In this document: positions 1 to 64,000 of the stretch, piece by piece
Layout of the letters: each line of letters opens with the position of its first letter
How positions within the stretch are numbered: the first letter of the stretch is position 1
Translations under genes and position numbers: made by a program
Assembly: GCA_944384745.1 (NCBI GenBank)
Contig: CALWUO010000005.1
Span: forward strand, 1-64,000
Direction of reading: 5' to 3'
DNA length: 64,000 nucleotides
Source: an uncultured Butyricicoccus sp.
GTDB taxonomy: Bacteria > Bacillota > Clostridia > Oscillospirales > Butyricicoccaceae
Notes under the pieces: model-generated
What the model saw: only the letters and a program-made list of their open reading frames with translations
Databases searched by the model: none
Told to the model about the DNA's origin: nothing

Positions 1-108
1 TTGTCAATACCTTTTTTCAGGTTTTTCAAGTTTTTTCTTTTGATTTACTGTCCTCATCAGACAGCTTGATTAGTATACGACATTATTCTTCCTTTGTCAA
101 CACTTTTT
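1..108. other. Short AT-rich edge region, no gene seen
   Basis: This stretch lies downstream of the stop codon of the GIY-YIG/Nudix gene. I see only T-rich runs and no open frame or convincing hairpin, so it is probably the 3' trailer of that gene. Confidence 0.4.
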
Positions 109-927
109 CTAATTAAATTTCAAATGTTTTTCAAAAGCTTGCCATTCACCTTTTCCAATACAACAAACTTCATTAGATTTAATAATTCCTGCTGAAGTTT
201 GTGCAAATGCTTCTCCCTGCTCAAGTTTTGCAAATTCGGAAAAAGAAATCCAAACCATACGTTGCACCTCTGAACCTATATTAAAGTCTGGTTCATTATC
301 AACTCTAACTGCAAAAGCATATACAAGTTCATCATCAAACCCTCCATCTTGTCTAGGATAAGTTTGTTCAGTCGTACCCAAAACAGCTATACTATCTTTA
401 TCAAACTTAACACCTATTTCTTCACAAGCTTCTCTAAGCACTGCATTTAATGGCGTTTCAAGAGGGTCAATATGACCAGTAGCCGCTAAATCATACATAG
501 ATGGATTAAGAGGACGATTTTTTGCCCTTTGCTGAAGCCACATACCTATTACGCCATTTTTCTCTTCAATGAGCCACAAATGACAAACATGATGTCTAAG
601 CCCTAGAGCATGAACCATACTTCTTGGTAGATTTCCGCAAGAATTTTCGTTTGCATCATATATTGTTAACAGTTCTCCACAATTTATACTATCTACCAAA
701 TTATTTTTTTGGATTTTGGATAATTTTTTTAGTTCATATTCTCTTTTCATTGCAGAGCTTTTGCTTTCATGTCCTTCACAGTATACTAAAGTGACTGGTC
801 TGCGAGAACGAGTGTATTTAGCCCCACTTGAGTTAGAATTATGAGCCGCAAGACGTTTTTTAATATTATTTGTCCAACCAATATAATATGTATTATCAAT
901 GCATTTAAACATATAAACATAGTTCAT
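109..927 (-). CDS. GIY-YIG domain fused to a Nudix hydrolase domain
   Basis: A 272-residue protein. Residues 1-80 form a UPF0213-type GIY-YIG nuclease domain: YVY near the N-terminus, YIG about 12 residues later, then the downstream Arg and a KREYELK segment carrying the usual catalytic Glu. Residues from about 85 form a Nudix hydrolase of the isopentenyl-diphosphate-isomerase-like/YfcD kind, with a textbook Nudix box (G-x5-E-x7-REACEEIGV). The start at 927 was chosen because AAGGAT lies about 10 bases upstream and the GIY-YIG fold begins there; a longer open frame to 999 has no ribosome site. Nudix enzymes hydrolyse nucleoside or prenyl diphosphates, and small GIY-YIG proteins are structure-specific nucleases. 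The joint function is unknown; nucleotide or nucleic-acid house-cleaning is a guess. Confidence 0.85.
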   Translation of the reverse strand: MNYVYMFKCIDNTYYIGWTNNIKKRLAAHNSNSSGAKYTRSRRPVTLVYCEGHESKSSAMKREYELKKLSKIQKNNLVDSINCGELLTIYDANENSCGNLPRSMVHALGLRHHVCHLWLIEEKNGVIGMWLQQRAKNRPLNPSMYDLAATGHIDPLETPLNAVLREACEEIGVKFDKDSIAVLGTTEQTYPRQDGGFDDELVYAFAVRVDNEPDFNIGSEVQRMVWISFSEFAKLEQGEAFAQTSAGIIKSNEVCCIGKGEWQAFEKHLKFN

Positions 928-979
928 AGTAATATTATCCTTAAATTTAAAATATATACAAGCGATATTATAGCATAGA

Positions 980-1012
980 AAAAGGACTTTGCAACCCACA
1001 CAAAGCCCTTTA
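980..1012 (-). terminator. Intrinsic terminator upstream of the GIY-YIG/Nudix gene
   Basis: The arms AAAGGACTTTG (981-991) and CAAAGCCCTTT (1001-1011) pair with one mismatch and are followed on the - strand by TTTTTCT. It would end transcripts coming from the structured RNA region and insulate the gene starting at 927. Confidence 0.6.
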
Positions 1013-1159
1013 AAAAATTCAGGATATGTAGTTTTATAGCCATTTTTTATTAAAAAGAATAACTATGTTGATTTATAGCTTATTAAATCTGTAACCGCAA
1101 GCATAAAACAAACCGCATTGCAGTTTACATATATATAGCAATCACACAATTAAATTATC

Positions 1160-1535
1160 TATGTAAATCTATAAAAACTGGCTTTACGCTGCACCAGACC
1201 AGCGGTCGTTTTCTACCATGAAAACGAAATAATAGCAATCCATTCAAGGTTTCAGCAAAGCAACTTCTGTGATGTACTGGTTAAATCAGAAAAGACTTAT
1301 ATTTACCAGCACTCCACACAATGTCTGCCCCATACCCATCGGTATGCCCATCGGCTAACCAGAGCCAGAACCTGAGGACGTAACTGACCAATAATTTACC
1401 AGTACATACAGCGAGTCTGCTGCTGGAAACAAGATTCTTCTGTGCCCATCGGACTCACTTCCTTTCATATGAAATAATTAAATAATCGAGGCAATCTATA
1501 CGTTACCACCCCGCTTACTCGGTATTTCTTTCTGT
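1160..1535 (-). ncRNA. Large structured RNA candidate, class not identified
   Basis: The gap between the flanking genes is over 700 bases, GC-richer than its surroundings and without a credible ORF. On the - strand it follows a good promoter and contains strong long-range pairings: 1272-1280 with 1399-1407 (ATGTACTGG/CCAGTACAT) and 1410-1417 with 1452-1459 (8 bp). The segment CTGGTTAAAT (1278-1287) can instead pair locally with ATTTACCAG (1301-1309), so two folds exclude each other. The motif GATGGG(C/T) occurs three times on the - strand (1334-1343, 1345-1354, 1443-1452). A GCCAG-TTTTT stretch near 1165 may be its 3' end, with a second terminator at 980-1012. It lacks tmRNA, RNase P, 6S, SRP and T-box signatures. 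A raiA-type or other large clostridial RNA class is possible, but I cannot confirm it. Confidence 0.55.
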
Positions 1536-1541
1536 GACATT

Positions 1542-1570
1542 ATAGTATCACTTATGTATTGCAATGTCAA
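1542..1570 (-). promoter_or_regulatory. Vegetative promoter for the structured RNA
   Basis: On the - strand TTGACA (1565-1570) is followed after 17 bases by TACTAT (1542-1547); an overlapping TATAAT lies three bases further on. Transcription would start near 1535, just before the structured segment. Confidence 0.65.
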
Positions 1571-1618
1571 TAAACCTATATGTAAAAAAAACATCTGTTT
1601 TTTCTATATTTTATACTC

Positions 1619-1647
1619 TTTAAATTCATTTATAGTTTTGATATAAT
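1619..1647 (+). promoter_or_regulatory. Promoter of the asparaginase gene
   Basis: TTTAAA (1619-1624) and a perfect TATAAT (1642-1647) are separated by 17 bases, about 85 bases upstream of the ansA start. Confidence 0.5.
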
Positions 1648-1732
1648 GATGTTGTGTGAGGGCAAATATGCCATTAAATTTAGTACAATGATAGTGTTTA
1701 TTTTTACATTCTAATGATAAAGGGGTTAAGCC

Positions 1733-2641
1733 ATGAAACATATACTTTTAATAGCAACAGGTGGAACTCTTGCCTGCCGTGAATCTGGTCGAGGTTTAGC
1801 ACCATCACTGACAGGCGAGCAACTTTTGGAGTTTTTGCCTGAAATACGAAAAATTTGTCGAGTTTTTGTAGATAATCCATTTAGTGTTGACTCAACCGAT
1901 ATAACAACAGCACAAAGAAAACAACTTGCAACCCTTATCTGGCAAAATTATGATAGATATGATGGATTTGTTGTTTCACATGGAACAGACTCACTTGCAT
2001 ATACAGCCGCACTTTTATATCATATGTTAAAGCATTTAAATAAACCTGTAATAATTACAGGTGCACAAAAGCCTATTGGTGTTGAAAATTCAGATGCTGA
2101 ACGCAATCTTTTGGACTCATTTAGAGTTGCATGTGCTGGCTGGACTGGTGTTGCGGCTGTTTTACATGGTCAAGTTATAAGAGGAAACCATGTATTTAAA
2201 GCACATACTGAAAGTATGACACCATTTATGTCAATAAATGCCCCGCTTATAGGCACAGTAAGTGAAAATGGAGTGGTTAAGTTTAATATCCCTCCAATTC
2301 GTGGCGGTGAACCAGAATTTGTTGATATAGTTAAATCAAGTTTTATAGTTTTGCCAATTGTCCCTGATTTAGACCCTAGTATTTTTGATTTCCTAAGCAA
2401 ATATGACAAGGTAATTTTAAGAGCGTATGGTGCGGGTGGTATACCTGTACGCTTGGAAAAAGTTGTTCAAAAGCTTATTTCAACAGGTACAAAAGTGTAT
2501 ATAACTACGCAATGCCTTGAAGGTGAAGTCGATTTGCATAAATATGAAGTAGGCAGACGTGCTGAAGAAATGGGAGCAATTTCACTTGGACACCGTAGTA
2601 TTGAAGACTCTATTGCGGCTATACAGTGCGGAGAGCTTTAA
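1733..2641 (+). CDS. ansA: Type I L-asparaginase
   Basis: A 302-residue cytoplasmic-type asparaginase that hydrolyses L-asparagine to aspartate and ammonia. The first nucleophile motif is TGGTLA near residue 10 and the second is HGTDS near residue 83, together supplying the Thr/Thr-Lys-Asp catalytic set of the family. There is no signal peptide. It is slightly shorter than the roughly 330 residues usual for type I enzymes, with the loss at the C-terminus. AAAGGGG precedes the ATG. It has its own promoter and a terminator immediately downstream, so it is a single-gene transcript. Confidence 0.9.
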   Translation: MKHILLIATGGTLACRESGRGLAPSLTGEQLLEFLPEIRKICRVFVDNPFSVDSTDITTAQRKQLATLIWQNYDRYDGFVVSHGTDSLAYTAALLYHMLKHLNKPVIITGAQKPIGVENSDAERNLLDSFRVACAGWTGVAAVLHGQVIRGNHVFKAHTESMTPFMSINAPLIGTVSENGVVKFNIPPIRGGEPEFVDIVKSSFIVLPIVPDLDPSIFDFLSKYDKVILRAYGAGGIPVRLEKVVQKLISTGTKVYITTQCLEGEVDLHKYEVGRRAEEMGAISLGHRSIEDSIAAIQCGEL

Positions 2642-2652
2642 AAAAACAAAAT

Positions 2653-2686
2653 AGCTGTTTTCCATTCGTGGAAGACAGCTTTTTTA
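2653..2686. terminator. Bidirectional terminator between ansA and the DUF554 gene
   Basis: AGCTGTTTTCC and GGAAGACAGCT form an 11-bp stem with a short loop. A T-run follows on the + strand, and the reverse strand also ends in T-rich sequence, which suits two convergent genes. Confidence 0.85.
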
Positions 2687-3367
2687 TTATCCTATAAACA
2701 TTTTTATGATAAACCAAATAGGCGGAACAAGCAAAGCAGGAAGCATATTCATAGTTTTACAATCTTTTATTTGTAAGATAGAAAGCCCTGAAGCTGCAAT
2801 TAGAATACCACCAATAATAGAAATTTCAGTCATAAGCGAGTCTTGCAAAAAATTTTGCAAAAACCCTGCACAAAAATAAATACTTCCCTGCCAAATTAAC
2901 ACAACTGGAGCTATAAGCATAATCCCATAGCCATATGTTGCAGAAAGTGCAATAGATGTTATAAAATCAAGTGTTGCATTAGTAAATAAAAATGTATGGT
3001 CACCATATAAAGCACTGCGAATAGGACCTAAAATTGCAAGTGTGCCTATACAAAAAAGCAAAAATGCAGTAGAAAGACCTTTTCCAATTTTAGATTTTGA
3101 ATTTTTATTAGTTATACTTTGAAAACGTTCATCAAGATTTAACATTGTGCCTATAACAGAACCTATTCCAAGGCTCATAATAAAAAGCACTGGAAATTCA
3201 CTTTTGGGCATATTGCTTGCCACAGTATTAACTCCAAGTGCAACCGCTGCCAAACCCATTGCATTCATCATTGCATTTTGGCAATCTTCTCTTATTCCTT
3301 TTTTTAACGTACCACCTATAACACTTCCCGCTAAGATTGTACATACATTAAACATTGTTCCAATCAT
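2687..3367 (-). CDS. DUF554 family integral membrane protein
   Basis: A 226-residue, very hydrophobic protein with about six to seven membrane spans. The start (MIGTMFNVCTILAGSVIGG) and the GLAAVALGVNT and SLGIGSVIG segments match the DUF554/YdfK family of predicted transporters, whose substrate is not established. Length is normal for the family. It is a single gene, convergent with ansA and sharing its terminator. A second in-frame ATG four codons downstream is a possible alternative start because the ribosome site is weak. Confidence 0.8.
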   Translation of the reverse strand: MIGTMFNVCTILAGSVIGGTLKKGIREDCQNAMMNAMGLAAVALGVNTVASNMPKSEFPVLFIMSLGIGSVIGTMLNLDERFQSITNKNSKSKIGKGLSTAFLLFCIGTLAILGPIRSALYGDHTFLFTNATLDFITSIALSATYGYGIMLIAPVVLIWQGSIYFCAGFLQNFLQDSLMTEISIIGGILIAASGLSILQIKDCKTMNMLPALLVPPIWFIIKMFIG

Positions 3368-3544
3368 ATAACTTTCCCTTTTCCTTATTATGTATTTTCA
3401 ATTATAACATGATATTTTTATTATATTCAATCGTCATTTTACTTAAAATAAAAAAATATTGTAACTAAAACATTCTATGCAGTATTTATTTCATGTGTTA
3501 AAATAAGTAATAGCATATCAAATCTTTTTAAGGAAAATATGGTT

Positions 3545-4894
3545 ATGAAAAGAATATTTTTGTTTATTGCCTGCCTAAGTTTGTTAAGTGGCTGTACATT
3601 TAAATCAGGTGATGAACTTTTAAAAACACCTAAACCGAGTACAACATATGAGTCATTACAAAAACAGATAAATAATATAACATCACAAGGAGCTATTGCA
3701 GTATCTCCTCAAGCGGGAGAAAACCGAAATACAGTTCAGCTTATGGACTTAGATTTAGATGGTGAAGATGAAGCAGTTGCATTTTTCTGTGAGTCAAAAA
3801 ATCCTGATAAATTTCATATTTATGTATTCCAGCGAGAAAACGAGGAATATATATCTGCTGGAAGTGTTTCATCAACAGCCGCACAGATTAACTCAGTATC
3901 ATATCCAACCTTATCCCCTCACGGTCAAAAGGGCATACTTATCTCATGGAAACTAAGCGGTGATAATTCTACATCAGGAATGACTGTTTGTGCATTTTCA
4001 AATGAAAAGCTTATATCTTTGCTTGAAACAACATATCAATCATTTATAACATCAGATTTAGATAATAACGGAACTGATGATTTAATTTTGTTTACAAAAG
4101 ATGAAACAAATCGAAGAATTGCACAGCTTTATATAAAAGAAGAAAATGCAAGCAAACTCACTTTAAAAGGTGAAGCCATACTTTCACCAGAAACACAAAA
4201 TATAGTAAGTTTAAAACAAGGTTTACTGAGGGGTTATCAACATGCGATTTTTGCAGAAAGTAAAGTCGAACTCAGCACAGGACTTATGACCGATATTTTT
4301 GTTTATGATAGTGATGGATTTAGAAATATAACCCTTGAAAGTGAAGATGGTGTAAAACATAGCACATATAGACCAGTTTCTGTGCCATCAACCGATGTAA
4401 ACAATGACCAAGTAACCGAAGTACCACTTGCTATTTTAATGCCTCTATCATCTAGCACATCTAATTCAGTAAATTCATCAACATCATCAGATGCTGCATA
4501 TATGCTTGATTGGTATGCATTTAGTACAGGTGATGCACCTGTAAGAGTATGTACAACATATCAAAATGTTTCGGAAAACTGGCAATTTATGATTTCTGAT
4601 GCTTGGCGTAAAAGTGTTACAGTTGTTAAATCAACAGATGAAAATGAAACAAAAACAACATTTTTAGATTACAGTTCACAAAATAATCCCGTAGAACTTT
4701 TAACAATTCATAGGTTAACAGGTGATATGAGGAGTTATTATGCCTCACAAGAATCTATGTTTGAGCTTGCACGAACAGCAACAGAAATATATACTGCTTC
4801 AATACCTGAAAACGCAGTAAATAGCCAACTTAAACTGGATTATGACCAAATAAAAGAACGTTTTTCAATTATTTCTCAGTCATGGAGCAATTAG
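3545..4894 (+). CDS. Lipoprotein with FG-GAP/VCBS-like repeats, upstream of a two-component system
   Basis: A 449-residue lipoprotein with a short signal peptide and lipobox (LLSGC, Cys17). The mature part carries Asp-rich segments such as DLDLDGEDE, DLDNNGTDD and DVNNDQVTE, the calcium-binding-loop style of FG-GAP/VCBS beta-propeller repeats. It is therefore likely a surface-exposed propeller. The stop lies 21 bases before a response regulator gene, giving a lipoprotein-regulator-kinase operon. The protein may modulate or report to the kinase, but that role is inference. The ATG at 3545 is preferred over the one at 3539 because the AAGGA site is only about 4 bases from the latter. Confidence 0.75.
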   Translation: MKRIFLFIACLSLLSGCTFKSGDELLKTPKPSTTYESLQKQINNITSQGAIAVSPQAGENRNTVQLMDLDLDGEDEAVAFFCESKNPDKFHIYVFQRENEEYISAGSVSSTAAQINSVSYPTLSPHGQKGILISWKLSGDNSTSGMTVCAFSNEKLISLLETTYQSFITSDLDNNGTDDLILFTKDETNRRIAQLYIKEENASKLTLKGEAILSPETQNIVSLKQGLLRGYQHAIFAESKVELSTGLMTDIFVYDSDGFRNITLESEDGVKHSTYRPVSVPSTDVNNDQVTEVPLAILMPLSSSTSNSVNSSTSSDAAYMLDWYAFSTGDAPVRVCTTYQNVSENWQFMISDAWRKSVTVVKSTDENETKTTFLDYSSQNNPVELLTIHRLTGDMRSYYASQESMFELARTATEIYTASIPENAVNSQLKLDYDQIKERFSIISQSWSN

Positions 4895-4915
4895 AATAAT
4901 AAGGAGAATATTCAC

Positions 4916-5605
4916 ATGAAACGCAAAGTTTTAGTATTAGAAGATGAAGACAGCATAAGAAGTTTTATTGTCCTCAATCTTAAAAGAGGCGGTTATGAAG
5001 TAATAGAAGCAAATTCTGGCGAACTTGCACTTGATTTATATCATAAAAACACAGATATAGCTGTTGCTATTTTAGATGTAATGCTTCCTGGAATAGATGG
5101 TTATGAAGTTTGTCGAACACTTAGAACTCAAGGTTATTCAGCAGGCATAATAATGCTTACTGCTCGAACTCAAGAGGCTGATAAAGTTACAGGTCTTATG
5201 ACAGGGGCAGATGATTATGTAACAAAACCATTTTCTGTGGTTGAACTTGTTGCAAGAGTTGATGCACTGTTTAGACGTGTTGCAGGCAATCCTTTTGCAG
5301 ATGATGAAACAATAAAATCAGGACCTTTTAAACTCAATTTACGAGCTAGAGAAGTGCAAAAAAACGGGGTTAAAATCGAATTAACTCAAATAGAATATGG
5401 TATTTTAAGAACATTTATGCAGAATATAGGAAAAGCACTTTCAAGAGATGATATTTTAGAAATGGTTTGGGGGCATCATTATGTGGGTGAACTTAAAATT
5501 GTCGATGTAAACATAAGAAGGTTAAGATTAAAAATAGAGGACGACCCAGCAAATCCACAATATATAACAACAGTTCGTGGATATGGGTATATGTGGCAAT
5601 CATGA
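4916..5605 (+). CDS. OmpR/PhoB-family response regulator
   Basis: A 229-residue transcription factor with an N-terminal receiver domain (acidic pair ED near residues 10-11, phospho-acceptor Asp54 in ILDVMLPG, the TKPF lysine near 104) and a C-terminal winged-helix DNA-binding domain ending in TVRGYGYMW. It is activated by phosphorylation from the kinase encoded immediately downstream; the two genes overlap through ATGA, a sign of translational coupling. An AAGGAG ribosome site is present. The regulon cannot be read from the sequence. Confidence 0.92.
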   Translation: MKRKVLVLEDEDSIRSFIVLNLKRGGYEVIEANSGELALDLYHKNTDIAVAILDVMLPGIDGYEVCRTLRTQGYSAGIIMLTARTQEADKVTGLMTGADDYVTKPFSVVELVARVDALFRRVAGNPFADDETIKSGPFKLNLRAREVQKNGVKIELTQIEYGILRTFMQNIGKALSRDDILEMVWGHHYVGELKIVDVNIRRLRLKIEDDPANPQYITTVRGYGYMWQS

Positions 5606-7116
5606 AATATCGTTTAACACCAATAAATCCACCCTCTAAAAAACCCCCACAAAAAGAAATCCGTGTACAACATGCCCCTGGTGGTCTTAAAGGAAGATGG
5701 CTTGTTAATTCACTTAGCTTTGTTGTTATTATACTTGCTGTTATAATTATATTTGTGTCTGTGGGTATATCAAGTTATTATTATTCATCTATAAGAGATA
5801 ATTTGAAAAATAGAGTTCACAGCACAGTATCTTCTATAAGAGATAATTTTACAAGCACATATGACCAATATTTAAGTGGCATAAGACAATACGCCCTTAG
5901 TTATGAAGATAAAGACAAAGTGGAGTTACAATTTATAGACACTTCAGGCAGAATAATTTTATCTACCTCTGAACTTACAGCCGACTCTGTGCCATCAACT
6001 GATGATGCAGATAGAGCTTTATGGGAAAATAGGGTTTGTAGTTGGTCTGGTGATGACCCTATGACAGGCGAACGTATAATGAGCCTTAGTGAACCTATTT
6101 TTTCCTCTCGTGGTGAACTTATCGGTGCTGTGCGTATTATCTCATCTCTTGAACCCGCTGAAAAACAGATAACAATAGTTATTTTATCATCTATTGCGGC
6201 ATGTATTTTATTTTTATTATTGGTTATAGCCTCTAATAGTTATTTTATTCGCTCCATTTTAATACCAGTTACAAGGATAAATGAAGTTGCAAAAGAAATT
6301 GCTGCTGGTCAATATGGTATGCGACTGCATAAAACATATGATGATGAAATCGGTGAACTTTGCGATTCTATAAATAATATGTCTGACGAGATAGCCAAAG
6401 CGGAAAGAATAAAAAATGAATTTATATCATCGGTATCACATGAACTTAGAACCCCTCTTACAGCTATTGCTGGCTGGAGTGAAACCTTAACTTCTATGGG
6501 AGCTCAAAACCCTGAAGATGTTATGTTGGGGCTTGATATAATCCAAAAGGAAAGCCGTAGGCTTACACAAATGGTAGAAGAACTTTTGGACTTTGCCCGT
6601 ATGGAGTCAGGTAGAATGACACTTAATATAGAGATTTTTGACCTATCAACTGAACTTTATGAAGCTATATACATGTATGAAAATCTTCTTCAAAATTCAG
6701 GAATGACACTTCACTATAAAAAGGAGCCTGACAGTTATATTGTATCTGGTGACAAACATCGTATGAAACAGGTGTTTTTAAATATAATAGATAATGCTGC
6801 CAAATACGGTTTATCTGGTGGAAAAATTGAAATTTCACTGTATAGACAAGAAAATATGATTGTAACCTGTGTAAGAGATTGGGGAAACGGTATCCCTGAA
6901 GCTGAACTTCCTTTTGTTAAAGAAAAGTTTTATAAAGGTTCATCAAAACAACGTGGTAGTGGTATAGGTCTTGCAGTTACAGATGAAATTGTAAGAATGC
7001 ACAACGGCTCACTTGATATAACAAGTAGAGTTGGTGCGGGTACAGCAGTTTATATTAAAATTCCTGCAATAGACCCTGAAATTGAACCTGAAATTGTCAC
7101 TGAAGAGGAGAACTAA
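5602..7116 (+). CDS. Membrane-bound sensor histidine kinase
   Basis: A 504-residue sensor kinase. A Pro-rich cytoplasmic N-terminus precedes transmembrane helix 1 (about residues 37-60), an extracellular sensor region of about 130 residues, transmembrane helix 2 (about 190-216), a HAMP linker, a HisKA domain with phospho-acceptor His280 in SVSHELRTPL, and a HATPase_c domain with N-box (IIDNAAKYG), G1 (DWGNGIP) and G2 (GSGIGLAV) motifs. The start at 5602 overlaps the regulator stop by ATGA. A GTG nine bases earlier is possible but less likely. It forms a cognate pair with the preceding regulator; the ligand is unknown. Confidence 0.92.
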   Translation: MKYRLTPINPPSKKPPQKEIRVQHAPGGLKGRWLVNSLSFVVIILAVIIIFVSVGISSYYYSSIRDNLKNRVHSTVSSIRDNFTSTYDQYLSGIRQYALSYEDKDKVELQFIDTSGRIILSTSELTADSVPSTDDADRALWENRVCSWSGDDPMTGERIMSLSEPIFSSRGELIGAVRIISSLEPAEKQITIVILSSIAACILFLLLVIASNSYFIRSILIPVTRINEVAKEIAAGQYGMRLHKTYDDEIGELCDSINNMSDEIAKAERIKNEFISSVSHELRTPLTAIAGWSETLTSMGAQNPEDVMLGLDIIQKESRRLTQMVEELLDFARMESGRMTLNIEIFDLSTELYEAIYMYENLLQNSGMTLHYKKEPDSYIVSGDKHRMKQVFLNIIDNAAKYGLSGGKIEISLYRQENMIVTCVRDWGNGIPEAELPFVKEKFYKGSSKQRGSGIGLAVTDEIVRMHNGSLDITSRVGAGTAVYIKIPAIDPEIEPEIVTEEEN

Positions 7117-7119
7117 TAA

Positions 7120-8076
7120 ATGGCAAATCAAACACCTATTTGTAAAAGAAAAACCACAATCGGAGGACAGGCAATAATTGAGGGTATAACAATGAAAGGA
7201 CCTAAAAAAACCTGTGTAGTTGTTAGAAAACAAAATGGTAAACTTTCTATAAAAGAACGTGATACAAATAACCCTGCAAATAAATACCCTATTTTAAAAC
7301 TTCCTGTTTTGCGTGGTGCTACTTCCCTATTTACCGCATTAAAAGACGGTTTGGAAGATATTGAATACTCATCATCTTTCTTTGAAACTGATGAAGATGA
7401 AAAACCATCACGTTTTGAATTATGGCTTGAAAAAAAATTAGGAAGTGAAAAACTTGAAAAACTTATAATGAATTTTGCAATGCTTATAGGCATAATAATT
7501 CCTGTATGCCTATTTATGCTTTTGCCTTCATTTGTGGGTGGATTACTTCCAAAAAACACACCTATTTTTCTAAGAAATTTAACAGAAAGTTTGCTTAGAA
7601 TTGCTATTTTTCTTGTTTTTATGTGGACAATTTCACATATGAAAGATATTGAACGCACTTTTAGATATCATGGAGCTGAACATAAAACTATTTTTTGTTA
7701 TGAAGCTGAACTTCCACTAACAGTGGAAAATGTGCGTAAAATGCCACGTTTTCACCCTCGTTGTGGTACAAGCTTTTTATTTGTGCTTATTATAGTTGCA
7801 ACCCTTGTTTCTTGTGTTGTGTTTTCTATTATTGAAATCACAAATCCATTTTTAAGAGCTTTAACCCATTTAATTTTACTTCCGTTTGTTGTGGGTATAT
7901 CTTATGAATTCAATAGATATGCTGGCAGACATAACAATATAGTTTGTAGAATGTTACGCTGGCCAGGGCTAATGATACAACATTTAACAGTTTTTGAGCC
8001 AGATGACAGTATGATAGAAGTTGCTATTGAGGGTATGAAAAGGGTTATTCCAGATGATAACAGTGATAACTGGTGA
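7120..8076 (+). CDS. DUF1385 (YqhQ-like) membrane protein
   Basis: A 318-residue protein of the DUF1385 family. It opens with the typical GGQAIIEGITMKGP segment and contains conserved RYHGAEHKTIFCYE and HPRCGTSFLF motifs with His, Glu and Cys that suggest a metal site, plus four to five membrane spans. The biochemical role of the family is not established. The gene lies directly after the sensor kinase and 29 bases before prmC, an association with prmC that is common in Clostridia and Bacilli. An AGAGGAG site precedes the ATG. Confidence 0.85.
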   Translation: MANQTPICKRKTTIGGQAIIEGITMKGPKKTCVVVRKQNGKLSIKERDTNNPANKYPILKLPVLRGATSLFTALKDGLEDIEYSSSFFETDEDEKPSRFELWLEKKLGSEKLEKLIMNFAMLIGIIIPVCLFMLLPSFVGGLLPKNTPIFLRNLTESLLRIAIFLVFMWTISHMKDIERTFRYHGAEHKTIFCYEAELPLTVENVRKMPRFHPRCGTSFLFVLIIVATLVSCVVFSIIEITNPFLRALTHLILLPFVVGISYEFNRYAGRHNNIVCRMLRWPGLMIQHLTVFEPDDSMIEVAIEGMKRVIPDDNSDNW

Positions 8077-8105
8077 TATAAAAGAGAAAAAGGACTGACA
8101 TTTTA

Positions 8106-8969
8106 ATGAGCGTTACTATAAATGAGTTATATATGGAAATAAGAAAAAAGTTTCGAGCCGCCAATATTTCTATGGCAGAGCTTGAAGCAAGAGAACTCAC
8201 AGCTTTTGTTACTAAAACTAACAAGCGTATGACTGCAAACTGGGCTTATTGCTATTTAGATGATAATACAGTAAACGAAGCACGACAAATGGTTGAACGC
8301 AGACTTGCACATGAACCACTTGCATATATTTTAGGTGAATGGGATTTTTATGGATATACATTTATAGTAAATAAAAATGTACTTATTCCGCGTTCTGATA
8401 CTGAATCACTTTGTGAACTAGCAATAGAAGATGCAAAAATGCTTGAAAATCCAAAAGTCATAGATGTATGCTGTGGCTCAGGCTGTATAGGTTTAGCTCT
8501 TGCAGCTCAAGTGCCTAATTCAAGAGTGGTGGCCGTAGATATTTCTGAAGATGCACTTGCTGTTGCTCGTGAAAATGCCCGCAGGTTAGGTGTTACAAAT
8601 AGATATTCAACTTCTATTGGTAATGCACTAAAAAAACCAGATGAACATCTTGGGAAATTTGATATAATGCTTTGCAATCCTCCATATATAACCATAGATG
8701 AAATGAGAAAACTTGATAAAAGTGTAGCTGATTATGAACCTCATTTAGCATTGTTTGGCGGCATAGATGGACTTGATTTTTACAGAAATATCGCTAAAAA
8801 TTGGGTTAAAATGATGAATAAAGGCGGAAGAATGTACTTTGAATGTGGTTATAATCAAGCAAGTGATGTGGCTGAAATTTTTAAAAATTTAGGTATGAAT
8901 GATATTTTTCTAGCTGAGGACTTATCTGGAATTCAACGTATAGTTGTTATAAAAGCTAAAAATATATAA
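8106..8969 (+). CDS. prmC: Release factor glutamine N5-methyltransferase PrmC
   Basis: A 287-residue SAM-dependent enzyme that methylates the GGQ glutamine of peptide-chain release factors RF1/RF2. Residues 1-80 form the helical recognition domain. The Rossmann methyltransferase core contains the SAM loop VIDVCCGSGCIGLAL (about residues 118-132) and the diagnostic NPPY motif (191-194). Length is standard for PrmC/HemK. It is the last gene of the block starting at 7120, and the hairpin ahead of recA probably terminates it. Confidence 0.93.
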   Translation: MSVTINELYMEIRKKFRAANISMAELEARELTAFVTKTNKRMTANWAYCYLDDNTVNEARQMVERRLAHEPLAYILGEWDFYGYTFIVNKNVLIPRSDTESLCELAIEDAKMLENPKVIDVCCGSGCIGLALAAQVPNSRVVAVDISEDALAVARENARRLGVTNRYSTSIGNALKKPDEHLGKFDIMLCNPPYITIDEMRKLDKSVADYEPHLALFGGIDGLDFYRNIAKNWVKMMNKGGRMYFECGYNQASDVAEIFKNLGMNDIFLAEDLSGIQRIVVIKAKNI

Positions 8970-8989
8970 TTTTTTGACGCAAGTTTTTT

Positions 8990-9003
8990 CGAACAAATTT
9001 TCG
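8990..9003. promoter_or_regulatory. SOS box (LexA operator) upstream of recA
   Basis: CGAAC-AAAT-TTTCG differs by one base from the Gram-positive LexA consensus CGAAC-N4-GTTCG. It sits just upstream of the recA -35 element. The placement supports damage-inducible recA expression. Confidence 0.75.
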
Positions 9004-9012
9004 TATATTTTA

Positions 9013-9041
9013 TTGCAAAAAAATTTAACCTGTGCTATCAT
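9013..9041 (+). promoter_or_regulatory. recA promoter, extended -10
   Basis: TTGCAA (9013-9018) and TATCAT (9036-9041) are separated by 17 bases, with a TG-N extension before the -10. The start point would be near 9048. Confidence 0.65.
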
Positions 9042-9050
9042 TTAGACACT

Positions 9051-9081
9051 GGGGGCGGTTATGCACCGCTCCCCTTTTTTT
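9051..9081 (+). terminator. Terminator-like hairpin inside the recA leader
   Basis: GGGGGCGGT (9051-9059) and ACCGCTCCCC (9065-9074) form a GC-rich stem followed by seven T residues. It lies downstream of the recA promoter and about 20 bases upstream of the recA start. It may end prmC transcription, act as an attenuator, or stabilise the recA mRNA 5' end. Confidence 0.75.
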
Positions 9082-9101
9082 GATATAGGAGGTCTTTTGA
9101 C

Positions 9102-10277
9102 ATGGCAGATAAAAAGAAACAACCTGAACGAGTTGCACCTGCAACCGATAAGAAAAAAGCTCTTGAGCAAGCTCTAGGGCTTATTGAAAAAAACTTCGGC
9201 AAGGGTTCTGTAATGCGTCTTGGTGAAAATACTGGTATGAATATAGAACATATACCTACTGGTTCAATTGGTCTTGATACCGCTTTAGGTATAGGCGGAC
9301 TTCCAAAAGGTAGAATTATAGAAATTTATGGACCTGAGTCTTCTGGTAAAACAACTGTTGCACTTCATGCGATTGCACAAGCTCAAAAACTAGGCGGTGA
9401 GGCTGCTTTTATTGATGCAGAACATGCTCTTGACCCTGTTTATGCTCGTGCATTGGGTGTTGATATTGACAGTTTACTTGTTTCACAACCTGATACTGGT
9501 GAACAAGGTTTGGAAATTGCTGAAGCTCTTGTCCGTTCTGGTGCTATTGATATTGTGGTAGTTGACTCAGTAGCCGCTCTTGTACCTCGTGCAGAAATTG
9601 AAGGCGATATGGGCGACTCATTTGTTGGTTTGCATGCCCGTATGATGAGCCAAGCTATGAGAAAACTTGCAGGTTCTATTGCAAAATCTAATTGTATTGC
9701 AATTTTTATTAACCAACTTCGTGAAAAAGTTGGTGTTATCTATGGTAGTCCAGAGGTTACAACTGGCGGTCGTGCTTTAAAATTCTATGCCTCTGTTAGA
9801 ATTGATGTTCGTAGAGTTGAACATATTAAAAATAATGGCGAACTGCTTGGCAGTCGCACACGTTGTAAAATAGTTAAAAATAAGGTTGCACCACCATTTA
9901 GAGAAGCTGAATTTGATATTATGTATGGTGAGGGCATTTCGTTCACAGGTGAACTTGTTGATTTAGGTGTAAAATACGATTTAGTGCAAAAAGCTGGTGC
10001 ATGGTTCTCAATGGGTGATATCAGACTTGGTCAAGGTAGAGACAATGCAAAGCTTTATTTTAAGGAGCACCCAGAAGAAGCTGAGGAATTGCACAAGAAA
10101 ATCGTTGAAGCAATCGAAAATGAACGCAAAGAAATGCTTTCCAAAAGTGGCAAAAAAGCTGCTACTAAGGCTACACAATCTGATGATGATGTTACCCCAG
10201 CAAGCAAACCTGCAAAACCAGCGAGTAAATCAGTTTCAATAGATGCTGATGATTTCGATGATGATTTGGAGATGTAA
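9102..10277 (+). CDS. recA: Recombinase RecA
   Basis: A 391-residue DNA strand-exchange ATPase that also stimulates LexA cleavage. The Walker A motif GPESSGKTT is at about residues 77-85, and Walker B lies in [10 protein letters not shown]. The L2 region ([21 protein letters not shown]) is intact. The C-terminal extension is long, Lys/Ala/Pro-rich, and ends in an acidic tail ([11 protein letters not shown]), as in many clostridial RecAs. AGGAGG precedes the ATG. recX follows after 7 bases, giving a recA-recX operon under the SOS box. Confidence 0.98.
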
Positions 10278-10284
10278 GCTCTAA

Positions 10285-10761
10285 ATGACACAGGAACAGC
10301 TTGAAAAAGCATATGAAAAAGCCTTAAATGATGCTGTTAAACAGCTTTCATATAGAGATTTAAGCAAAACTATTTTAATAGAAAAGCTTATTTCAAAAGG
10401 TCATAGTGAAGATGCTGCTGAATATGCGGCTGCATATCTTGAAGAGAGAAAATTTTTAGATGACACAAGATATGCACAAATGCTTTTAAAATCATATAGT
10501 CGCAAAGGTTATGGCACACGTCGAATAAAGCAAGAGTTAAAAAAACGTGGCATATCAAATGAAAACGCTAATGAAGTCTATAATGAATATGAAACTGATT
10601 ATTCTATTTTAAACTCATTGCTTGATAAAAAATTAAAAGGCGATGTGTCAGACAGAAAAGAAATTCAAAAAGCGATTGCGTTTTTACAAAGACGTGGATT
10701 TTCATGGTCGGAAATCAAAAAAGCTCTTGATGAATATATAAATAAACATAAAGAATATTAA
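10285..10761 (+). CDS. recX: Regulatory protein RecX
   Basis: A 158-residue all-helical protein of the RecX family with three three-helix repeats, recognisable by YAAAYLEERKFLDDTRYAQMLLKSYSRKGYGTRRIKQELKKRGI. RecX binds and caps RecA filaments. The start lies 7 bases after recA, with the ribosome site (GGAG) inside the recA 3' end, so the two are co-transcribed. A strong terminator follows. Confidence 0.92.
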   Translation: MTQEQLEKAYEKALNDAVKQLSYRDLSKTILIEKLISKGHSEDAAEYAAAYLEERKFLDDTRYAQMLLKSYSRKGYGTRRIKQELKKRGISNENANEVYNEYETDYSILNSLLDKKLKGDVSDRKEIQKAIAFLQRRGFSWSEIKKALDEYINKHKEY

Positions 10762-10771
10762 ATTTACACAA

Positions 10772-10813
10772 AGGACAGCAGGATAGTAAAGTTATTTTTC
10801 GCTGTCCTTTTTA
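10772..10813 (+). terminator. Terminator of the recA-recX operon
   Basis: AGGACAGC (10772-10779) pairs with GCTGTCCT (10801-10808) around a 21-base loop, followed by a T-run. Confidence 0.8.
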
Positions 10814-10823
10814 TCATGTAAAG

Positions 10824-10852
10824 CTGACAATAAAGTTAAAATGTGATATTAT
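10824..10852 (+). promoter_or_regulatory. Promoter of the rimO-pgsA transcript
   Basis: CTGACA (10824-10829) and TATTAT (10847-10852) are separated by 17 bases, directly after the recX terminator and about 35 bases before the rimO start. Confidence 0.6.
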
Positions 10853-10888
10853 TAAAGCAAAATGATTTATAATAAGGAGGAAAAATCA

Positions 10889-12217
10889 TTGACAAAAGTT
10901 GGACTTATTTCACTAGGTTGTTCTAAAAACTTAGTTGATTCTGAACATATGTTAGCAAAACTTAAAGATGCTGGATATGAAATAACCGAGGAAATGGAAA
11001 ATGCAGACATAGGAATAGTGAACACTTGTGGGTTTATTGAAGCTGCAAAAACTGAAGCTATTGAAACAATTTTAGATGTAGCAAAATATAAGGAACAGGG
11101 CAATTTAAAAGGTCTTGTTGTTACAGGTTGCCTTGCACAGCGTTATCATGATGAAATTCAAAGCGAACTTCCAGAAGTTGATGCTATTTGTGGCACAGGT
11201 AGTTATACAAATATTGTTGATGCAGTGCGTGATGTTTTAGCAGGTAAAAAAGCTATATACATGAACGATATGACATCAGCAGCTCTTGAGGGCAGTCGTG
11301 AACAACTAACACCATCTTACACAGCATTTTTAAAGATTGCAGAGGGTTGTTCTAACACATGTGCATATTGCATTATTCCAAAACTTAGGGGAAAATATCG
11401 CAGTAGACAACTTGATGATGTTTTATCGGAAGCAAAACAGTTGTCTAATTCGGGAGTTAAGGAGCTTATAGTTATTGCTCAGGACATAACAAAATATGGT
11501 ATGGATTTAGAAGAACATACTCGCCTATTGCCTGAGCTTTTAAGACAACTTTGCAAACTTGATTTTACATGGATAAGACTACATTATTTATATCCAGACC
11601 AGATTACAGATGAACTAATAGATGTAATTGCAAATGAAGAAAAGATTGTTAAATATCTTGATATACCACTTCAACATGTATCAAAGAGAATACTTCGTGC
11701 AATGCATCGCCCTGGTGACAGAGAGAGTCTTACTGCACTTATTAAAAAAATGCGTGATAGAATTGATGGTTTAGTTATTCGTACAAGCTTAATTGTTGGT
11801 TTACCTGCTGAGACTGAAGAAGAATTTGCACAACTTTGTGAATTTTTGCAAGAAGTACAAATTGAGCGTGCAGGCGTGTTTGAATTTTCCCCAGAGGAAG
11901 GCACAGAGGCAGCACAAATGCCAAATCAAATTGATGATGAAACCAAAACAAATCGTCGTTTAATAGTTGAAGAATTACAATCTGGTGTAATTGATGAGTA
12001 TAATCTATCTCGTATGCATCAAACAATGCAGGTTTTATGTGAAGGTTTTGATGACTCTATGAACCTTTATTATGGTAGAACATACGCTGACTCGGTAGAT
12101 GTTGACGGTAGAGTTTATTTTACATCTGAAAAGGAACTTAACGCAGGAGATTTTGTGTTTGTAAGAATAGAAAATAGTCTTGGAGCAGACCTTGAGGGTG
12201 TAGAAATAGGAGGATAA
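10889..12217 (+). CDS. rimO: Ribosomal protein S12 methylthiotransferase RimO
   Basis: A 442-residue radical-SAM enzyme that thiomethylates an aspartate of ribosomal protein S12. The N-terminal UPF0004 domain carries three cluster cysteines (Cys11, Cys47, Cys81). The radical-SAM triad is CSNTCAYC (Cys154, Cys158, Cys161), and a TRAM domain ends the protein. SLGCSKNLVDSE is typical of RimO rather than MiaB. The TTG at 10889 was chosen because a perfect AAGGAGG lies 8 bases upstream; an ATG-initiated frame from 10862 would place that site inside the gene. pgsA follows after 5 bases. Confidence 0.92.
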   Translation: MTKVGLISLGCSKNLVDSEHMLAKLKDAGYEITEEMENADIGIVNTCGFIEAAKTEAIETILDVAKYKEQGNLKGLVVTGCLAQRYHDEIQSELPEVDAICGTGSYTNIVDAVRDVLAGKKAIYMNDMTSAALEGSREQLTPSYTAFLKIAEGCSNTCAYCIIPKLRGKYRSRQLDDVLSEAKQLSNSGVKELIVIAQDITKYGMDLEEHTRLLPELLRQLCKLDFTWIRLHYLYPDQITDELIDVIANEEKIVKYLDIPLQHVSKRILRAMHRPGDRESLTALIKKMRDRIDGLVIRTSLIVGLPAETEEEFAQLCEFLQEVQIERAGVFEFSPEEGTEAAQMPNQIDDETKTNRRLIVEELQSGVIDEYNLSRMHQTMQVLCEGFDDSMNLYYGRTYADSVDVDGRVYFTSEKELNAGDFVFVRIENSLGADLEGVEIGG

Positions 12218-12222
12218 ATAAA

Positions 12223-12852
12223 ATGACCACAGCGAATAAAATAACAATGGTAAGAATTTTAATGATACCATTTTTCATTTATTTTGCATTACAAAATGAT
12301 AAAACAAGTCTTATCATAGCACTTGTACTGTTTTGTCTCGCATCAGTTACAGATTTTCTTGATGGTTACATTGCAAGAAAATACAATCAAATAACCGATT
12401 TTGGTAAATTTGTAGACCCGCTTGCAGACAAACTTTTAGTAACAGCGGCACTTCTTATTTTTATAGAAAAAGGCATTTTCCCTGCATGGATGGTATTTAT
12501 TGTTTTAGCTCGTGAATTTATAATAACATCGCTTAGAAATGTAGCTGCGGCAAAGGGAAGAGTGCTTGCCGCCTCATGGACAGGCAAGGTAAAAACCTGC
12601 GTACAAATTGCAGGTATAATAATTGATTTCTTTGTTCTGATTTTAAATAGTAGTATTATAGATGATATGAATAGTATTCAATCTTCTATTGGAGTTATTG
12701 GCGGTGCAGATGGACCAACTGCTGTTTTAACATCTGGTTTCTTCAGTCTACCAAACATTGTTGCATGGGTAGTAACACTTGTTACAATTTATGCAGGTAT
12801 TGATTATATGGTTAAGAACTGGGATTTAGTAAAAGATGGAGCAGTAAAATAA
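12223..12852 (+). CDS. pgsA: CDP-diacylglycerol-glycerol-3-phosphate phosphatidyltransferase with an internal insertion
   Basis: A 209-residue membrane enzyme that makes phosphatidylglycerol phosphate from CDP-diacylglycerol and glycerol 3-phosphate. The CDP-alcohol phosphotransferase signature DG-x2-AR-x8-G-x3-D-x3-D is complete (residues 47-69). Between the membrane helices, about residues 143-176, there is an insertion not expected in PgsA. It contains IGVIGGADGPTAVLTS (156-171), which resembles a conserved segment of the beta subunits of Na+-translocating decarboxylases. The rest has normal length and topology. It is co-transcribed with rimO, and cardiolipin synthase, which uses its downstream product, lies convergently next door. 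Confidence 0.9.
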   Translation: MTTANKITMVRILMIPFFIYFALQNDKTSLIIALVLFCLASVTDFLDGYIARKYNQITDFGKFVDPLADKLLVTAALLIFIEKGIFPAWMVFIVLAREFIITSLRNVAAAKGRVLAASWTGKVKTCVQIAGIIIDFFVLILNSSIIDDMNSIQSSIGVIGGADGPTAVLTSGFFSLPNIVAWVVTLVTIYAGIDYMVKNWDLVKDGAVK

Positions 12853-12860
12853 TTTTTAAA

Positions 12861-12896
12861 AGGCTGTAGCGATTTTGATTATCGTTACAGCCTATA
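12861..12896. terminator. Bidirectional terminator between pgsA and cls
   Basis: AGGCTGTAGCGAT (12861-12873) and ATCGTTACAGCCT (12881-12893) form a long stem. Both flanks are T-rich on the appropriate strands, serving two convergent genes. Confidence 0.8.
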
Positions 12897-12899
12897 TTT

Positions 12900-14426
12900 T
12901 TACAATAATGGTGCGAGCAATCTTAGGATTGATGCCAAAATTGATGCAATCCAAGGAGTATCCTTAAACCATCTATCATCTACTAATCTTGATTGAACCA
13001 TAATTTCTTCTATATCTGTTTTAATTTCCTCAATAACTTTACCACCATAAAGCACAGTACCACATTCAAAATGCATAAAAAATGAACGAAAGTCCATATT
13101 TATAGTACCTACAACAGCTATATCATCATCAGAAACAATCATTTTAGCATGCAAAAATCCTGGAGTATACTCATATATTTTCACACCAAATTTATGAAGT
13201 TGCTGATAAAATGAACGAGTTACCATATAAACCAGTTTTTTATCTGGAACACCTGGAGTAATAATTCTAACATCAACACCGCTTTGAGCCGCAGTTACTA
13301 AAGCAGTTATCATTTCATTATCAAGCACAAGATAAGGAGTAGTTATATAAACATATTTTCTTGCGTTGTTTACAATTTGCATATAAACAGTTTCACCAAC
13401 ATTAAAATCATCAAGAGGGCTATCACCGAATGGCTGAACATAACCGTCAGCAGGTCTTTCAATAGTTGGTTTATATTTTGCATGGTTATTAGTTATGGTG
13501 CTTGTTGCATATTCCCACATTTCAAGGAACATTTCAGTCATATTAGCCACACCAGCACCACGAAGTTCAAGGCTTGTATCTTTCCAGTGACCAAAACGAG
13601 AACTTCTGTTTATATATTCATCAGCAATATTAGTTCCGCCCATATAACCTACATTACCATCAATAACAGTAATTTTTCTATGGTCACGATAATTGAGGTA
13701 TGTGTTAAGGGTTGGAATAAATCTATTAAATTTAACTGTTTTAATACCTAAAGAGTTAAGATATTTATCATAATTAAGTGGTAATTTAGTTATACAACCT
13801 GCATCATCATACATAACTCTTACTTCTACACCGTTTTTAACTTTCTCACAAAGTATATCTAGTATAGGTTGCCACATTTCCCCAGGTTCAATTATGAAAT
13901 ACTCCATAAATATAAATTTCTGAGCTTTACTCAGTTCTATACACATAGCATCGAATTGATATTCACCAACATTAAAATATCTTGTAGTTGTTTCGCCCCA
14001 AACAGGTAAACCACTTACATTTTCTATATATTGTGTACGTCTTGACTGTCTAGGCATAGCGGCTATTAGTCTATCTTTTGCTGGTGTAGATTTATGTTCA
14101 GAAAAATCTGGTGTCATAGGTTCAAATTTATGACTAGCTCTACTTCTATTAAATGGAGTATTCCCCCACATAAGATAAAACAGACCACCAAAAAGAGGGA
14201 ATATTAAAATAAGGATAATCCATGGAATTTTATAAGATGGGTTATCATCTTTTCTTACAATCCAAACTACAATAACCAGTGATAAAATTGTACAAGCGAA
14301 GTCAACCCAAGGGAAAATAAGAAATATATTACTTAGAAGCCAAACCACCAAACAAATTTGTACAACCAATAATAAACAACCAACTATACGTCTATCCCCT
14401 ATTATTTTACCTAAAAATTTTTTCAT
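12900..14426 (-). CDS. cls: Cardiolipin synthase
   Basis: A 508-residue phospholipase D superfamily enzyme that condenses two phosphatidylglycerols into cardiolipin. Two N-terminal transmembrane helices (about residues 14-57) and a further hydrophobic stretch (68-87) precede the catalytic part. Both HKD motifs are intact: His249-Lys251-Asp256 in HRKITVID and His426-Lys428-Asp433 in HAKMIVSD. The start at 14426 follows GGAGG by 4 bases; the longer open frame to 14492 lacks such a site. It has its own transcript, convergent with pgsA. Confidence 0.93.
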   Translation of the reverse strand: MKKFLGKIIGDRRIVGCLLLVVQICLVVWLLSNIFLIFPWVDFACTILSLVIVVWIVRKDDNPSYKIPWIILILIFPLFGGLFYLMWGNTPFNRSRASHKFEPMTPDFSEHKSTPAKDRLIAAMPRQSRRTQYIENVSGLPVWGETTTRYFNVGEYQFDAMCIELSKAQKFIFMEYFIIEPGEMWQPILDILCEKVKNGVEVRVMYDDAGCITKLPLNYDKYLNSLGIKTVKFNRFIPTLNTYLNYRDHRKITVIDGNVGYMGGTNIADEYINRSSRFGHWKDTSLELRGAGVANMTEMFLEMWEYATSTITNNHAKYKPTIERPADGYVQPFGDSPLDDFNVGETVYMQIVNNARKYVYITTPYLVLDNEMITALVTAAQSGVDVRIITPGVPDKKLVYMVTRSFYQQLHKFGVKIYEYTPGFLHAKMIVSDDDIAVVGTINMDFRSFFMHFECGTVLYGGKVIEEIKTDIEEIMVQSRLVDDRWFKDTPWIASILASILRLLAPLL

Positions 14427-14570
14427 ATTTCCTCCATTTTTCTTTAAACCCAACTTTAATTTTATGATACCTCTTTTAAGTTGTAGTGTCAATGATATAG
14501 AAAAAAAGTGATAACATACGTTTTTTTAACATATATTTAATTGATAAATTGACAGGAGGTATTATGTATT

Positions 14571-15506
14571 GTGATTTTGTATTCACTATGTTTTTTTATA
14601 ATAGGGCTTATTTTGACCATGAGGGGCGGAGATGTCTTTGTAGACTCGGCTGCAAAAATAGCAGAAGCCAGTGGTATACCTCGTTTTGTTATAGGAGCAA
14701 CACTTGTAAGTATATGCACTACTGCTCCTGAATTAACAGTCTCAATTTTAGCTAGTTTAAGAGGAGCATCTGAACTTGCAGTTGGTAATGCGGTAGGTTC
14801 GGTTGCATGTAATACAGGGCTTATATTGGGTATTTCAGCATTACTTGCACCATCTGTTTTTAGTGTAAGAGAGGCTAAAACAAAGGGAGCAGTTTTAATA
14901 TGTTTGGGAGTGTTAACTGGTTGTTTTTGTGTAGATGGAGTTATAAACTCAGGAGAAGCACTTGGTTTATTTACGCTTTTATTCGCATTTTTAGCAATGA
15001 ATTTGCAAAGTGCCACAAGTATAGAAAATACACACAATGATATAAAAATCAATAAACTTGAAACATTTTTTATGTTTATAGTTGGTGCTATATCTGTTGT
15101 GTTAGGTGCAAAGCTTATGGTAGACCATGGCACAAGACTTGCAAGTATGTTAGGAATACCAGAAAGTATTATAGGTTTAACTCTTGTGGCATTAGGCACT
15201 TCCCTACCTGAACTTATGACCACACTTTCAGCAATAAGAAAAGGGCATGGAATGTTATCTGTTGGAAACATTATAGGAGCTAATATAATAAATTTATCGC
15301 TTGTAGTCCCTGCAAGCACATTGGCAAGCGGTGGGGTTTTAGCAGTAGAACCCGAAGTATTTGTAAGAGATTTACCTTTTGCAATTATTTTAATAGGAAT
15401 ATCACTTATTCCGCCAATGTTTCATGGTAAATTTTTCAGAATACAAGGTCTAAGTCTAATATTGTGTTATTTCATTTATATTTCTGTTTTAATGAGAGCT
15501 GTTTGA
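14571..15506 (+). CDS. Calcium/sodium antiporter (YrbG/CaxA family)
   Basis: A 311-residue membrane protein with ten predicted helices in two inverted repeats. Each repeat carries the exchanger alpha motif: GATLVSICTTAPELTVS with GNAVGSVACNTGLILG in the first, and GLTLVALGTSLPELMTT with GNIIGANIINLSLV in the second. This family exchanges Na+ for Ca2+. Translation starts at GTG 14571, ten bases after a strong GGAGGT. An overlapping ATG at 14564 is in another frame and yields only a short product. Confidence 0.9.
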   Translation: MILYSLCFFIIGLILTMRGGDVFVDSAAKIAEASGIPRFVIGATLVSICTTAPELTVSILASLRGASELAVGNAVGSVACNTGLILGISALLAPSVFSVREAKTKGAVLICLGVLTGCFCVDGVINSGEALGLFTLLFAFLAMNLQSATSIENTHNDIKINKLETFFMFIVGAISVVLGAKLMVDHGTRLASMLGIPESIIGLTLVALGTSLPELMTTLSAIRKGHGMLSVGNIIGANIINLSLVVPASTLASGGVLAVEPEVFVRDLPFAIILIGISLIPPMFHGKFFRIQGLSLILCYFIYISVLMRAV

Positions 15507-15564
15507 TTTATAAAACCCTATTATGTTATAATTTCATAAATAATTATAGAAAGGGTTTTAATAT

Positions 15565-16761
15565 ATGAAGTTTAATGCACCTGTACCAAAACAAGAATTA
15601 GAAAGAAGATTAAATTCTTTTATTGCAGAATTGGAAAACAGAGATAAAAACTGGCAAATGGTGCTAATACATAATCCTATAAATTTATATTATTTAACTG
15701 GCACTATTCCAGATGGCTTGCTTGTAATAACAAAAGAGCAAACTATATTATGGGTGCGTAGCAATTATGAAAGAGCTAAAAAAGAAAGTGAATTTGAAAA
15801 TATATTCTCTATGAAATCATTTAGAGATATAGCCGAGTATTTTAAAGAAATACCAAAAAGTGTTTACTTAGAATATAAATATTCAAATTTGCAATGGTTA
15901 AATCTTTTGAGAAAACATCTAAATTTTGACGAATATAAAGATATATTACCTGTTTTACAAAGTGTAAGAGTTTGTAAAAGTGAATATGAAATAGAATGTC
16001 TAAAAGCATCTGGTAGAATACATGCTGAAAGTCTGGAGCAGATTTTACCTGCATTTTTAAGAGAGGGTGTAAGTGAAGCCGAATTATGCGGAGAAGTGCT
16101 GTTGGACTTAATAAGACGAGGTTCTATGGGAAGTTGTAGATTTGAAAATCCGCACGGTGAAGCCGTTGGAGGCATGTGTTCATTTAGTGAAAGCGGAGTT
16201 AATGGCATATCGTTTGATAGTCCAGATGGTTGTATAGGCACATATATACCAATACAAGCACTTGGTTCACATAGTCGCAAATTAAAAAAAGGAGATATAG
16301 TTTTTGCTGATATAGCTTGTGGAGTTGCAGGGTATCACACAGATAAAAGTGTAACATATTTTTATGGAAGACTTAGCGAGCATGAAAACGGAGATTTAAT
16401 AAAAAAAGCATACAATGTTTGTTTAGATATTGAAAAGAAAGCTGCAAAAATGTTAAAACCTAATGCAGTATTATCTGATATTTATAATTTTGCATGTAGT
16501 AGTGTACCAGATGAATTTAAACGAGGTTTTATGTTTGGTAAGAAATTTTTAGGTCATTCCATAGGTCTTGCAATGGACGAATATCCACCTATATCAAAAG
16601 GTTTTGATTTGAAGATAAAATCAAATGAAGTGTTTGCTATTGAACCTAAGATAAAACTTGATAAGATAGGGCTTGTCGGTACAGAAAATACATATCTTGT
16701 AAGTGAGCAAGGAGGTATTTGTTTGACTGGCAAGCCACAACCACTAATTGAGATTATTTAG
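15565..16761 (+). CDS. M24 family metallopeptidase (Xaa-Pro aminopeptidase-like)
   Basis: A 398-residue cytoplasmic enzyme with an N-terminal creatinase-like domain (about residues 1-140) and a C-terminal pita-bread catalytic domain. The five metal ligands of M24 are all present: Asp249, Asp260, His331, Glu360 and Glu374. It probably removes N-terminal residues next to proline, though some members of this subgroup have other substrates. AAAGGG precedes the ATG. Its stop codon is only 2 bases from the convergent end of the phage-derived module, with no terminator visible between them. Confidence 0.85.
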   Translation: MKFNAPVPKQELERRLNSFIAELENRDKNWQMVLIHNPINLYYLTGTIPDGLLVITKEQTILWVRSNYERAKKESEFENIFSMKSFRDIAEYFKEIPKSVYLEYKYSNLQWLNLLRKHLNFDEYKDILPVLQSVRVCKSEYEIECLKASGRIHAESLEQILPAFLREGVSEAELCGEVLLDLIRRGSMGSCRFENPHGEAVGGMCSFSESGVNGISFDSPDGCIGTYIPIQALGSHSRKLKKGDIVFADIACGVAGYHTDKSVTYFYGRLSEHENGDLIKKAYNVCLDIEKKAAKMLKPNAVLSDIYNFACSSVPDEFKRGFMFGKKFLGHSIGLAMDEYPPISKGFDLKIKSNEVFAIEPKIKLDKIGLVGTENTYLVSEQGGICLTGKPQPLIEII

Positions 16762-16763
16762 AT

Positions 16764-18101
16764 TTATAACCAAATAAGATACTTGTTATAAAGTTCCTGA
16801 TAGGTGTTGGCAAGATTTGCTCCACTATTAGCAAGTAATTGAGCCTGATACTCTGCCTCAGCCTGTTTCATACCATAAGCATTTTGTAATAATAATTGTA
16901 ATTGTTTTAATTGATTATCAAGACTTAATCCTTCAATGGTGTAAGATAATTGCTGACCTTGCATAGTTTTGTCACCGTTTAAAAGACCAGTAATACCAGC
17001 TTGAGTAAATGCATTGTTTATATTTTGCTGGTTCATGTTTTGACCATTTGTTATAGCCCATTGTGTAGCGGATAAAATGTTATTAGCGTTTTGCATACCA
17101 GCTTGTAAAACATTGTTATAATAACCTTGTAATTGTTCAGCGGTTGCAAGGTCGCCTGAGAGTTGAGCATTTTTAATTGCAAGTTCAATCGCTTGAATTT
17201 GATTGCTAACATTTTGTTCATTTGAGTTTACAGCATTTGTATATGCATTTTGAGCTGCAATGGCAGAACTTTCAGACAATCCAGAGTTAGTAAGACCTAA
17301 AGCTGCAAGTTGTTCAGCATTAGCACCATTAGGATTAAGTAAATTCATATAATTTTGTTGAGCCGCAGAATTTGCATTTTGTCCTGCTTGATAAACACCG
17401 CTTTTTTGTGCTTCAAGCTGGGCTATATTCTGTTCAATAGCTGCTTGATTTTGTTCTTTAATTGAATTTTGCATTTGTTCATATTGTTGCATATAGCTGT
17501 TCATAGTATCTTGATATTGTTTAACTGCGTCAAGTTGTGGTTGATACATTTGGTTGTAAAGACCATCAACATAACTTTGTGCTTGTTCTTGCCAAGCGTC
17601 TGATTGACCATCTAGTTTATTTAATCGCTGATTTAATATATTTTGGAGTTGACCAACATTTGCAGTAGACATATTATCTTCAAACATCTGAGACCAGTCG
17701 GTATCCGCATAAAGACCAGACCAATTGTTGTTATTTGTATTTAAATATTGAGAATAGTTATATGTTTTATCATAACCATTTCCATAACCAGCATCAATTT
17801 TCTGATTTCTAAGCTGTTCATATTGAGCAGCACTTTTATAATCTCCATTGCTTACTGCTTGATTTATTAAAGCCTGATAGTCTGTATTTGCATTAAACTT
17901 TTGACTATTTGAAGAATAATTTGAAGAAGTACTAGGAGTGTAAGAACTAACGGAGTTTGTTGAATTGCTTGAACCAGGGTATCTATCATTGTAAGAATTA
18001 GAAGAATTAGATGAACTACCAGAGGAATTATTTTTTTTAATAGAATTTGCTGCATCTGCTGCTGTTAAAGCACTGTTAATTACCGCACCTAAACCGAACA
18101 T
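16764..18101 (-). CDS. Q/N-rich phage structural protein, possible ejection protein
   Basis: A 445-residue protein ending the phage-like module. It begins with a short hydrophobic, Ala/Gly-rich segment (MFGLGAVINSALTAADAAN). A Ser/Asn/Tyr-rich low-complexity stretch follows to about residue 90, then long Gln/Asn/Ala-rich helices. No domain is recognisable. Position after the lysis genes and this composition fit an internal virion or DNA-ejection protein of a short-tailed phage, but that is inference from context. A GGAGG site precedes the ATG. No terminator separates it from the M24 peptidase gene. Confidence 0.6.
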   Translation of the reverse strand: MFGLGAVINSALTAADAANSIKKNNSSGSSSNSSNSYNDRYPGSSNSTNSVSSYTPSTSSNYSSNSQKFNANTDYQALINQAVSNGDYKSAAQYEQLRNQKIDAGYGNGYDKTYNYSQYLNTNNNNWSGLYADTDWSQMFEDNMSTANVGQLQNILNQRLNKLDGQSDAWQEQAQSYVDGLYNQMYQPQLDAVKQYQDTMNSYMQQYEQMQNSIKEQNQAAIEQNIAQLEAQKSGVYQAGQNANSAAQQNYMNLLNPNGANAEQLAALGLTNSGLSESSAIAAQNAYTNAVNSNEQNVSNQIQAIELAIKNAQLSGDLATAEQLQGYYNNVLQAGMQNANNILSATQWAITNGQNMNQQNINNAFTQAGITGLLNGDKTMQGQQLSYTIEGLSLDNQLKQLQLLLQNAYGMKQAEAEYQAQLLANSGANLANTYQELYNKYLIWL

Positions 18102-18104
18102 AAA

Positions 18105-18836
18105 TTAAACCTCCACTTTCTCAAGCAATTTAATAATATTTGGATTTTCCAAAAGTTTAATAAGCTCTGGTAATTTTTCGATTTTGCCACCAGTTAAGCG
18201 GTCAAGATACATAATAGGCTGAATAGAGCTTTCTTCAACAGCCATAGCCCCAGCACTATCAGTGGATATAACACCAGTTTTAAAAAGTCTGGTGAAAGTG
18301 TCCTGTGCATAATCGGGCATATCTGGAACATATTTATAAATTTTCATTTCAATCACCTCTAATTTATTTTTAAAATCTACCCATAGACTTTCATTTTCTA
18401 TCATTGGAGCAGGGCAATCTTTACCTGTAACATCAAAATGCCTTATAACATTATCAATGCTTATGTTGTATTTCTGCATAAGCATTTTTGTTAATTTTAT
18501 AGCATTTTCAATACTGTTTAGTCTAATGTTTCCATATTTATCAAGCATACATATTTCAATACCCAAACTGTTAGCATTTCTACAATATTTATGCTTATAG
18601 TTTTTAGCTCCACAATGCCAAGCAGTATCCGTATCAGGCACTGATTGCCATATTTCATTTTCATCAACAAAATAATGAGCAGAAGCCTTTATATTATCTT
18701 CTCTTGCAAAATAATCTATATTATTTTTAGCTGTATCACCTTTGTTAGAAGTATAATGAATAACAATATACTGTATAGGTTTACTTCTATCCTTTTGATA
18801 ATTGCTAGAGTTGCATAGTTTAAAGTTTATTTGCAT
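18105..18836 (-). CDS. Phage endolysin, N-acetylmuramoyl-L-alanine amidase
   Basis: A 243-residue Amidase_2/PGRP-type zinc amidase that cleaves the amide bond between MurNAc and L-Ala in peptidoglycan. Zn ligands are His27 (IVIHYT), His133 (IRHFDVTG) and Cys141 (KDCPAP). AWHCGAKN near residue 72 and GIEIC near 92 are typical of the fold. The last 70 residues form a separate segment without a recognised wall-binding domain. The start at 18836 sits inside the holin 3' end with GAGGA upstream; the 17-base overlap makes a coupled holin-endolysin cassette. Confidence 0.85.
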   Translation of the reverse strand: MQINFKLCNSSNYQKDRSKPIQYIVIHYTSNKGDTAKNNIDYFAREDNIKASAHYFVDENEIWQSVPDTDTAWHCGAKNYKHKYCRNANSLGIEICMLDKYGNIRLNSIENAIKLTKMLMQKYNISIDNVIRHFDVTGKDCPAPMIENESLWVDFKNKLEVIEMKIYKYVPDMPDYAQDTFTRLFKTGVISTDSAGAMAVEESSIQPIMYLDRLTGGKIEKLPELIKLLENPNIIKLLEKVEV

Positions 18837-19236
18837 TTTTCGTGTCCTCACTTTCTTTTAGCTGTTCAAGAACTTCTTTAAGTTTTTCAGGATAAGGGAC
18901 ACCCAGCTTACCAGCATTCTCGAGTATGCTTATACCCTCATTAGCAAGGTAGAAAGCAATAACAACGCCCCTAACTACACCAGAACCACCCATAATGTGA
19001 GCATCAAGTATATTAGCAATCATCACCAAAAGCAGAATAAAAATCTTTTTTGCAATTCCTTTAAAACCAACTGAACTATTAAGAGTTTTTGTAGCAACAG
19101 CAACCATAATACCAGTTATGTAATCTATTGCAATAAAAGAAAGTAATGCAAGCATAACCCCGTCTAATTCGCCCCAGAAAAGACCACAAAGACCGCCAAC
19201 CATAGCAAAAGCAGTTTTAATAATATTATTTTCCAT
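18820..19236 (-). CDS. Phage holin (toxin secretion/phage lysis family)
   Basis: A 138-residue protein with about three hydrophobic helices and a charged C-terminus. Segments such as FIAIDYITGIMVAVATKTLNSS and GFKGIAKKIFILLLVMIANILD identify the Cp-1-like/TcdE-related holin family (phage_holin_4). It would permeabilise the membrane and release the amidase encoded downstream. The start at 19236 follows AAGGGGTGA at good spacing. Confidence 0.85.
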   Translation of the reverse strand: MENNIIKTAFAMVGGLCGLFWGELDGVMLALLSFIAIDYITGIMVAVATKTLNSSVGFKGIAKKIFILLLVMIANILDAHIMGGSGVVRGVVIAFYLANEGISILENAGKLGVPYPEKLKEVLEQLKESEDTKNANKL

Positions 19237-19248
19237 ATATATCACCCC

Positions 19249-20841
19249 TTATTGATACTTATTATTTGCCCATGTGTTTCCAGTGCCTTCATCGGTGTAA
19301 TCTTTACCCATTATATTGTTAGCAACTATAAGGTTGTTGTCACCTTTACAATGTATAGTATGTTGACTTGAACTATAATCAGCAGATGTTCCACTACCTC
19401 TAATAAAGGTGTTACCTGTAATTGTGTTATTGTTAGATTTAGATATATAAGCTCCACTCATATTGTCATTACAAATATCACCAGTTACAGTGTTATTGTT
19501 ACTGGTGTTAGAGATAGAAACTCCATAGTAATAATTATTATTACAGATATCTCCTGTGATTGTATTTCCACTAGAACCAGTTAGAGAAATACCAAAACTG
19601 TTATTATTACAAGTATTGTCTGTAATTGCATTATTGTTTGAAGTTGATAGATAAACTCCATAATTGCTATTGCTGTTACAAGTATTTCCCGTAATTGTGT
19701 TATTAGTTGAACCTGATATAGAAATTCCGTTTACACTGTTATTGCAAACATTGCCAGATATTACATTACTATCTGAGTTTGATATATAAACTCCATAACT
19801 GCTGTTATTGTTACAAGTAATTCCTTTAATAGTGCAATAACTGACGCTATTTATATAAATGCCGTGTCCAGATAAAAAGTAATCAGATTTATTGCCATCA
19901 ACTTGCAAATCAGATATAACACAATAATCAGCAGTAACATTTATAATTGCCGCATCAGCTTTCCACATTCGTTTTAGTATTGTGCTGTTTCCATTTCCAG
20001 AAAGTTTAGTGTTTGCCTTATTTATTTCAATAGATGAACCTATATTATAAGTACCATCAAGAATAATTATTTCTCCTCCAGTCTGTGGAAGTGCTTCAAT
20101 GGCTGCATTTATTTCTATATGGTCATCAGTGCCATCACAAAGGTAATCACAATCATCAATACTCCAGTTATTTGTAGTAGTACCAATGATAAATCTGCAA
20201 ACACGTTTTGACGAGCTACCAGAGCCACCAGAAGAAGAACCGCCTGATTTTTGGCTAAGAGCCTGTAACACTTGTTGAACATTACTTCCTGTAATTCCCG
20301 ATATAGGAGCAACACCTATACTACTAGCACCGCTTGTTGTGTTTAATGTATCCACAATATTTTTCATATTTGATACAGTTTGGTTTGTATTTTGAAGTTT
20401 GGTTTCAGTTTCAGATGTAAATGTTTCAACTTGTTGTTGAGTGTTTGAAACTTGCCATTGAGTGCTTGAAATTGAACTTGTAAGACTTGAAATTTTACCT
20501 TGAGCATTTGTAATTTGTTCTTGTGCATCTGATAGTGAGATTTTAATACCTGAAATATCACTTTGAGCGGAATTTGATTTTGACTGTGCATTTTGTGCGA
20601 TTGCGGCAATATTTCTAACTACCGTCTGAATATTTTGACCATCTACGCCAGAAACTACTAAACCTATATTACTAGCACCATTATCTGCGGTTAAATCATC
20701 AATAATACCATTGATTGCTGGTTTAAGCTGATTGGTATTGGAATCAAAAGCGGCTTTAAGAGCACTAGCCGTCATTTTAGGTTTATCCTCAAGGCTAGAA
20801 ACAGCTTGCGACCAGTCATTAACTTTTCTATCTGTTAACAT
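19249..20841 (-). CDS. Phage tail spike/fibre with parallel beta-helix repeats
   Basis: A 530-residue protein in three parts. Residues 1-90 look like a virion-attachment domain (KPKMTASALKAAFD, LTADNGASNIG). Residues 90-210 form a Gln/Ser/Thr-rich coiled coil ending in a Gly/Ser linker. Residues 225-530 form a right-handed beta-helix with NosD/pectate-lyase-type repeats of about 20-25 residues, each with an NxITGN-like turn. Such spikes bind or digest surface glycans of the host. No catalytic residues can be assigned. It lies between the hub protein and the lysis cassette. Confidence 0.75.
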   Translation of the reverse strand: MLTDRKVNDWSQAVSSLEDKPKMTASALKAAFDSNTNQLKPAINGIIDDLTADNGASNIGLVVSGVDGQNIQTVVRNIAAIAQNAQSKSNSAQSDISGIKISLSDAQEQITNAQGKISSLTSSISSTQWQVSNTQQQVETFTSETETKLQNTNQTVSNMKNIVDTLNTTSGASSIGVAPISGITGSNVQQVLQALSQKSGGSSSGGSGSSSKRVCRFIIGTTTNNWSIDDCDYLCDGTDDHIEINAAIEALPQTGGEIIILDGTYNIGSSIEINKANTKLSGNGNSTILKRMWKADAAIINVTADYCVISDLQVDGNKSDYFLSGHGIYINSVSYCTIKGITCNNNSSYGVYISNSDSNVISGNVCNNSVNGISISGSTNNTITGNTCNSNSNYGVYLSTSNNNAITDNTCNNNSFGISLTGSSGNTITGDICNNNYYYGVSISNTSNNNTVTGDICNDNMSGAYISKSNNNTITGNTFIRGSGTSADYSSSQHTIHCKGDNNLIVANNIMGKDYTDEGTGNTWANNKYQ

Positions 20842-20889
20842 ATATTCACCTTTCTTTCATTGCCTCCCTTGAGAGAGAAATATAAAGAG

Positions 20890-22806
20890 TTAAAGTCTTT
20901 TTCTTTTAGCATAACCGCCTATATTGTAATGTAGTGCTGCGGAATATATACCGAAACCCTCATTTAACTCCTTTCCTTTTAGCTGAATTTGAATAAAAAG
21001 AAATTTTTTAATCTTCTTTTTAAATAGAATTTCCTGAACATCAAGTCCAGAGAAAGTAAATCTATTAAAATCAATATCTAAAAAGTTAAATATATCAGCG
21101 GTTGGAGTATCTATTTTAACACCATAATCTTTTTCAGTTCTAAGCCATATTTCACAGCTAGACCTTGTAAAAGCCTTTAACTGTATACCATTACCACGTT
21201 TATGAAGAGTTTTATAGCGAGTAGGATAACCAAAACTATCAAGTTTTGAACGCCATTCCCACTGAATTGGCTGACCGTCATCACTATAAGCGGTCATAAT
21301 TCTATCACCGTAAATATCAACCATATCATTATTAAATCTGCATATTCTACCGTCATCAGTGCCGAAATATAAAATATCGTCCTCTGTACTCATACATCTA
21401 GCAGGTATGTTGTCCCAATAATACCATTCATAACCGCCATCACTTTTATCTTGATTGCTGTCAGCTACATAGGCATGGTTGTTTATTGCTAAAATATAAT
21501 AGCCTTGCCAAACAGCAGAAACAGCATTTTCAAGATTTTTTTCTTTCGTTAGATAAGGGTTTATACGTTCAGAGCGACATTTTAAAGAGCGTTGAATATT
21601 TGGATAGGTGTAACTGGTAACAGGAGCAAACACCCCACGAGGCGAAAGGAATAGAGGGTCATCAAGTAATGTTTGTATAGCATAAGAGCCAACCGCCCCA
21701 ATACCATTTAAACCCTCTTTTAACGGGAAAATACTTGTTCCATTTTCTGATGTTTCAGCAGTATGGTTCCAGATAGTAATTTCTTGTCTATTATCCTCTT
21801 TTAGAACCAAAAGTTCTCCTTGATATTTGGCATAACCAACAATTTTAAAATCACTTGTGCCGACTTCAATACTTTGATTATCTGGGAAATAAGTTGCATC
21901 TTTAAGTCCTGAATACCATTCGGTTGCAGGATTATCAGGGTTTCCGCTTAAAAAAACTCTAGTTGAGTTGTTTATACCAAATGTAGTAAATATTTTGCAT
22001 TTTTTTATTTTATCTGCTGCATTTTGAGTGGTCTTGTCAAATTGAATTGTAAGAGTAGCAGTACCGCTTGCCGCAGGCTTAGGAGGTGCAGGAGAAACAG
22101 TTACAACACCAGTTTGAGGATTAAAACTGACACCGCTTGTTATTTCTGAACCGTTGTTCCAAACTTTAACAGTAGAGCCTTCATCAATTTTTCTGGTATC
22201 AACAGTAAACTGAGTTGCTGAACCATCAGGAATAAAAGTATTTTTGCGTCTTTTTGAAAGTAAATTTACACTTTCGTAAGAAGTGCCGCCACCAGTGGGT
22301 TTAGCACCAATAGTCGTTGTAGGTATATAAGCTTCATCTTCCACATATGCTGCTGTATTGCCATCATAGTGTAAATATTCTTTACCAGTTAAAATCCAAA
22401 GGTCACCATTAAAATAGAAACCAGTGCTTTTATCATCATTTAATCCAGTTTTTAAAACAACAACAGTTATAGCTGAACCATCTCCCCAAGATGTAGAGGA
22501 ACTTCCCTCTTGTCTTAGTTTTAAAAGTCTATCACCAGAATGAACAATCATCTGTTTTTCACCGTCTATAACAAACGACCAAATGCCATTTATTCTAGCT
22601 TTATCTTGAAGTTGATATAATGTTCTCCAACCTAAACGTTTTTCTGGATAGCCGCCCGCATCGGAAATAAGGTTAACCGCCCAAGGACTTCTGCTATCAT
22701 CAATTTGGGTTTCATCAGTTAAGAAATCAACCCCCCTAAACTTTTGATAAACCTTATAACCCTGAGCTGGTTGAGTAAAAGATGGCATAGAAATTGGTTT
22801 AAGCAT
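20890..22806 (-). CDS. Phage tail hub/stabilisation-type protein
   Basis: A 638-residue protein, probably a beta-propeller, with SRSPWAVNLISDAGGYPEKR near the N-terminus. That segment recalls head-tail stabilisation or tail-tubular proteins of short-tailed phages (P22 gp10/T7 gp12 type). Many Trp/Tyr-Gly repeats such as GYYILAINNHAYVAD and DILYFGTDDGRICRFN support propeller blades. The start at 22806 is fixed by GGAGG nine bases upstream and overlaps the connector stop by a few bases. No tape measure or major tail-tube gene is present. Assignment rests on context and these motifs. Confidence 0.55.
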   Translation of the reverse strand: MLKPISMPSFTQPAQGYKVYQKFRGVDFLTDETQIDDSRSPWAVNLISDAGGYPEKRLGWRTLYQLQDKARINGIWSFVIDGEKQMIVHSGDRLLKLRQEGSSSTSWGDGSAITVVVLKTGLNDDKSTGFYFNGDLWILTGKEYLHYDGNTAAYVEDEAYIPTTTIGAKPTGGGTSYESVNLLSKRRKNTFIPDGSATQFTVDTRKIDEGSTVKVWNNGSEITSGVSFNPQTGVVTVSPAPPKPAASGTATLTIQFDKTTQNAADKIKKCKIFTTFGINNSTRVFLSGNPDNPATEWYSGLKDATYFPDNQSIEVGTSDFKIVGYAKYQGELLVLKEDNRQEITIWNHTAETSENGTSIFPLKEGLNGIGAVGSYAIQTLLDDPLFLSPRGVFAPVTSYTYPNIQRSLKCRSERINPYLTKEKNLENAVSAVWQGYYILAINNHAYVADSNQDKSDGGYEWYYWDNIPARCMSTEDDILYFGTDDGRICRFNNDMVDIYGDRIMTAYSDDGQPIQWEWRSKLDSFGYPTRYKTLHKRGNGIQLKAFTRSSCEIWLRTEKDYGVKIDTPTADIFNFLDIDFNRFTFSGLDVQEILFKKKIKKFLFIQIQLKGKELNEGFGIYSAALHYNIGGYAKRKRL

Positions 22807-23188
22807 CGTTATAAACCTCCATTTCTGTTTCAATAGCAGGGGTAATTGAATTTATCATTTCAATAAATTTGTTATAAGCGAGAACTGACTCAGATTTTTT
22901 GTCATCGTCTGCTTCTAAGAATTTACTTTGCACCATATAAGGCATAGCCATGCGAGCAATTTCATCACAAAAAGGGATTTCGTAGTTTTCAAAATCAGCA
23001 CCAACTAAAAAAGGGGGAGCAAGAAGTTTATCTTGCCCCCTGAGTGTTCGGAACTGATTTTCATAAGGCAAACAAACCGCCATTATATGATTTAATATAG
23101 TAGGAAAAGCAGATTTTAATTCATCGTCATCATCTGGGATTTCATATACAAGATAACAACCTTGTTCATACAGTTCACGAGCAGTCAT
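22799..23188 (-). CDS. Putative head-tail connector protein
   Basis: A 129-residue acidic, mostly helical protein between the capsid and hub genes. It begins MTARELYEQGCYLVYEIPDDD and has no motif I can name. Position and size fit a head-completion or connector protein. The start at 23188 follows AAGGGG; the longer frame to 23230 runs into the capsid gene and lacks a better site. Confidence 0.45.
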   Translation of the reverse strand: MTARELYEQGCYLVYEIPDDDDELKSAFPTILNHIMAVCLPYENQFRTLRGQDKLLAPPFLVGADFENYEIPFCDEIARMAMPYMVQSKFLEADDDKKSESVLAYNKFIEMINSITPAIETEMEVYNDA

Positions 23189-23201
23189 AGTAAAAACCCC
23201 T

Positions 23202-24260
23202 TTATTCTGTTGCGATTTGCTTTTCAGCAATATCAGAAGTTACTTTGTTTTCCGTGTCCATGGCAACAGCTTTTAATAGTTTACCAGTAGCATTAAAAGC
23301 ACCAGTATAAATTTCTCTAGTCATAGAAAAACGAGGGTCAGAACCGTCAAGAGTGTAATAAATAGCTTTAGCACCCTCAGAAGTTAGAGTAACAGCGGTT
23401 ATTGAACTATCTGTGATAGTAGGTGTTGCCTGTTTAACAGACTCAAGCACCAAAGAATAAACAGCGTCAGCCTTAGAGCCAAGCACAAAAACGTCATATA
23501 GCTGTCTACCTTCAATAACAGCACCATTAATACCAACAGGGTCAGTATGTATTTTAGCTGCATTGATTTTATAAGGGAAAGCGACTGCTTGTTCATGCAC
23601 AGCGGTAAAGAAATGGTTTTCATCAAACATATAATCTGGGATTTCCACAATAGTGAAACCAGCAACCGAGCCAATAACACCAGTAGGCAACTGTTTACCC
23701 GCTAGATTATCAAGCCCACACCATTCTTTAGAAAGCATAATGTCAGGAGTCATAGAGGCAGGTATATAAATAAAACGACCTTCTCTAGGAACTCTATGGT
23801 TATTGAACCATGTACGAGCCTTAAATATTTCTGTTATAATATTTTCACTTGTAGGTTTAGACTCTGCTGTTGCAATATGTCCAAAGTTCATAATTTTATT
23901 TAATGCATATTTATCAGCAGTAGGAACTACTTGTTCTCTAATCTGCTGACGTAGCCACTGACCAGCCTTGTTAGTGATAGACTGAGCAGACTCATCACCC
24001 TTATCAACAACGCCAGTAAAAGATTTATCCTGTGACATTGTGTATTCAATAACAGTATCTTGAACATCTTCCAATTTACCATAACGACTAGAACCGCTTT
24101 TCTGATAATCCACCAATGCAGTAGTTTTAAGCATATAGACTCTAACTGTTTTAGCACCAGTGAAATCAACCTTAGCCTTGCTGTGTGATTTAATATAACT
24201 GTCCTGAGAAAAAGCGGACTCGATTTCTGGTGAATACTTAATTCCTAAATTTATTGCCAT
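23202..24260 (-). CDS. Major capsid protein with C-terminal Ig-like domain
   Basis: A 352-residue protein. Residues 1-275 resemble an HK97-fold coat protein: an extended N-arm, then a P-domain-like core with FIYIPASMTPDIML, GSVAGFTIVEIPDYM and a late AVIEGRQLYDVFVLGSKADAVY strand. Residues 279-350 form a chitobiase C-terminal-like (CHB_HEX_C) Ig-type domain, recognised by YYTLDGSDPRFSMTREIYTG and LLKAVAMDTENKVTSD. That domain probably projects from the shell. AAAGGAG precedes the ATG. Order portal-scaffold-coat is typical of tailed phages. Confidence 0.75.
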   Translation of the reverse strand: MAINLGIKYSPEIESAFSQDSYIKSHSKAKVDFTGAKTVRVYMLKTTALVDYQKSGSSRYGKLEDVQDTVIEYTMSQDKSFTGVVDKGDESAQSITNKAGQWLRQQIREQVVPTADKYALNKIMNFGHIATAESKPTSENIITEIFKARTWFNNHRVPREGRFIYIPASMTPDIMLSKEWCGLDNLAGKQLPTGVIGSVAGFTIVEIPDYMFDENHFFTAVHEQAVAFPYKINAAKIHTDPVGINGAVIEGRQLYDVFVLGSKADAVYSLVLESVKQATPTITDSSITAVTLTSEGAKAIYYTLDGSDPRFSMTREIYTGAFNATGKLLKAVAMDTENKVTSDIAEKQIATE

Positions 24261-24284
24261 AATAAAAAATCTCCTTTAAAAAAT

Positions 24285-24608
24285 TTACTTAGAAAGACCA
24301 CTGATGAAAGCATCTGATAGTATAGGGCTAGATGATAAAGAACCAATACTAGCGGTTTTGTTTTTATCATTTATCTGCATAGCACGGATAATTTCTTTAA
24401 GCTGTGCTATTTGATTTAAAAGTTCTGCTTCTCTGCTTTGAGAAAGGGCATCTGCTGGAGAAACCCCTGATTTAATAAGTTGAGCGATTTCAGGTGTTAA
24501 CTGTTGTTTAGATAAATTAGGATTAGCTTTAATTGCATCAATCCAAGGCTGAATAAGGTTCTGACAATTTGCAGACTGCATAGTATTAAGGTTTTGAATG
24601 TTGTTCAT
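24285..24608 (-). CDS. Small scaffold-like protein between portal and capsid genes
   Basis: A 107-residue, Gln-rich helical protein with a short coiled-coil segment (REAELLNQIAQLKEIIRAMQ, about residues 59-78). It has no recognisable domain. Its place between portal and coat genes is where scaffolding proteins usually lie. Its ATG overlaps the portal TGA by ATGA, and AAGGAG precedes it. Confidence 0.5.
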   Translation of the reverse strand: MNNIQNLNTMQSANCQNLIQPWIDAIKANPNLSKQQLTPEIAQLIKSGVSPADALSQSREAELLNQIAQLKEIIRAMQINDKNKTASIGSLSSSPILSDAFISGLSK

Positions 24609-26200
24609 GTATTTTTCACTCCTTGATTTTTTTGATTTTTTAGAGAATCAATAATTTGTTGTTTATTAGGTATATAACTATTAGGAATGGACTCAAGATA
24701 TAGCACAGGGTCAGGAATTACACCTGCTTGCATAAGTTTGTCCATATTGGTCATAGAAACAATTTCTGACCAGTAGGTAGCTGCACCGACTTCAACGTTT
24801 ATATCCATTGCACCTATTGAAAATTTGCTAAAATCAAGTAAAACATCTGATTTACTTTCTGTTTGAGAGCCATCTAGTGAAGTTTGTTTTAGGTTTACAC
24901 TTATGTATCTAATACCATAATAAGCACAAGCCATATCAACAATAATTCGTATACAATCCTCATTAAATTGTTCAAACATACGTTTTTGCAGTTCTAAAGG
25001 TGCATTACTAGCCTTTTGAGTTGCAAGTATAGCTGAAGTGTTGTCTGGGTTAGAGATATTACCCAAAGCGGTATCAGAAGCACCCATACAGTCTTTCATC
25101 ATACTTTGATACATTTCTATGCTAGAGAAAACACCGTTAGGCAGTTGTATACCACCAATAGGATTTGCTATAACTTCCCTAGGGTCGCCAGTGACCGCAA
25201 TAGGCTTAGACGGGTCACCGTTCCAACCATTAGGCAACCTTTGAATATTGTAAACCAGCTTAGGCATGGCGACATTTTGAGTATAAGCACCAATATAAGT
25301 AGCTTGTTTATTGATTGCTATTTGAGTTGGTATCATTTCGGTTATAGGGCTTATGCCATGCATACAGTTATTTCTTTCAATCCAACTAGCCCAAGCGATA
25401 GGATAAAGTGTCATATCTGTTTTAGTTTGAGGATAAGTTATCACATCACCACAAACTTTCATAAAATAAATATTTTCTGATACTTCTGGGATAGAGAATT
25501 CATCTTTTTGATTAGTAGTTTCGACTTTCCAAAGTCTAGTAAGTTCGGTTACAAGTTCACTTGAAACATTTTCATCTTCTCCAACGAATTCCGAACCTAT
25601 ATCGGACTGAATTTCGTCCCAGTCGATGATATTATTTTCTCTAGCCTCTTTTTTGACCTCGCTTAATGGTCTACGCCTAGCAATAATTATATAAGGCTGG
25701 CTTTGAACATCAGTGGAATAAGGATTTCCAAAAAAGACATTAGTGTTCATAAGAGGTTCGGCTACAATATCACCTTTAACAAGCTGACCAGTGTTAATTT
25801 TAGGGTTAAAAGTAAAATACATGCATAAATCGCCATCAACAACGCCATTTCTAAGGACTTTTCTATTTTTTGTTTTAATTGCTTGACGTTCAAATACACG
25901 TTCCACAACTGCATCAAGAGCTTGACATTCAATACTATTCTGGTCATTTGAGCTAAAAGGGCGAATATTCCAAGAGATATCATCAGAAACAACCTGTGAT
26001 TGAAAAAGCGAAGTAACACGCCTTAAAATATTAAATGTTACAGGCTGAATTTTTTTGGTATTAAGCCCTTCCCACTGTTTGCCCAGATAGAACTTTTCAT
26101 TTTTACGCACCTGTTCAAAAAGGTTTAGATTTTCCTTAAACTGTTTGCCTTTAGTGAATTCATCTTGTACTTTTTGTGCAGAAATATCGGATTTAATCAC
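24605..26200 (-). CDS. Phage portal protein
   Basis: A 531-residue protein of the P22/podovirus-like portal class. It starts with a long charged helix (KGKQFKENLNLFEQVRKNEKFYLGKQWEGL) and NILRRVTSLFQSQVVS, then a middle domain with PLMNTNVFFGNP and a helical stem/crown region containing DTALGNISNPDNTSAILATQKASNAPLE. The dodecameric portal forms the DNA entry vertex and docks the terminase. GTG at 26200 has AGGAG nine bases upstream and is preferred; the ATG at 26218 has no ribosome site. Confidence 0.8.
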   Translation of the reverse strand: MIKSDISAQKVQDEFTKGKQFKENLNLFEQVRKNEKFYLGKQWEGLNTKKIQPVTFNILRRVTSLFQSQVVSDDISWNIRPFSSNDQNSIECQALDAVVERVFERQAIKTKNRKVLRNGVVDGDLCMYFTFNPKINTGQLVKGDIVAEPLMNTNVFFGNPYSTDVQSQPYIIIARRRPLSEVKKEARENNIIDWDEIQSDIGSEFVGEDENVSSELVTELTRLWKVETTNQKDEFSIPEVSENIYFMKVCGDVITYPQTKTDMTLYPIAWASWIERNNCMHGISPITEMIPTQIAINKQATYIGAYTQNVAMPKLVYNIQRLPNGWNGDPSKPIAVTGDPREVIANPIGGIQLPNGVFSSIEMYQSMMKDCMGASDTALGNISNPDNTSAILATQKASNAPLELQKRMFEQFNEDCIRIIVDMACAYYGIRYISVNLKQTSLDGSQTESKSDVLLDFSKFSIGAMDINVEVGAATYWSEIVSMTNMDKLMQAGVIPDPVLYLESIPNSYIPNKQQIIDSLKNQKNQGVKNT

Positions 26201-26387
26201 GGTTACAATCTCCTGCATAGTTTAGTATTTTAGATAAATCATTATCAAATTCCGTGCTATTTAATTGATTATTATAAATCTGATTATTTAATATTTTCTG
26301 ATTAGATTTACCACATTGAAAACCAATAACAAAGAATATAGCACAACAGATAGATATTGCTAACACTTCAAAAGCCATTAAAATCAT
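26193..26387 (-). CDS. Small membrane protein between terminase and portal genes
   Basis: A 64-residue protein with one strong N-terminal transmembrane helix (MAFEVLAISICCAIFFVIGF) and an Asn/Gln-rich polar tail. GGAGG lies six bases before the ATG, and the gene overlaps the terminase end by 20 bases and the portal start by 8, so it is translated within the module. The function is unknown. Confidence 0.6.
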   Translation of the reverse strand: MILMAFEVLAISICCAIFFVIGFQCGKSNQKILNNQIYNNQLNSTEFDNDLSKILNYAGDCNRD

Positions 26388-27714
26388 TAAATTCCTCCAT
26401 TTCGTCTTCAAAATTTATAATATTTATTTTGTTATTTTTGACAGGTTCAGCAGGTAAAGGCAAACCATCACAAAAATATCTAAGTGCATCAGGTGCATGA
26501 GTGAGTTCATGAGGAGTTGTGGCTATATCATTAGGGTTTTTATCATCATGGCAAACAGCAGGTAAAGTTCTTATAAGGTTTCTGCAAGTGTTGAATATTT
26601 GAAGTTTTGGGCGAGAGCTACCAAAAACATCACTTTGAGGTCTAAGGTATCGTTTAACTTCATACCAACCAGCTTGTCTGCTATTGGAAACCTTTTCGAG
26701 ATATAATCCAAGCTCTGAGAAACGGTCGCTTACCGATTTACCAGTTTCTTGACGTCTGTTCCAAAGGTCTTTTGGTGCAAAAATGCTTGTTATTCTAGCA
26801 TATTCATCTGGTGTCATAGCGTTTTTAATTGCTCTAGCTGCATCATCAATAATAAGATTAGATTGATAAAGCTCACGATAAATGGTAACATATCCCAATA
26901 TATCAACGCTGTACCAATAACAAGCGAGCATGTCTAAACCATAATCAAGTGAAATATAAAGTCTGTTATTGTTGTCAAGACTATAAGGTTTGATAACATG
27001 AATTTTAGGATTAAACTCATCGAAATAAGCACCATCATTCAAATTCCAATCGCCATAAAGTAAAGCTTTTTGGTCTTGTTTTGATAAATTTTTAAGTCTT
27101 TGTTTATATTTAGGGTCATTTTTCATAAGAAAAACATTATCATCGACTTTAGATGGTATAAAAATTCTTGAACCAGCATCATATTTATAAACTGTCATAG
27201 GAGGCACAGGGTCAATAAAACGTTTTTTAACCCAGCTATGACCAACACCACTTGGATTAGTGGAGCTTTTAATTTGTTTTGGATAGCCATTAGTGCCACG
27301 CACACGGCTTATAAGATATGTATACATTATTTCGGTGAAATGAGTTAGTTCATCAAATCTTATAATGTCATATTCAGCCGATTGATATTTATAAATATCA
27401 TTTTCTGTATCACAGTTACCGAATTCAACCACAGAGCCATTGTTAAACTTCCAGATGTGACCGCTTGATTGATAGGTTGCTATTTCTCTTGGATAAAGTT
27501 CTAAACTTGTGCGAATAATAGATTTTTCAAGTTCTGGATATGTTCTTCTAAGGATAAGCTGTTTACTTTGTGGATATTTAACCGCAAATAGCAAAGCATC
27601 TATAATTTGAGCATAACTTTTTCCACCACCAGCCGCCCCACCGAAAAGGACTTCTTGTTCACAAGCGTTAATAAAAAGGTTTTGTTTTTGAGTAATTTTA
27701 ATTTCCATTTTCAT
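26368..27714 (-). CDS. Terminase large subunit
   Basis: A 448-residue DNA-packaging motor. The N-terminal ATPase has Walker A GGAAGGGKS (about residues 25-33) and Walker B IIRFDE (about 117-122), followed by the coupling motif SSTNPSG. The C-terminal RNase H-like nuclease starts at SLDYGLD and ends with a late acidic residue in HAPDALRYF. All key residues are present, so it looks functional. It overlaps the small-subunit gene by 17 bases. The start is ambiguous among closely spaced GTG/ATG codons at 27717, 27714 and 27708. Confidence 0.9.
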   Translation of the reverse strand: MKMEIKITQKQNLFINACEQEVLFGGAAGGGKSYAQIIDALLFAVKYPQSKQLILRRTYPELEKSIIRTSLELYPREIATYQSSGHIWKFNNGSVVEFGNCDTENDIYKYQSAEYDIIRFDELTHFTEIMYTYLISRVRGTNGYPKQIKSSTNPSGVGHSWVKKRFIDPVPPMTVYKYDAGSRIFIPSKVDDNVFLMKNDPKYKQRLKNLSKQDQKALLYGDWNLNDGAYFDEFNPKIHVIKPYSLDNNNRLYISLDYGLDMLACYWYSVDILGYVTIYRELYQSNLIIDDAARAIKNAMTPDEYARITSIFAPKDLWNRRQETGKSVSDRFSELGLYLEKVSNSRQAGWYEVKRYLRPQSDVFGSSRPKLQIFNTCRNLIRTLPAVCHDDKNPNDIATTPHELTHAPDALRYFCDGLPLPAEPVKNNKINIINFEDEMEEFNDFNGF

Positions 27715-28270
27715 CACATTCTGGTGTAATAAGCTTTATTTTGATTTCAAATAGATTTTCACTATTTTGGTTATTCTTTTTTTCGCTCCAAATTTCGGGT
27801 TTATGGTTTTTAAGCCAAATCATTTGGGCGGTGGTGTCAGGCGGAGCATGTTTTTTGGTTATAACAGTTTTTTCACCTGTTTTCTCAGTGTATTCTGTGC
27901 GTTCTTCTAAATAGTTATAACCTAAAGCCCTTTTAAGAAGAGAATATTCAACAGCACTTGCAATATCACCGTTTTTTATTTTATCCTCCAACTTTTTCAT
28001 AGCACTGAGCATATATTTTTCAGTATTAAATGGCATATTTTTATTTTGCTTTTGCGTAATATTGTTTGATAAATTATGACACTTAAGTTTTGTAAAAGCG
28101 TCAGAGTTAAAAACTTCAGCAAAAGCCGCATTATTTTTGCACCACTTTTTTAGTGTCCGCAAAGTTATACCGATTTCTTGGGCAATTTCTTCTTTAGATT
28201 TACCCTTTTCATGCCAATCTTTAATTTTTTGTATATTGTCATCAGTAAGCCATGAATTTATTTTATTCAA
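27698..28270 (-). CDS. Terminase small subunit
   Basis: A 190-residue DNA-recognition subunit of the packaging enzyme. A helix-turn-helix lies near the N-terminus (GKSKEEIAQEIGITLRTLKK). The centre and C-terminal part (GDIASAVEYSLLKRALGYNY, then a TEKTGEKTVITKKHAPPDT segment) matches small terminases of Firmicute phages. It is the first gene of the module. TTG 28270 has GGAGGTGA seven bases upstream and is preferred; an ATG at 28288 would put that site inside the gene. Confidence 0.8.
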   Translation of the reverse strand: MNKINSWLTDDNIQKIKDWHEKGKSKEEIAQEIGITLRTLKKWCKNNAAFAEVFNSDAFTKLKCHNLSNNITQKQNKNMPFNTEKYMLSAMKKLEDKIKNGDIASAVEYSLLKRALGYNYLEERTEYTEKTGEKTVITKKHAPPDTTAQMIWLKNHKPEIWSEKKNNQNSENLFEIKIKLITPECDENGN

Positions 28271-28330
28271 ATCATCACCTCCAATCATAAAAGATTAAAA
28301 ACAAACAATGGCATCATCTCCTTTTATTCT

Positions 28331-28349
28331 AGCGTATTTATTTTACGCT
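28331..28349. promoter_or_regulatory. Inverted repeat (operator candidate) at the phage-module start
   Basis: AGCGTA (28331-28336) and TACGCT (28344-28349) are perfect inverted arms around a 7-base AT spacer. The repeat lies 12-30 bases downstream of the predicted transcription start, a place where a repressor would block the promoter. Confidence 0.5.
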
Positions 28350-28367
28350 TTTGCATTTGTTGTTATT

Positions 28368-28396
28368 ATAATATTACACCTTATATTAAAAGTCAA
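28368..28396 (-). promoter_or_regulatory. Vegetative promoter of the phage-like module
   Basis: On the - strand TTGACT (28391-28396) and TATTAT (28368-28373) are separated by exactly 17 bases. Both hexamers match 5 of 6 consensus positions. Confidence 0.7.
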
Positions 28397-28427
28397 GCAT
28401 TATCTTTAATTTTTAACGTAATATTTT

Positions 28428-28434
28428 TTCGACA
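28428..28434. promoter_or_regulatory. 0A-box-like site upstream of the phage-module promoter
   Basis: On the - strand the context reads TTTTTGTCGAAAAAA, matching the extended Spo0A-binding consensus. It is centred about 70 bases upstream of the predicted start and overlaps the T-tract of the LysR-gene terminator, so chance is possible. Confidence 0.3.
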
Positions 28435-28463
28435 AAAAACAGCTATAAATTTATATAGCTGTT
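28434..28463 (-). terminator. Terminator of the LysR regulator gene
   Basis: AACAGCTATA (28438-28447) pairs with TATAGCTGTT (28454-28463), and six T residues follow on the - strand. The stem begins immediately after the stop codon and separates the regulator gene from the phage module. Confidence 0.8.
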
Positions 28464-29327
28464 CTAAGGTTTTAATAAGTTATGAATTTGTCTATATTTA
28501 TCCGAATACACACTATTTTTACGCCAAATAAAAGTTATTTCATGTTCTTCATTAAAGTCATCTAAAATAATTTCCTTTAGTGTCCCCTGTTTTATTTCAT
28601 TTTCAACAGCCGCACGATAAACGAAACCAATTCCAACACTTTCAAGTATAAGAGCTTTAAGAGCATGTAAATCACTTATTTGTATAACGCTTTTAAAATC
28701 CTGTATTGATAAATTGTGTCTGCTTAAACTTCTTGTTATTATTTCTCTATTTCCCGAACCATGTTCACGAATTACAATGGGAAAAGAAACAAGTTGAGCA
28801 AGTTTAGATATATTTATTTGCATATCGGCTGAACAAACAGCAATATATTTTTCAGTTTTATATAATAAAGCGTCATAATTATTTTTATAAAAATATCCCT
28901 CAACAATAGCGAAATCCAATTCCCCTTTATCTATTGCCAAACACAATTTAGCTGTGTTATCCACTTCCATGTTTATTTGAACATCTGGAAATTGTTTTTT
29001 ATAATTAGCCAATGGTTTTGGTATAAGATAAGAGCCCACAGTAGGCGTTACCCCAAAAGAAAGCGTTTCAGTTTGGTTTTTTATATTTTTGGCTAAAGAT
29101 TGCAAATCGTGTTGAATAGTAGTAAAAGCGGTTTGCATTTTAATTCCCGCATCTGTCAAAGTTAATTTTTTACCTTTATAAGAGAATAATTTAACATCAT
29201 ATTGTTCTTCCAACCAATGTATATGCTGAGATACAGCGGGCTGAGTAAGACCTAATAAATCAGCTGCTCTAGTATAATTCATAGTTTTACAAACAGCTAA
29301 AAAAGTTTGAACTCTAAAGTCAAACAC
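28464..29327 (-). CDS. LysR-family transcriptional regulator
   Basis: A 287-residue regulator with an N-terminal winged helix-turn-helix (MNYTRAADLLGLTQPAVSQHIHWLEEQYDVKLF, about residues 16-48) and a C-terminal periplasmic-binding-like effector domain. Initiation is at GTG 29327 with AGAGGTG upstream. It is divergent from the two chrA-type genes, the classical arrangement in which a LysR protein controls the neighbouring transporter. The effector is unknown. Confidence 0.9.
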   Translation of the reverse strand: MFDFRVQTFLAVCKTMNYTRAADLLGLTQPAVSQHIHWLEEQYDVKLFSYKGKKLTLTDAGIKMQTAFTTIQHDLQSLAKNIKNQTETLSFGVTPTVGSYLIPKPLANYKKQFPDVQINMEVDNTAKLCLAIDKGELDFAIVEGYFYKNNYDALLYKTEKYIAVCSADMQINISKLAQLVSFPIVIREHGSGNREIITRSLSRHNLSIQDFKSVIQISDLHALKALILESVGIGFVYRAAVENEIKQGTLKEIILDDFNEEHEITFIWRKNSVYSDKYRQIHNLLKP

Positions 29328-29365
29328 AGTATATTCACCTCTTTAGTACAAGTTATAGTTTAATT

Positions 29366-29385
29366 ATAACAAATATTTATGTTAA
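29366..29385. promoter_or_regulatory. Possible LysR operator in the divergent intergenic region
   Basis: ATAAC (29366-29370) and GTTAA (29381-29385) form a loose inverted repeat in the AT-rich space between the regulator and chrA-type genes. It fits a T-N11-A style site, but AT-rich DNA gives such patterns easily. Confidence 0.25.
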
Positions 29386-29469
29386 TATAAATATAAATAA
29401 TTTTTCATTATATATAAAATATGATATTGTATATACATGAAGAAAAAATGCCATAAAGGGGTTAAAATT

Positions 29470-30066
29470 ATGAAAGAAAAGAAACATGTTCTATGGGAAC
29501 TATTCAAAGCAACATTTATGTTAAGTGCATTTACATTTGGCGGTGGCTTTGTAATAGTATCGCTGATGAAGAAAAAATTTGTTGAAGAACTTAAATGGTT
29601 AGATGAAGACGAGATGTTAGACATAACGGCAATAGCCCAATCTTCCCCTGGACCTATACCAATTAACGCATCAGTTATTTTAGGATATAGAATGTGTGGA
29701 ATAGTTGGTTCATTAGTAGCTGTGTTAGGTACAGCATTACCACCTATGATAATCATATCACTAATTTCATATTTTTACGCACAATTTAGAAGTAATACGG
29801 TTATTTCAACAGCACTAATGGTTATGAGAGCTGGTGTAGCCGCAGTAATATTTGATGTAGTAATAAATCTAGCAAAGAATGTAATAGCAACAAAAAGAGT
29901 TTTATATATTTGTCTAATGGTTGTTGCATTTATGGCAAAGGTGTTATTTAGTGTAGATGCTATGATATTGATATTAGCATGTTTAGGTATAGGAATAGCT
30001 GATTTAATTATAACACTAACTAAAAACGAGAAAAAAGAGCGAGTAAAAGAGGGAGCTAATATATGA
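29470..30066 (+). CDS. chrA: Chromate transporter family protein, first half-size subunit
   Basis: A 198-residue, six-helix membrane protein of the short-chain CHR family. It shows the family signatures FTFGGGFVIVSLMKK and ITAIAQSSPGPIPINASVILGYR. Short-chain members work as heteromeric pairs that move chromate or other oxyanions; the native substrate in an anaerobe may not be chromate. The start at 29470 follows AAAGGGG. It overlaps the second subunit by ATGA. Confidence 0.85.
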   Translation: MKEKKHVLWELFKATFMLSAFTFGGGFVIVSLMKKKFVEELKWLDEDEMLDITAIAQSSPGPIPINASVILGYRMCGIVGSLVAVLGTALPPMIIISLISYFYAQFRSNTVISTALMVMRAGVAAVIFDVVINLAKNVIATKRVLYICLMVVAFMAKVLFSVDAMILILACLGIGIADLIITLTKNEKKERVKEGANI

Positions 30067-30641
30067 GTATATTAACACAGTTATTTTTATCATTTATAAA
30101 AGTTGGATTATTTAGTGTAGGAGGTGGCTATGCTGCAATACCTCTTATACAAAATCAAATAGTAGATGTCCATAAGCTTATGACAATGAGTGAATTTACT
30201 GATTTAATCACAATAGCAGAAATGACCCCAGGGCCAATTTCCATAAATTCAGCAACATTTGTTGGAACAAGGCTTAACGGTATAAGCGGAGCTATTTTAT
30301 GCACATTGGGTTGTATAATTCCATCATTTATAATATGTCTAACCCTTGCACATTTTTATTATAAGTATCGCAATTTTAGCGGAGTACAAACTGTACTTTC
30401 AGCACTCAGACCAGCAGTAGTTGCACTTATTGGTTCAGCAGGATTGTCAATATTATTGCTTGGATTATTTGGCAGTGAAAAAATCACATCATTTTCTAGT
30501 ATAAGACCTATTGAAACTGTGTTATTTTTAGGTTGTTTATACTTGCTTAGAAAATACAAGCTCAGTGCTATAAAAATAATATTTGGTTCGGGCATAGTTG
30601 GCACTATTGCATATTTTACAATGAATTTACTAATAATTTAA
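30063..30641 (+). CDS. chrA: Chromate transporter family protein, second half-size subunit
   Basis: A 192-residue CHR-family membrane protein with FSVGGGYAAIPLIQNQIV and ITIAEMTPGPISINSATFVG, the counterpart motifs of the second half. It is translationally coupled to the first subunit, so together they replace the fused long-chain ChrA. This is the normal two-gene arrangement in Firmicutes, not a frameshifted gene. A terminator follows at 30674. Confidence 0.85.
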   Translation: MSILTQLFLSFIKVGLFSVGGGYAAIPLIQNQIVDVHKLMTMSEFTDLITIAEMTPGPISINSATFVGTRLNGISGAILCTLGCIIPSFIICLTLAHFYYKYRNFSGVQTVLSALRPAVVALIGSAGLSILLLGLFGSEKITSFSSIRPIETVLFLGCLYLLRKYKLSAIKIIFGSGIVGTIAYFTMNLLII

Positions 30642-30673
30642 TCAAACTGCATATTTAATGATATAATGAGTAA

Positions 30674-30701
30674 GTAAGCTAATTTTTTAGCTTACTTTTT
30701 T
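30674..30701 (+). terminator. Terminator of the chrA pair
   Basis: GTAAGCTAA and TTAGCTTAC form a 9-bp stem with a short loop, followed by six T residues. Confidence 0.8.
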
Positions 30702-30757
30702 GTTTACATTTTTTCACAAATGTATGATACAATATAAATAAAAAAGGAGAATGTAAT

Positions 30758-31177
30758 TTGTCTACATACACACATAAGGTTCAGTATTATGAAACTGATA
30801 GAATGGGTATAACACATCATTCAAATTATATCCGATGGATGGAAGAAGCAAGGACAGACTTTCTGGATAAGATGGGTTTTAATTATGCAGAGATGGAAGC
30901 AAAAGGCTTGTCATCACCTGTTATTGGTGTAAAATGCGATTATAAAGCAAGCACAACATTTGATGATATAATAGATATAGAAGCATATGTATTATCATGT
31001 ACTCCAGCTAAATTTGTTGTTGGATATAATATGAAAAAGGATAATAAAATTGTATTTACTGGACAAAGTACCCATTGTTTTATAGGAGAAAATGGAAAGA
31101 TTATAAAATTACCAAAAGAACTTCCTGAGTTTTACAATATTTTATGTGAAAATCAGCAAGAAAATAAAGTACAATAA
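30758..31177 (+). CDS. Acyl-CoA thioesterase, 4-hydroxybenzoyl-CoA thioesterase (hotdog) fold
   Basis: A 139-residue YbgC/FadM-type thioesterase. The family signature runs YYETDRMGITHHSNYIRWMEEAR, including the catalytic Asp (residue 14) and the His pair. It hydrolyses acyl-CoA or acyl-ACP thioesters; the exact substrate cannot be read. Translation starts at TTG 30758, seven bases after AAGGAGA; no in-frame ATG precedes the conserved region. It stands alone between two terminators. Confidence 0.88.
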   Translation: MSTYTHKVQYYETDRMGITHHSNYIRWMEEARTDFLDKMGFNYAEMEAKGLSSPVIGVKCDYKASTTFDDIIDIEAYVLSCTPAKFVVGYNMKKDNKIVFTGQSTHCFIGENGKIIKLPKELPEFYNILCENQQENKVQ

Positions 31178-31186
31178 TATTATTAA

Positions 31187-31221
31187 AAGCCAAGCTAGTG
31201 ATAAACTAAACTTGGCTTTTT
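31187..31221. terminator. Terminator between thioesterase and LytTR regulator genes
   Basis: AAGCCAAG (31187-31194) pairs with CTTGGCTT (31211-31218) around a 16-base loop. T-rich flanks on both strands suit the two convergent genes. Confidence 0.7.
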
Positions 31222-31247
31222 AGCGGTTTTTAGTAGATATAATATTT

Positions 31248-31982
31248 TTAAATTTCATTTAGCCAATATTTTCCCCATATAGTTTTAAATTCAGTTACTG
31301 TATTTCTAGGAATAGTTAATTTCTGATTATCGTCTAATGTTAAAGTTTGACCTTGCACACAAACTACATGTTGAAGATTTATTACAAAACTTGCACCACA
31401 AAGATAAAATTTATTATTTTCAAGTAATATTTCATTAGCTTGTTTAAAGTTTGTTTTTAGAGTTAGTGAATTTATAACAATATTGTCCTTGCAATGATAA
31501 CGCATAATACGTTCAAATTTCTCTACATATAGTATATCTCCTAATAAAATTCTACATAATCCATTTTTAGTAGAAACCACAATACAGTTATTTTGTTTTT
31601 GTTTTATTTTTTTAATTGCCATATCCAATATATTAAAAAATTTTTGTTTATCTATTGGTTTTAATATGTAGTAAAAAGCACCAACGTTATAACTTTCGGC
31701 TGCAAAAGCGTTAGAATTTGTTAAAAATATAATTTCGCAATTACATTGGAGCTTTCTTAAATTTTCTGCTATTTGTATTCCGTTTTCATTTTTCATAACA
31801 ATATCTAGTATATAAAGTTGACAATGACCTTGTTTTTGAATATTTTCAATCATATCTTGACCGTTTTTAAAACCTGTAATTTCCAGTTTTGTCTTAGAAA
31901 TATTGGAATATTCTTTTAATAAGTCTATTGTTTCATTTAAGTTATGTATATTATCATCACAAACAGCAATTTTTATATTCAT
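31248..31982 (-). CDS. LytTR-family response regulator, no kinase nearby
   Basis: A 244-residue AgrA/LytR-type regulator. The receiver domain has acidic residues DD near position 10 and phospho-acceptor Asp in LYILDIVMKNENG (about residue 60). The C-terminal half is a LytTR DNA-binding domain (GDILYVEKFERIMRYHCKD, then FYLCGASFVINLQHV). No histidine kinase gene is adjacent, so it is an orphan here. Its start lies 11 bases after the SepF-like gene, with AAGGAGAG between, so the two form an operon. Confidence 0.88.
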   Translation of the reverse strand: MNIKIAVCDDNIHNLNETIDLLKEYSNISKTKLEITGFKNGQDMIENIQKQGHCQLYILDIVMKNENGIQIAENLRKLQCNCEIIFLTNSNAFAAESYNVGAFYYILKPIDKQKFFNILDMAIKKIKQKQNNCIVVSTKNGLCRILLGDILYVEKFERIMRYHCKDNIVINSLTLKTNFKQANEILLENNKFYLCGASFVINLQHVVCVQGQTLTLDDNQKLTIPRNTVTEFKTIWGKYWLNEI

Positions 31983-31993
31983 TTTGTCTCTCC

Positions 31994-32299
31994 TTAAACA
32001 AATTTGGAGTTATTTTCACAGGGATAAAAAACAAAATTATTTTCAGATGTTTTTTCTACTGTACCATTATATGCATACACAATACCACACATAAAATCTA
32101 ATATTCTATATGATAAATGAGTATCCATATTTTCATCAAAATGAACTTCTATTGGTTTCCCCATAGATAAACTTAAAATAATTTCTTCAGTTTCTATAAA
32201 TATATCAACTTGGGAGTTAATAGGGACATGGTATACAGGAGTATGAAATGGCACTATTTTTTCTGGTTTAACATTTATAATTAGATTATTATGTTCCAT
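31994..32299 (-). CDS. SepF-like domain protein
   Basis: A 101-residue protein whose second half (GKPIEVHFDENMDTHLSYRI, then LDFMCGIVYAYNGTVEK and NNFVFYP) matches the SepF core. SepF anchors FtsZ at the membrane during division. The N-terminal amphipathic membrane helix and linker of true SepF are missing; the first 45 residues are different and not obviously membrane-seeking. It is therefore a core-only paralogue rather than the main division SepF. AAGGAG lies about 11 bases before the ATG at 32299. It precedes a LytTR regulator gene in the same transcript. Confidence 0.7.
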   Translation of the reverse strand: MEHNNLIINVKPEKIVPFHTPVYHVPINSQVDIFIETEEIILSLSMGKPIEVHFDENMDTHLSYRILDFMCGIVYAYNGTVEKTSENNFVFYPCENNSKFV

Positions 32300-32367
32300 A
32301 TACAAATATACTCCTTTTCTATTATTGATACAAATATTTTTGAGTGATATTTTAATTTTATCAAAGA

Positions 32368-32395
32368 TTTATATAATTTAAACGAACCATGTAAA
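32368..32395 (-). promoter_or_regulatory. Promoter of the SepF-like/LytTR operon
   Basis: On the - strand TTTACA (32390-32395) and TATAAA (32368-32373) are separated by 16 bases. A TGTCGAA box lies about 25-30 bases upstream. Confidence 0.5.
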
Positions 32396-32419
32396 ATCAG
32401 TTGTTTTTTATGCAAAATT

Positions 32420-32426
32420 TGTCGAA
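32420..32426. promoter_or_regulatory. 0A-box-like site upstream of the SepF-like/LytTR promoter
   Basis: TTTGTCGAATAA on the + strand contains the TGTCGAA core of Spo0A boxes. It lies just upstream of the predicted -35 element. The core is short enough to recur by chance in AT-rich DNA. Confidence 0.3.
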
Positions 32427-32456
32427 TAATGTCTAATAAGAAATTTAGGAAAATAT

Positions 32457-32488
32457 AAAAAAACGCTGCAACGGGTTAGTTACAGCGT
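32457..32488 (-). terminator. Terminator of the tRNA-Ser pair
   Basis: ACGCTGCAAC (32463-32472) pairs with GTTACAGCGT (32479-32488) with one mismatch, and a T-run follows on the - strand. Confidence 0.85.
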
Positions 32489-32492
32489 GATA

Positions 32493-32582
32493 TGGCGGAG
32501 AAAGAGGGATTTGAACCCTCGCGACACTTTCGCGCCCTACTCCCTTAGCAGGGGAGCCCCTTCACCACTTGGGTATTTCTCC
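32493..32582 (-). tRNA. tRNA-Ser (GCT)
   Basis: A 90-nt class II tRNA. The acceptor stem GGAGAAA pairs with TTTCTCC, the discriminator is G and CCA is encoded. The anticodon loop reads CTGCTAA, giving anticodon GCT (serine AGC/AGU). A long variable arm, as required for tRNA-Ser, lies before the GGTTCAAATCC T-arm. Confidence 0.95.
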
Positions 32583-32600
32583 AAATATTAAGTTTAGATA

Positions 32601-32689
32601 TGGCGGAGAGGGTGGGATTCGAACCCACGCGCCCTTTCGGACAAACGGTTTTCAAGACCGCCTCGTTATGACCACTTCGATACCTCTCC
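32601..32689 (-). tRNA. tRNA-Ser (TGA)
   Basis: An 89-nt class II tRNA. Acceptor GGAGAGG pairs with CCTCTCC, with encoded CCA. The anticodon loop CTTGAAA gives TGA (serine UCN). The variable arm is long and the T-arm is GGTTCGAATCC. It is transcribed first, 18 bases ahead of the second serine tRNA. Confidence 0.95.
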
Positions 32690-32714
32690 GTATCTCCATC
32701 TGACAAGCAAATAT

Positions 32715-32743
32715 ATTTTAACAAATAGATAGTAATATGTCAA
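32715..32743 (-). promoter_or_regulatory. Promoter of the tRNA-Ser pair
   Basis: On the - strand a perfect TTGACA (32738-32743) and TAAAAT (32715-32720) are separated by 17 bases, close upstream of the first tRNA. Confidence 0.8.
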
Positions 32744-32790
32744 TAAGTTTTTTAATATTTTGCAAAAAATTTTTACATATTTCAAAATAC

Positions 32791-32814
32791 GCCCAGAGTT
32801 TAAAAACTCTGAGC
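32791..32814 (-). terminator. Terminator after plsC
   Basis: GCCCAGAGTTT and AAACTCTGAGC form an 11-bp stem with one mismatch. The T-run on the - strand is short (GTATTTTG), so efficiency is uncertain. Confidence 0.6.
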
Positions 32815-32822
32815 ATAAATAA

Positions 32823-33545
32823 TCATTTATTCAAATCATCAATAATAATTTGTCTTACTTGTTCTGGCAAATTACGGATTTGTTCTCTTGTCATATTTTG
32901 AGTTTGTATAGGCTTATGAATAGTAACTTTTACATTAGCTGCATTTATAAAAGAGTGAGGATTAGCCTCTAAAAGCTTATACGAACCATCTATGGTAACA
33001 GGAACAATAGGTTTTCCAACTTGTGAAACTATGCGAAAAGCACCAGATTTAAACTGTTTAACAGGACCACCTTTAGACCTAGTACCTTCTGGAAATATGG
33101 TTAAACTATGCCCTTCTTTTAGCATTTTAGAGCCATTTATAATAGTTTGAGCACCAGCTCTTGGACTACCTCTATCAACAAATAAACAATGAAGATGTCG
33201 CATCCAAAGTCTAACACAGATTAAGTGTTCAAGTTCTTTTTTAGCTACAAATCCACGCACATCACCAACCATACTTAACATAATAGGTATATCAAAATAG
33301 CCTTGATGGTTAGCTGCTACAATATAAGCTGTATCTTTTGGCAGATTTTCTTCACCTATTATAGTAACTTTACCACCAGCCAGTTTAATCAACCGTCTTG
33401 CCCAGTTTTTAACAAAGTGTGCAACGAATTTACTAGCTTTTTCTGGATTTTTATTTTCAAGATATGTTATATAACCACTTAATGGCAATGTTAAAAGCAA
33501 ATATAACCAAAAATATGCAAACCAAATAATGGTACGCAAAAACAT
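32823..33545 (-). CDS. plsC: 1-acyl-sn-glycerol-3-phosphate acyltransferase
   Basis: A 240-residue membrane-associated acyltransferase making phosphatidic acid from lysophosphatidic acid. It has an N-terminal membrane helix, motif I NHQGYFD (NHx4D), the FVDRG block, motif III FPEGTRSKG and motif IV IVPVTIDGS. Length is typical. GGAGG precedes the ATG. It lies 16 bases after the HAD gene and ends a thiE-HAD-plsC transcript. Confidence 0.92.
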   Translation of the reverse strand: MFLRTIIWFAYFWLYLLLTLPLSGYITYLENKNPEKASKFVAHFVKNWARRLIKLAGGKVTIIGEENLPKDTAYIVAANHQGYFDIPIMLSMVGDVRGFVAKKELEHLICVRLWMRHLHCLFVDRGSPRAGAQTIINGSKMLKEGHSLTIFPEGTRSKGGPVKQFKSGAFRIVSQVGKPIVPVTIDGSYKLLEANPHSFINAANVKVTIHKPIQTQNMTREQIRNLPEQVRQIIIDDLNK

Positions 33546-33561
33546 GTTTTCTCCTCCAAGT

Positions 33562-34221
33562 TTATATATATTTCTCTAAAAATGGCAATAATTCATCAAA
33601 ACTTTCATATATTATTATATCGCTTGATGCTTCAAGTTCATTTTTTCTATGTGAATACCATTTTTGACAAATGCCACATACTAAAAATCCGCCTTTTTTA
33701 GCAGAAGTAGCTGCATATGGTGCATCTTCACAGACTAAACATTCACTAGGCGAAACTCCCATTTTTTCAGCAGCAGTCAGATAAATTTTAGGATTTTCTT
33801 TGCTACTACCAACCTCATCAACAGTTATTATGTCTGTTAAATATTTTTTCATGCCATGATGTTCTAATACTTTTTGTGCTTGATGTTTAGATGTTAGAGT
33901 TGCAACAGTCATTTTAATATTATTATCCGCTAATTTCTGCATAAGATTTAAAGCACCATGTCTTGCCTTAGACAGTCTTCTATATCTTTCAATAACAACA
34001 GCGTCCATTTCATCTGAAAGCTGTTTAGCAGTTACAGGCAAATTATATTTTTGACAAAGATATTCTAAAACTTGTGCTTGGCTCATAGGGTCCATTATTT
34101 CATAATCCTGTTTAGTTGGTACAACATCAAATTTAGAAACAGATTCATCTATAACTTTATCCCAAACAGCCATAGAGTCAATAAGAGTTCCGTCCATATC
34201 AAAAATAACTCCACGAATCAT
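33562..34221 (-). CDS. HAD-superfamily phosphatase (beta-phosphoglucomutase-like)
   Basis: A 219-residue HAD hydrolase. Motif I is DMDGTLIDS with nucleophile Asp8; motif II Thr lies in TVATLTSK; motif III/IV is KENPKIYLTAAEKMG followed by CLVCEDAPYAATSAKKGG. A helical cap spans about residues 16-85. Its ATG overlaps the thiE stop by ATGA, so a role on a thiamine-pathway phosphate is plausible. Substrates of this family cannot be predicted safely from sequence. Confidence 0.8.
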   Translation of the reverse strand: MIRGVIFDMDGTLIDSMAVWDKVIDESVSKFDVVPTKQDYEIMDPMSQAQVLEYLCQKYNLPVTAKQLSDEMDAVVIERYRRLSKARHGALNLMQKLADNNIKMTVATLTSKHQAQKVLEHHGMKKYLTDIITVDEVGSSKENPKIYLTAAEKMGVSPSECLVCEDAPYAATSAKKGGFLVCGICQKWYSHRKNELEASSDIIIYESFDELLPFLEKYI

Positions 34222-34850
34222 TTTCTTTTTACCTCCTGAGCGATTTTATAGAGGTTTTGAGCTGCTTTTTTAATATCATTTTGTGCGAATATACCAGAAA
34301 CAGCACAAATACCAGAAAGACCAGTATTTTTTAATTTTAAAGCATTATTCTGATTTATTCCACCTATTGCAACAACAGGAATATTAACACATTTACAAAT
34401 TTGGCTAAAAAAGTCCAAATCCATAGATTTAGCATCGGTTTTAGTTTCCGAGCCAAAAACAGCACCAGAACCTATATAATCCGCACCAGCCGCTTCAGCG
34501 AGTTTAGCAGTTTCTATTGTCTTTGCTGTTGCACCGATTATTGCATTTTTGCCTAATATTTGCCTAGCGGTTTTTATATCTCCATCTGAAGCACCAAGAT
34601 GAACGCCACAGCCCAAAGCTTTAGCCACAGATACTTTATCATTTATAATAAGCGGAATATTATATTTTTTACATACAATTAAAATTTCATTTGCTCTTTT
34701 TATATACTCATCATCGGAAATATTTTTTTCACGAATTTGTATAATTGTAGCACCGCCTAAAATAGCTTGTTCTACATCTTGAGCGAGCAAACGACCATTA
34801 AGCCAACTTCTATCAGTAATAGCATATAAAGTTAGGGTTTCTGGGTTCAT
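34218..34850 (-). CDS. thiE: Thiamine phosphate synthase
   Basis: A 210-residue TIM-barrel enzyme joining the thiazole and pyrimidine moieties to give thiamine phosphate. The family motifs IIQIREKN, LGCGVHLGASDGD, IIGATAKT, YIGSGAVFGSETKTDA and VVAIGGIN are all present. The ATG at 34850 is preferred because AAAGGG is at a usable distance; the upstream ATG at 34859 is too close to it. It is translationally coupled to the downstream HAD phosphatase. No other thi gene or TPP riboswitch is visible nearby. Confidence 0.9.
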   Translation of the reverse strand: MNPETLTLYAITDRSWLNGRLLAQDVEQAILGGATIIQIREKNISDDEYIKRANEILIVCKKYNIPLIINDKVSVAKALGCGVHLGASDGDIKTARQILGKNAIIGATAKTIETAKLAEAAGADYIGSGAVFGSETKTDAKSMDLDFFSQICKCVNIPVVAIGGINQNNALKLKNTGLSGICAVSGIFAQNDIKKAAQNLYKIAQEVKRK

Positions 34851-34907
34851 TTTTATCATACCCTTTCATAATAAAAACATTAAGTAACACAATAATAACA
34901 CATAAAA

Positions 34908-35600
34908 TTACAATAGTATAGCAGAACCGACAGAAATAATAATAGCAGTTATAAGACCAGCTATACCAATAGCTAAACCACTCATAGCACCTTCTACCTC
35001 ACCTAATTGTAAAGCTCTTGAAGTACCAACAGCATGTGAGGCTGTACCTATTGAAATACCAGTTGCAACAGGGTGTTTAAATCCAAATAATTTAAGCACA
35101 GCTGGCAAGCATACAGCACCTATAATACCAGTTATAATAATAGCAAGAGAAGTTACAGCAGTAATCCCACCAAGTGATGAACTAAGAGCCACACCAATAG
35201 GAGTTGTTACCGATTTAGGAAGAAGTGATTTTACTATTTGTGAATTAAGTCCAAAAAGATTGCCTAATATATAAACGCTAGATATAGAAACTATCGAACC
35301 AACCAAAGCACCCGCTATAATAGGTAAAAGATGTTTTTTTAATATTTCAAGTTGTCTATAAATAGGCACAGCAAGAGCAATAGTTGCAGGGGTTAAACAA
35401 AGAGTAAGCACTCCCCCACCCTCGTTATATGTTTTAAGTGGTATTTTAAATACAACAATTACAGCACCAACTATCAAACATGATATTAAAAGAGGATTAG
35501 CAAAAGGGGATTTAGTTTTTTCATTTATCCAAAGACCTAATGAATAAGCAAGTAATGAAAGAGCTAAAAAAGCTATTGGAGATGTTAAAGCATTATACAT
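34908..35600 (-). CDS. lrgB: LrgB/CidB family membrane protein
   Basis: A 230-residue membrane protein of the LrgB family with about seven helices and the conserved stretch LLPKSVTTPIGVALSSSLGG, then GTASHAVGTSRALQLGEVEGAMSGLA. With LrgA it modulates murein hydrolase activity in staphylococci; related pairs import pyruvate in Bacillus. It overlaps lrgA by 8 bases, with the ribosome site GGAGA inside lrgA. Confidence 0.9.
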   Translation of the reverse strand: MYNALTSPIAFLALSLLAYSLGLWINEKTKSPFANPLLISCLIVGAVIVVFKIPLKTYNEGGGVLTLCLTPATIALAVPIYRQLEILKKHLLPIIAGALVGSIVSISSVYILGNLFGLNSQIVKSLLPKSVTTPIGVALSSSLGGITAVTSLAIIITGIIGAVCLPAVLKLFGFKHPVATGISIGTASHAVGTSRALQLGEVEGAMSGLAIGIAGLITAIIISVGSAILL

Positions 35601-35964
35601 TTTTATTTTCTCCTTTTTTGTTTTGTAAAACTAGAATAAAATGCACAGTTGCTGCGGTAGCAAGTGCAGTTAAAAAAGTGGTTATAAAGCAAACTGCTAT
35701 AATAGCTACAAGCTGGCTTTTAAGCTGATTATAAACCTCTAAAATTCCAAGACTTACAGGTAAAAAGAATATGGCCATATTTTTAAGAAAAAAATCGGCT
35801 GCATGTTCCACATGGCGAGCTTTTAGAAGTTTTGTTGCAAGTAAAACAAGTAATAAAATCATGCCTAAAACATTAGCTGGTAATGCACCACCTATCAAAA
35901 CAGATATAACCTCACCCAATACGCAAATAGCGAGTATTATTCCCAGTTCTCTTAAATAATTCAC
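35593..35964 (-). CDS. lrgA: LrgA/CidA holin-like protein
   Basis: A 123-residue protein with four membrane helices and the LrgA signature GALPANVLGMILLLVLL, followed by AADFFLKNMAIFFLPVSLGI. It forms an oligomeric membrane channel with LrgB. Translation starts at GTG 35964 after GGAGGTCG. No LytSR-type kinase adjoins it, although an orphan LytTR regulator is encoded 4 kb away. Confidence 0.9.
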   Translation of the reverse strand: MNYLRELGIILAICVLGEVISVLIGGALPANVLGMILLLVLLATKLLKARHVEHAADFFLKNMAIFFLPVSLGILEVYNQLKSQLVAIIAVCFITTFLTALATAATVHFILVLQNKKGENKNV

Positions 35965-36010
35965 AAATTTCGACCTCCATTTTTAATTACATTGCATAGT
36001 ATACGCCTAT

Positions 36011-36059
36011 AAATGCAATTTGAAAAGGGGTTTAACCATTTTAACCCACATTGCAATTT
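36011..36059. repeat. Imperfect inverted repeat between lrgA and the flippase gene
   Basis: TGCAAT (36014-36019) pairs with ATTGCA (36050-36055), and an inner GGGTT pairs with AACCC. It lies in the divergent promoter region and could be an operator or an RNA hairpin. Confidence 0.4.
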
Positions 36060-36086
36060 AAAAAATGTTGTGATAGACTAATATTT

Positions 36087-36102
36087 ACCGAATACTTTCG
36101 GT
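36087..36102 (+). promoter_or_regulatory. Small hairpin touching the flippase ribosome site
   Basis: ACCGAA and TTCGGT form a perfect 6-bp stem with a 4-base loop, ending one base before AAGGAG. It may influence translation initiation. Confidence 0.35.
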
Positions 36103-36114
36103 TAAGGAGTTAAT

Positions 36115-37563
36115 ATGTCGGAAAAAAATACTATGACAAAAAATGCGGTATTATTTTTACCTGCAAAAGTATTAGAGGGCGTACTGCTTTTAATGATGTC
36201 CTCACTGTATACGCATATATTTACCGAAGATGCCGCAGGAGCATTTGGACTTGTGCAACAAGTTATAAATTTCTCATATTTACTTATTGCGGCATGGATG
36301 GCAAATGCAAGCACACGATATGCAGCTGAGGAATATAAGCGAGATAAAGCGAGTGGGCTTTTATCTACAATGACCGTAGTATATCTAATTATGGGCATTG
36401 TTGGGATTATAACATGTTCTGGTATAGCAGTCATATATAAAAATAATAGCTTTATTTTTGGAGCTATTATGTTCTGCACATATACTGCATTTACAATTTT
36501 AATAAATACGCTTGTGCAGCTTGATAAAGTAAAACCAGCAATTTTATTTTCTCTTGTTTCAGCGGTTTTAAAACTTTTGGTAGCGTTTATCTTAGTTGGT
36601 GGAAAAAATAATTTTCCTGACCCAACTCCAGCATTTATAGCTAATATAGTGGCTGATGGCATAGGAGCAATAGGAGCTATTTTTGCTCTTAAAATGCCAA
36701 GTGTTGTTAGGTTTAAATTTTCAAGCAAAGAAATATTAAATAAAATGCTTGCTTACGGTGTACCACTTATGGGTGTAGCTCTTTGTTCTGGACTTTTAAC
36801 ACTCTTTGATAGATTTTATATATATGGTGTTTTTGGCAATGCAACAGGAGCAATTTATTATTATAATAGCACTATTCCAAACTCTGTTTTTACCATGCTT
36901 TCAGTTGGTGTACTAAGAGGAGTATATCCAGCGATTTTAAGAGCATGGAATGAGCGAAGTAAAGACGAAGCTAAAATTTTGCTTGGTGCAGGTGTAAGGC
37001 TTTATATGCTTGTAGCCTTTCCTGCTGCCTTTGGACTTGCAGCAGTATCAAATACATTTTGCTCGACTTTCTTTGCAGATGGTTATGAAGCTGGTGCATC
37101 AGTAATAGGCACAACAGCATTTGCAATGGTGTTTATGGGACTTACTGAATACGCAAACAAAGGCTATGAGCTTGAACAAGACACCAAACCCGTTTTAACC
37201 AACTGTATGATAGCAATGATAGTAAAAATAATTTCCAGCATTGTATGTGTTCATATTTTAGGTTTTACAGGTGGTGCAATGGGTTCACTTATTGCCTTTG
37301 CGACATATTTTATTTTAACCTCTATAAGAGTTAGAAAATATTTTATGTGGCGAGTTCCAATGGGTTCATTTTTAAGAATACTTGTTTCGTCTATTTTATG
37401 TGGCGTGTCTGCCTATTTCTTCACATTTCTTCCTGTTAGCGAGTTTTTAAGACTTGTTTTGTCAATAGTCGTGGGCGGATTTGTATATGCCTTTTGTATA
37501 ATAATTTCTGGAGAAGCTAAAGAAGAAGTTCGTTTAATACTTGCCAAAATTAAAAAAAGATGA
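36115..37563 (+). CDS. Oligosaccharide flippase family membrane protein (MOP superfamily)
   Basis: A 482-residue protein with about fourteen transmembrane helices. The N-terminal LPAKVLEGVLLLMMSSLYTHIFT segment and the two-bundle layout match the polysaccharide transporter (Wzx/SpoVB-like) branch of the MOP superfamily. It probably flips an undecaprenyl-linked glycan across the membrane. No glycan gene cluster adjoins it, so the substrate is unknown. AAGGAG precedes the ATG. It is a single gene ending at a strong terminator. Confidence 0.8.
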   Translation: MSEKNTMTKNAVLFLPAKVLEGVLLLMMSSLYTHIFTEDAAGAFGLVQQVINFSYLLIAAWMANASTRYAAEEYKRDKASGLLSTMTVVYLIMGIVGIITCSGIAVIYKNNSFIFGAIMFCTYTAFTILINTLVQLDKVKPAILFSLVSAVLKLLVAFILVGGKNNFPDPTPAFIANIVADGIGAIGAIFALKMPSVVRFKFSSKEILNKMLAYGVPLMGVALCSGLLTLFDRFYIYGVFGNATGAIYYYNSTIPNSVFTMLSVGVLRGVYPAILRAWNERSKDEAKILLGAGVRLYMLVAFPAAFGLAAVSNTFCSTFFADGYEAGASVIGTTAFAMVFMGLTEYANKGYELEQDTKPVLTNCMIAMIVKIISSIVCVHILGFTGGAMGSLIAFATYFILTSIRVRKYFMWRVPMGSFLRILVSSILCGVSAYFFTFLPVSEFLRLVLSIVVGGFVYAFCIIISGEAKEEVRLILAKIKKR

Positions 37564-37569
37564 TAAAAG

Positions 37570-37598
37570 ACCCGTCAAGCGTTGCTTGACGGGTTTTA
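37570..37598. terminator. Strong bidirectional terminator
   Basis: ACCCGTCAAGC and GCTTGACGGGT form an 11-bp perfect stem with a 3-base loop, with T-rich sequence on both sides. It ends the flippase transcript (+) and the purine operon with its YbjN-like tail gene (-). Confidence 0.9.
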
Positions 37599-37601
37599 AA
37601 A

Positions 37602-38123
37602 TTATAACTTTGGAAATAATTCTTGTTCAATAGCTGCATCAAGTGAAACACCTGAAAAACCAACAGACGCCATACCATCAACAAAACGATTGATAGTTGA
37701 CATAATCATAGACATATTATCTGCAAAGAAAGTGATAATGTCCTGAAGTTCTTTAGAACAATCAATTAAAGTGTTATGTTTTAAAAATAGCTGACCAGCC
37801 TCTTCAAAAAGACCAAAATAACCCAAAGCACAGAAATTATTACAATAATTACAAGCTGCACGAAGATGAGCGAAATTTGTTTTTGGTGCATTTTGATATA
37901 AAGTTACGAAAAACTGTAACATACCATCATCTTCACTAGGCAATGGCAAAGGAATAAAACAGCATTCAATAGTGATATCCATTTGTGCTTTTCCCTGTTT
38001 AGGAGGTTCAGCATGAAGAATCATAGGTGCATTTTCTGGTTTAACAGCCTCAGCTTTAAAACCATTTTGGTTTAGAACCTCAGCCATACAAGTTAAAATT
38101 TGCTCTTGCTTTTCTACTTTCAT
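37602..38123 (-). CDS. YbjN-like conserved hypothetical protein
   Basis: A 173-residue acidic protein with the mixed alpha/beta pattern of the YbjN/secretion-chaperone-like fold (FFVTLYQNAP, then a helical C-terminus). Two Cys-rich patches lie mid-chain (NYCNNFCALGYFG). The function is unknown. It lies 15 bases after purD and shares the purine transcript and terminator, so it may be co-expressed with purine synthesis by position only. Confidence 0.5.
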   Translation of the reverse strand: MKVEKQEQILTCMAEVLNQNGFKAEAVKPENAPMILHAEPPKQGKAQMDITIECCFIPLPLPSEDDGMLQFFVTLYQNAPKTNFAHLRAACNYCNNFCALGYFGLFEEAGQLFLKHNTLIDCSKELQDIITFFADNMSMIMSTINRFVDGMASVGFSGVSLDAAIEQELFPKL

Positions 38124-38138
38124 ATAGACTCCTTAAAT

Positions 38139-39389
38139 TTACTTCACTCCAATATCTGTGCGGAAATGCACACCATCAAAGTGAATTTTCTTAACATCAG
38201 CATACGCTTTTTGTATTGCCTCGTCAAGAGTTTTTGCATTAGCAGTAACACCAAGCACACGACCGCCATTAGTAACCATAACGCCATTATCTAATTTTGT
38301 ACCAGCATGATAAACCATACTTTCAGTTACCTTTTCCAAACCAGTGATAACTTTACCCTTTTCATAGCTTGCAGGATAACCACCAGAAGCCATACAAACA
38401 CAACAAGCGGCATTATCAGACCATTTAATATCTATGTTTTCAAGAGTTCCATCAATAACCGCATTAAAGATATCAAAAATATCTGTTTCAAGTCTTGAAA
38501 GTACAGCTTGAGTTTCAGGGTCACCAAAACGGGCATTATATTCAATTACCTTAGGACCTTTAGGAGTTAACATAAGCCCAAAATAAATAACCCCTTTAAA
38601 TGTTCTGCCCTCTTTAGCCATAGCATCAATAGTTGGGCGGAAAATAGTATCCATACAAGTCTTAGCTATTTCATCAGTATACATTCTTGATGGAGAAAAA
38701 GCACCCATACCGCCAGTGTTAGGACCTTTGTCATGGTCATAAGCACGTTTATGGTCTTGAGCAGATGGCATAGTTTTAATAGTTTTACCATCAGTAAACG
38801 CTAGAACAGAAACTTCAGGACCAGTTAAAAATTCCTCAATAACAACTTTAGCACCAGCACTTCCAAAAGCACCACCGTCCATTGCATCTTTAACGGCATT
38901 TATAGCATCTTCTTCTGTCATAGCAACAGTAACGCCTTTACCTAAAGCCAAACCATCAGCCTTTACAACAATAGGTGCACCTTGTTCTTTGATATATTCA
39001 ATAGCCTTAGCTGAGTCATCAAAAACAGCATAATTTGCGGTTGGAATATTGTATTTTTTCATTAAATCCTTAGCAAAAGATTTAGAACCCTCAATAATCG
39101 CTGCATTTTTATGAGGACCAAATGCACGTATACCAGCGTTTTCTAAAGCGTCAACCATTCCAAGAGCTAGAGGGTCATCAGGAGCAACCATAACTAAATT
39201 AGGCTTATTTTCCTTAGCGAAAGCAACCATTTTTTCTATATCAGTTGCTTTTATATCCACACATTCAGCAATACTTGATATACCTCCATTACCTGGAGCA
39301 CACCAAATTTTATCTACTTTTGGACTTTTACTAAGTGCATGACAGATTGCGTGTTCACGACCGCCACCACCTACAACTAGAACTTTCAT
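38139..39389 (-). CDS. purD: Phosphoribosylamine-glycine ligase
   Basis: A 416-residue ATP-grasp enzyme making glycinamide ribonucleotide (second step of de novo purine synthesis). The N-terminal motif VVGGGGREHAI, the ATP-grasp lid GAPIVVKADGLALGKGV, PSAQDHKRAYDHDKGPNTGG and the metal-binding VIEYNARFGDPETQ are all intact. Length is typical. GGAGAT precedes the ATG. A 150-base hairpin-rich gap separates it from the transformylase gene upstream. Confidence 0.95.
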   Translation of the reverse strand: MKVLVVGGGGREHAICHALSKSPKVDKIWCAPGNGGISSIAECVDIKATDIEKMVAFAKENKPNLVMVAPDDPLALGMVDALENAGIRAFGPHKNAAIIEGSKSFAKDLMKKYNIPTANYAVFDDSAKAIEYIKEQGAPIVVKADGLALGKGVTVAMTEEDAINAVKDAMDGGAFGSAGAKVVIEEFLTGPEVSVLAFTDGKTIKTMPSAQDHKRAYDHDKGPNTGGMGAFSPSRMYTDEIAKTCMDTIFRPTIDAMAKEGRTFKGVIYFGLMLTPKGPKVIEYNARFGDPETQAVLSRLETDIFDIFNAVIDGTLENIDIKWSDNAACCVCMASGGYPASYEKGKVITGLEKVTESMVYHAGTKLDNGVMVTNGGRVLGVTANAKTLDEAIQKAYADVKKIHFDGVHFRTDIGVK

Positions 39390-39430
39390 AAGCTATCTCC
39401 TTTTTTATTCAAAACTTTAAAGTTTCCGTC

Positions 39431-39532
39431 CACCCTTTTCAAAGGGTGGTGAAGTCCAGAGGCAAAGCCTTTGGTCGCTTTCTATAAAAGCGAAATTCTA
39501 AAGCGTGCCACAAAAGAAACTGCGACACGCTT
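39431..39532. repeat. Array of four hairpins between AICARFT and purD genes
   Basis: Successive inverted repeats are CACCCTTT/AAAGGGTG (39431-39448), CCAGAGGC/GCCTTTGG (39456-39473), TCGCTTT/AAAGCGA (about 39475-39493) and AAGCGTG/CACGCTT (39501-39532). The stacked layout resembles a dispersed intergenic repeat element; only one copy is present here. Confidence 0.6.
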
Positions 39533-39539
39533 AATTTTT

Positions 39540-40712
39540 TTAGTGGTGGAATAAACGCATTCCTGTAAAGCTCATAACCATATTATATTTATTTGCAGTC
39601 ATAATTACATGGTCATCACGAATAGAGCCACCTGGTTGAACAATAAATTCTACACCAGATTTTCTAGCACGTTCAACATTATCACCGAATGGGAAAAATG
39701 CATCAGAGCCAACAGTAACGCCTGTATTTTTACCAATCCAAGCTTTCTTTTCTTCAGCAGTTAAAATTTCAGGTTTAACTTTAAAAGTCTGCTGCCAAAC
39801 ACCATCAGCTAATATGTCTTCATATTCATCAGAAATATAAAGGTCTATTGCATTATCTCTATCTGGTCTTCTGATACCATCAACAAATTGTAAACCTAAA
39901 ACTTTAGGGTGCTGACGTAAAAACCAGTTATCAGCTTTATTTCCTGCAAGACGTGTGCAATGAATACGGCTTTGCTGACCTGCACCCACACCAATAGTTT
40001 GACCGTTTTTAACATAGCAAACAGAATTAGATTGAGTATATTTAAGAGTGATAAGAGCAACAATCATATCAAGAGCCGCTTCATCAGTTAGGTTTTTATT
40101 ATCAGTTACAATATTGTTTAATAAATCTTTTGTGATTTTAAAATCATTGTAACCCTGTTCAAATGTAACGCCAAAAACATCACGTTTTTCAATAGCCTTA
40201 GGCTTGTAATTCTCATCAATCTTGATGACATTATATCCGCCCTTACGCTTTCTTTTAAGTATTTCCAAAGCTTCATCAGTGAAATCTGGTGCAATAATGC
40301 CGTCAGAAACCTCAGTTAAAAGCAAATTAGCGGTATCAGCATCACAAGTGTCACTAAGTGCCACAAAATCGCCATAAGAACAAAGACGGTCAGCACCTCT
40401 AGCACGAGCATATGCAGAAGCAATAGGAGAAAGATTATCTGCGTCTACAAAATACATTTGCTTTTCTGTTTCGGTTAAAGGATAACCAAGAGCCGCACCT
40501 GCTGGGGATACATGTTTAAAAGATGCTGCTGCTGCATAACCAGTTGCTTCTTTTAGCTGTCTAACAAGCTGATAAGCGTTAAAAGCATCTAAGAAATTTA
40601 TATAACCTGGTTTACCGTTTAGCACTTCTATTGGAAGTTCACCTTCAGTCATAAAAATACGTGAAGGCTTTTGGTTAGGGTTACAACCATATTTAAGAGT
40701 TAATTCTTTCAT
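39540..40712 (-). CDS. purH: AICAR transformylase domain protein (stand-alone, without IMP cyclohydrolase)
   Basis: A 390-residue protein matching the transformylase half of PurH: NPNQKPSRIF, ASFKHVSPAGAA with the catalytic Lys-His pair, GADRLCSYGDFVALSD, and the late SDAFFPFGDNVERARKSGVEFIVQPGGSIRDD motif. It converts AICAR to FAICAR with formyl-tetrahydrofolate. The N-terminal MGS-like IMP cyclohydrolase domain of normal PurH is absent, and the next gene upstream encodes a separate cyclohydrolase. AAGGTG precedes the ATG. Confidence 0.9.
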   Translation of the reverse strand: MKELTLKYGCNPNQKPSRIFMTEGELPIEVLNGKPGYINFLDAFNAYQLVRQLKEATGYAAAASFKHVSPAGAALGYPLTETEKQMYFVDADNLSPIASAYARARGADRLCSYGDFVALSDTCDADTANLLLTEVSDGIIAPDFTDEALEILKRKRKGGYNVIKIDENYKPKAIEKRDVFGVTFEQGYNDFKITKDLLNNIVTDNKNLTDEAALDMIVALITLKYTQSNSVCYVKNGQTIGVGAGQQSRIHCTRLAGNKADNWFLRQHPKVLGLQFVDGIRRPDRDNAIDLYISDEYEDILADGVWQQTFKVKPEILTAEEKKAWIGKNTGVTVGSDAFFPFGDNVERARKSGVEFIVQPGGSIRDDHVIMTANKYNMVMSFTGMRLFHH

Positions 40713-40721
40713 AAATTCACC

Positions 40722-41438
40722 TTACTTCTGGTATTTATTCTTGATAATAGTTTCTGTTTTACCTGTTTCAAGGTCAATATAACGAACAAATAGAGAAATC
40801 TTATTTACTTCATTCATAGACTCCCAAAGCATATTTGCAAAATCATTGATATCATAATCAATTTGAATACACTTAGGCTCACCTCTAAATGGTGGTAGTG
40901 GGTCACCGTCACACATATAAGTATGTATAAAATGACCAAGACCAGCAACAGGTTTATCGTATTCATAGAAGAAACGCTTGTTAGCTGTGCGGTCAGAAGT
41001 GAAATTCTTTAGAATAGAGATATCATAAGAACCATCTTCATTTACAACCGCAGAAATACGAGAAGTATAATTTGGAGCGTCTGGCTCAAACTGACGAGTG
41101 CGTAAAGCCTCAATATAACTCTTACCCTGCTTTAAGTATTCACAGATAGTATCTGTTTGGTCACCGTTTGTAACTATGGTTTTACCTCCACAAACACGTA
41201 CAGGGTGATAAATAATAAGTGAAGGGTCGGTCATCTTTGAAGGGTCAAAAGCCTCTGTGCGTATACCGTCCTCTGTTTCAACAAAAACACGGTTTCGGCT
41301 ATTTTCAGAACGACCCATAATAAAATAAGCGATAACATTTTTTTTGTTATCCTTAGTTCTGCCAAGGATTATTCCACGACCTGGATAAGCATTGCTTTGC
41401 AATTCCTCTTGAATATTGTATACAAAATTACGAAACAT
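40722..41438 (-). CDS. purO: IMP cyclohydrolase, PurO type
   Basis: A 238-residue protein of the IMP cyclohydrolase-like family first known from archaeal PurO. Recognisable parts are the N-terminal YPGRGIILGRTKDNKKNVIAYFIMGRSENSRNR region, then PSLIIYHPVRVCG, VTNGDQTDTI and the RISAVV segment. It closes FAICAR to IMP, the last step of the pathway. It lies 9 bases before the transformylase gene, so the two together replace bifunctional PurH. AGAGGT precedes the ATG. Confidence 0.88.
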   Translation of the reverse strand: MFRNFVYNIQEELQSNAYPGRGIILGRTKDNKKNVIAYFIMGRSENSRNRVFVETEDGIRTEAFDPSKMTDPSLIIYHPVRVCGGKTIVTNGDQTDTICEYLKQGKSYIEALRTRQFEPDAPNYTSRISAVVNEDGSYDISILKNFTSDRTANKRFFYEYDKPVAGLGHFIHTYMCDGDPLPPFRGEPKCIQIDYDINDFANMLWESMNEVNKISLFVRYIDLETGKTETIIKNKYQK

Positions 41439-41456
41439 AAATATAAACCTCTTTTC

Positions 41457-42086
41457 TTAGTTTTCAGGCAAAATTTTAACCATTTGACCATTGATTTGCA
41501 AACGGTTTTCACAAAATAGCGATACAGCACGGGGTAAAATATGCCATTCAGCCTGCTCCATAACACGTCTTTGCAAAATTTCTGGAGTATCGTCTGGCAT
41601 AACTTCAACTGCTTTTTGTAAAATTATAGCCCCACCATCAACTATTTCAGAAACAAAATGCACAGTTGCACCTGTTACCTTTACACCTTTAGCAAGTGCG
41701 GCTTCATGAACATGCAGTCCATAAAAACCCTCACCGCAAAAAGATGGTATAAGTGATGGGTGAACATTTATAATTTTATTTTCCCATTTTTTACAAAAAC
41801 AATCAGGTAATACGGTCATAAATCCTGCAAGTACTACTAAGTCTATTTTAATCTGACATAGCATTGTATCAAGTGCTACGCCATAATCTTGAGCTGTTTC
41901 ATAATCTTTTCTTTTTAAGATATAGGACGGAATAAATGCTTCCTTTGCACGTTCTAAAGCATAAGCATTTGGGTTAGATGAAATCACAGCGGTAATACTA
42001 CCGCCATGAATTTCGCCATTTTGCTCTGCGTCAATAAGTGCTTGTAAATTCGTTCCGCCACCAGAAACCAATACAGCTATATTCAC
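41457..42086 (-). CDS. purN: Phosphoribosylglycinamide formyltransferase
   Basis: A 209-residue formyl-THF-dependent GAR transformylase. The N-terminal VLVSGGGTNLQALIDA, catalytic INVHPSLIPSF (Asn-His) and GATVHFVSEIVDGGAII with the catalytic Asp are present. GTG at 42086 is preferred since AGAGG lies nine bases upstream; TTG 42092 is too close to it. It follows purM by 13 bases. Confidence 0.93.
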   Translation of the reverse strand: MNIAVLVSGGGTNLQALIDAEQNGEIHGGSITAVISSNPNAYALERAKEAFIPSYILKRKDYETAQDYGVALDTMLCQIKIDLVVLAGFMTVLPDCFCKKWENKIINVHPSLIPSFCGEGFYGLHVHEAALAKGVKVTGATVHFVSEIVDGGAIILQKAVEVMPDDTPEILQRRVMEQAEWHILPRAVSLFCENRLQINGQMVKILPEN

Positions 42087-42099
42087 AGTCAAAAACCTC

Positions 42100-43137
42100 T
42101 TAAACTAAAGTAATACCCTTTTCGCCTGTTGTGATTTCGCCCATAATATAAGCGGTTTCACCAGCGTCAGCCAGAGCTTTAATGGCTTTATCAGCATCAC
42201 TTGCTGGAACAGCAACCATAAGACCAATACCCATATTAAATGTATTATACATATCACGTTCTGGAATGTTGCCCGCTTTAGCTATAACATTAAAAATAGG
42301 TAGTACAGGAGCAGAGTTTTTACGGATAACCGCATGAGTGTTTTCACCTAACATACGAGGTACATTCTCATAGAAACCGCCACCAGTGATATGGCTAATA
42401 GCCTTAACATCAACGTTAGCTATAAGATTTTGAATTGCCTTTACATAAATCTTAGTTGGAGTTAAAAGCTCTTCGCCTAATGTTTTTCCAAGTTCATCAA
42501 CATATTTTTTAACAGAGTTTTCATCAATACCAAGAGTTTTGCGAACCAATGAATAACCATTTGAGTGAACACCAGAAGATGCAACACCGATTAAAACATC
42601 ACCAGCAGTTAGTTTACTTCCATCAATCATCTTCTTTTTATCAACCATACCAACGGAGAAACCAGCCACATCATATTCATCAACTGGATAAAAACCTGGC
42701 ATTTCAGCGGTTTCACCACCGATTAAAGCACAACCCGCTTGACGACAGCCTTCAGTAATACCAGAAACAATGCTTGCTACACGCTCAGGGAAGTTTTTAC
42801 CAACAGCTATATAATCAAGGAAAAACAGAGGTTTTGCACCACAACAAGCGATATCATTAACACACATAGCAACTGCATCAATACCAATAGTATCATGCTT
42901 ATCCATTAAAAAAGCAAGTTTTAGCTTAGTACCAACACCATCAGTACCAGAAACCAGAACAGGCTCTTCCATGCCTTTAAAATCAGGCTGGAAAAGACCA
43001 CCAAAACCGCCAAGGCTACCAATAACCCCTGGAATAAAAGTGCTTTCAACCATAGGTTTAATAAGTTTTACAGATTCATAACCAGCAACAACATCTACAC
43101 CTGCTGCTTTGTAGCTTTCGGAACGGCTCTCACTCAT
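42100..43137 (-). CDS. purM: Phosphoribosylformylglycinamidine cyclo-ligase
   Basis: A 345-residue AIR synthetase. Family motifs [48 protein letters not shown] and [14 protein letters not shown] are intact. It closes the imidazole ring of AIR in an ATP-dependent step. Its ATG overlaps the purF stop by ATGA. Length is standard. Confidence 0.95.
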
Positions 43138-44597
43138 AATTCAATCTCACTTTCAAACATATTTTTATCCACTTGATTTGGAACTTCCATAGGGTACTCA
43201 CCAGTAAAGCAAGCATCACAGAAACCAAGTTTACAATTCAATGCAATACGTCTTGTAGCCTCAACCGATAAGAAACCAAGGCTGTCAACACCGATAATCT
43301 GACGCATTTCTTCCACAGTACGTTCATGAGCCAAAAGCTGAGTACGTTCAGGGATATCAGTACCAAAGAAACAAGGGTGACGGAAAGGAGGTGCAGAAAT
43401 TCTCATATGTACCTCTTTAGCACCAGCATCACGAACAAGTTTTACAAGTCTAGCACAGGTTGTACCACGAACAATGGAGTCATCAACCATAATAACACGC
43501 TTGCCATTTACAGCCTCTCTAAGGGCATTTAATTTTAGACGGACAGAACGTTCACGCTTTGATTGACCTGGTTGAATAAAAGTTCTGCCAATATAACGGT
43601 TTTTAATAAGACCAACACCATAAGGGATACCAGAACATTTAGCGTAACCAATAGCCGCAGGAATACCAGAATCAGGCACACCAATAACAACATCAGCACC
43701 TACTGGGTGCTCAATAGAAAGATATTTTCCCGCTTCTTGACGAGCAAGTTCAACAGATGAACCATCAATAACAGAGTCAGGACGAGCAAAATAAATATAT
43801 TCAAATACGCAAGCGGCAGATTTACATTTAATTTCGCTATGTAAAGAACGGATTTCACCGTTTTCAACTATAACAACTTCACCTGGTTCAATATCACGCA
43901 CAAATTCAGCTCCCAGAGCATCTAATGCACAAGACTCAGAGGCAAATATAATAACGCCTTCTGCTGTTTTACCCATGCAAAGCGGACGCATTCCACGAGG
44001 GTCACGAGCTGCAATCAGTTTACGAGGTGACATAATACATAATGAATATGCACCTTGAACCACATTCATAGTATTAAGCACAGCTTCTTCAATAGAGCCA
44101 CACTTTAAACGCTCACGAACAATAGTATAAACTAAAACTTCAGTGTCTGATGTTGAACGGAAAATGCCACCTGTTGTTTCAATTTCCTTGCGTAACTCAC
44201 TAGCATTTACAAGATTACCATTGTGAGCAACAGCTAAATTACCTTTGATATGAGTTATAGAAAGAGGTTGAGCGTTTTCACGGTGAGGGTCACCAGTTGT
44301 TGAATAACGCACATGACCGATAGCCATTTGACCTACCATACTATCAAGAATTTGCTGGTCAAAAACATCATTTACAAGACCAATATCCTTATGGCACTTG
44401 ATAACACCACGGTTATTTACTGCAATACCACAAGCCTCTTGACCTCTATGTTGAAGTGCAAAAAGAGCAGTATAAGCTTCATGAGCAGGGCTTAAATTAC
44501 AACCTTCTGGGATATAGATACCAAATACACCACATTCTTCATGTACAGCATCAGAATCAAAAGGAGTGCGATTTAATTTTTTCATTTTATATTTCAT
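43134..44597 (-). CDS. purF: Amidophosphoribosyltransferase
   Basis: A 487-residue first committed enzyme of purine synthesis, transferring glutamine nitrogen to PRPP. A propeptide of about 21 residues precedes the nucleophile Cys22 (EECGVFGIY), as in the Bacillus-type Fe-S enzyme. The PRPP motif [13 protein letters not shown] is intact, and C-terminal cysteines ([19 protein letters not shown]) fit the [4Fe-4S] ligands. A second ATG four codons in is an alternative start. Confidence 0.95.
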
Positions 44598-44623
44598 AAT
44601 ATTTAAAATTTCCTCTTAAATAA

Positions 44624-45334
44624 TTATTTACCAGTTAAACGACGTAGAATTTCCTGATAAGCTTCTTCAACATTGCCAAGGTCACGACGGAAACGGTCTT
44701 TGTCGAGTTTTTCGCCTGTGTCCTTATCCCATAGACGGCAGGTATCAGGAGAGATTTCATCAGCCAAGATAATAGTACCATCAGCAGTTTTACCGAACTC
44801 AAGTTTAAAGTCAACCAAAGTTACATTTAAGGTATCAAAATAAGCTTTCATAACTTCATTTACTTTAAACGCCATTTTTTTAATGGTTTCGATTTCCTCA
44901 GCAGTAGCCAGTTTTAAAGCCATAGCATGATAATCATTAATAAGTGGGTCACCTAAATCATCATTTTTATAAGAAAACTCAATGGTTGGCTGGTCAAAAA
45001 CAATGCCCTCATTTACACCATAACGTTTAGCAAAAGAACCAGCGGAAATGTTACGGATAATAACTTCAAGTGGTACAATAGAAACCTTTTTAACAACGGT
45101 TTCACGCTCAGAAAGCTGTTCAACAAAGTGAGTAGGAACACCCTGCTTTTCAAGCAGTTGGAACATATGGTTACTCATAATATTGTTAATAACGCCTTTA
45201 CCAGCAATAGTGCCTTTTTTCTCTCCATTAAAAGCGGTTGCATCATCTTTATAATCTACAATATATAGGTTTTCATCATCGGTTTTAAAAACTTTCTTAG
45301 CTTTGCCTTCATATAATTGTTCTAACTTTGTCAT
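44624..45334 (-). CDS. purC: Phosphoribosylaminoimidazole-succinocarboxamide synthase
   Basis: A 236-residue SAICAR synthetase joining CAIR and aspartate. Signature parts are YEGKAKKVF at the N-terminus, [30 protein letters not shown] and [15 protein letters not shown]. Size is normal for the bacterial monofunctional enzyme. AAGGAG precedes the ATG. It lies 32 bases downstream of purE and upstream of purF. Confidence 0.95.
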
Positions 45335-45366
45335 TTTAGTAATTCTCCTTTTTGATGTATTATAAA

Positions 45367-45858
45367 TTATTTATATTCTGCTCTAACCTTAGCGTCCTTA
45401 GCAGAAACCTCATCAGCCATATCTTTTTTAAACTGTTCTAATTTTTGTGCAAGTGTATCATCTGATAAAGCGATAATTTGTGCGGCTAAAATAGCGGCAT
45501 TTTCTGCACCATCAATGGCAACACAAGCTACTGGAATACCCTTAGGCATTTGAACCATAGAAAGTAAGCTGTCCATACCACCCATAACACTTGTACCCAT
45601 AGGCACACCAATAACAGGCAGAGTTGTATAAGCGGCAATTACACCACCAAGATGAGCTGCTTTGCCAGCCGCTGCAATAATAACACCAAATCCGTCATTT
45701 TTTGCGTTTTTAGCAAGGGTTTCCGCAGCAAGTGGGGTACGGTGTGCGGAAACAATACGCACTTCAAACGGAATTTCAAATGTTTTTAGTTTATCAATAC
45801 ATTTGCTCATAACTTTTAGGTCGCTATCTGAACCCATTACAATACATACCTTTTTCAT
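45367..45858 (-). CDS. purE: N5-carboxyaminoimidazole ribonucleotide mutase
   Basis: A 163-residue class I PurE that converts N5-CAIR to CAIR. The N-terminal [21 protein letters not shown] with the catalytic His, [14 protein letters not shown] and [27 protein letters not shown] motifs are intact. It is the first structural gene of the purine operon. Its usual partner purK is absent from the window. TGGAGG precedes the ATG, about 40 bases after an attenuator-like hairpin. Confidence 0.95.
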
Positions 45859-45900
45859 TTGCGAAAATCCTCCAAAAGATAAAAAATATACTGGTTGACC

Positions 45901-45936
45901 AAAAAAGAAATGCAGGATACAACTGTACCCTGCATC
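45901..45936 (-). terminator. Attenuator-like terminator upstream of purE
   Basis: ATGCAGGGTAC and GTATCCTGCAT form an 11-bp stem with a 4-base loop, followed on the - strand by TTCTTTTTT. It starts only about 5 bases after the leader ORF stop codon and lies between the promoter and purE. Confidence 0.8.
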
Positions 45937-45940
45937 TTAG

Positions 45941-46024
45941 TTATTTGGTTATAAAAATGCCTGCAAAAGTGCCATGCTTATAAATATATGTTTGGCTTAT
46001 TAAGAAAACGCCTGAACTTAGCAT
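45941..46024 (-). CDS. 27-residue leader peptide of the purine operon
   Basis: A small ORF starting MLSSGVFLIS and ending TFAGIFITK. It has a very strong ribosome site (AAGGAGG, 7 bases before ATG), better than those of most genes here, which argues that it is translated. It is mildly hydrophobic. It lies between a good promoter and a terminator hairpin that begins right after its stop codon, in front of purE. A ribosome at the stop would cover the hairpin's 5' arm, so translation could control read-through. No codon run names the signal. Confidence 0.55.
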   Translation of the reverse strand: MLSSGVFLISQTYIYKHGTFAGIFITK

Positions 46025-46067
46025 GATAATGCCTCCTTATGCAGTCAATGAGTTACTTATATCATAT

Positions 46068-46096
46068 ATTTTATCCAGTAAACATAACGGTTTCAA
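46068..46096 (-). promoter_or_regulatory. Promoter of the purine operon
   Basis: On the - strand TTGAAA (46091-46096) and TAAAAT (46068-46073) are separated by 17 bases. The leader ORF begins about 37 bases after the predicted start point. No purine or PRPP riboswitch fold is recognisable in the leader. Confidence 0.7.
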
Positions 46097-46173
46097 GCTT
46101 TTTTAATAGTGTTTTTAAAAATCGTATACTTGCCCAAAAGAAAAGGTGCAATTACAAAAAGGTTTGTCGTGTT

Positions 46174-48417
46174 CTACTCTTGTCTGCGATGTTTTTCCAG
46201 AAGTTCACATACAGAAATTACATTTTGATGTTCACGTTTGCGGAGCATTTCAGCGGTTTGACGCACTTCTTCATCTAACTTACCAGTTACACATTCATCA
46301 ATAAGTGGTATAAGCTTGTCGGCAGTTACCTCACTTAATGGAATACATGTTCTACTGCCTATATATTTAAGAAACCCATCTACTTTTATATCATAGCTCA
46401 TGCCAATAACAGGAACACCAGCAGCAGCAGAAAACATAAGCGAATGCAGTCTAATACCAATAACCGTTTTCATACGAGCTAAAATTCCTATTGTAGTTTC
46501 TATTGATTGGCGTTTTGTTATCATATAATGAGGACATTTTAACTTATTGCATATTTGCTCGGCAGGTTCTAAATCTGATGGATATTCAATAGGCACAAAG
46601 AGCGGTATAAGACCATATTTTTCATATGCATAGTGAGCGGCTTTTACAATCTCATCGGCAACATCATCTAAGCTTTTCCATTTTCTTATGCCAAATCCGA
46701 TATAATTTTTATCAAGTGGAACATTACATTCTTCAAACGCTTGATTTACAAGCAAATCACTAGCGGGTTTTAAAATAATGGTAGGGTCGGCAGAAAGTCT
46801 TATGTCTGGTTTTACAATACCCATACTGTTTAATTCCCCACGTGATAAATCATCACGCAAAGTTATAATATCTACCGAACGGTTTATAGTTTTAGCGGCA
46901 CACTTTCTATTAGTTGGGTCATTTATCGGACCAATTCCGCAACCATACATAATAACCTTACAGCCCATTCGTTTAGCTTGGTCTAATGTTAAAAGATAAT
47001 ATCTAAGTGAACGGGTTGAGGTAACATCTTGCATAAGGCTACCACCACCATTTATATAAAGGGCGGATTTATGCAGTCTTTTTAAAATCTGGTCAAATCT
47101 AAATGTATAAACAGCATCTGTGCGATAAACAAGTTTGGTTTCAAGAGGACGTCTTGACATAACAGTTATTCTGCGGTCAGGGTCTATTGCACGCATTTCT
47201 TGAACAATAGCTTTTAATATAGCATCATCACCCGAGTTACCTTTACCATAAGCACCACAAATAACTATTTCATCACGTTTAAATTTCTTTTCACGCTCAA
47301 ATCGTCTTATAACAGTTTTATAGTTATTTATTTGAGTTTGACACATGGTTGTAATAGAAAAATCTCTGTCTGCTTTTTCATAAAGTTTTTTAGCGAATGT
47401 TTGACGTTTTTGCTCATCGTTTGCTAATATAAGAATGTCCTTTGCAAGAGTTTGATAATCTCTAGGCTGGAAAATAAACCCATTTTCACCGCTATCTATA
47501 AGTTCACTCATACCACCAACATCAGAGCATATTGTAGCACAACCTTCTCTTATACCCTCTAGTATAGAATATGGGAATGTTTCAGATACTGAGGTTAATA
47601 AATTTATATCAATAGAGGCAAAGAATTTATCCATTTCTTTAACCCAGCCGCAAAATAGCACTTTATCTTCTATATTAAGTGACTGAATAAGTCTTTTAAG
47701 AGGTTTTTCGTCCTCACCATCACCCGCTAAAAATAATTTTAATTTAGGCTGTTCTTTAGCAGCAATAGCAAAACCTTTAACGCATGTAAAAATATCTTTA
47801 ACCGCTGTAAGTCTAGCCGCTATACCACATATTATATCATCATCGGATACATTCATTCCCCATTTATCTTTTATATAAGAAATCCTATCAAAATCCTTGA
47901 TAGGGTCTTTAAAATCCATACCATTATATATAATACACATTTTTTGTGGGTCAAATCCACGGGTTATAAGTGTTCTAGCCATTCTATCAGCAACAGGCTG
48001 ATGAAAGTCCATAAATCTAAGAGCTATTGTATTTAATAAACCATATGTGTATTGTTTAAGTGGATTTCCCATATAATCTAATTTATAATCAGAATGTACA
48101 GTGGTCATAATAGGTATATTAGTTTTTTTTGCTCCAATCATAACCCCTATAACATTTGATTTTGAGCCATGACAATGAATTATATCGGGTTTAAATTCAT
48201 CAATAAGTTTAAGAACTTTATTTCTACAAGTAAAAAGATTGAGATACTCAAATATTTTTACATTAAGACCACGTTTGATAGCCTCTCTTGGAAAATCGCC
48301 ATCTCTAAAGCTTACCAGACACACATCATTTTCTTTACTAAGTGCTTGAACAAGCGTCATGATATGGGTTTTCGCACCGCCTACATCGCCACCACCCATC
48401 ATCTGCAATATTCGCAT
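46174..48417 (-). CDS. Fusion of a GT4 glycosyltransferase and a CsaB-type polysaccharide pyruvyl transferase
   Basis: A 747-residue two-enzyme protein. Residues 1-370 are a GT-B glycosyltransferase of family 4: MGGGDVGGAKTH near the N-terminus, AARLTAVKD, VSETFPYSILEGIREGC with the nucleotide-sugar Glu. Residues 383-747 are a pyruvyl transferase of the CsaB/WcaK family: GAYGKGNSGDDAI, INGGGSLMQD, YGCGIGP and GIRLHSLMFSAAAGVPV. CsaB ketal-pyruvylates secondary wall polymers so that SLH-domain proteins can dock. The fusion suggests that both act on the same wall glycan. GGAGG precedes the ATG. Confidence 0.88.
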   Translation of the reverse strand: MRILQMMGGGDVGGAKTHIMTLVQALSKENDVCLVSFRDGDFPREAIKRGLNVKIFEYLNLFTCRNKVLKLIDEFKPDIIHCHGSKSNVIGVMIGAKKTNIPIMTTVHSDYKLDYMGNPLKQYTYGLLNTIALRFMDFHQPVADRMARTLITRGFDPQKMCIIYNGMDFKDPIKDFDRISYIKDKWGMNVSDDDIICGIAARLTAVKDIFTCVKGFAIAAKEQPKLKLFLAGDGEDEKPLKRLIQSLNIEDKVLFCGWVKEMDKFFASIDINLLTSVSETFPYSILEGIREGCATICSDVGGMSELIDSGENGFIFQPRDYQTLAKDILILANDEQKRQTFAKKLYEKADRDFSITTMCQTQINNYKTVIRRFEREKKFKRDEIVICGAYGKGNSGDDAILKAIVQEMRAIDPDRRITVMSRRPLETKLVYRTDAVYTFRFDQILKRLHKSALYINGGGSLMQDVTSTRSLRYYLLTLDQAKRMGCKVIMYGCGIGPINDPTNRKCAAKTINRSVDIITLRDDLSRGELNSMGIVKPDIRLSADPTIILKPASDLLVNQAFEECNVPLDKNYIGFGIRKWKSLDDVADEIVKAAHYAYEKYGLIPLFVPIEYPSDLEPAEQICNKLKCPHYMITKRQSIETTIGILARMKTVIGIRLHSLMFSAAAGVPVIGMSYDIKVDGFLKYIGSRTCIPLSEVTADKLIPLIDECVTGKLDEEVRQTAEMLRKREHQNVISVCELLEKHRRQE

Positions 48418-48582
48418 TATATTCCTCCATCTGCATTTAGCAATAAGTATAGTTTAATTTTTTAAAAAAGCTTATCTTCTATTATACACATTTTTATGTA
48501 CTATGTACACTGTAAAAGAAATATAAAAATTTGCATTTAAAACAAAAAAAGATATTAAAATAAAGTAAAGGAAAAGTTTTTT

Positions 48583-49242
48583 ATGAACGTTTTTGATATA
48601 ATTGGGCCTATAATGATAGGACCATCAAGTTCGCATACTGCGGGAGCAGTAAGACTTGGCAGAGTTGCATGGAAAATTCTTGGTCAAAGGGCTGTTAAAG
48701 CAAAAATCATGTTTTCAGGCTCATTTGCAGAAACATATAAAGGGCATGGCACAGATAAAGCTATAATAGCGGGAATAATGGGAATGCACTCAAATGATGA
48801 AAGGATAAAAAATGCATTAACACTTGCGAAAGAAAGCGGTTTAGAATTTAGTTTTGAGCTTATACAGTTGCCAGATGCACACCCAAACACAGCAAGAATA
48901 ACATTAACAGGTGAAAATAATGCTACATGTACAATACAAGGTTGTAGTATTGGCGGTGGAAATATATTAGTAACTGAAATAAATGGGCTTGAGGTTTCAT
49001 TTACAGGACAATATAATACTTTGCTTGTGCTTCACTATGACAAACCAGGAACGATTGCCGCAGTTACAAACTTTATGGCATATTCTGGACTAAATATAGG
49101 CAATTTCAGACTTTCACGACCTAAAAAAGGCGGTGAGGCGGTTATGACCATAGAAGTTGATGGAGAAGTTCCAGATTATTTAATACAAAATCTTCAGATT
49201 TTACCAAATATAATAAATGTAATATTGATTAAAGCCATTTAA
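48583..49242 (+). CDS. sdaAB: L-serine dehydratase, beta subunit
   Basis: A 219-residue subunit of the Fe-S L-serine deaminase that turns serine into pyruvate and ammonia. The N-terminal catalytic-lobe signature IGPIMIGPSSSHTAGAVRLG is intact, and a C-terminal ACT domain (LLVLHYDKPGTIAAVTNFMA) may sense ligand. It is followed after 17 bases by the alpha subunit. AAGGAAA precedes the ATG. Confidence 0.95.
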   Translation: MNVFDIIGPIMIGPSSSHTAGAVRLGRVAWKILGQRAVKAKIMFSGSFAETYKGHGTDKAIIAGIMGMHSNDERIKNALTLAKESGLEFSFELIQLPDAHPNTARITLTGENNATCTIQGCSIGGGNILVTEINGLEVSFTGQYNTLLVLHYDKPGTIAAVTNFMAYSGLNIGNFRLSRPKKGGEAVMTIEVDGEVPDYLIQNLQILPNIINVILIKAI

Positions 49243-49259
49243 CTATGGAGGTTAAAAAA

Positions 49260-50138
49260 ATGTTATCATATAACAGCATAGCTGAACTTTGCCAGAATGC
49301 TAATGAACAAAATAAAAAAATATCAGAAATAGTTTTAAGTGATGAGGCTTTGCAAATGGAACAAAGCGAAGAGGCACTTTTTAATAAAATGACCGAAAAT
49401 TTTAAAACAATGTGTCAAGCTGTAAACGATGGAAAAAATCCTAATTTGCGTTCTGCCTCTGGTCTTACTGGTGGAGATGCTGCAAAAATGGAAAAATACG
49501 CACAAACGGGCGGTTTATGTGGAAGTTTTTTAAATTTAGCAATTATGAAAGCTATTGCAGTATCTGAATATAATGCCGCAATGGGTAAAATAGTAGCTGC
49601 ACCGACAGCAGGTTCATGTGGCATTTTACCTGCATGTATAATTTCCATGGTTGAAAGCAAAAAATGCGATGAAAAGCAAGCTATAATGAGTTTATTTACT
49701 GCTGGTGCAATAGGTATGGTTATAGCTCAAAAAGCAAGTGTGGCAGGTGCAGAGGGTGGTTGTCAAGCTGAATGTGGTTCAGCTAGTGCAATGGCTGCCG
49801 CTGTGCTTGTGGAACTTGCTGGTGGCACACCTGAACAATCCGCCCATGCATGTGCTATGGCAATAAAAAATCAATTAGGATTAGTATGTGACCCTGTGGC
49901 GGGACTTGTTGAAATACCATGTATAAAACGCAATGTATCAGGTACAGTTATAGCGTTTTCATCAGCCGAAATGGCACTTGCAGGTATAGAAAGCAAAATT
50001 CCAGCCGATGAGTGTATAATGGCAATGAAACAAGTCGGTTCAAGTCTCCCATGTTCACTTAGAGAAACTTCACAAGGTGGGCTTGCAATTACACCAACTG
50101 GTCTTAAACTTAAAGAACAAGTGTTTGGCACTAAATAA
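49260..50138 (+). CDS. sdaAA: L-serine dehydratase, alpha subunit
   Basis: A 292-residue Fe-S subunit of the clostridial-type serine deaminase. APTAGSCGILPA, EGGCQAECGSASAMAAA and GLVCDPVAGLVEIPC carry the conserved cysteines that bind the oxygen-labile [4Fe-4S] cluster. ATG 49260 was chosen because GGAGG lies directly upstream; the in-frame ATG at 49245 overlaps that site. It forms an operon with sdaAB. Confidence 0.95.
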   Translation: MLSYNSIAELCQNANEQNKKISEIVLSDEALQMEQSEEALFNKMTENFKTMCQAVNDGKNPNLRSASGLTGGDAAKMEKYAQTGGLCGSFLNLAIMKAIAVSEYNAAMGKIVAAPTAGSCGILPACIISMVESKKCDEKQAIMSLFTAGAIGMVIAQKASVAGAEGGCQAECGSASAMAAAVLVELAGGTPEQSAHACAMAIKNQLGLVCDPVAGLVEIPCIKRNVSGTVIAFSSAEMALAGIESKIPADECIMAMKQVGSSLPCSLRETSQGGLAITPTGLKLKEQVFGTK

Positions 50139-50213
50139 ATTTTTTATGTATAAAGTTAAAATATATGGTGATACTATGCTTGTACCCCAAAGGGAGAAAG
50201 GCAGGTGAACACC

Positions 50214-50336
50214 ATGTCAAACAAGAAGAATAGCTCACAAAACCAGAAAAATGGTATGACTTCCCAGAATAAGAAAAATGGCACTTCAGCAAGCAATCAG
50301 CAGTCTAACGATTGTATGAACGATTGCAATCATTAA
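50214..50336 (+). CDS. 40-residue hydrophilic Asn/Gln/Lys/Ser-rich peptide
   Basis: A short ORF beginning MSNKKNSSQNQKNGM and ending in a Cys-bearing tail (DCMNDCNH). GCAGGTGA precedes the ATG. It has an internal imperfect repeat (SQNQKNGMTS / SQNKKNGTSA) and no hydrophobic segment. A GTATA-N16-GATACTA pair upstream (50149-50176) weakly resembles a forespore promoter. Composition resembles small spore or spore-coat proteins, but I cannot assign it. A terminator follows at 50381. Confidence 0.5.
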   Translation: MSNKKNSSQNQKNGMTSQNKKNGTSASNQQSNDCMNDCNH

Positions 50337-50380
50337 TTAAAAAATAATCGGCTGTCCAATAGGACGGCAAAAGGACGAGA

Positions 50381-50424
50381 AAGCACCGAGTCTGTGAACA
50401 ATCTCACAAAGTCGGTGCTTTTTT
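50381..50424. terminator. Terminator between the small peptide gene and mrnC
   Basis: AAGCACCGA (50381-50389) pairs with TCGGTGCTT (50412-50420), followed by a T-run. T-rich sequence on both strands fits convergent genes. A smaller hairpin GCTGTCC/GGACGGC (50351-50367) lies just before it. Confidence 0.8.
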
Positions 50425-50838
50425 CTATATATTGAAGTCATCGGAAATAATGCTATAAAGTTCATTTAGTCTATCATATTGTTTTTTAAGATACAGCCAA
50501 CCGAAAAGAGCTTCTAGTGCGGTTGCATGGGCATATTCTGCACGAGATGCCGCTTTTGGTATACCATGTAGTTTGGTATTTCTAGCACGTTTAAAAATAT
50601 CTTGTTCTTCATCAGTTAAAATCGGCATTATCTTCTGTGCGGCTTTATATTGAGCAGACGCACGAACTAAAGATACTGTTTTAGCATGTAAATTTTTAGC
50701 TGTTTGAGTGCCATTGCATACAAGATATGAACGTGTCATGATTTCATATACCACATCGCCAATATGTGCAAGTCCTAAAGATGAAACCTGTAAAAGCTCA
50801 CTATCTGACATTTGTGGGTGTAGAAAATCGGTATTCAT
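50425..50838 (-). CDS. mrnC: Mini-ribonuclease 3
   Basis: A 137-residue dimeric RNase III catalytic domain without a dsRNA-binding domain, which trims 23S rRNA ends in Firmicutes. The core motif LAHIGDVVYEI carries the catalytic Asp, and ATALEALFGWLYL is the second conserved helix with the catalytic Glu. AAGGGG precedes the ATG. It is a single gene. Confidence 0.92.
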   Translation of the reverse strand: MNTDFLHPQMSDSELLQVSSLGLAHIGDVVYEIMTRSYLVCNGTQTAKNLHAKTVSLVRASAQYKAAQKIMPILTDEEQDIFKRARNTKLHGIPKAASRAEYAHATALEALFGWLYLKKQYDRLNELYSIISDDFNI

Positions 50839-50954
50839 TTAAAAACCCCTTAAAAATTATTTTAATATATAATATCATATTTTATATGTAGTGTATATAT
50901 GGTATCTATGATACAATGGTTGTGTTAAAAAATCCATAGGAGGTTAATTTTTCA

Positions 50955-52700
50955 ATGAAAACCACCACACTTATAAAACGGTTTGCACCGTATTTCAAAC
51001 CGTACAGTCACGTATTGCTTTTTGACTTATTTTGCGCAGGGCTTACATCAGCATGTGATATAGTTCTTCCCTTGCTTGTGAGGTCACTTGCACAAAAAGG
51101 CATAGACGATTTATCTGGTATGACTGCTCAGTTTATATTAAAACTTGCAGGTATTTATTTAATTTTAAGAATAATAGATGTACTTGCAACATATTTTATG
51201 GCAAATATAGGTCATATTATGGGTGCAAAAATAGAAACCGATATGAGAGCCGCACTTTTCACACATTTGCAAAAGTTGTCATTTAGATATTATGCCGATA
51301 CCAAAGTAGGTCAACTTATGGCAAGAATAACATCAGATTTATTTGATGTTACCGAATTTGCACATCACTGTCCTGAGGAATTTTTTATAGCAGGGTTAAA
51401 AATCGGAGTATCTTTTATTATTTTATGTACAATAAATATACCACTTACATGTATTATTTTTATAATAGTGCCATTTATGATTTATTTTTCCGCAAAATTC
51501 AATCATAAAATGAGAGCAACCTTTAGAAAAAATAGAGTTCAAGTCGGTGAAATAAATGCACAGGTTGAAGATAGTTTGCTTGGTATAAGGGTTGTAAAAT
51601 CCTTTACAGGTGAACAGATGGAAATTGATAAATTTAAAAAAGGAAATGATGATTGGTTTGAAATAAAACAAGAAAATTATCGTTTAATGGGTGCATTTAG
51701 TGCCACAAATAGAGCTTTTGACGGTCTTTTATATCTTGCTGTTATACTCGCAGGTGGATTTTTTATGCTTAATAATATAATAACCCCTGCCGATTTTATG
51801 GCATATATACTTTATATTTCCACTCTAATGGCTACAATAAGAAGAATTGTAGAATTTGCAGAGCAATTTCAAAGGGGACTTACTGGTATTGATAGATTTT
51901 TTGAAGTTATGGACGTTGAACCAGATATCAAAGATGAAAAAAATGCTAAAAGCCTAAAACATGTAAACGGTGATATTGAGCTTAAAAATGTGAGTTTTGC
52001 ATATGCTGATGACCCAGACACACCTGTTTTACAAAATGTAAATCTAAAAATACATGCAGGTGAAAGTGTGGCACTTGTAGGGCCAAGTGGTGGCGGTAAA
52101 TCCACTATTTGCAATCTTATACCTAGATTTTATGATGTAACTGGCGGCAGTGTTACCATTGATGGTATAGATGTACGTACAGTTAAACAATCTGATTTAA
52201 GAAAGAAAATCGGCATGGTTCAGCAAGACGTTTATTTATTTTCTGGTACTATTTACGATAATATACGCTACGGTAAACCTGATGCAAGTTATGAAGAAGT
52301 TGTGGAAGCTGCCAAAAAAGCGGGGGCACATGATTTCATAATGAAAACACCAGATGGATATAATACTTATGTTGGTGAGCGTGGTGTAAGGCTTTCTGGC
52401 GGTCAAAAACAACGTATATCTATTGCAAGAGTGTTTTTAAAAAATCCGCCTATACTTATACTTGATGAGGCTACATCAGCACTTGATAACGAGTCAGAAC
52501 GCCTTGTGCAAGAAAGCTTGCAAAGACTAAGCCACGGCAGAACTGTTTTAACCATTGCCCATAGACTTTCAACTGTAAGAGCCGCAGACTTAATAGTTGT
52601 TCTAACTGAAAATGGCATATGTGAACAAGGCACACATGAAGAGCTTATGAAAAAAGATGGAGTTTATGCAGGGCTTTGCCATTTAGCAGAAGGCTTTTAG
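50955..52700 (+). CDS. ABC transporter, fused permease and ATPase (exporter type)
   Basis: A 581-residue half-transporter with six membrane helices (about residues 15-310) and an ATPase domain. Walker A GPSGGGKST, signature LSGGQKQR, Walker B ILILDEATSALD and the switch His in TIAHRLSTV are intact. It most likely works as a homodimeric MsbA/LmrA-like exporter. The substrate is unknown. A CmpB-type membrane gene follows after 13 bases in the same transcript. AGGAGG precedes the ATG. Confidence 0.93.
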   Translation: MKTTTLIKRFAPYFKPYSHVLLFDLFCAGLTSACDIVLPLLVRSLAQKGIDDLSGMTAQFILKLAGIYLILRIIDVLATYFMANIGHIMGAKIETDMRAALFTHLQKLSFRYYADTKVGQLMARITSDLFDVTEFAHHCPEEFFIAGLKIGVSFIILCTINIPLTCIIFIIVPFMIYFSAKFNHKMRATFRKNRVQVGEINAQVEDSLLGIRVVKSFTGEQMEIDKFKKGNDDWFEIKQENYRLMGAFSATNRAFDGLLYLAVILAGGFFMLNNIITPADFMAYILYISTLMATIRRIVEFAEQFQRGLTGIDRFFEVMDVEPDIKDEKNAKSLKHVNGDIELKNVSFAYADDPDTPVLQNVNLKIHAGESVALVGPSGGGKSTICNLIPRFYDVTGGSVTIDGIDVRTVKQSDLRKKIGMVQQDVYLFSGTIYDNIRYGKPDASYEEVVEAAKKAGAHDFIMKTPDGYNTYVGERGVRLSGGQKQRISIARVFLKNPPILILDEATSALDNESERLVQESLQRLSHGRTVLTIAHRLSTVRAADLIVVLTENGICEQGTHEELMKKDGVYAGLCHLAEGF

Positions 52701-52713
52701 GAGGATTTTCTTA

Positions 52714-53508
52714 ATGTATGATTATAGCTTTACACAATGGCTTTTAATATTTTATATTTATGCATTTGCAGGTTGGATTTTTGAATGCTGTGTGGTATCT
52801 GTCCAGCAAAAAAGGCTTGTAAATAGAGGCTTTTTGCGTGGGCCAATGTTACCTATTTATGGTTTTGGTGCAATTATCATGCTTTATACTGCCCTACCTC
52901 TCCATGGTCACATAATAAAAGTATATTTTGCTGGTGTATTCGTTGCAACTATATTTGAATATATAGTCGGAGTTTTAATGGAAGCTATATTTCATGTTAA
53001 GTATTGGGACTATTCTGAACACAAATTTCAATTTCAAGGGAGAATATGTCTACAATCATCACTTGCATGGGGTGTGCTTAGTGTACTTCTAGTGTCAGTA
53101 TTTCAACCACCTATTGATTATTTATTAGGTGAATTTAATGCTGTACCCCTTATGTTTACAGTTATTATTATAAGTGTATATTTTGTAACCGATGTAGTGG
53201 CATCTATAAAGACCGCATTCGATTTAAGTCGAAGCCTTGCAGAGCTTGACAAAATGCGTCTTGAAGTACGCAGAATGAAAAAAGTTCTTGCTGACCAAGC
53301 TGAACAAAAGCGTGATGAACTTTCTTCAATGGTTAAGCAAGGAAGAAGTCAACTTGAAGAGGCTATTTCAGCCGCAGACCAAAAAATTGATAAAACTGTT
53401 GAACAAATGCACTTTTTACGCAAAAGTATGATTAAAGGCAATCCTACTTTAAAATCCACTCGTTTTAATGATACACTTGAGGATTTACGCAGACGTCTAC
53501 GCAAATAA
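52714..53508 (+). CDS. CmpB-type (ABC transporter type IV) membrane protein
   Basis: A 264-residue protein. About five membrane helices (residues 8-165) carry the family signature YAFAGWIFECCVVSVQQKRLVNRGFLRGP and VGVLMEAIFHVKYWDYSEHKFQFQGRICL. A long charged coiled coil follows (about 175-250). The family is annotated as a putative ABC-transporter membrane component. It is downstream of an ABC exporter, but that exporter already has its own permease, so the link is by position only. Confidence 0.8.
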   Translation: MYDYSFTQWLLIFYIYAFAGWIFECCVVSVQQKRLVNRGFLRGPMLPIYGFGAIIMLYTALPLHGHIIKVYFAGVFVATIFEYIVGVLMEAIFHVKYWDYSEHKFQFQGRICLQSSLAWGVLSVLLVSVFQPPIDYLLGEFNAVPLMFTVIIISVYFVTDVVASIKTAFDLSRSLAELDKMRLEVRRMKKVLADQAEQKRDELSSMVKQGRSQLEEAISAADQKIDKTVEQMHFLRKSMIKGNPTLKSTRFNDTLEDLRRRLRK

Positions 53509-53515
53509 ATTTTAA

Positions 53516-53544
53516 GAACCCGACAGAAATAATCTGTCGGGTTC
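53516..53544 (+). terminator. Hairpin after the ABC/CmpB genes
   Basis: GAACCCGACAGA and TCTGTCGGGTTC form a perfect 12-bp stem with a 5-base loop. A T-run is lacking on the + strand, so it may act as an mRNA-end stabiliser rather than an efficient terminator. Confidence 0.55.
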
Positions 53545-53692
53545 AGCTTATAAAGGGGAAAAACAACTTACGTTATAGTAATCTTTTTTTCATTATATAT
53601 GATATGCAGAAACAAGTGAATATGCTATAATAAATAAAAAAGCTAGTTCATTTTCTACATATATTACTAAATTTTAGAAAGGGGTGCTACAT

Positions 53693-54691
53693 ATGCGAAA
53701 ATTTTTAAAATTTATACTAAGCTTAACGCTTATAATAATACTTTGTGGCTGTCAAAACTCTGCAATTTTTTTTGATATGTACAATTTTAATAATCACCCT
53801 AAAATAAAAATAGGAATGAGTATTCCCTCTGAAGGTACATTTTTAAACAGTGTATGTCAGTCAGCAAAAAAAGCGGCTGATGAACATGATGTTCAGCTTG
53901 AAATATTATCTGCAAATAATAATCAAGAAACACAGTCTGAGCAGGTCAAAGAATGGGCGGAAAACAACTATGCGGCTGTTATTATAGTTTTATGTGATGA
54001 TACTGCGGCTAAACAAATTTTAGATAATGCAGGTACTATGCCTATTGTATTTATAAATCGTTGTCCTAGTGACCATGATGTATTACAAAGCAAACAGAAT
54101 GTGATTTATATAGGAGGTAAAGAAGGTGATGCGGGCAGGCTTCAAGGCGAATTTTTAAGCGAATATTTTATTTCACAAAATAAAACAACACCAACAATAG
54201 CTGTTATATCAGGTGAAAACAATGATTTTACATCTAACATAAGAATAGAAGCCGCAAAAGAGGCAATGTCTAATGCAGGACTTATGCCATTTTATGTTTA
54301 TGAAAGCTCGGGCGGTTGGGATAAATCAAAAACACAATCAGGTTTTTATAAATTTTTACAAGATAAACCAAATATAGATGCTGTTTTAGCTGCTAATGAT
54401 GATATGGCTATTGGTGCGGCTGATGCACTGGCTCAATCTGGTTATGCACTTTCTGAAATTCCAATAGTTGGAGTTGATGCCACACCCGAAGGCAGGGCGG
54501 CTGTTAGAGATGGCAGAATAGATTTCACTGTATATCAAGACCCAGAATATCAAGGGGCAGGTGCAGTAAATGAAATTATGAACATGCTTGGTGGATATAT
54601 GCCAAATGTAGATATAGACAGTATACAATGGCATGATTATATTCCAGTCACTGCGGCAAATGTAGACCAACTTTTCCCTGATGACAGATAA
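53693..54691 (+). CDS. Sugar-binding lipoprotein (periplasmic-binding-protein type 1)
   Basis: A 332-residue lipoprotein with a signal peptide and lipobox (IILCGC, Cys20), then a type 1 periplasmic-binding fold like the ribose/galactose-binding proteins: KIGMSIPSEGTFLNSVCQSAKKAADEHD is cut into recognisable blocks, then VFINRCP, AVLAANDDMAIGAADAL and IVGVDATPEGRAAVRDG. No ABC permease or ATPase is adjacent; instead the stop overlaps an ATG near the start of the FHA-SEDS gene. It may act as a sensor tied to wall synthesis. ATG 53693 follows AAAGGGGTG. Confidence 0.82.
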   Translation: MRKFLKFILSLTLIIILCGCQNSAIFFDMYNFNNHPKIKIGMSIPSEGTFLNSVCQSAKKAADEHDVQLEILSANNNQETQSEQVKEWAENNYAAVIIVLCDDTAAKQILDNAGTMPIVFINRCPSDHDVLQSKQNVIYIGGKEGDAGRLQGEFLSEYFISQNKTTPTIAVISGENNDFTSNIRIEAAKEAMSNAGLMPFYVYESSGGWDKSKTQSGFYKFLQDKPNIDAVLAANDDMAIGAADALAQSGYALSEIPIVGVDATPEGRAAVRDGRIDFTVYQDPEYQGAGAVNEIMNMLGGYMPNVDIDSIQWHDYIPVTAANVDQLFPDDR

Positions 54692-54702
54692 TGGAGGAAA
54701 AA

Positions 54703-56529
54703 ATGCAAACTATTACAAATGCACTTCAAACTGTGCTTGATGCAATAACAGGTGCAGCAGCCAAATATCCTATGCTTGGAATATGGTATACAACTGTAAT
54801 TCGTTTTGTTTTGCCTGTTCTTGCACTTCTTATTCTTTTAACTGTTATACGTTCACTTTTAACCGTTCCACATATCCCTGAAACTTGGGCTTATATAAGC
54901 TTGCCAAATGGTGAACGTGTACCACTCACCCACTGGGAAAATTTAATAGGTAGAGCTAAAAACAATGATATTGTTTTAAGTTACCCATCAATTTCACGAA
55001 CACATGCAGCAATAAACCGAAATGACAAAGGCGAATGGACTCTTTATGATTTGGACTCCACAGGTGGTACAACCGTAAATGGTTATATTGTTGACGGTGA
55101 TGCTATTCTTGAAGAGGGTGATGTAGTTTCTTTTGGTGGAGTTGAAACGGTGTTTTTACCACTTACAGTCAGCGAAAAACGCAGTCAACGACAATTAAGA
55201 GCTGAAGAAACTCGCCCTGTATCCCCTTGGGGATTGCTTGTACTTTTAACTATGTTTCAGGTTTTTACAGCTACTCAACTTATTGTAAGTATGGGCGAAA
55301 AAGCCACAGTCAATGTACCACTTGTATTTTTAGGCTTAACCGCTTCAATGTGGATTTATTGTTTGACTTTTAGGGCAATGCGTCGAGTAGGTTTTGAAAT
55401 GGAGCTTATAGCATTCTTTCTTTGTACGCTTGGTCTTTCAGTAACAGCTTCAACCAATCCTGATGATTTGTTAAAAATATTTTTAACTATGCTTGGTGGT
55501 TTATTTGGTTTTATGGCATTATGTTTTATACTTAGAAACCTTGAAAACGCTCAGAAAATCCGTTGGATAATGGCGGCTGGTGCAATCGGTTTGCTTGCAA
55601 TAACACTTGTTGCTGGTACTGGTGCTTATGGTGCTAAACTTTGGCTAAAACTAGGCCCTATCTCAATACAACCATCAGAAATAGCAAAAATTTGTTATAT
55701 TTTTGCAGGTGCGGCTACACTTGACCGTTTATTTAAAAAGCGAAATCTAACATTATTTATTGTGCTTACTGGTCTATGTGGCGGCTGTCTTGCCCTTATG
55801 AATGATTTTGGTACAGCACTTATTTTCTTTGTAACATTCCTTGTAATCGCTTTTATGCGTTCTGGTGACTGGGCAACACTTGCTCTTATCTGTTCTGGCT
55901 GTGGCATTGGTGGAATGATGCTTTTAAAGCTTAAATCACATGTTGCAGCACGTTTTGCCGTTTGGGGACACGCTTGGGAACATGCCTCAGACTCTGGCTT
56001 TCAACAAGTAAGAACTATGTCTGCCTCTGCTTCTGGCGGTCTTATTGGTGTAGGTGCGGGAAATGGCTGGCTTAAAAATGTATTTGCAGCTGATACTGAC
56101 CTTGTTTTTGGTATGCTTTGTGAAGAATTTGGTTTTATTATCGCCTTGCTTGCGATTTTATGTATTATAACTCTTGCGGTCTTTTCTGTTCGTGCTTGCA
56201 GGGCTGGACGTTCTAGTTTTTATACAATAGCAGCTTGTGCGGCATCTTCTATGATGGTTGTACAAACCTGTTTAAATGTATTTGGTGCGGTTGATATTTT
56301 ACCATTAACAGGTGTAACTTTTCCATTTGTATCCAATGGCGGTTCAGCTATGCTTTCCGCTTGGGGACTGCTTGCGTTCTTAAAAGCAACCGATACAAGA
56401 CAAAATGCAAGTTTTGCTGTAAAACTACCTAGCCGAAAGCAGCTAAAACAGGAAGATGAAATAGATAATTATGCTGATTACACTGGCGATTATGAAGACT
56501 ATATGGAGGACGATTATGAGGAAGATTGA
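54703..56529 (+). CDS. FHA domain fused to a SEDS (FtsW/RodA/SpoVE) glycosyltransferase
   Basis: A 608-residue protein. A membrane helix (about residues 30-52) is followed by a cytoplasmic FHA domain (about 62-150) with the phosphothreonine-binding residues Gly83-Arg84, Ser98-Arg99, His101 and Asn126-Gly127. Then come about ten membrane helices of a SEDS polymerase, including KLWLKLGPISIQPSEIAKI, MNDFGTALIFFVTFLV and the late GVTFPFVSNGGSAM signature. SEDS proteins polymerise lipid II with a partner class B PBP, which is encoded next. GGAGG lies before ATG 54703. Confidence 0.92.
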   Translation: MQTITNALQTVLDAITGAAAKYPMLGIWYTTVIRFVLPVLALLILLTVIRSLLTVPHIPETWAYISLPNGERVPLTHWENLIGRAKNNDIVLSYPSISRTHAAINRNDKGEWTLYDLDSTGGTTVNGYIVDGDAILEEGDVVSFGGVETVFLPLTVSEKRSQRQLRAEETRPVSPWGLLVLLTMFQVFTATQLIVSMGEKATVNVPLVFLGLTASMWIYCLTFRAMRRVGFEMELIAFFLCTLGLSVTASTNPDDLLKIFLTMLGGLFGFMALCFILRNLENAQKIRWIMAAGAIGLLAITLVAGTGAYGAKLWLKLGPISIQPSEIAKICYIFAGAATLDRLFKKRNLTLFIVLTGLCGGCLALMNDFGTALIFFVTFLVIAFMRSGDWATLALICSGCGIGGMMLLKLKSHVAARFAVWGHAWEHASDSGFQQVRTMSASASGGLIGVGAGNGWLKNVFAADTDLVFGMLCEEFGFIIALLAILCIITLAVFSVRACRAGRSSFYTIAACAASSMMVVQTCLNVFGAVDILPLTGVTFPFVSNGGSAMLSAWGLLAFLKATDTRQNASFAVKLPSRKQLKQEDEIDNYADYTGDYEDYMEDDYEED

Positions 56530-57859
56530 AAGACGAGCAATGATTTGTCTTATCTTAGCATTAGGTCTGTTTATCGGTATATGTACTTTTGGATATCGCT
56601 TTGTGCGTTATGGCAGTGATTGGGCATCTTTTCCTGCAAATAAACATTTGTATTCAAGTACAGGCACTATAACAGATAGAGATGGTGATATACTTTCAAG
56701 TGTAGATGACACTGGGCGTCATTATTATCCAGATGAAACGGTTAGAAAAGCTACACTTCACGCAGTCGGTGACAAGGCTGGAAGTATTGGTACTGGTGCT
56801 ATACATGCATTTTCTGATAAATTATCAGGATATAATATATTAACAGGCAGCAAATCACCATTTAGCACAGAAAAAACATTAAATCTTACAATAGATGCAG
56901 CGTTTAATGTAGTAGCATATAATGCTTTAGATGGTCAAAAGGGCACAGTAGGCGTATATGATTATACAACAGGCGAAATTTTATGTATGGTTTCAACTCC
57001 TACTTATGACCCAGAAAATGTACCTGATAATATGGATAGTGAACAGTATGACGGTGCATACTTAAACCGTTTTCTATCGTCTGCTATTGTTCCAGGTTCA
57101 ATTTTTAAAATTGTAACTTTAAATGCAGCTCTTGAAAATATATCTGATATTTATGATAGAACTTTTAAATGCACTGGTAGTACAACAGTAGGCGGCATAG
57201 AGATAACATGTCCTCATGCACATGGTACACTTGATATTCAATCTGCTTTTGCAAATTCATGTAATGGTGTTTTTGGTCAGCTTGCCGCTGAAATGGGTGG
57301 AAATACAATGCAAAAATATGTAGATGCGGCTGGTCTTACATCAAGTATATCAGTTGATGGAATAAAAACGGCAAAAGGCACATTTTCTTTTGTTGGTGAA
57401 GATGCTGGTCAAGTGGCTTGGTCTGGTGTAGGTCAAGGCAAGGACGCATTAAACCCTTGTACTATGATGACATATATGGGTGCTATTGCCTCTGGTGGTA
57501 GCACAGCAACACCAAAGCTTATTAAATCAGTTGATGGAACTATTATTCCTAGCATTTCAACCAATAAAAAAACCGACACACTTATAAATTCAGATACTGC
57601 TGAACAAATTCATAGAATGATGAGAAATAATGTTGAACAAACTTATGGTGCAAGTCGCTTTCCTAGTGGCACTTGTGCAAAATCTGGTACAGCAGAAGTT
57701 GGTGGCGGTTTAAGCCCTAACGCATGGTTTGCAGGTTTTATTGATGACCCTGCTCACCCATATGCATTTATTGTGCTTGTTGAGAATGGCGGTGGCGGTT
57801 CCAGCGTTGCTGGTGAAGTTGCAAGTCAAGTTTTAAATGCAATAGTTGATAAAATGTGA
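56516..57859 (+). CDS. Class B penicillin-binding protein (transpeptidase)
   Basis: A 447-residue D,D-transpeptidase with one N-terminal membrane anchor (about residues 9-30), a short pedestal and a catalytic domain with Ser195-x-x-Lys198 (SIFK), Ser248-x-Asn250 (SCN) and Lys389-Ser-Gly (KSGTAE). It is short, like PbpA proteins of actinobacteria and Clostridia. It overlaps the SEDS gene by 14 bases, with GGAGG inside that gene, so the pair is translated together. ATG 56516 is preferred over an upstream frame inside the SEDS gene. Confidence 0.92.
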   Translation: MRKIERRAMICLILALGLFIGICTFGYRFVRYGSDWASFPANKHLYSSTGTITDRDGDILSSVDDTGRHYYPDETVRKATLHAVGDKAGSIGTGAIHAFSDKLSGYNILTGSKSPFSTEKTLNLTIDAAFNVVAYNALDGQKGTVGVYDYTTGEILCMVSTPTYDPENVPDNMDSEQYDGAYLNRFLSSAIVPGSIFKIVTLNAALENISDIYDRTFKCTGSTTVGGIEITCPHAHGTLDIQSAFANSCNGVFGQLAAEMGGNTMQKYVDAAGLTSSISVDGIKTAKGTFSFVGEDAGQVAWSGVGQGKDALNPCTMMTYMGAIASGGSTATPKLIKSVDGTIIPSISTNKKTDTLINSDTAEQIHRMMRNNVEQTYGASRFPSGTCAKSGTAEVGGGLSPNAWFAGFIDDPAHPYAFIVLVENGGGGSSVAGEVASQVLNAIVDKM

Positions 57860-57866
57860 TAAACAA

Positions 57867-57900
57867 AAGCCTCTAGCATGTACTAGAGGCTTAATTTTTT
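57867..57900. terminator. Terminator between the PBP gene and the G3E GTPase gene
   Basis: AAGCCTCTAG and CTAGAGGCTT form a perfect 10-bp stem around CATGTA, with a T-run on the + strand and TTTTG on the - strand. Confidence 0.85.
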
Positions 57901-58846
57901 AATTAAAATATACAATTTCGTCTTTTGGTGGATTTGCTTTTTCTATATCAAGCAATGTTAAAACAGGACCTGCACCTTTGTATATTGATAATTCTTCAAT
58001 ATGGATTTTAGCAGTTATATTATACCATTCTTTGCTTTTTATCTGGTCGAATTTATCGCCCGCTTGACATACAAAACCTAAATATGCGATATCATCAGCA
58101 CAGCAAACCATACCATGTCTACCTGTAAAGATAAGACCTTTTGGCAGTTTATCGCTAATAAATACATGGGATTTAAATTTAACTATTTTACCCTCATATT
58201 TTTCTGGCTGACTACTTGCATCTACATACCATAATCCAAAATCTTCATCAGAGATATCAATTTCATCTGCATTTATATCAAAAGGCATTACCATATTATC
58301 ACGATAATCTTCAGAGTTACCATCTACATCATCAAGGAAAATCGTAGCTCTTGGGTTCATTGCTCTAATATTTCGGCTGTGCAAATAGTCCTTGTCCTTT
58401 TGAGTACATCTATTAAATACAATTAAATCTGCATTTGTGATATGCTCAAACATTCTTTGTCCTAAATTTGCAGAATAAAGTTCAAGTGTTGAGCCGTTTA
58501 TAGCTGCTACAACCTGATAAAGCTCCCAGTTTGCTGGCATACACTCGTCCACAAACTCTGATAAATTCCACATGCCGTTAAGCTCTATCATAACTCTATC
58601 TGCTTTATTATCACTTACAGCTTTTTTAAGTGCTGCAATAGTCACATCATCTATATCTTCAAATGCTATAAGAGAACAGTTGAATTTTTTTAGAAAATCA
58701 TCGTCAAATTCTTCTATACCCTCTTCAAGCTGAACAATCAAAGTTCTTTCTTTTTCTGTGAAATTAGGGTCTGACAAAACCTCTTTCATAAATGTTGTTT
58801 TGCCGCCCTCAAGCAAACCAGTAAAAATATATACAGGAATACCCAA
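57899..58846 (-). CDS. G3E-family GTPase with a C-terminal TIGR03943/DUF1980-like domain
   Basis: A 315-residue protein. Residues 1-180 are a CobW/G3E P-loop GTPase (Walker A GLLEGGKTT, residues 10-18; IVFNRCTQKD as the guanine-binding NKxD variant). The usual CxCC metal motif is missing. Residues 195-315 resemble the OB-like domain of YcgQ/TIGR03943 proteins (GKIVKFKSHVFISDKLPKG and GRHGMVCCADDIAYLGFVC). TTG start after GGAGG. It lies 18 bases after a His-rich G3E gene, so the pair probably handles the same metal. Confidence 0.75.
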   Translation of the reverse strand: MGIPVYIFTGLLEGGKTTFMKEVLSDPNFTEKERTLIVQLEEGIEEFDDDFLKKFNCSLIAFEDIDDVTIAALKKAVSDNKADRVMIELNGMWNLSEFVDECMPANWELYQVVAAINGSTLELYSANLGQRMFEHITNADLIVFNRCTQKDKDYLHSRNIRAMNPRATIFLDDVDGNSEDYRDNMVMPFDINADEIDISDEDFGLWYVDASSQPEKYEGKIVKFKSHVFISDKLPKGLIFTGRHGMVCCADDIAYLGFVCQAGDKFDQIKSKEWYNITAKIHIEELSIYKGAGPVLTLLDIEKANPPKDEIVYFN

Positions 58847-58864
58847 TATTTTTCGCCTCCAAAA

Positions 58865-59938
58865 TTAAACACCAAAAATTTCTGCTAAACGCTCTTCATC
58901 AAGGTCAGAACCAATAACACACAATCTACCTGTATAATCAGCAGAACCGTAACGAATTTCTGGTGAAGCTGGAACATAGTCAAAATGCAACCATGTGCTG
59001 GAATCTGCACAAGGGACAATTCCCTTTGCACGAAGTACAGTTCCTAATGTTATATCACCAAGAGCAGTTAAACAATCCTTTAGTTGTTGTTCAGTGAATT
59101 TCTTAGGAGTTTCTACGCCCCAACTTTGAAATACTTCATCTGCATGGTGATGATGGTGTTCATGATGATGACCACAAGAACAAGTTTCACCGTGTTCATG
59201 ATGGTGATGTTCATGCTCATGATGATGTTCATGTTCATGGTCGTGACCACAAGAACAACCTTCTTCATGCTCATGGTGGTGATGTTCATGCTCATGATGA
59301 TGTTCATGGTGCATATCTTCTAACATTTGCTGTGCGAGGGTGTGACTATCCTCCATAACATTTAAAAGTTGTTCACCTGTTAAGTTATCCCAAGGAGTTG
59401 TTACAATCTTAGCCTTTGGATTGTGATGTTGTAAAGCGTGTACACATTGTGCAAGCTTTTCTTCCTTTAAGTTTTGTGTGCGTGATAAGAAGATAGCACC
59501 TGCATTTTCAATCTGATTTAAGAAAAACTCACCAAAGTTTTTAGAGTACATTTTGTATTTAATCGCATCAGCAACAGTTACAAAACTATTTAATATAACA
59601 GGCTCATGTTCTGCAACATCTTTTACAGCCTTAATAACATCAGATAACTTGCCTACACCAGATGGTTCAATAATAATTCTATCTGGGTGATATTTTTCAA
59701 TAACTTCTGTTAACGCTTTACCAAAATCACCCACTAAAGAACAACAAATGCAACCAGAATTCATTTCTGTAATTTCAATACCTGCATCTTTTAAGAAACC
59801 GCCATCAATACCGATTTCACCAAATTCATTTTCAATCAAAACGATTTTCTGACCGTTTAAAGCTTCACCAATCAGTTTTTTTATAAGTGTTGTTTTACCA
59901 GCACCCAGAAAACCTGAGATAATATCAATTTTTGTCAT
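58865..59938 (-). CDS. G3E-family metallochaperone GTPase (CobW/ZNG1-like) with His-rich loop
   Basis: A 357-residue GTP-dependent metal chaperone. Walker A GFLGAGKTT (residues 9-17) and the diagnostic metal motif CICC (63-66) are present. IIIEPSGVG is the switch region. A His/Cys-rich loop (about residues 210-266) carries two tandem units of HEHEHHHEH type ending in CSCGH. A CobW C-terminal domain follows. Such proteins deliver zinc, cobalt or nickel to client enzymes under limitation. It is upstream of a second G3E gene in the same operon. Confidence 0.88.
   Translation of the reverse strand: MTKIDIISGFLGAGKTTLIKKLIGEALNGQKIVLIENEFGEIGIDGGFLKDAGIEITEMNSGCICCSLVGDFGKALTEVIEKYHPDRIIIEPSGVGKLSDVIKAVKDVAEHEPVILNSFVTVADAIKYKMYSKNFGEFFLNQIENAGAIFLSRTQNLKEEKLAQCVHALQHHNPKAKIVTTPWDNLTGEQLLNVMEDSHTLAQQMLEDMHHEHHHEHEHHHHEHEEGCSCGHDHEHEHHHEHEHHHHEHGETCSCGHHHEHHHHHADEVFQSWGVETPKKFTEQQLKDCLTALGDITLGTVLRAKGIVPCADSSTWLHFDYVPASPEIRYGSADYTGRLCVIGSDLDEERLAEIFGV
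59170..59319. repeat. 75-bp tandem duplication coding the His-rich loop
   Basis: The string ACCACAAGAA recurs 75 bases apart (59171 and 59246), and the flanking CATGATGATGTTCATG blocks align. Two imperfect units encode the Cys/His-rich repeats of the G3E GTPase. Confidence 0.8.
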
Positions 59939-59963
59939 TTTAACTTAAATTCCTTTCTATCAT

Positions 59964-59999
59964 CAAAGTAAAAATACACTTTGGTTAGTCGTTTCTAAC
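59964..59999. promoter_or_regulatory. Two adjacent inverted repeats upstream of the G3E operon
   Basis: CAAAGT (59964-59969) pairs with ACTTTG (59978-59983), and GTTAG (59984-59988) with CTAAC (59995-59999). They abut and lie 26-61 bases before the start codon. They are candidate operators, perhaps for a metal-responsive repressor, though neither matches a known Zur or Fur box. Confidence 0.35.
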
Positions 60000-60039
60000 A
60001 TTTATAATACAACCATTATTCCATAAATTCAATCTTTTT

Positions 60040-60990
60040 TTATAGCTCTGGTAAAATTAAATCCCTATTTGGTATTTTATCCCATGAGAATATTTTTATA
60101 AGCTCATCAAGTGAAATATCTTCTTTGTTTTCTATTAGACCACAAGTATATGCCAAAATCCCAATTAGTTTTTGTGGTTTCATGTACTGTCTTATAACCC
60201 CTAAATCTAAATCTTTATCCCTTTTACTAAGTCGTCTTCCATCTGGTGCAACTAAAAGCGGCATATGATAGAATTTAGGCGGTTTAAATCCAAATAATTC
60301 ATGTAGCCAAATTTGTCTTGCGGTTGAACTTATAAGGTCATGCCCTCTTACAACCTCAGTTACACCCATAAGACCATCATCAACTGTAACTGCAAGTTGA
60401 TATGCAAATATACCATCAGAACGTTTTATAATAAAATCGCCACATTCAAGTTTTAAGTTTTCAGTACATTCACCTATGCAGCCGTCTACAAAACTTATTT
60501 TTATATCTGGAACAGCTAAACGCATAGCGGGCTTACGTTTTTTCTGTTTTCTCTCCTGCTCGGTTAAATTTTTACAAGTGCCTGTATAAATCAATCTGCC
60601 ATCTGATAAATGTGGTGCTGATACTGCATGAAGTTCTGCACGAGAACAAAAACACGGATAAACAAGACCTTTTTCTTTTAGAAAACGTTCAAAGCATTTA
60701 TAAATCTCTGTTCGCTCACTTTGATATATTGAGTTGTTTATATTTGAAATATTAACATTTTTAGGTTTTACAAAGTTTATATCATCAAAATTTATACCAA
60801 ACCAATTTAAATCGTCTAACACCTGTTTACAGTTATCTTTAGTACAACGGAGAGTATCCAAATCTTCAATTCTAAGGATATAATCTCCACCTTTACTTTT
60901 AGCACTTAAATAACCAAGCATAGCACAAAGTATATTACCTAAGTGCATTCTCCCGCTTGGTGAAGGTGCAAATCTACCTACAATATGCAT
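60040..60990 (-). CDS. gluQ: Glutamyl-Q tRNA(Asp) synthetase
   Basis: A 316-residue paralogue of glutamyl-tRNA synthetase lacking the anticodon-binding domain. It keeps RFAPSPSGRMHLGN (HIGH-like), LRIEDLD, the zinc-site start CFCSRAE, VVRGHDLI and a degenerate KMSKS motif (GRRLSKRD). This enzyme attaches glutamate to the queuosine base of tRNA-Asp. The length fits GluQ and is much shorter than GltX (about 480). GGGAGG precedes the ATG. It stands between the G3E and hydrogenase genes. Confidence 0.9.
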   Translation of the reverse strand: MHIVGRFAPSPSGRMHLGNILCAMLGYLSAKSKGGDYILRIEDLDTLRCTKDNCKQVLDDLNWFGINFDDINFVKPKNVNISNINNSIYQSERTEIYKCFERFLKEKGLVYPCFCSRAELHAVSAPHLSDGRLIYTGTCKNLTEQERKQKKRKPAMRLAVPDIKISFVDGCIGECTENLKLECGDFIIKRSDGIFAYQLAVTVDDGLMGVTEVVRGHDLISSTARQIWLHELFGFKPPKFYHMPLLVAPDGRRLSKRDKDLDLGVIRQYMKPQKLIGILAYTCGLIENKEDISLDELIKIFSWDKIPNRDLILPEL

Positions 60991-61048
60991 AAGTTTAACC
61001 CTCCCATTTAATAATGGTAAAGCAGAGTTTAAACTTTTTCAAGAAAAA

Positions 61049-61077
61049 AATGGCTCTGCCTTTTGGGCAAAGCCATA
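61049..61077 (-). terminator. Terminator after the hydrogenase gene
   Basis: TGGCTCTGCC (61051-61060) pairs with GGCAAAGCCA (61066-61075), with one mismatch, and seven T residues follow on the - strand. Confidence 0.85.
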
Positions 61078-61087
61078 AAATTTTTAA

Positions 61088-62533
61088 TTACATATCATCA
61101 ACATTATAGTGGTTAATAGCGTCTGCAACGCCTTCTTTATCACTCTTTTTGCCATACTGGTCAACTTTCACCTTGCTCTTTAGTTCATGTACAAGGCTAC
61201 CTGCACCACTTACACAACCGCCAACACAAGCCATACCCTCAATAAAGTTCTTATCAAGTTTGCCTGCTTTAGCCTTTAGAAGTGCAATCTTACATTCTTC
61301 AATACCGCTACAAACTTCAGCCTTAACTTCAAAGTCCAATTCTCTTTCCTTAGCAACTTGAAGTACAGCTTCAGTAAGACCGCCAGAGCGACCAAATACA
61401 CGACCAAAATAAGACGCATCATTTACAGAGGTTTCGTCCATTGTCTTTAGGTCGATTTCCTTAGCATCAATCATTGCTTGAAATTCTTCAAATGTAATTA
61501 TGCAATCAATCCACATATCAACAGTTGGCTTGAACTTTTCTTCTTTCTTAGCTGTGCAAGGTCCAATGAAAATGGTCTTGATTGGTGTTTCAGAATTTTC
61601 CTTAATGAAACGACCGATTTCAGCCATTGGTGAAAGGTTATGTGAAATATGTTCTTTCATTTCAGGAACATGTTTTTCAATGTAAGATACAAATGCAGGA
61701 CAGCAAGATGAAGTTAAGAAACCTTTTTCCGCTAGTTCTTGAGCCTCTTTATCTGCAACCATATCAGCACCCATAGCTGCTTCTACAACATAGTCAAAAC
61801 CAAGTTTACGGATACCAGTTGCAACTTGAGCAAGTGAACAATCATCAAACTGAGCTGCAATTGCAGGTGCTATGATAGCCGCCACTTTATAATTTTGCTC
61901 GCCTGAAGCGTCTTTTGCATTTTTAATGATATTTATAGCATCAACCATAAATGACTTGTCAACAATAGCACCAAATGGGCAAGCAGAAGCACAAGCACCA
62001 CAAGAGATACATTTATCTGGATTGATTTGAGCTTTCTTTTCCTCATTCATAGCAATAGCATCAATTTTACAGCTACGCTCACAAGGACGAACATGTTCAA
62101 CAATCGCACCATAAGGGCAAACCTTGGCACAACGACCACATTCAATACAAATATCTAAATCAATTTCAGCTTTACCCTTGCTATTTTTCTTGATAGCGTT
62201 TTTAGGGCAATTTTTAATACAACGCTGGGAAATACAACCACGACATGATTCAGATACTGTGTAACGCTCGACTGGACATTCATCACAAGCAATCTGAATA
62301 ACTTCAATAATATTAGGGTTACGACGGTCACCACCCATTGCTAAACGAACACGCTCTTGTGCTATTGCACGCTCTTTGTAAATACAGCAACGCATAGTAG
62401 CCTTTGGCCCTGGAGAGATAATCTGTGGTATCTCATAATATGAGTCCATTAAATTACCCTCATACGCACGGATTGCAACTTCTTTAAGCACTCTGTACTT
62501 TAAAAGTTGTACATCTGTTTCAAAATTTCTCAT
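61088..62533 (-). CDS. [FeFe]-hydrogenase, monomeric with ferredoxin-like domain
   Basis: A 481-residue hydrogenase of the group B type. An N-terminal region with several Cys motifs (CDECP, CRGC, CIKNCP) leads to 4Fe-4S ferredoxin repeats CIECGRCAKVCP (about 129-140) and CISCGACASACP (175-186). The H-cluster domain has L1 TSSCCPAF (274-281), L2 PCTAKKEE (325-332) and L3 ACVGGCVSG (435-443). It exchanges protons, ferredoxin electrons and H2. ATG 62533 follows GGAGA. HydEFG maturases are not in the window. Confidence 0.9.
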   Translation of the reverse strand: MRNFETDVQLLKYRVLKEVAIRAYEGNLMDSYYEIPQIISPGPKATMRCCIYKERAIAQERVRLAMGGDRRNPNIIEVIQIACDECPVERYTVSESCRGCISQRCIKNCPKNAIKKNSKGKAEIDLDICIECGRCAKVCPYGAIVEHVRPCERSCKIDAIAMNEEKKAQINPDKCISCGACASACPFGAIVDKSFMVDAINIIKNAKDASGEQNYKVAAIIAPAIAAQFDDCSLAQVATGIRKLGFDYVVEAAMGADMVADKEAQELAEKGFLTSSCCPAFVSYIEKHVPEMKEHISHNLSPMAEIGRFIKENSETPIKTIFIGPCTAKKEEKFKPTVDMWIDCIITFEEFQAMIDAKEIDLKTMDETSVNDASYFGRVFGRSGGLTEAVLQVAKERELDFEVKAEVCSGIEECKIALLKAKAGKLDKNFIEGMACVGGCVSGAGSLVHELKSKVKVDQYGKKSDKEGVADAINHYNVDDM

Positions 62534-62650
62534 ATTTGTCTTCTCCAATCCCTCTTAAATTATTAAACTTGTAAATTGGGGATTTTACAAGCTTTAAATT
62601 TATATCAAATCCTTTACAGATTTAATTTACCTCAATCACCTAAATAGTTT
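62534..62650. other. Short non-coding gap between fumarase beta and hydrogenase genes
   Basis: About 115 AT-rich bases hold the hydrogenase ribosome site and, on the - strand, a loosely palindromic stretch around the repeated AAATTTA/TAAATTT words. I see no convincing promoter pair or terminator. Confidence 0.3.
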
Positions 62651-63208
62651 TTATGCTTTATTTTTATACTGCTCTACACCCTCTTTATAGAGATTTCCTC
62701 CATTGCAGTCCATAGAAACAATAGCTGTAAATCCCTCAACTGTAAGGCGTTTTACAGACTCACAACCAAGCTCATCATAAGCTATAACTTCAACTTTTTT
62801 AATTGAATCGGCTTTAACAGCACCAGCCCCACCGATTGCAACCATATATACACCGCCATTGCGTTTCATAGCATCTACCACAGGCTGACTTCTAACGCCT
62901 TTGCCTATCATGCAACATAGCCCAGCATCAAGTAATTTAGGTGCATAAGGGTCCATTCTTCCAGATGTTGTTGGACCAACTGAACCTATAACCTGATTTG
63001 GTTTTGCAGGTGTTGGACCAGCATAATAAATTGTTGCACCATTTAAATCAAAAGGCAAAGTCTCTCCTTTGTCCATAGCATCTACAATACGTTTATGTGC
63101 AGCATCTCTTGCAGTATAAATAATACCTGTAAGTGTAACTGTATCGCCTGCTTTAAGTTTTGGTGCAATCTGCTTTAAATCGTCTGTGTTTATATTATAG
63201 TGTGCCAT
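62651..63208 (-). CDS. Fumarate hydratase class I (Fe-S), beta subunit
   Basis: A 185-residue C-terminal-type subunit of the two-protein Fe-S hydro-lyases (fumarase/L-tartrate dehydratase beta). Conserved parts are LTGIIYTARDAAHKR, YYAGPTPAKPNQVIGSVGPTTSGRMD and CMIGKGVRSQPV. The partner alpha subunit carrying the cluster cysteines is not adjacent; the gene just upstream encodes a DivIVA-like protein. AGGAGG precedes the ATG. The alpha gene may lie beyond the window edge. Confidence 0.9.
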   Translation of the reverse strand: MAHYNINTDDLKQIAPKLKAGDTVTLTGIIYTARDAAHKRIVDAMDKGETLPFDLNGATIYYAGPTPAKPNQVIGSVGPTTSGRMDPYAPKLLDAGLCCMIGKGVRSQPVVDAMKRNGGVYMVAIGGAGAVKADSIKKVEVIAYDELGCESVKRLTVEGFTAIVSMDCNGGNLYKEGVEQYKNKA

Positions 63209-63211
63209 AAA

Positions 63212-63949
63212 TTACACCTCCTGCTGACCTTTTTTAATATTGCTTAACATATCATTTAACGCACCATGTGAGTCATTTTTATTATTGTTTTGTGAATTTT
63301 CTAACTGATTTATAATATCAGTAATTGATTGTCTTGTTTGTTTAAGTGTTTTGCAATATTCAAATTTTGTCTTCTCTGTTTGAGCTTTAATATTTTCAGC
63401 CTCTTGTTCAGCCTCATATACTATATGTTGTGCTTTCTGATTGGCTTTTTGCTCTATTTCATCTGCTCTTTTGTGTGCGTTAAGCTCAATATCAGCAATA
63501 TATGCTCTATCTTTATCGAACTCTTGTATTTTTTGTGAGAGTTCATCTATTTTATCAAGCAAATCAGCATTTTCTTTTTCAAGCTCTTGATACTTATTTT
63601 TAAATTCCTTGAATTTATTAAGCATTTCATTATACAGCTTGTTTTGTTCAGCGGTTTCATCATCAGCGAGTTTTACAAGACTTTCTCTGTCAGAAATCTC
63701 ATTTTTAAGCTTTTCTACTTGTGATGTCATCATTTTAATGCGTTCTGATAATTCCGCATTATTTTTCATAAGTCTGTCATTTTCAGCATTTAATTCTTCA
63801 TTTTGCTCTAAAAGCTCATCATTTTCCTGTTTTATACTATCTATTTGTTTTGTATACTCATGACTTTGCTTAGTTATATATTCAATGACATCATCTCGAT
63901 GAAATCCACCGACAAGCACAGTTCTAAACCCCATATCTGTCTCGCTCAT
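63212..63949 (-). CDS. DivIVA-like coiled-coil protein
   Basis: A 245-residue protein with a short DivIVA-type N-terminus (FRTVLVGGFHRDDVIEYITKQ) and an almost continuous, highly charged coiled coil from residue 30 to 200. DivIVA relatives bind curved membrane and organise division or polar growth. It ends 3 bases before the fumarase beta gene, so the two are co-transcribed. AAAGGTGG precedes the ATG. Lipid-binding residues cannot be checked by eye, so a general coiled-coil scaffold is also possible. Confidence 0.7.
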   Translation of the reverse strand: MSETDMGFRTVLVGGFHRDDVIEYITKQSHEYTKQIDSIKQENDELLEQNEELNAENDRLMKNNAELSERIKMMTSQVEKLKNEISDRESLVKLADDETAEQNKLYNEMLNKFKEFKNKYQELEKENADLLDKIDELSQKIQEFDKDRAYIADIELNAHKRADEIEQKANQKAQHIVYEAEQEAENIKAQTEKTKFEYCKTLKQTRQSITDIINQLENSQNNNKNDSHGALNDMLSNIKKGQQEV

Positions 63950-64000
63950 GTAAAAACCACCTTTTCAAATGTTTGTTTATTTTATGTCAAACATATTATA

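Follow-up and report, generated by a model that had tools for sequence, protein, structure and literature searches.

The analysed window, a stretch of 64,000 nucleotides from an uncultured Butyricicoccus sp., carries on its minus strand an eight-gene pur operon, ahead of which lies, on the same strand, a leader composed of a promoter-like site, a short ORF preceded by a Shine-Dalgarno (SD) sequence, and a terminator hairpin. The features which concern us are as follows.

46096..46068, minus strand: promoter-like site TTGAAA-17-TAAAAT (consensus scan, 10/12).
46038..46032, minus strand: SD sequence AAGGAGG of the leader ORF (from the sequence; invariant in five species).
46024..45941, minus strand: leader ORF of 27 codons, MLSSGVFLISQTYIYKHGTFAGIFITK followed by a stop codon, with its ATG at 46024 (position and frame kept in relatives).
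45973..45962, minus strand: pause-like motif GGCACTTTTGC followed by A, with C-1 (the RNA 3' end) at 45963 and the incoming A at 45962 (invariant in five species).
45961..45950, minus strand: second copy of the motif, GGCATTTTTATA, degenerate here and in the window's own genus and intact (GGCATTTTTGCA) in L006 and L009.
45937..45908, minus strand: terminator hairpin with a 13-bp stem, then CUUUUUUGG.
45907..45898, minus strand: U-rich tail of the terminator, CUUUUUUGGU.
45858..45367, minus strand: purE, the first gene of the operon (ORF and Pfam).
45858..38139, minus strand: pur operon, comprising purE, purC, purF, purM, purN, IMP cyclohydrolase, AICAR transformylase, and purD (ORFs and Pfam).

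An earlier note, made from the sequence alone, had placed a 27-codon ORF with a good ribosome site between a promoter-like site and a strong terminator, and all of these elements are present on the minus strand as it described them; the terminator does start past the stop codon, but after 3 nt rather than about five. The hairpin is predicted to fold at -18.5 kcal/mol (z = -5.7 versus shuffles), and Markov shuffles of the window leader produced a comparable SD-preceded ORF ending at the hairpin in 0.8% of instances. Promoter-like sites in general were no more frequent in the consensus scan than in shuffles; both hexamers of the site listed above are kept across the window's genus. A segment upstream of this promoter (46110-46135), which reads AAGTATACGATTTTT here and AAGCATACGAAATT in Intestinimonas, also recurs in the upstream regions of L076-L109, and it may represent a candidate operator. 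Within the operon, a separate IMP cyclohydrolase (PF07826) is encoded beside the AICAR transformylase ORF (PF01808) at 39540-41438, in place of a single bifunctional PurH. Elsewhere in the window, a single ORF at 46174-48417 specifies a glycosyltransferase fused to a polysaccharide pyruvyl transferase, and a run of minus-strand ORFs (16764-28288), encoding amidase-, capsid-, portal-, and terminase-like proteins, is prophage-like by inspection.

The upstream regions of purE were gathered from the window's genus, family, order, and class, many of the compared genomes being metagenome assemblies, and were searched for an SD-preceded ORF of 16 to 45 codons which ends within -6 to +12 nt of the hairpin. 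In the first set (L001-L170), which comprises the family of the window and the Oscillospiraceae (e.g., Flavonifractor and Intestinimonas) along with additional families in the order, such an ORF was present in 87 of the 104 terminator-bearing purE leaders, compared with 4.2 expected from shuffles, the sequences being related and thus not fully independent; this count is used in preference to a separate one of 36/40, which was based on leaders preselected for an ORF. A second set of families within the order, again including related sequences, returned the layout in 7 of 12 leaders (0.7 expected), and it was found in none of the seven terminator-bearing leaders from other orders and in none of ten riboswitch-bearing purE loci. 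The layout is, therefore, found across relatives far more often than chance would allow, and the conservation of the ORF lends good support to the suggestion of the earlier note that these pur genes are preceded by a leader whose translation exerts control. Most clusters exhibit a gap of about 0 to 12 nt between stop codon and hairpin. In L019, a metagenome assembly in which purE begins at 1501, a 1-nt deletion relative to L058 shifts the frame such that no stop codon precedes the terminator, while the motif region is retained; this represents either decay or an assembly error.

The absence of a purine or PRPP riboswitch, as proposed in the same note, was borne out by Rfam, in which neither the window leader nor any of 20 leader-type loci matched a family at threshold, with ZTP, purine, PRPP, and other aptamers all being absent at the gathering threshold. 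A riboswitch instead occupies the slot ahead of purE at 14 sister loci, of which three belong to the window's own family, and the terminator scan used for the leaders registered a terminator at ten of the 14. The ZTP riboswitch (RF01750) accounts for 12 loci (L129, L149, and L169, which belong to the window's family, and L210, L217, L229, L237, L254, L260, L261, L262, and L266), and the purine riboswitch (RF00167) accounts for two (L214 and L227). Both are aptamer based and are not accompanied by a leader ORF ending at the terminator, and the leader type described here matches neither family. As judged from these loci, the leader type and the riboswitch type are swapped between close lineages in a single regulatory slot. 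The arrangement was not found in the purL and purA leaders of related genomes, nor was it found at pyrB and guaB, and it is, therefore, considered to belong to the purE operon among the genes tested. The purL leaders of Butyricicoccus (L174-L182) harbor long conserved stretches, CCCCTTTGATTAAATTATACAC and a TTGTC..TTTGACCAAAT-like sequence, with no evident leader ORF, and these may constitute a different control element.

The earlier note had suggested that alignment of relatives would discriminate between a conserved peptide and a conserved RNA, and the outcome favors the latter, in the form of a nucleotide motif, while the peptide is weakly conserved and diverges between genera. The encoded peptides of Agathobaculum (MTGSVFLMQTVEKPGHSCMVSGIGAAH), Flavonifractor (MSSLHWFYANWRSIHGTNLSNLRV), and a relative of Intestinimonas (MAYFKDVFCHNSYGNLYGIFVSKISR) are not recognizably similar, and their C-terminal residues vary. 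The pN/pS ratio was 0.34 in the window's genus, about 0.5 to 0.9 in two larger groups, and above 2 in one group of seven with few changes. Conservation at synonymous sites increased toward the end of the ORF, the rate of change falling from 0.30 before to 0.00 within the last 12 codons in the window's genus, from 0.31 to 0.18 in one Agathobaculum group, and from 0.54 to 0.21 in Flavonifractor; the low-divergence group displayed no such additional conservation in its last 12 codons.

A de novo motif search (ZOOPS EM) was applied to the 75 nt preceding the hairpin in 40 leader clusters, defined at a 65% nucleotide identity cut, and returned GGCMTTTNTGCR (G G C M T T T N T G C R), for which the log-likelihood ratio was 119 nats. 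Synonymous-codon shuffles, in which all peptides were kept, yielded 60±6 nats (maximum, 79), and dinucleotide shuffles yielded 54±3 nats. The exact consensus GGN6TG[CT][AG] was present in 26 of the 40 clusters, compared with 8.2 (maximum, 12) in synonymous-codon shuffles and 4.2 (maximum, 9) in dinucleotide shuffles, and in only 3/40 on the opposite strand and 3/40 in the 80 nt upstream. The motif is located in the 3' half of the ORF, mostly 15 to 30 nt ahead of the hairpin, and its last copy lies at least 46 nt past the start codon in all matching leaders but one. Among eight leaders from families outside the training set, four returned a shuffle P value of ≤0.012, and one more carried the exact consensus (P = 0.13). 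The remaining 14 of the 40 clusters are without the exact consensus, and the leaders of some genera have no clear pause; Flavonifractor mostly retains G-11, G-10, Y-1, and G+1, with CC rather than TG at positions -3/-2. An inverted repeat, GCA-N4-TGC, was also considered as a protein-binding site; it is compatible with the Agathobaculum leaders but not with that of Intestinimonas (GGCCGCAATGCG), and it was dropped in favor of the pause consensus discussed below, which fits both.

Where G-x-x-[AV] is encoded in frame within the last 75 nt of the leaders, the third codon ends in T and the fourth in A or G in 76% of cases, as opposed to 7% in purE genes. In Agathobaculum leaders, moreover, the second copy of the motif occupies a different reading frame. 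These comparisons indicate that the motif is selected at the nucleotide level; a weaker component at the peptide or codon level is also possible, because most copies lie in frame 0.

The same codon-level tests bear on the reading which was favored at first on account of a GIFA-like C terminus and was subsequently ranked down, namely, that the nascent peptide responds to a ligand by stalling the ribosome near the stop codon, in the manner of tnaC or tlrB, and so blocks the terminator. That the stop codon adjoins the hairpin would suit such an arrest, as would the frequency of G-x-x-A near the C terminus, mostly in frame 0, and the observation that synonymous shuffles still hold twice as many motif matches as dinucleotide shuffles. 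Nevertheless, C termini which vary by genus leave no conserved arrest peptide, pN/pS lies at 0.3 to 0.9 in most groups, the codons used for G-x-x-A are under much tighter constraint than the peptide itself, and one motif copy resides in another frame, which together render this explanation improbable. We regard as more improbable still an RNA element, or a site for an RNA-binding protein, which overlaps the ORF and for which translation is incidental. Conservation at the nucleotide level and the ability of the two Agathobaculum copies to pair are in its favor, but RNAalifold analysis of two groups identified no competing structure and no antiterminator with covariation support, Rfam was silent at the 20 leader-type loci, and the SD sequence, start codon, frame, and stop position are all preserved across genera. 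With regard to such pairing, the two copies in Agathobaculum (L035-L059) can form a hairpin which ends at the second pause site, and in all Flavonifractor sequences (L076-L109, at about 1310-1500) the purE SD sequence ACAGG..GGU could base-pair with ACC..CCUGU in the motif region; the latter pairing, which is invariant and thus devoid of covariation support, is a possible additional control of purE translation.

The conserved motif resembles a known signal for pausing of RNA polymerase (RNAP). The pause-inducing element defined by RNET-seq in E. coli consists of G-10 (or G-9/G-11) together with TGC-1G+1, backtracking being promoted in part by weak U-dA pairs at -4 to -7 (PMC4457086), and a recent review gives the pause consensus as G-10 and Y-1G+1 (PMC12288461). 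The leader motif, with G at -11/-10, a U-rich stretch at -7 to -5, TGC at -3 to -1, and a purine at +1, matches the E. coli element, and although the consensus derives from other species, the motif probably acts as a functional RNAP pause. When the +1 position was left free, GGN6TGC was followed by A in 17, G in 14, C in 1, and T in 1 instance (purine in 31/33). Only this position is constrained to purine, the bases which follow being mostly pyrimidine, unlike a run of a single nucleotide. The general pause consensus itself includes a purine at +1, which for this reason constitutes weak evidence for the sensing of purines. The motif was missed in the earlier note, whose question as to what the peptide senses was probably the wrong one, as the likely sensor would be RNAP, pausing before a purine nucleotide, rather than the peptide.

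In E. coli, a stop codon positioned 5 bp from a terminator reduces termination from about 90% to <10% through the action of the ribosome, whereas in amino-acid attenuators the distance between stop codon and terminator exceeds 20 bp (PMC4824070). Direct occlusion by the ribosome thus fits the gaps of about 0 to 12 nt observed here, which also agree with the claim of the earlier note that the position of the ribosome at the stop codon would decide the fate of the hairpin, and occlusion of the adjacent terminator by the ribosome is, by analogy, very probable. A classical attenuator of the trp/his type is hardly credible, since, although it shares a translated leader ORF and an intrinsic terminator ahead of a biosynthetic operon, both its regulatory codon run and its alternative antiterminator are absent and the stop codon lies too near the hairpin (PMC4824070).

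On the basis of the above, we propose a ribosome-operated attenuator of the pur operon which follows the logic of E. coli pyrBI but reads purine rather than pyrimidine supply, a model which we consider evenly poised between being right and being wrong. RNAP transcribing the leader would pause at GGCACTTTTGC before the addition of a purine (A at 45962), thereby allowing time for a ribosome to load at the strong SD sequence and to close up behind it, such that the two become recoupled. As RNAP resumes through the terminator, the trailing ribosome would reach the stop codon and, from a distance of 3 nt, cover the 5' arm of the hairpin, so that purE is read; the spacing of motif, stop codon, and hairpin is what suggests this succession of pause, catch-up, terminator cover, and read-through. 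Scarcity of ATP or GTP would prolong the wait for the purine, the signal thus being the end product by analogy with pyrBI, while plentiful ATP and GTP would shorten the pause, allow RNAP to outrun the ribosome and the hairpin to form, and so stop transcription. That the level of purine nucleoside triphosphates sets the pause and serves as the signal is the least direct element of this scheme, and we would give it an even chance.

The pyrBI operon, with its leader pyrL, offers the closest parallel, as it likewise has a leader ORF in a nucleotide-pathway operon with no antiterminator and combines it, in the way proposed here, with a pause which couples the ribosome to RNAP and with ribosomal blocking of an intrinsic terminator (PMC4824070, PMC5021804), its pause sites being responsible for the coupling (PMC4824070). 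The two systems differ in that pyrBI concerns pyrimidine genes in E. coli and the present leader purine genes in Bacillota, and the pyrBI terminator lies within the 135-bp leader gene, while here it lies past the stop codon. Furthermore, pyrBI relies on UTP-dependent pausing, whereas in the leader described here an element matching the pause consensus precedes a single purine. The UTP-dependent pausing of pyrBI is located in U-rich tracts. The anatomy is predicted to work like that of pyrBI, and membership among NTP-sensing attenuators is likewise a prediction.

Counting against the model, runaway transcription is assigned to Bacillota at the level of the phylum (PMC13323073). In Bacillus subtilis tlrB, a pause allows the leader ribosome to load (PMC6851288), and local recoupling is, therefore, possible in this phylum. 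Both tlrB and vmlR share with the model proposed here a pause which allows leader translation and a ribosome near the stop codon which prevents the terminator from forming (PMC6851288, PMC12288461), but their signal is antibiotic-induced ribosome stalling, unlike that proposed here, and tlrB additionally possesses an SD-sequestering hairpin. Their pause is also NusG dependent, with a TTNTTT motif at -11 to -6 (PMC12288461), where the present leader has GG at -11/-10; TTNTTT is not matched in the leader motif, the T-richness of which is only moderate and confined to -7 to -5.

These B. subtilis systems equally illustrate the strongest alternative, in which the same pause-coupled, occluded terminator operates but the pause only synchronizes ribosome and RNAP, regulation being set by translation capacity, by ppGpp, or by a ribosome that is slow to leave the stop codon. 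All of the structural evidence fits this alternative equally well, the tlrB and vmlR pauses serve precisely the loading of a leader ribosome (PMC6851288, PMC12288461), and the purine at +1 belongs to the general consensus. It does, however, leave unexplained why purE has the device when purL, purA, guaB, and pyrB do not, and why it exchanges with ZTP and purine riboswitches, and we judge it rather unlikely. The attenuator which senses purine nucleotides is retained as the preferred reading, and we tentatively, and with somewhat less than even confidence, view the leader as the purine counterpart of pyrBI in Bacillota, in which codons are kept for the sake of a pause that awaits ATP or GTP, local recoupling ensues, and the whole is interchangeable with riboswitches. 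No earlier report of a pur leader peptide was found in the open-access literature (subscription papers lay outside the search), and the findings suggest a previously unreported mode of sensing purine supply.

If this proposal is true, NTP-sensing, ribosome-dependent attenuation would be extended beyond the pyrimidine pathway to that of purines and would reach abundant gut Bacillota which are thought to lack transcription-translation coupling. The leader would also provide a natural case of a pause consensus under visible selection, allowing pausing, recoupling, and occlusion of the terminator to be examined in a single system, within a regulatory slot where a translated leader and riboswitches replace one another.
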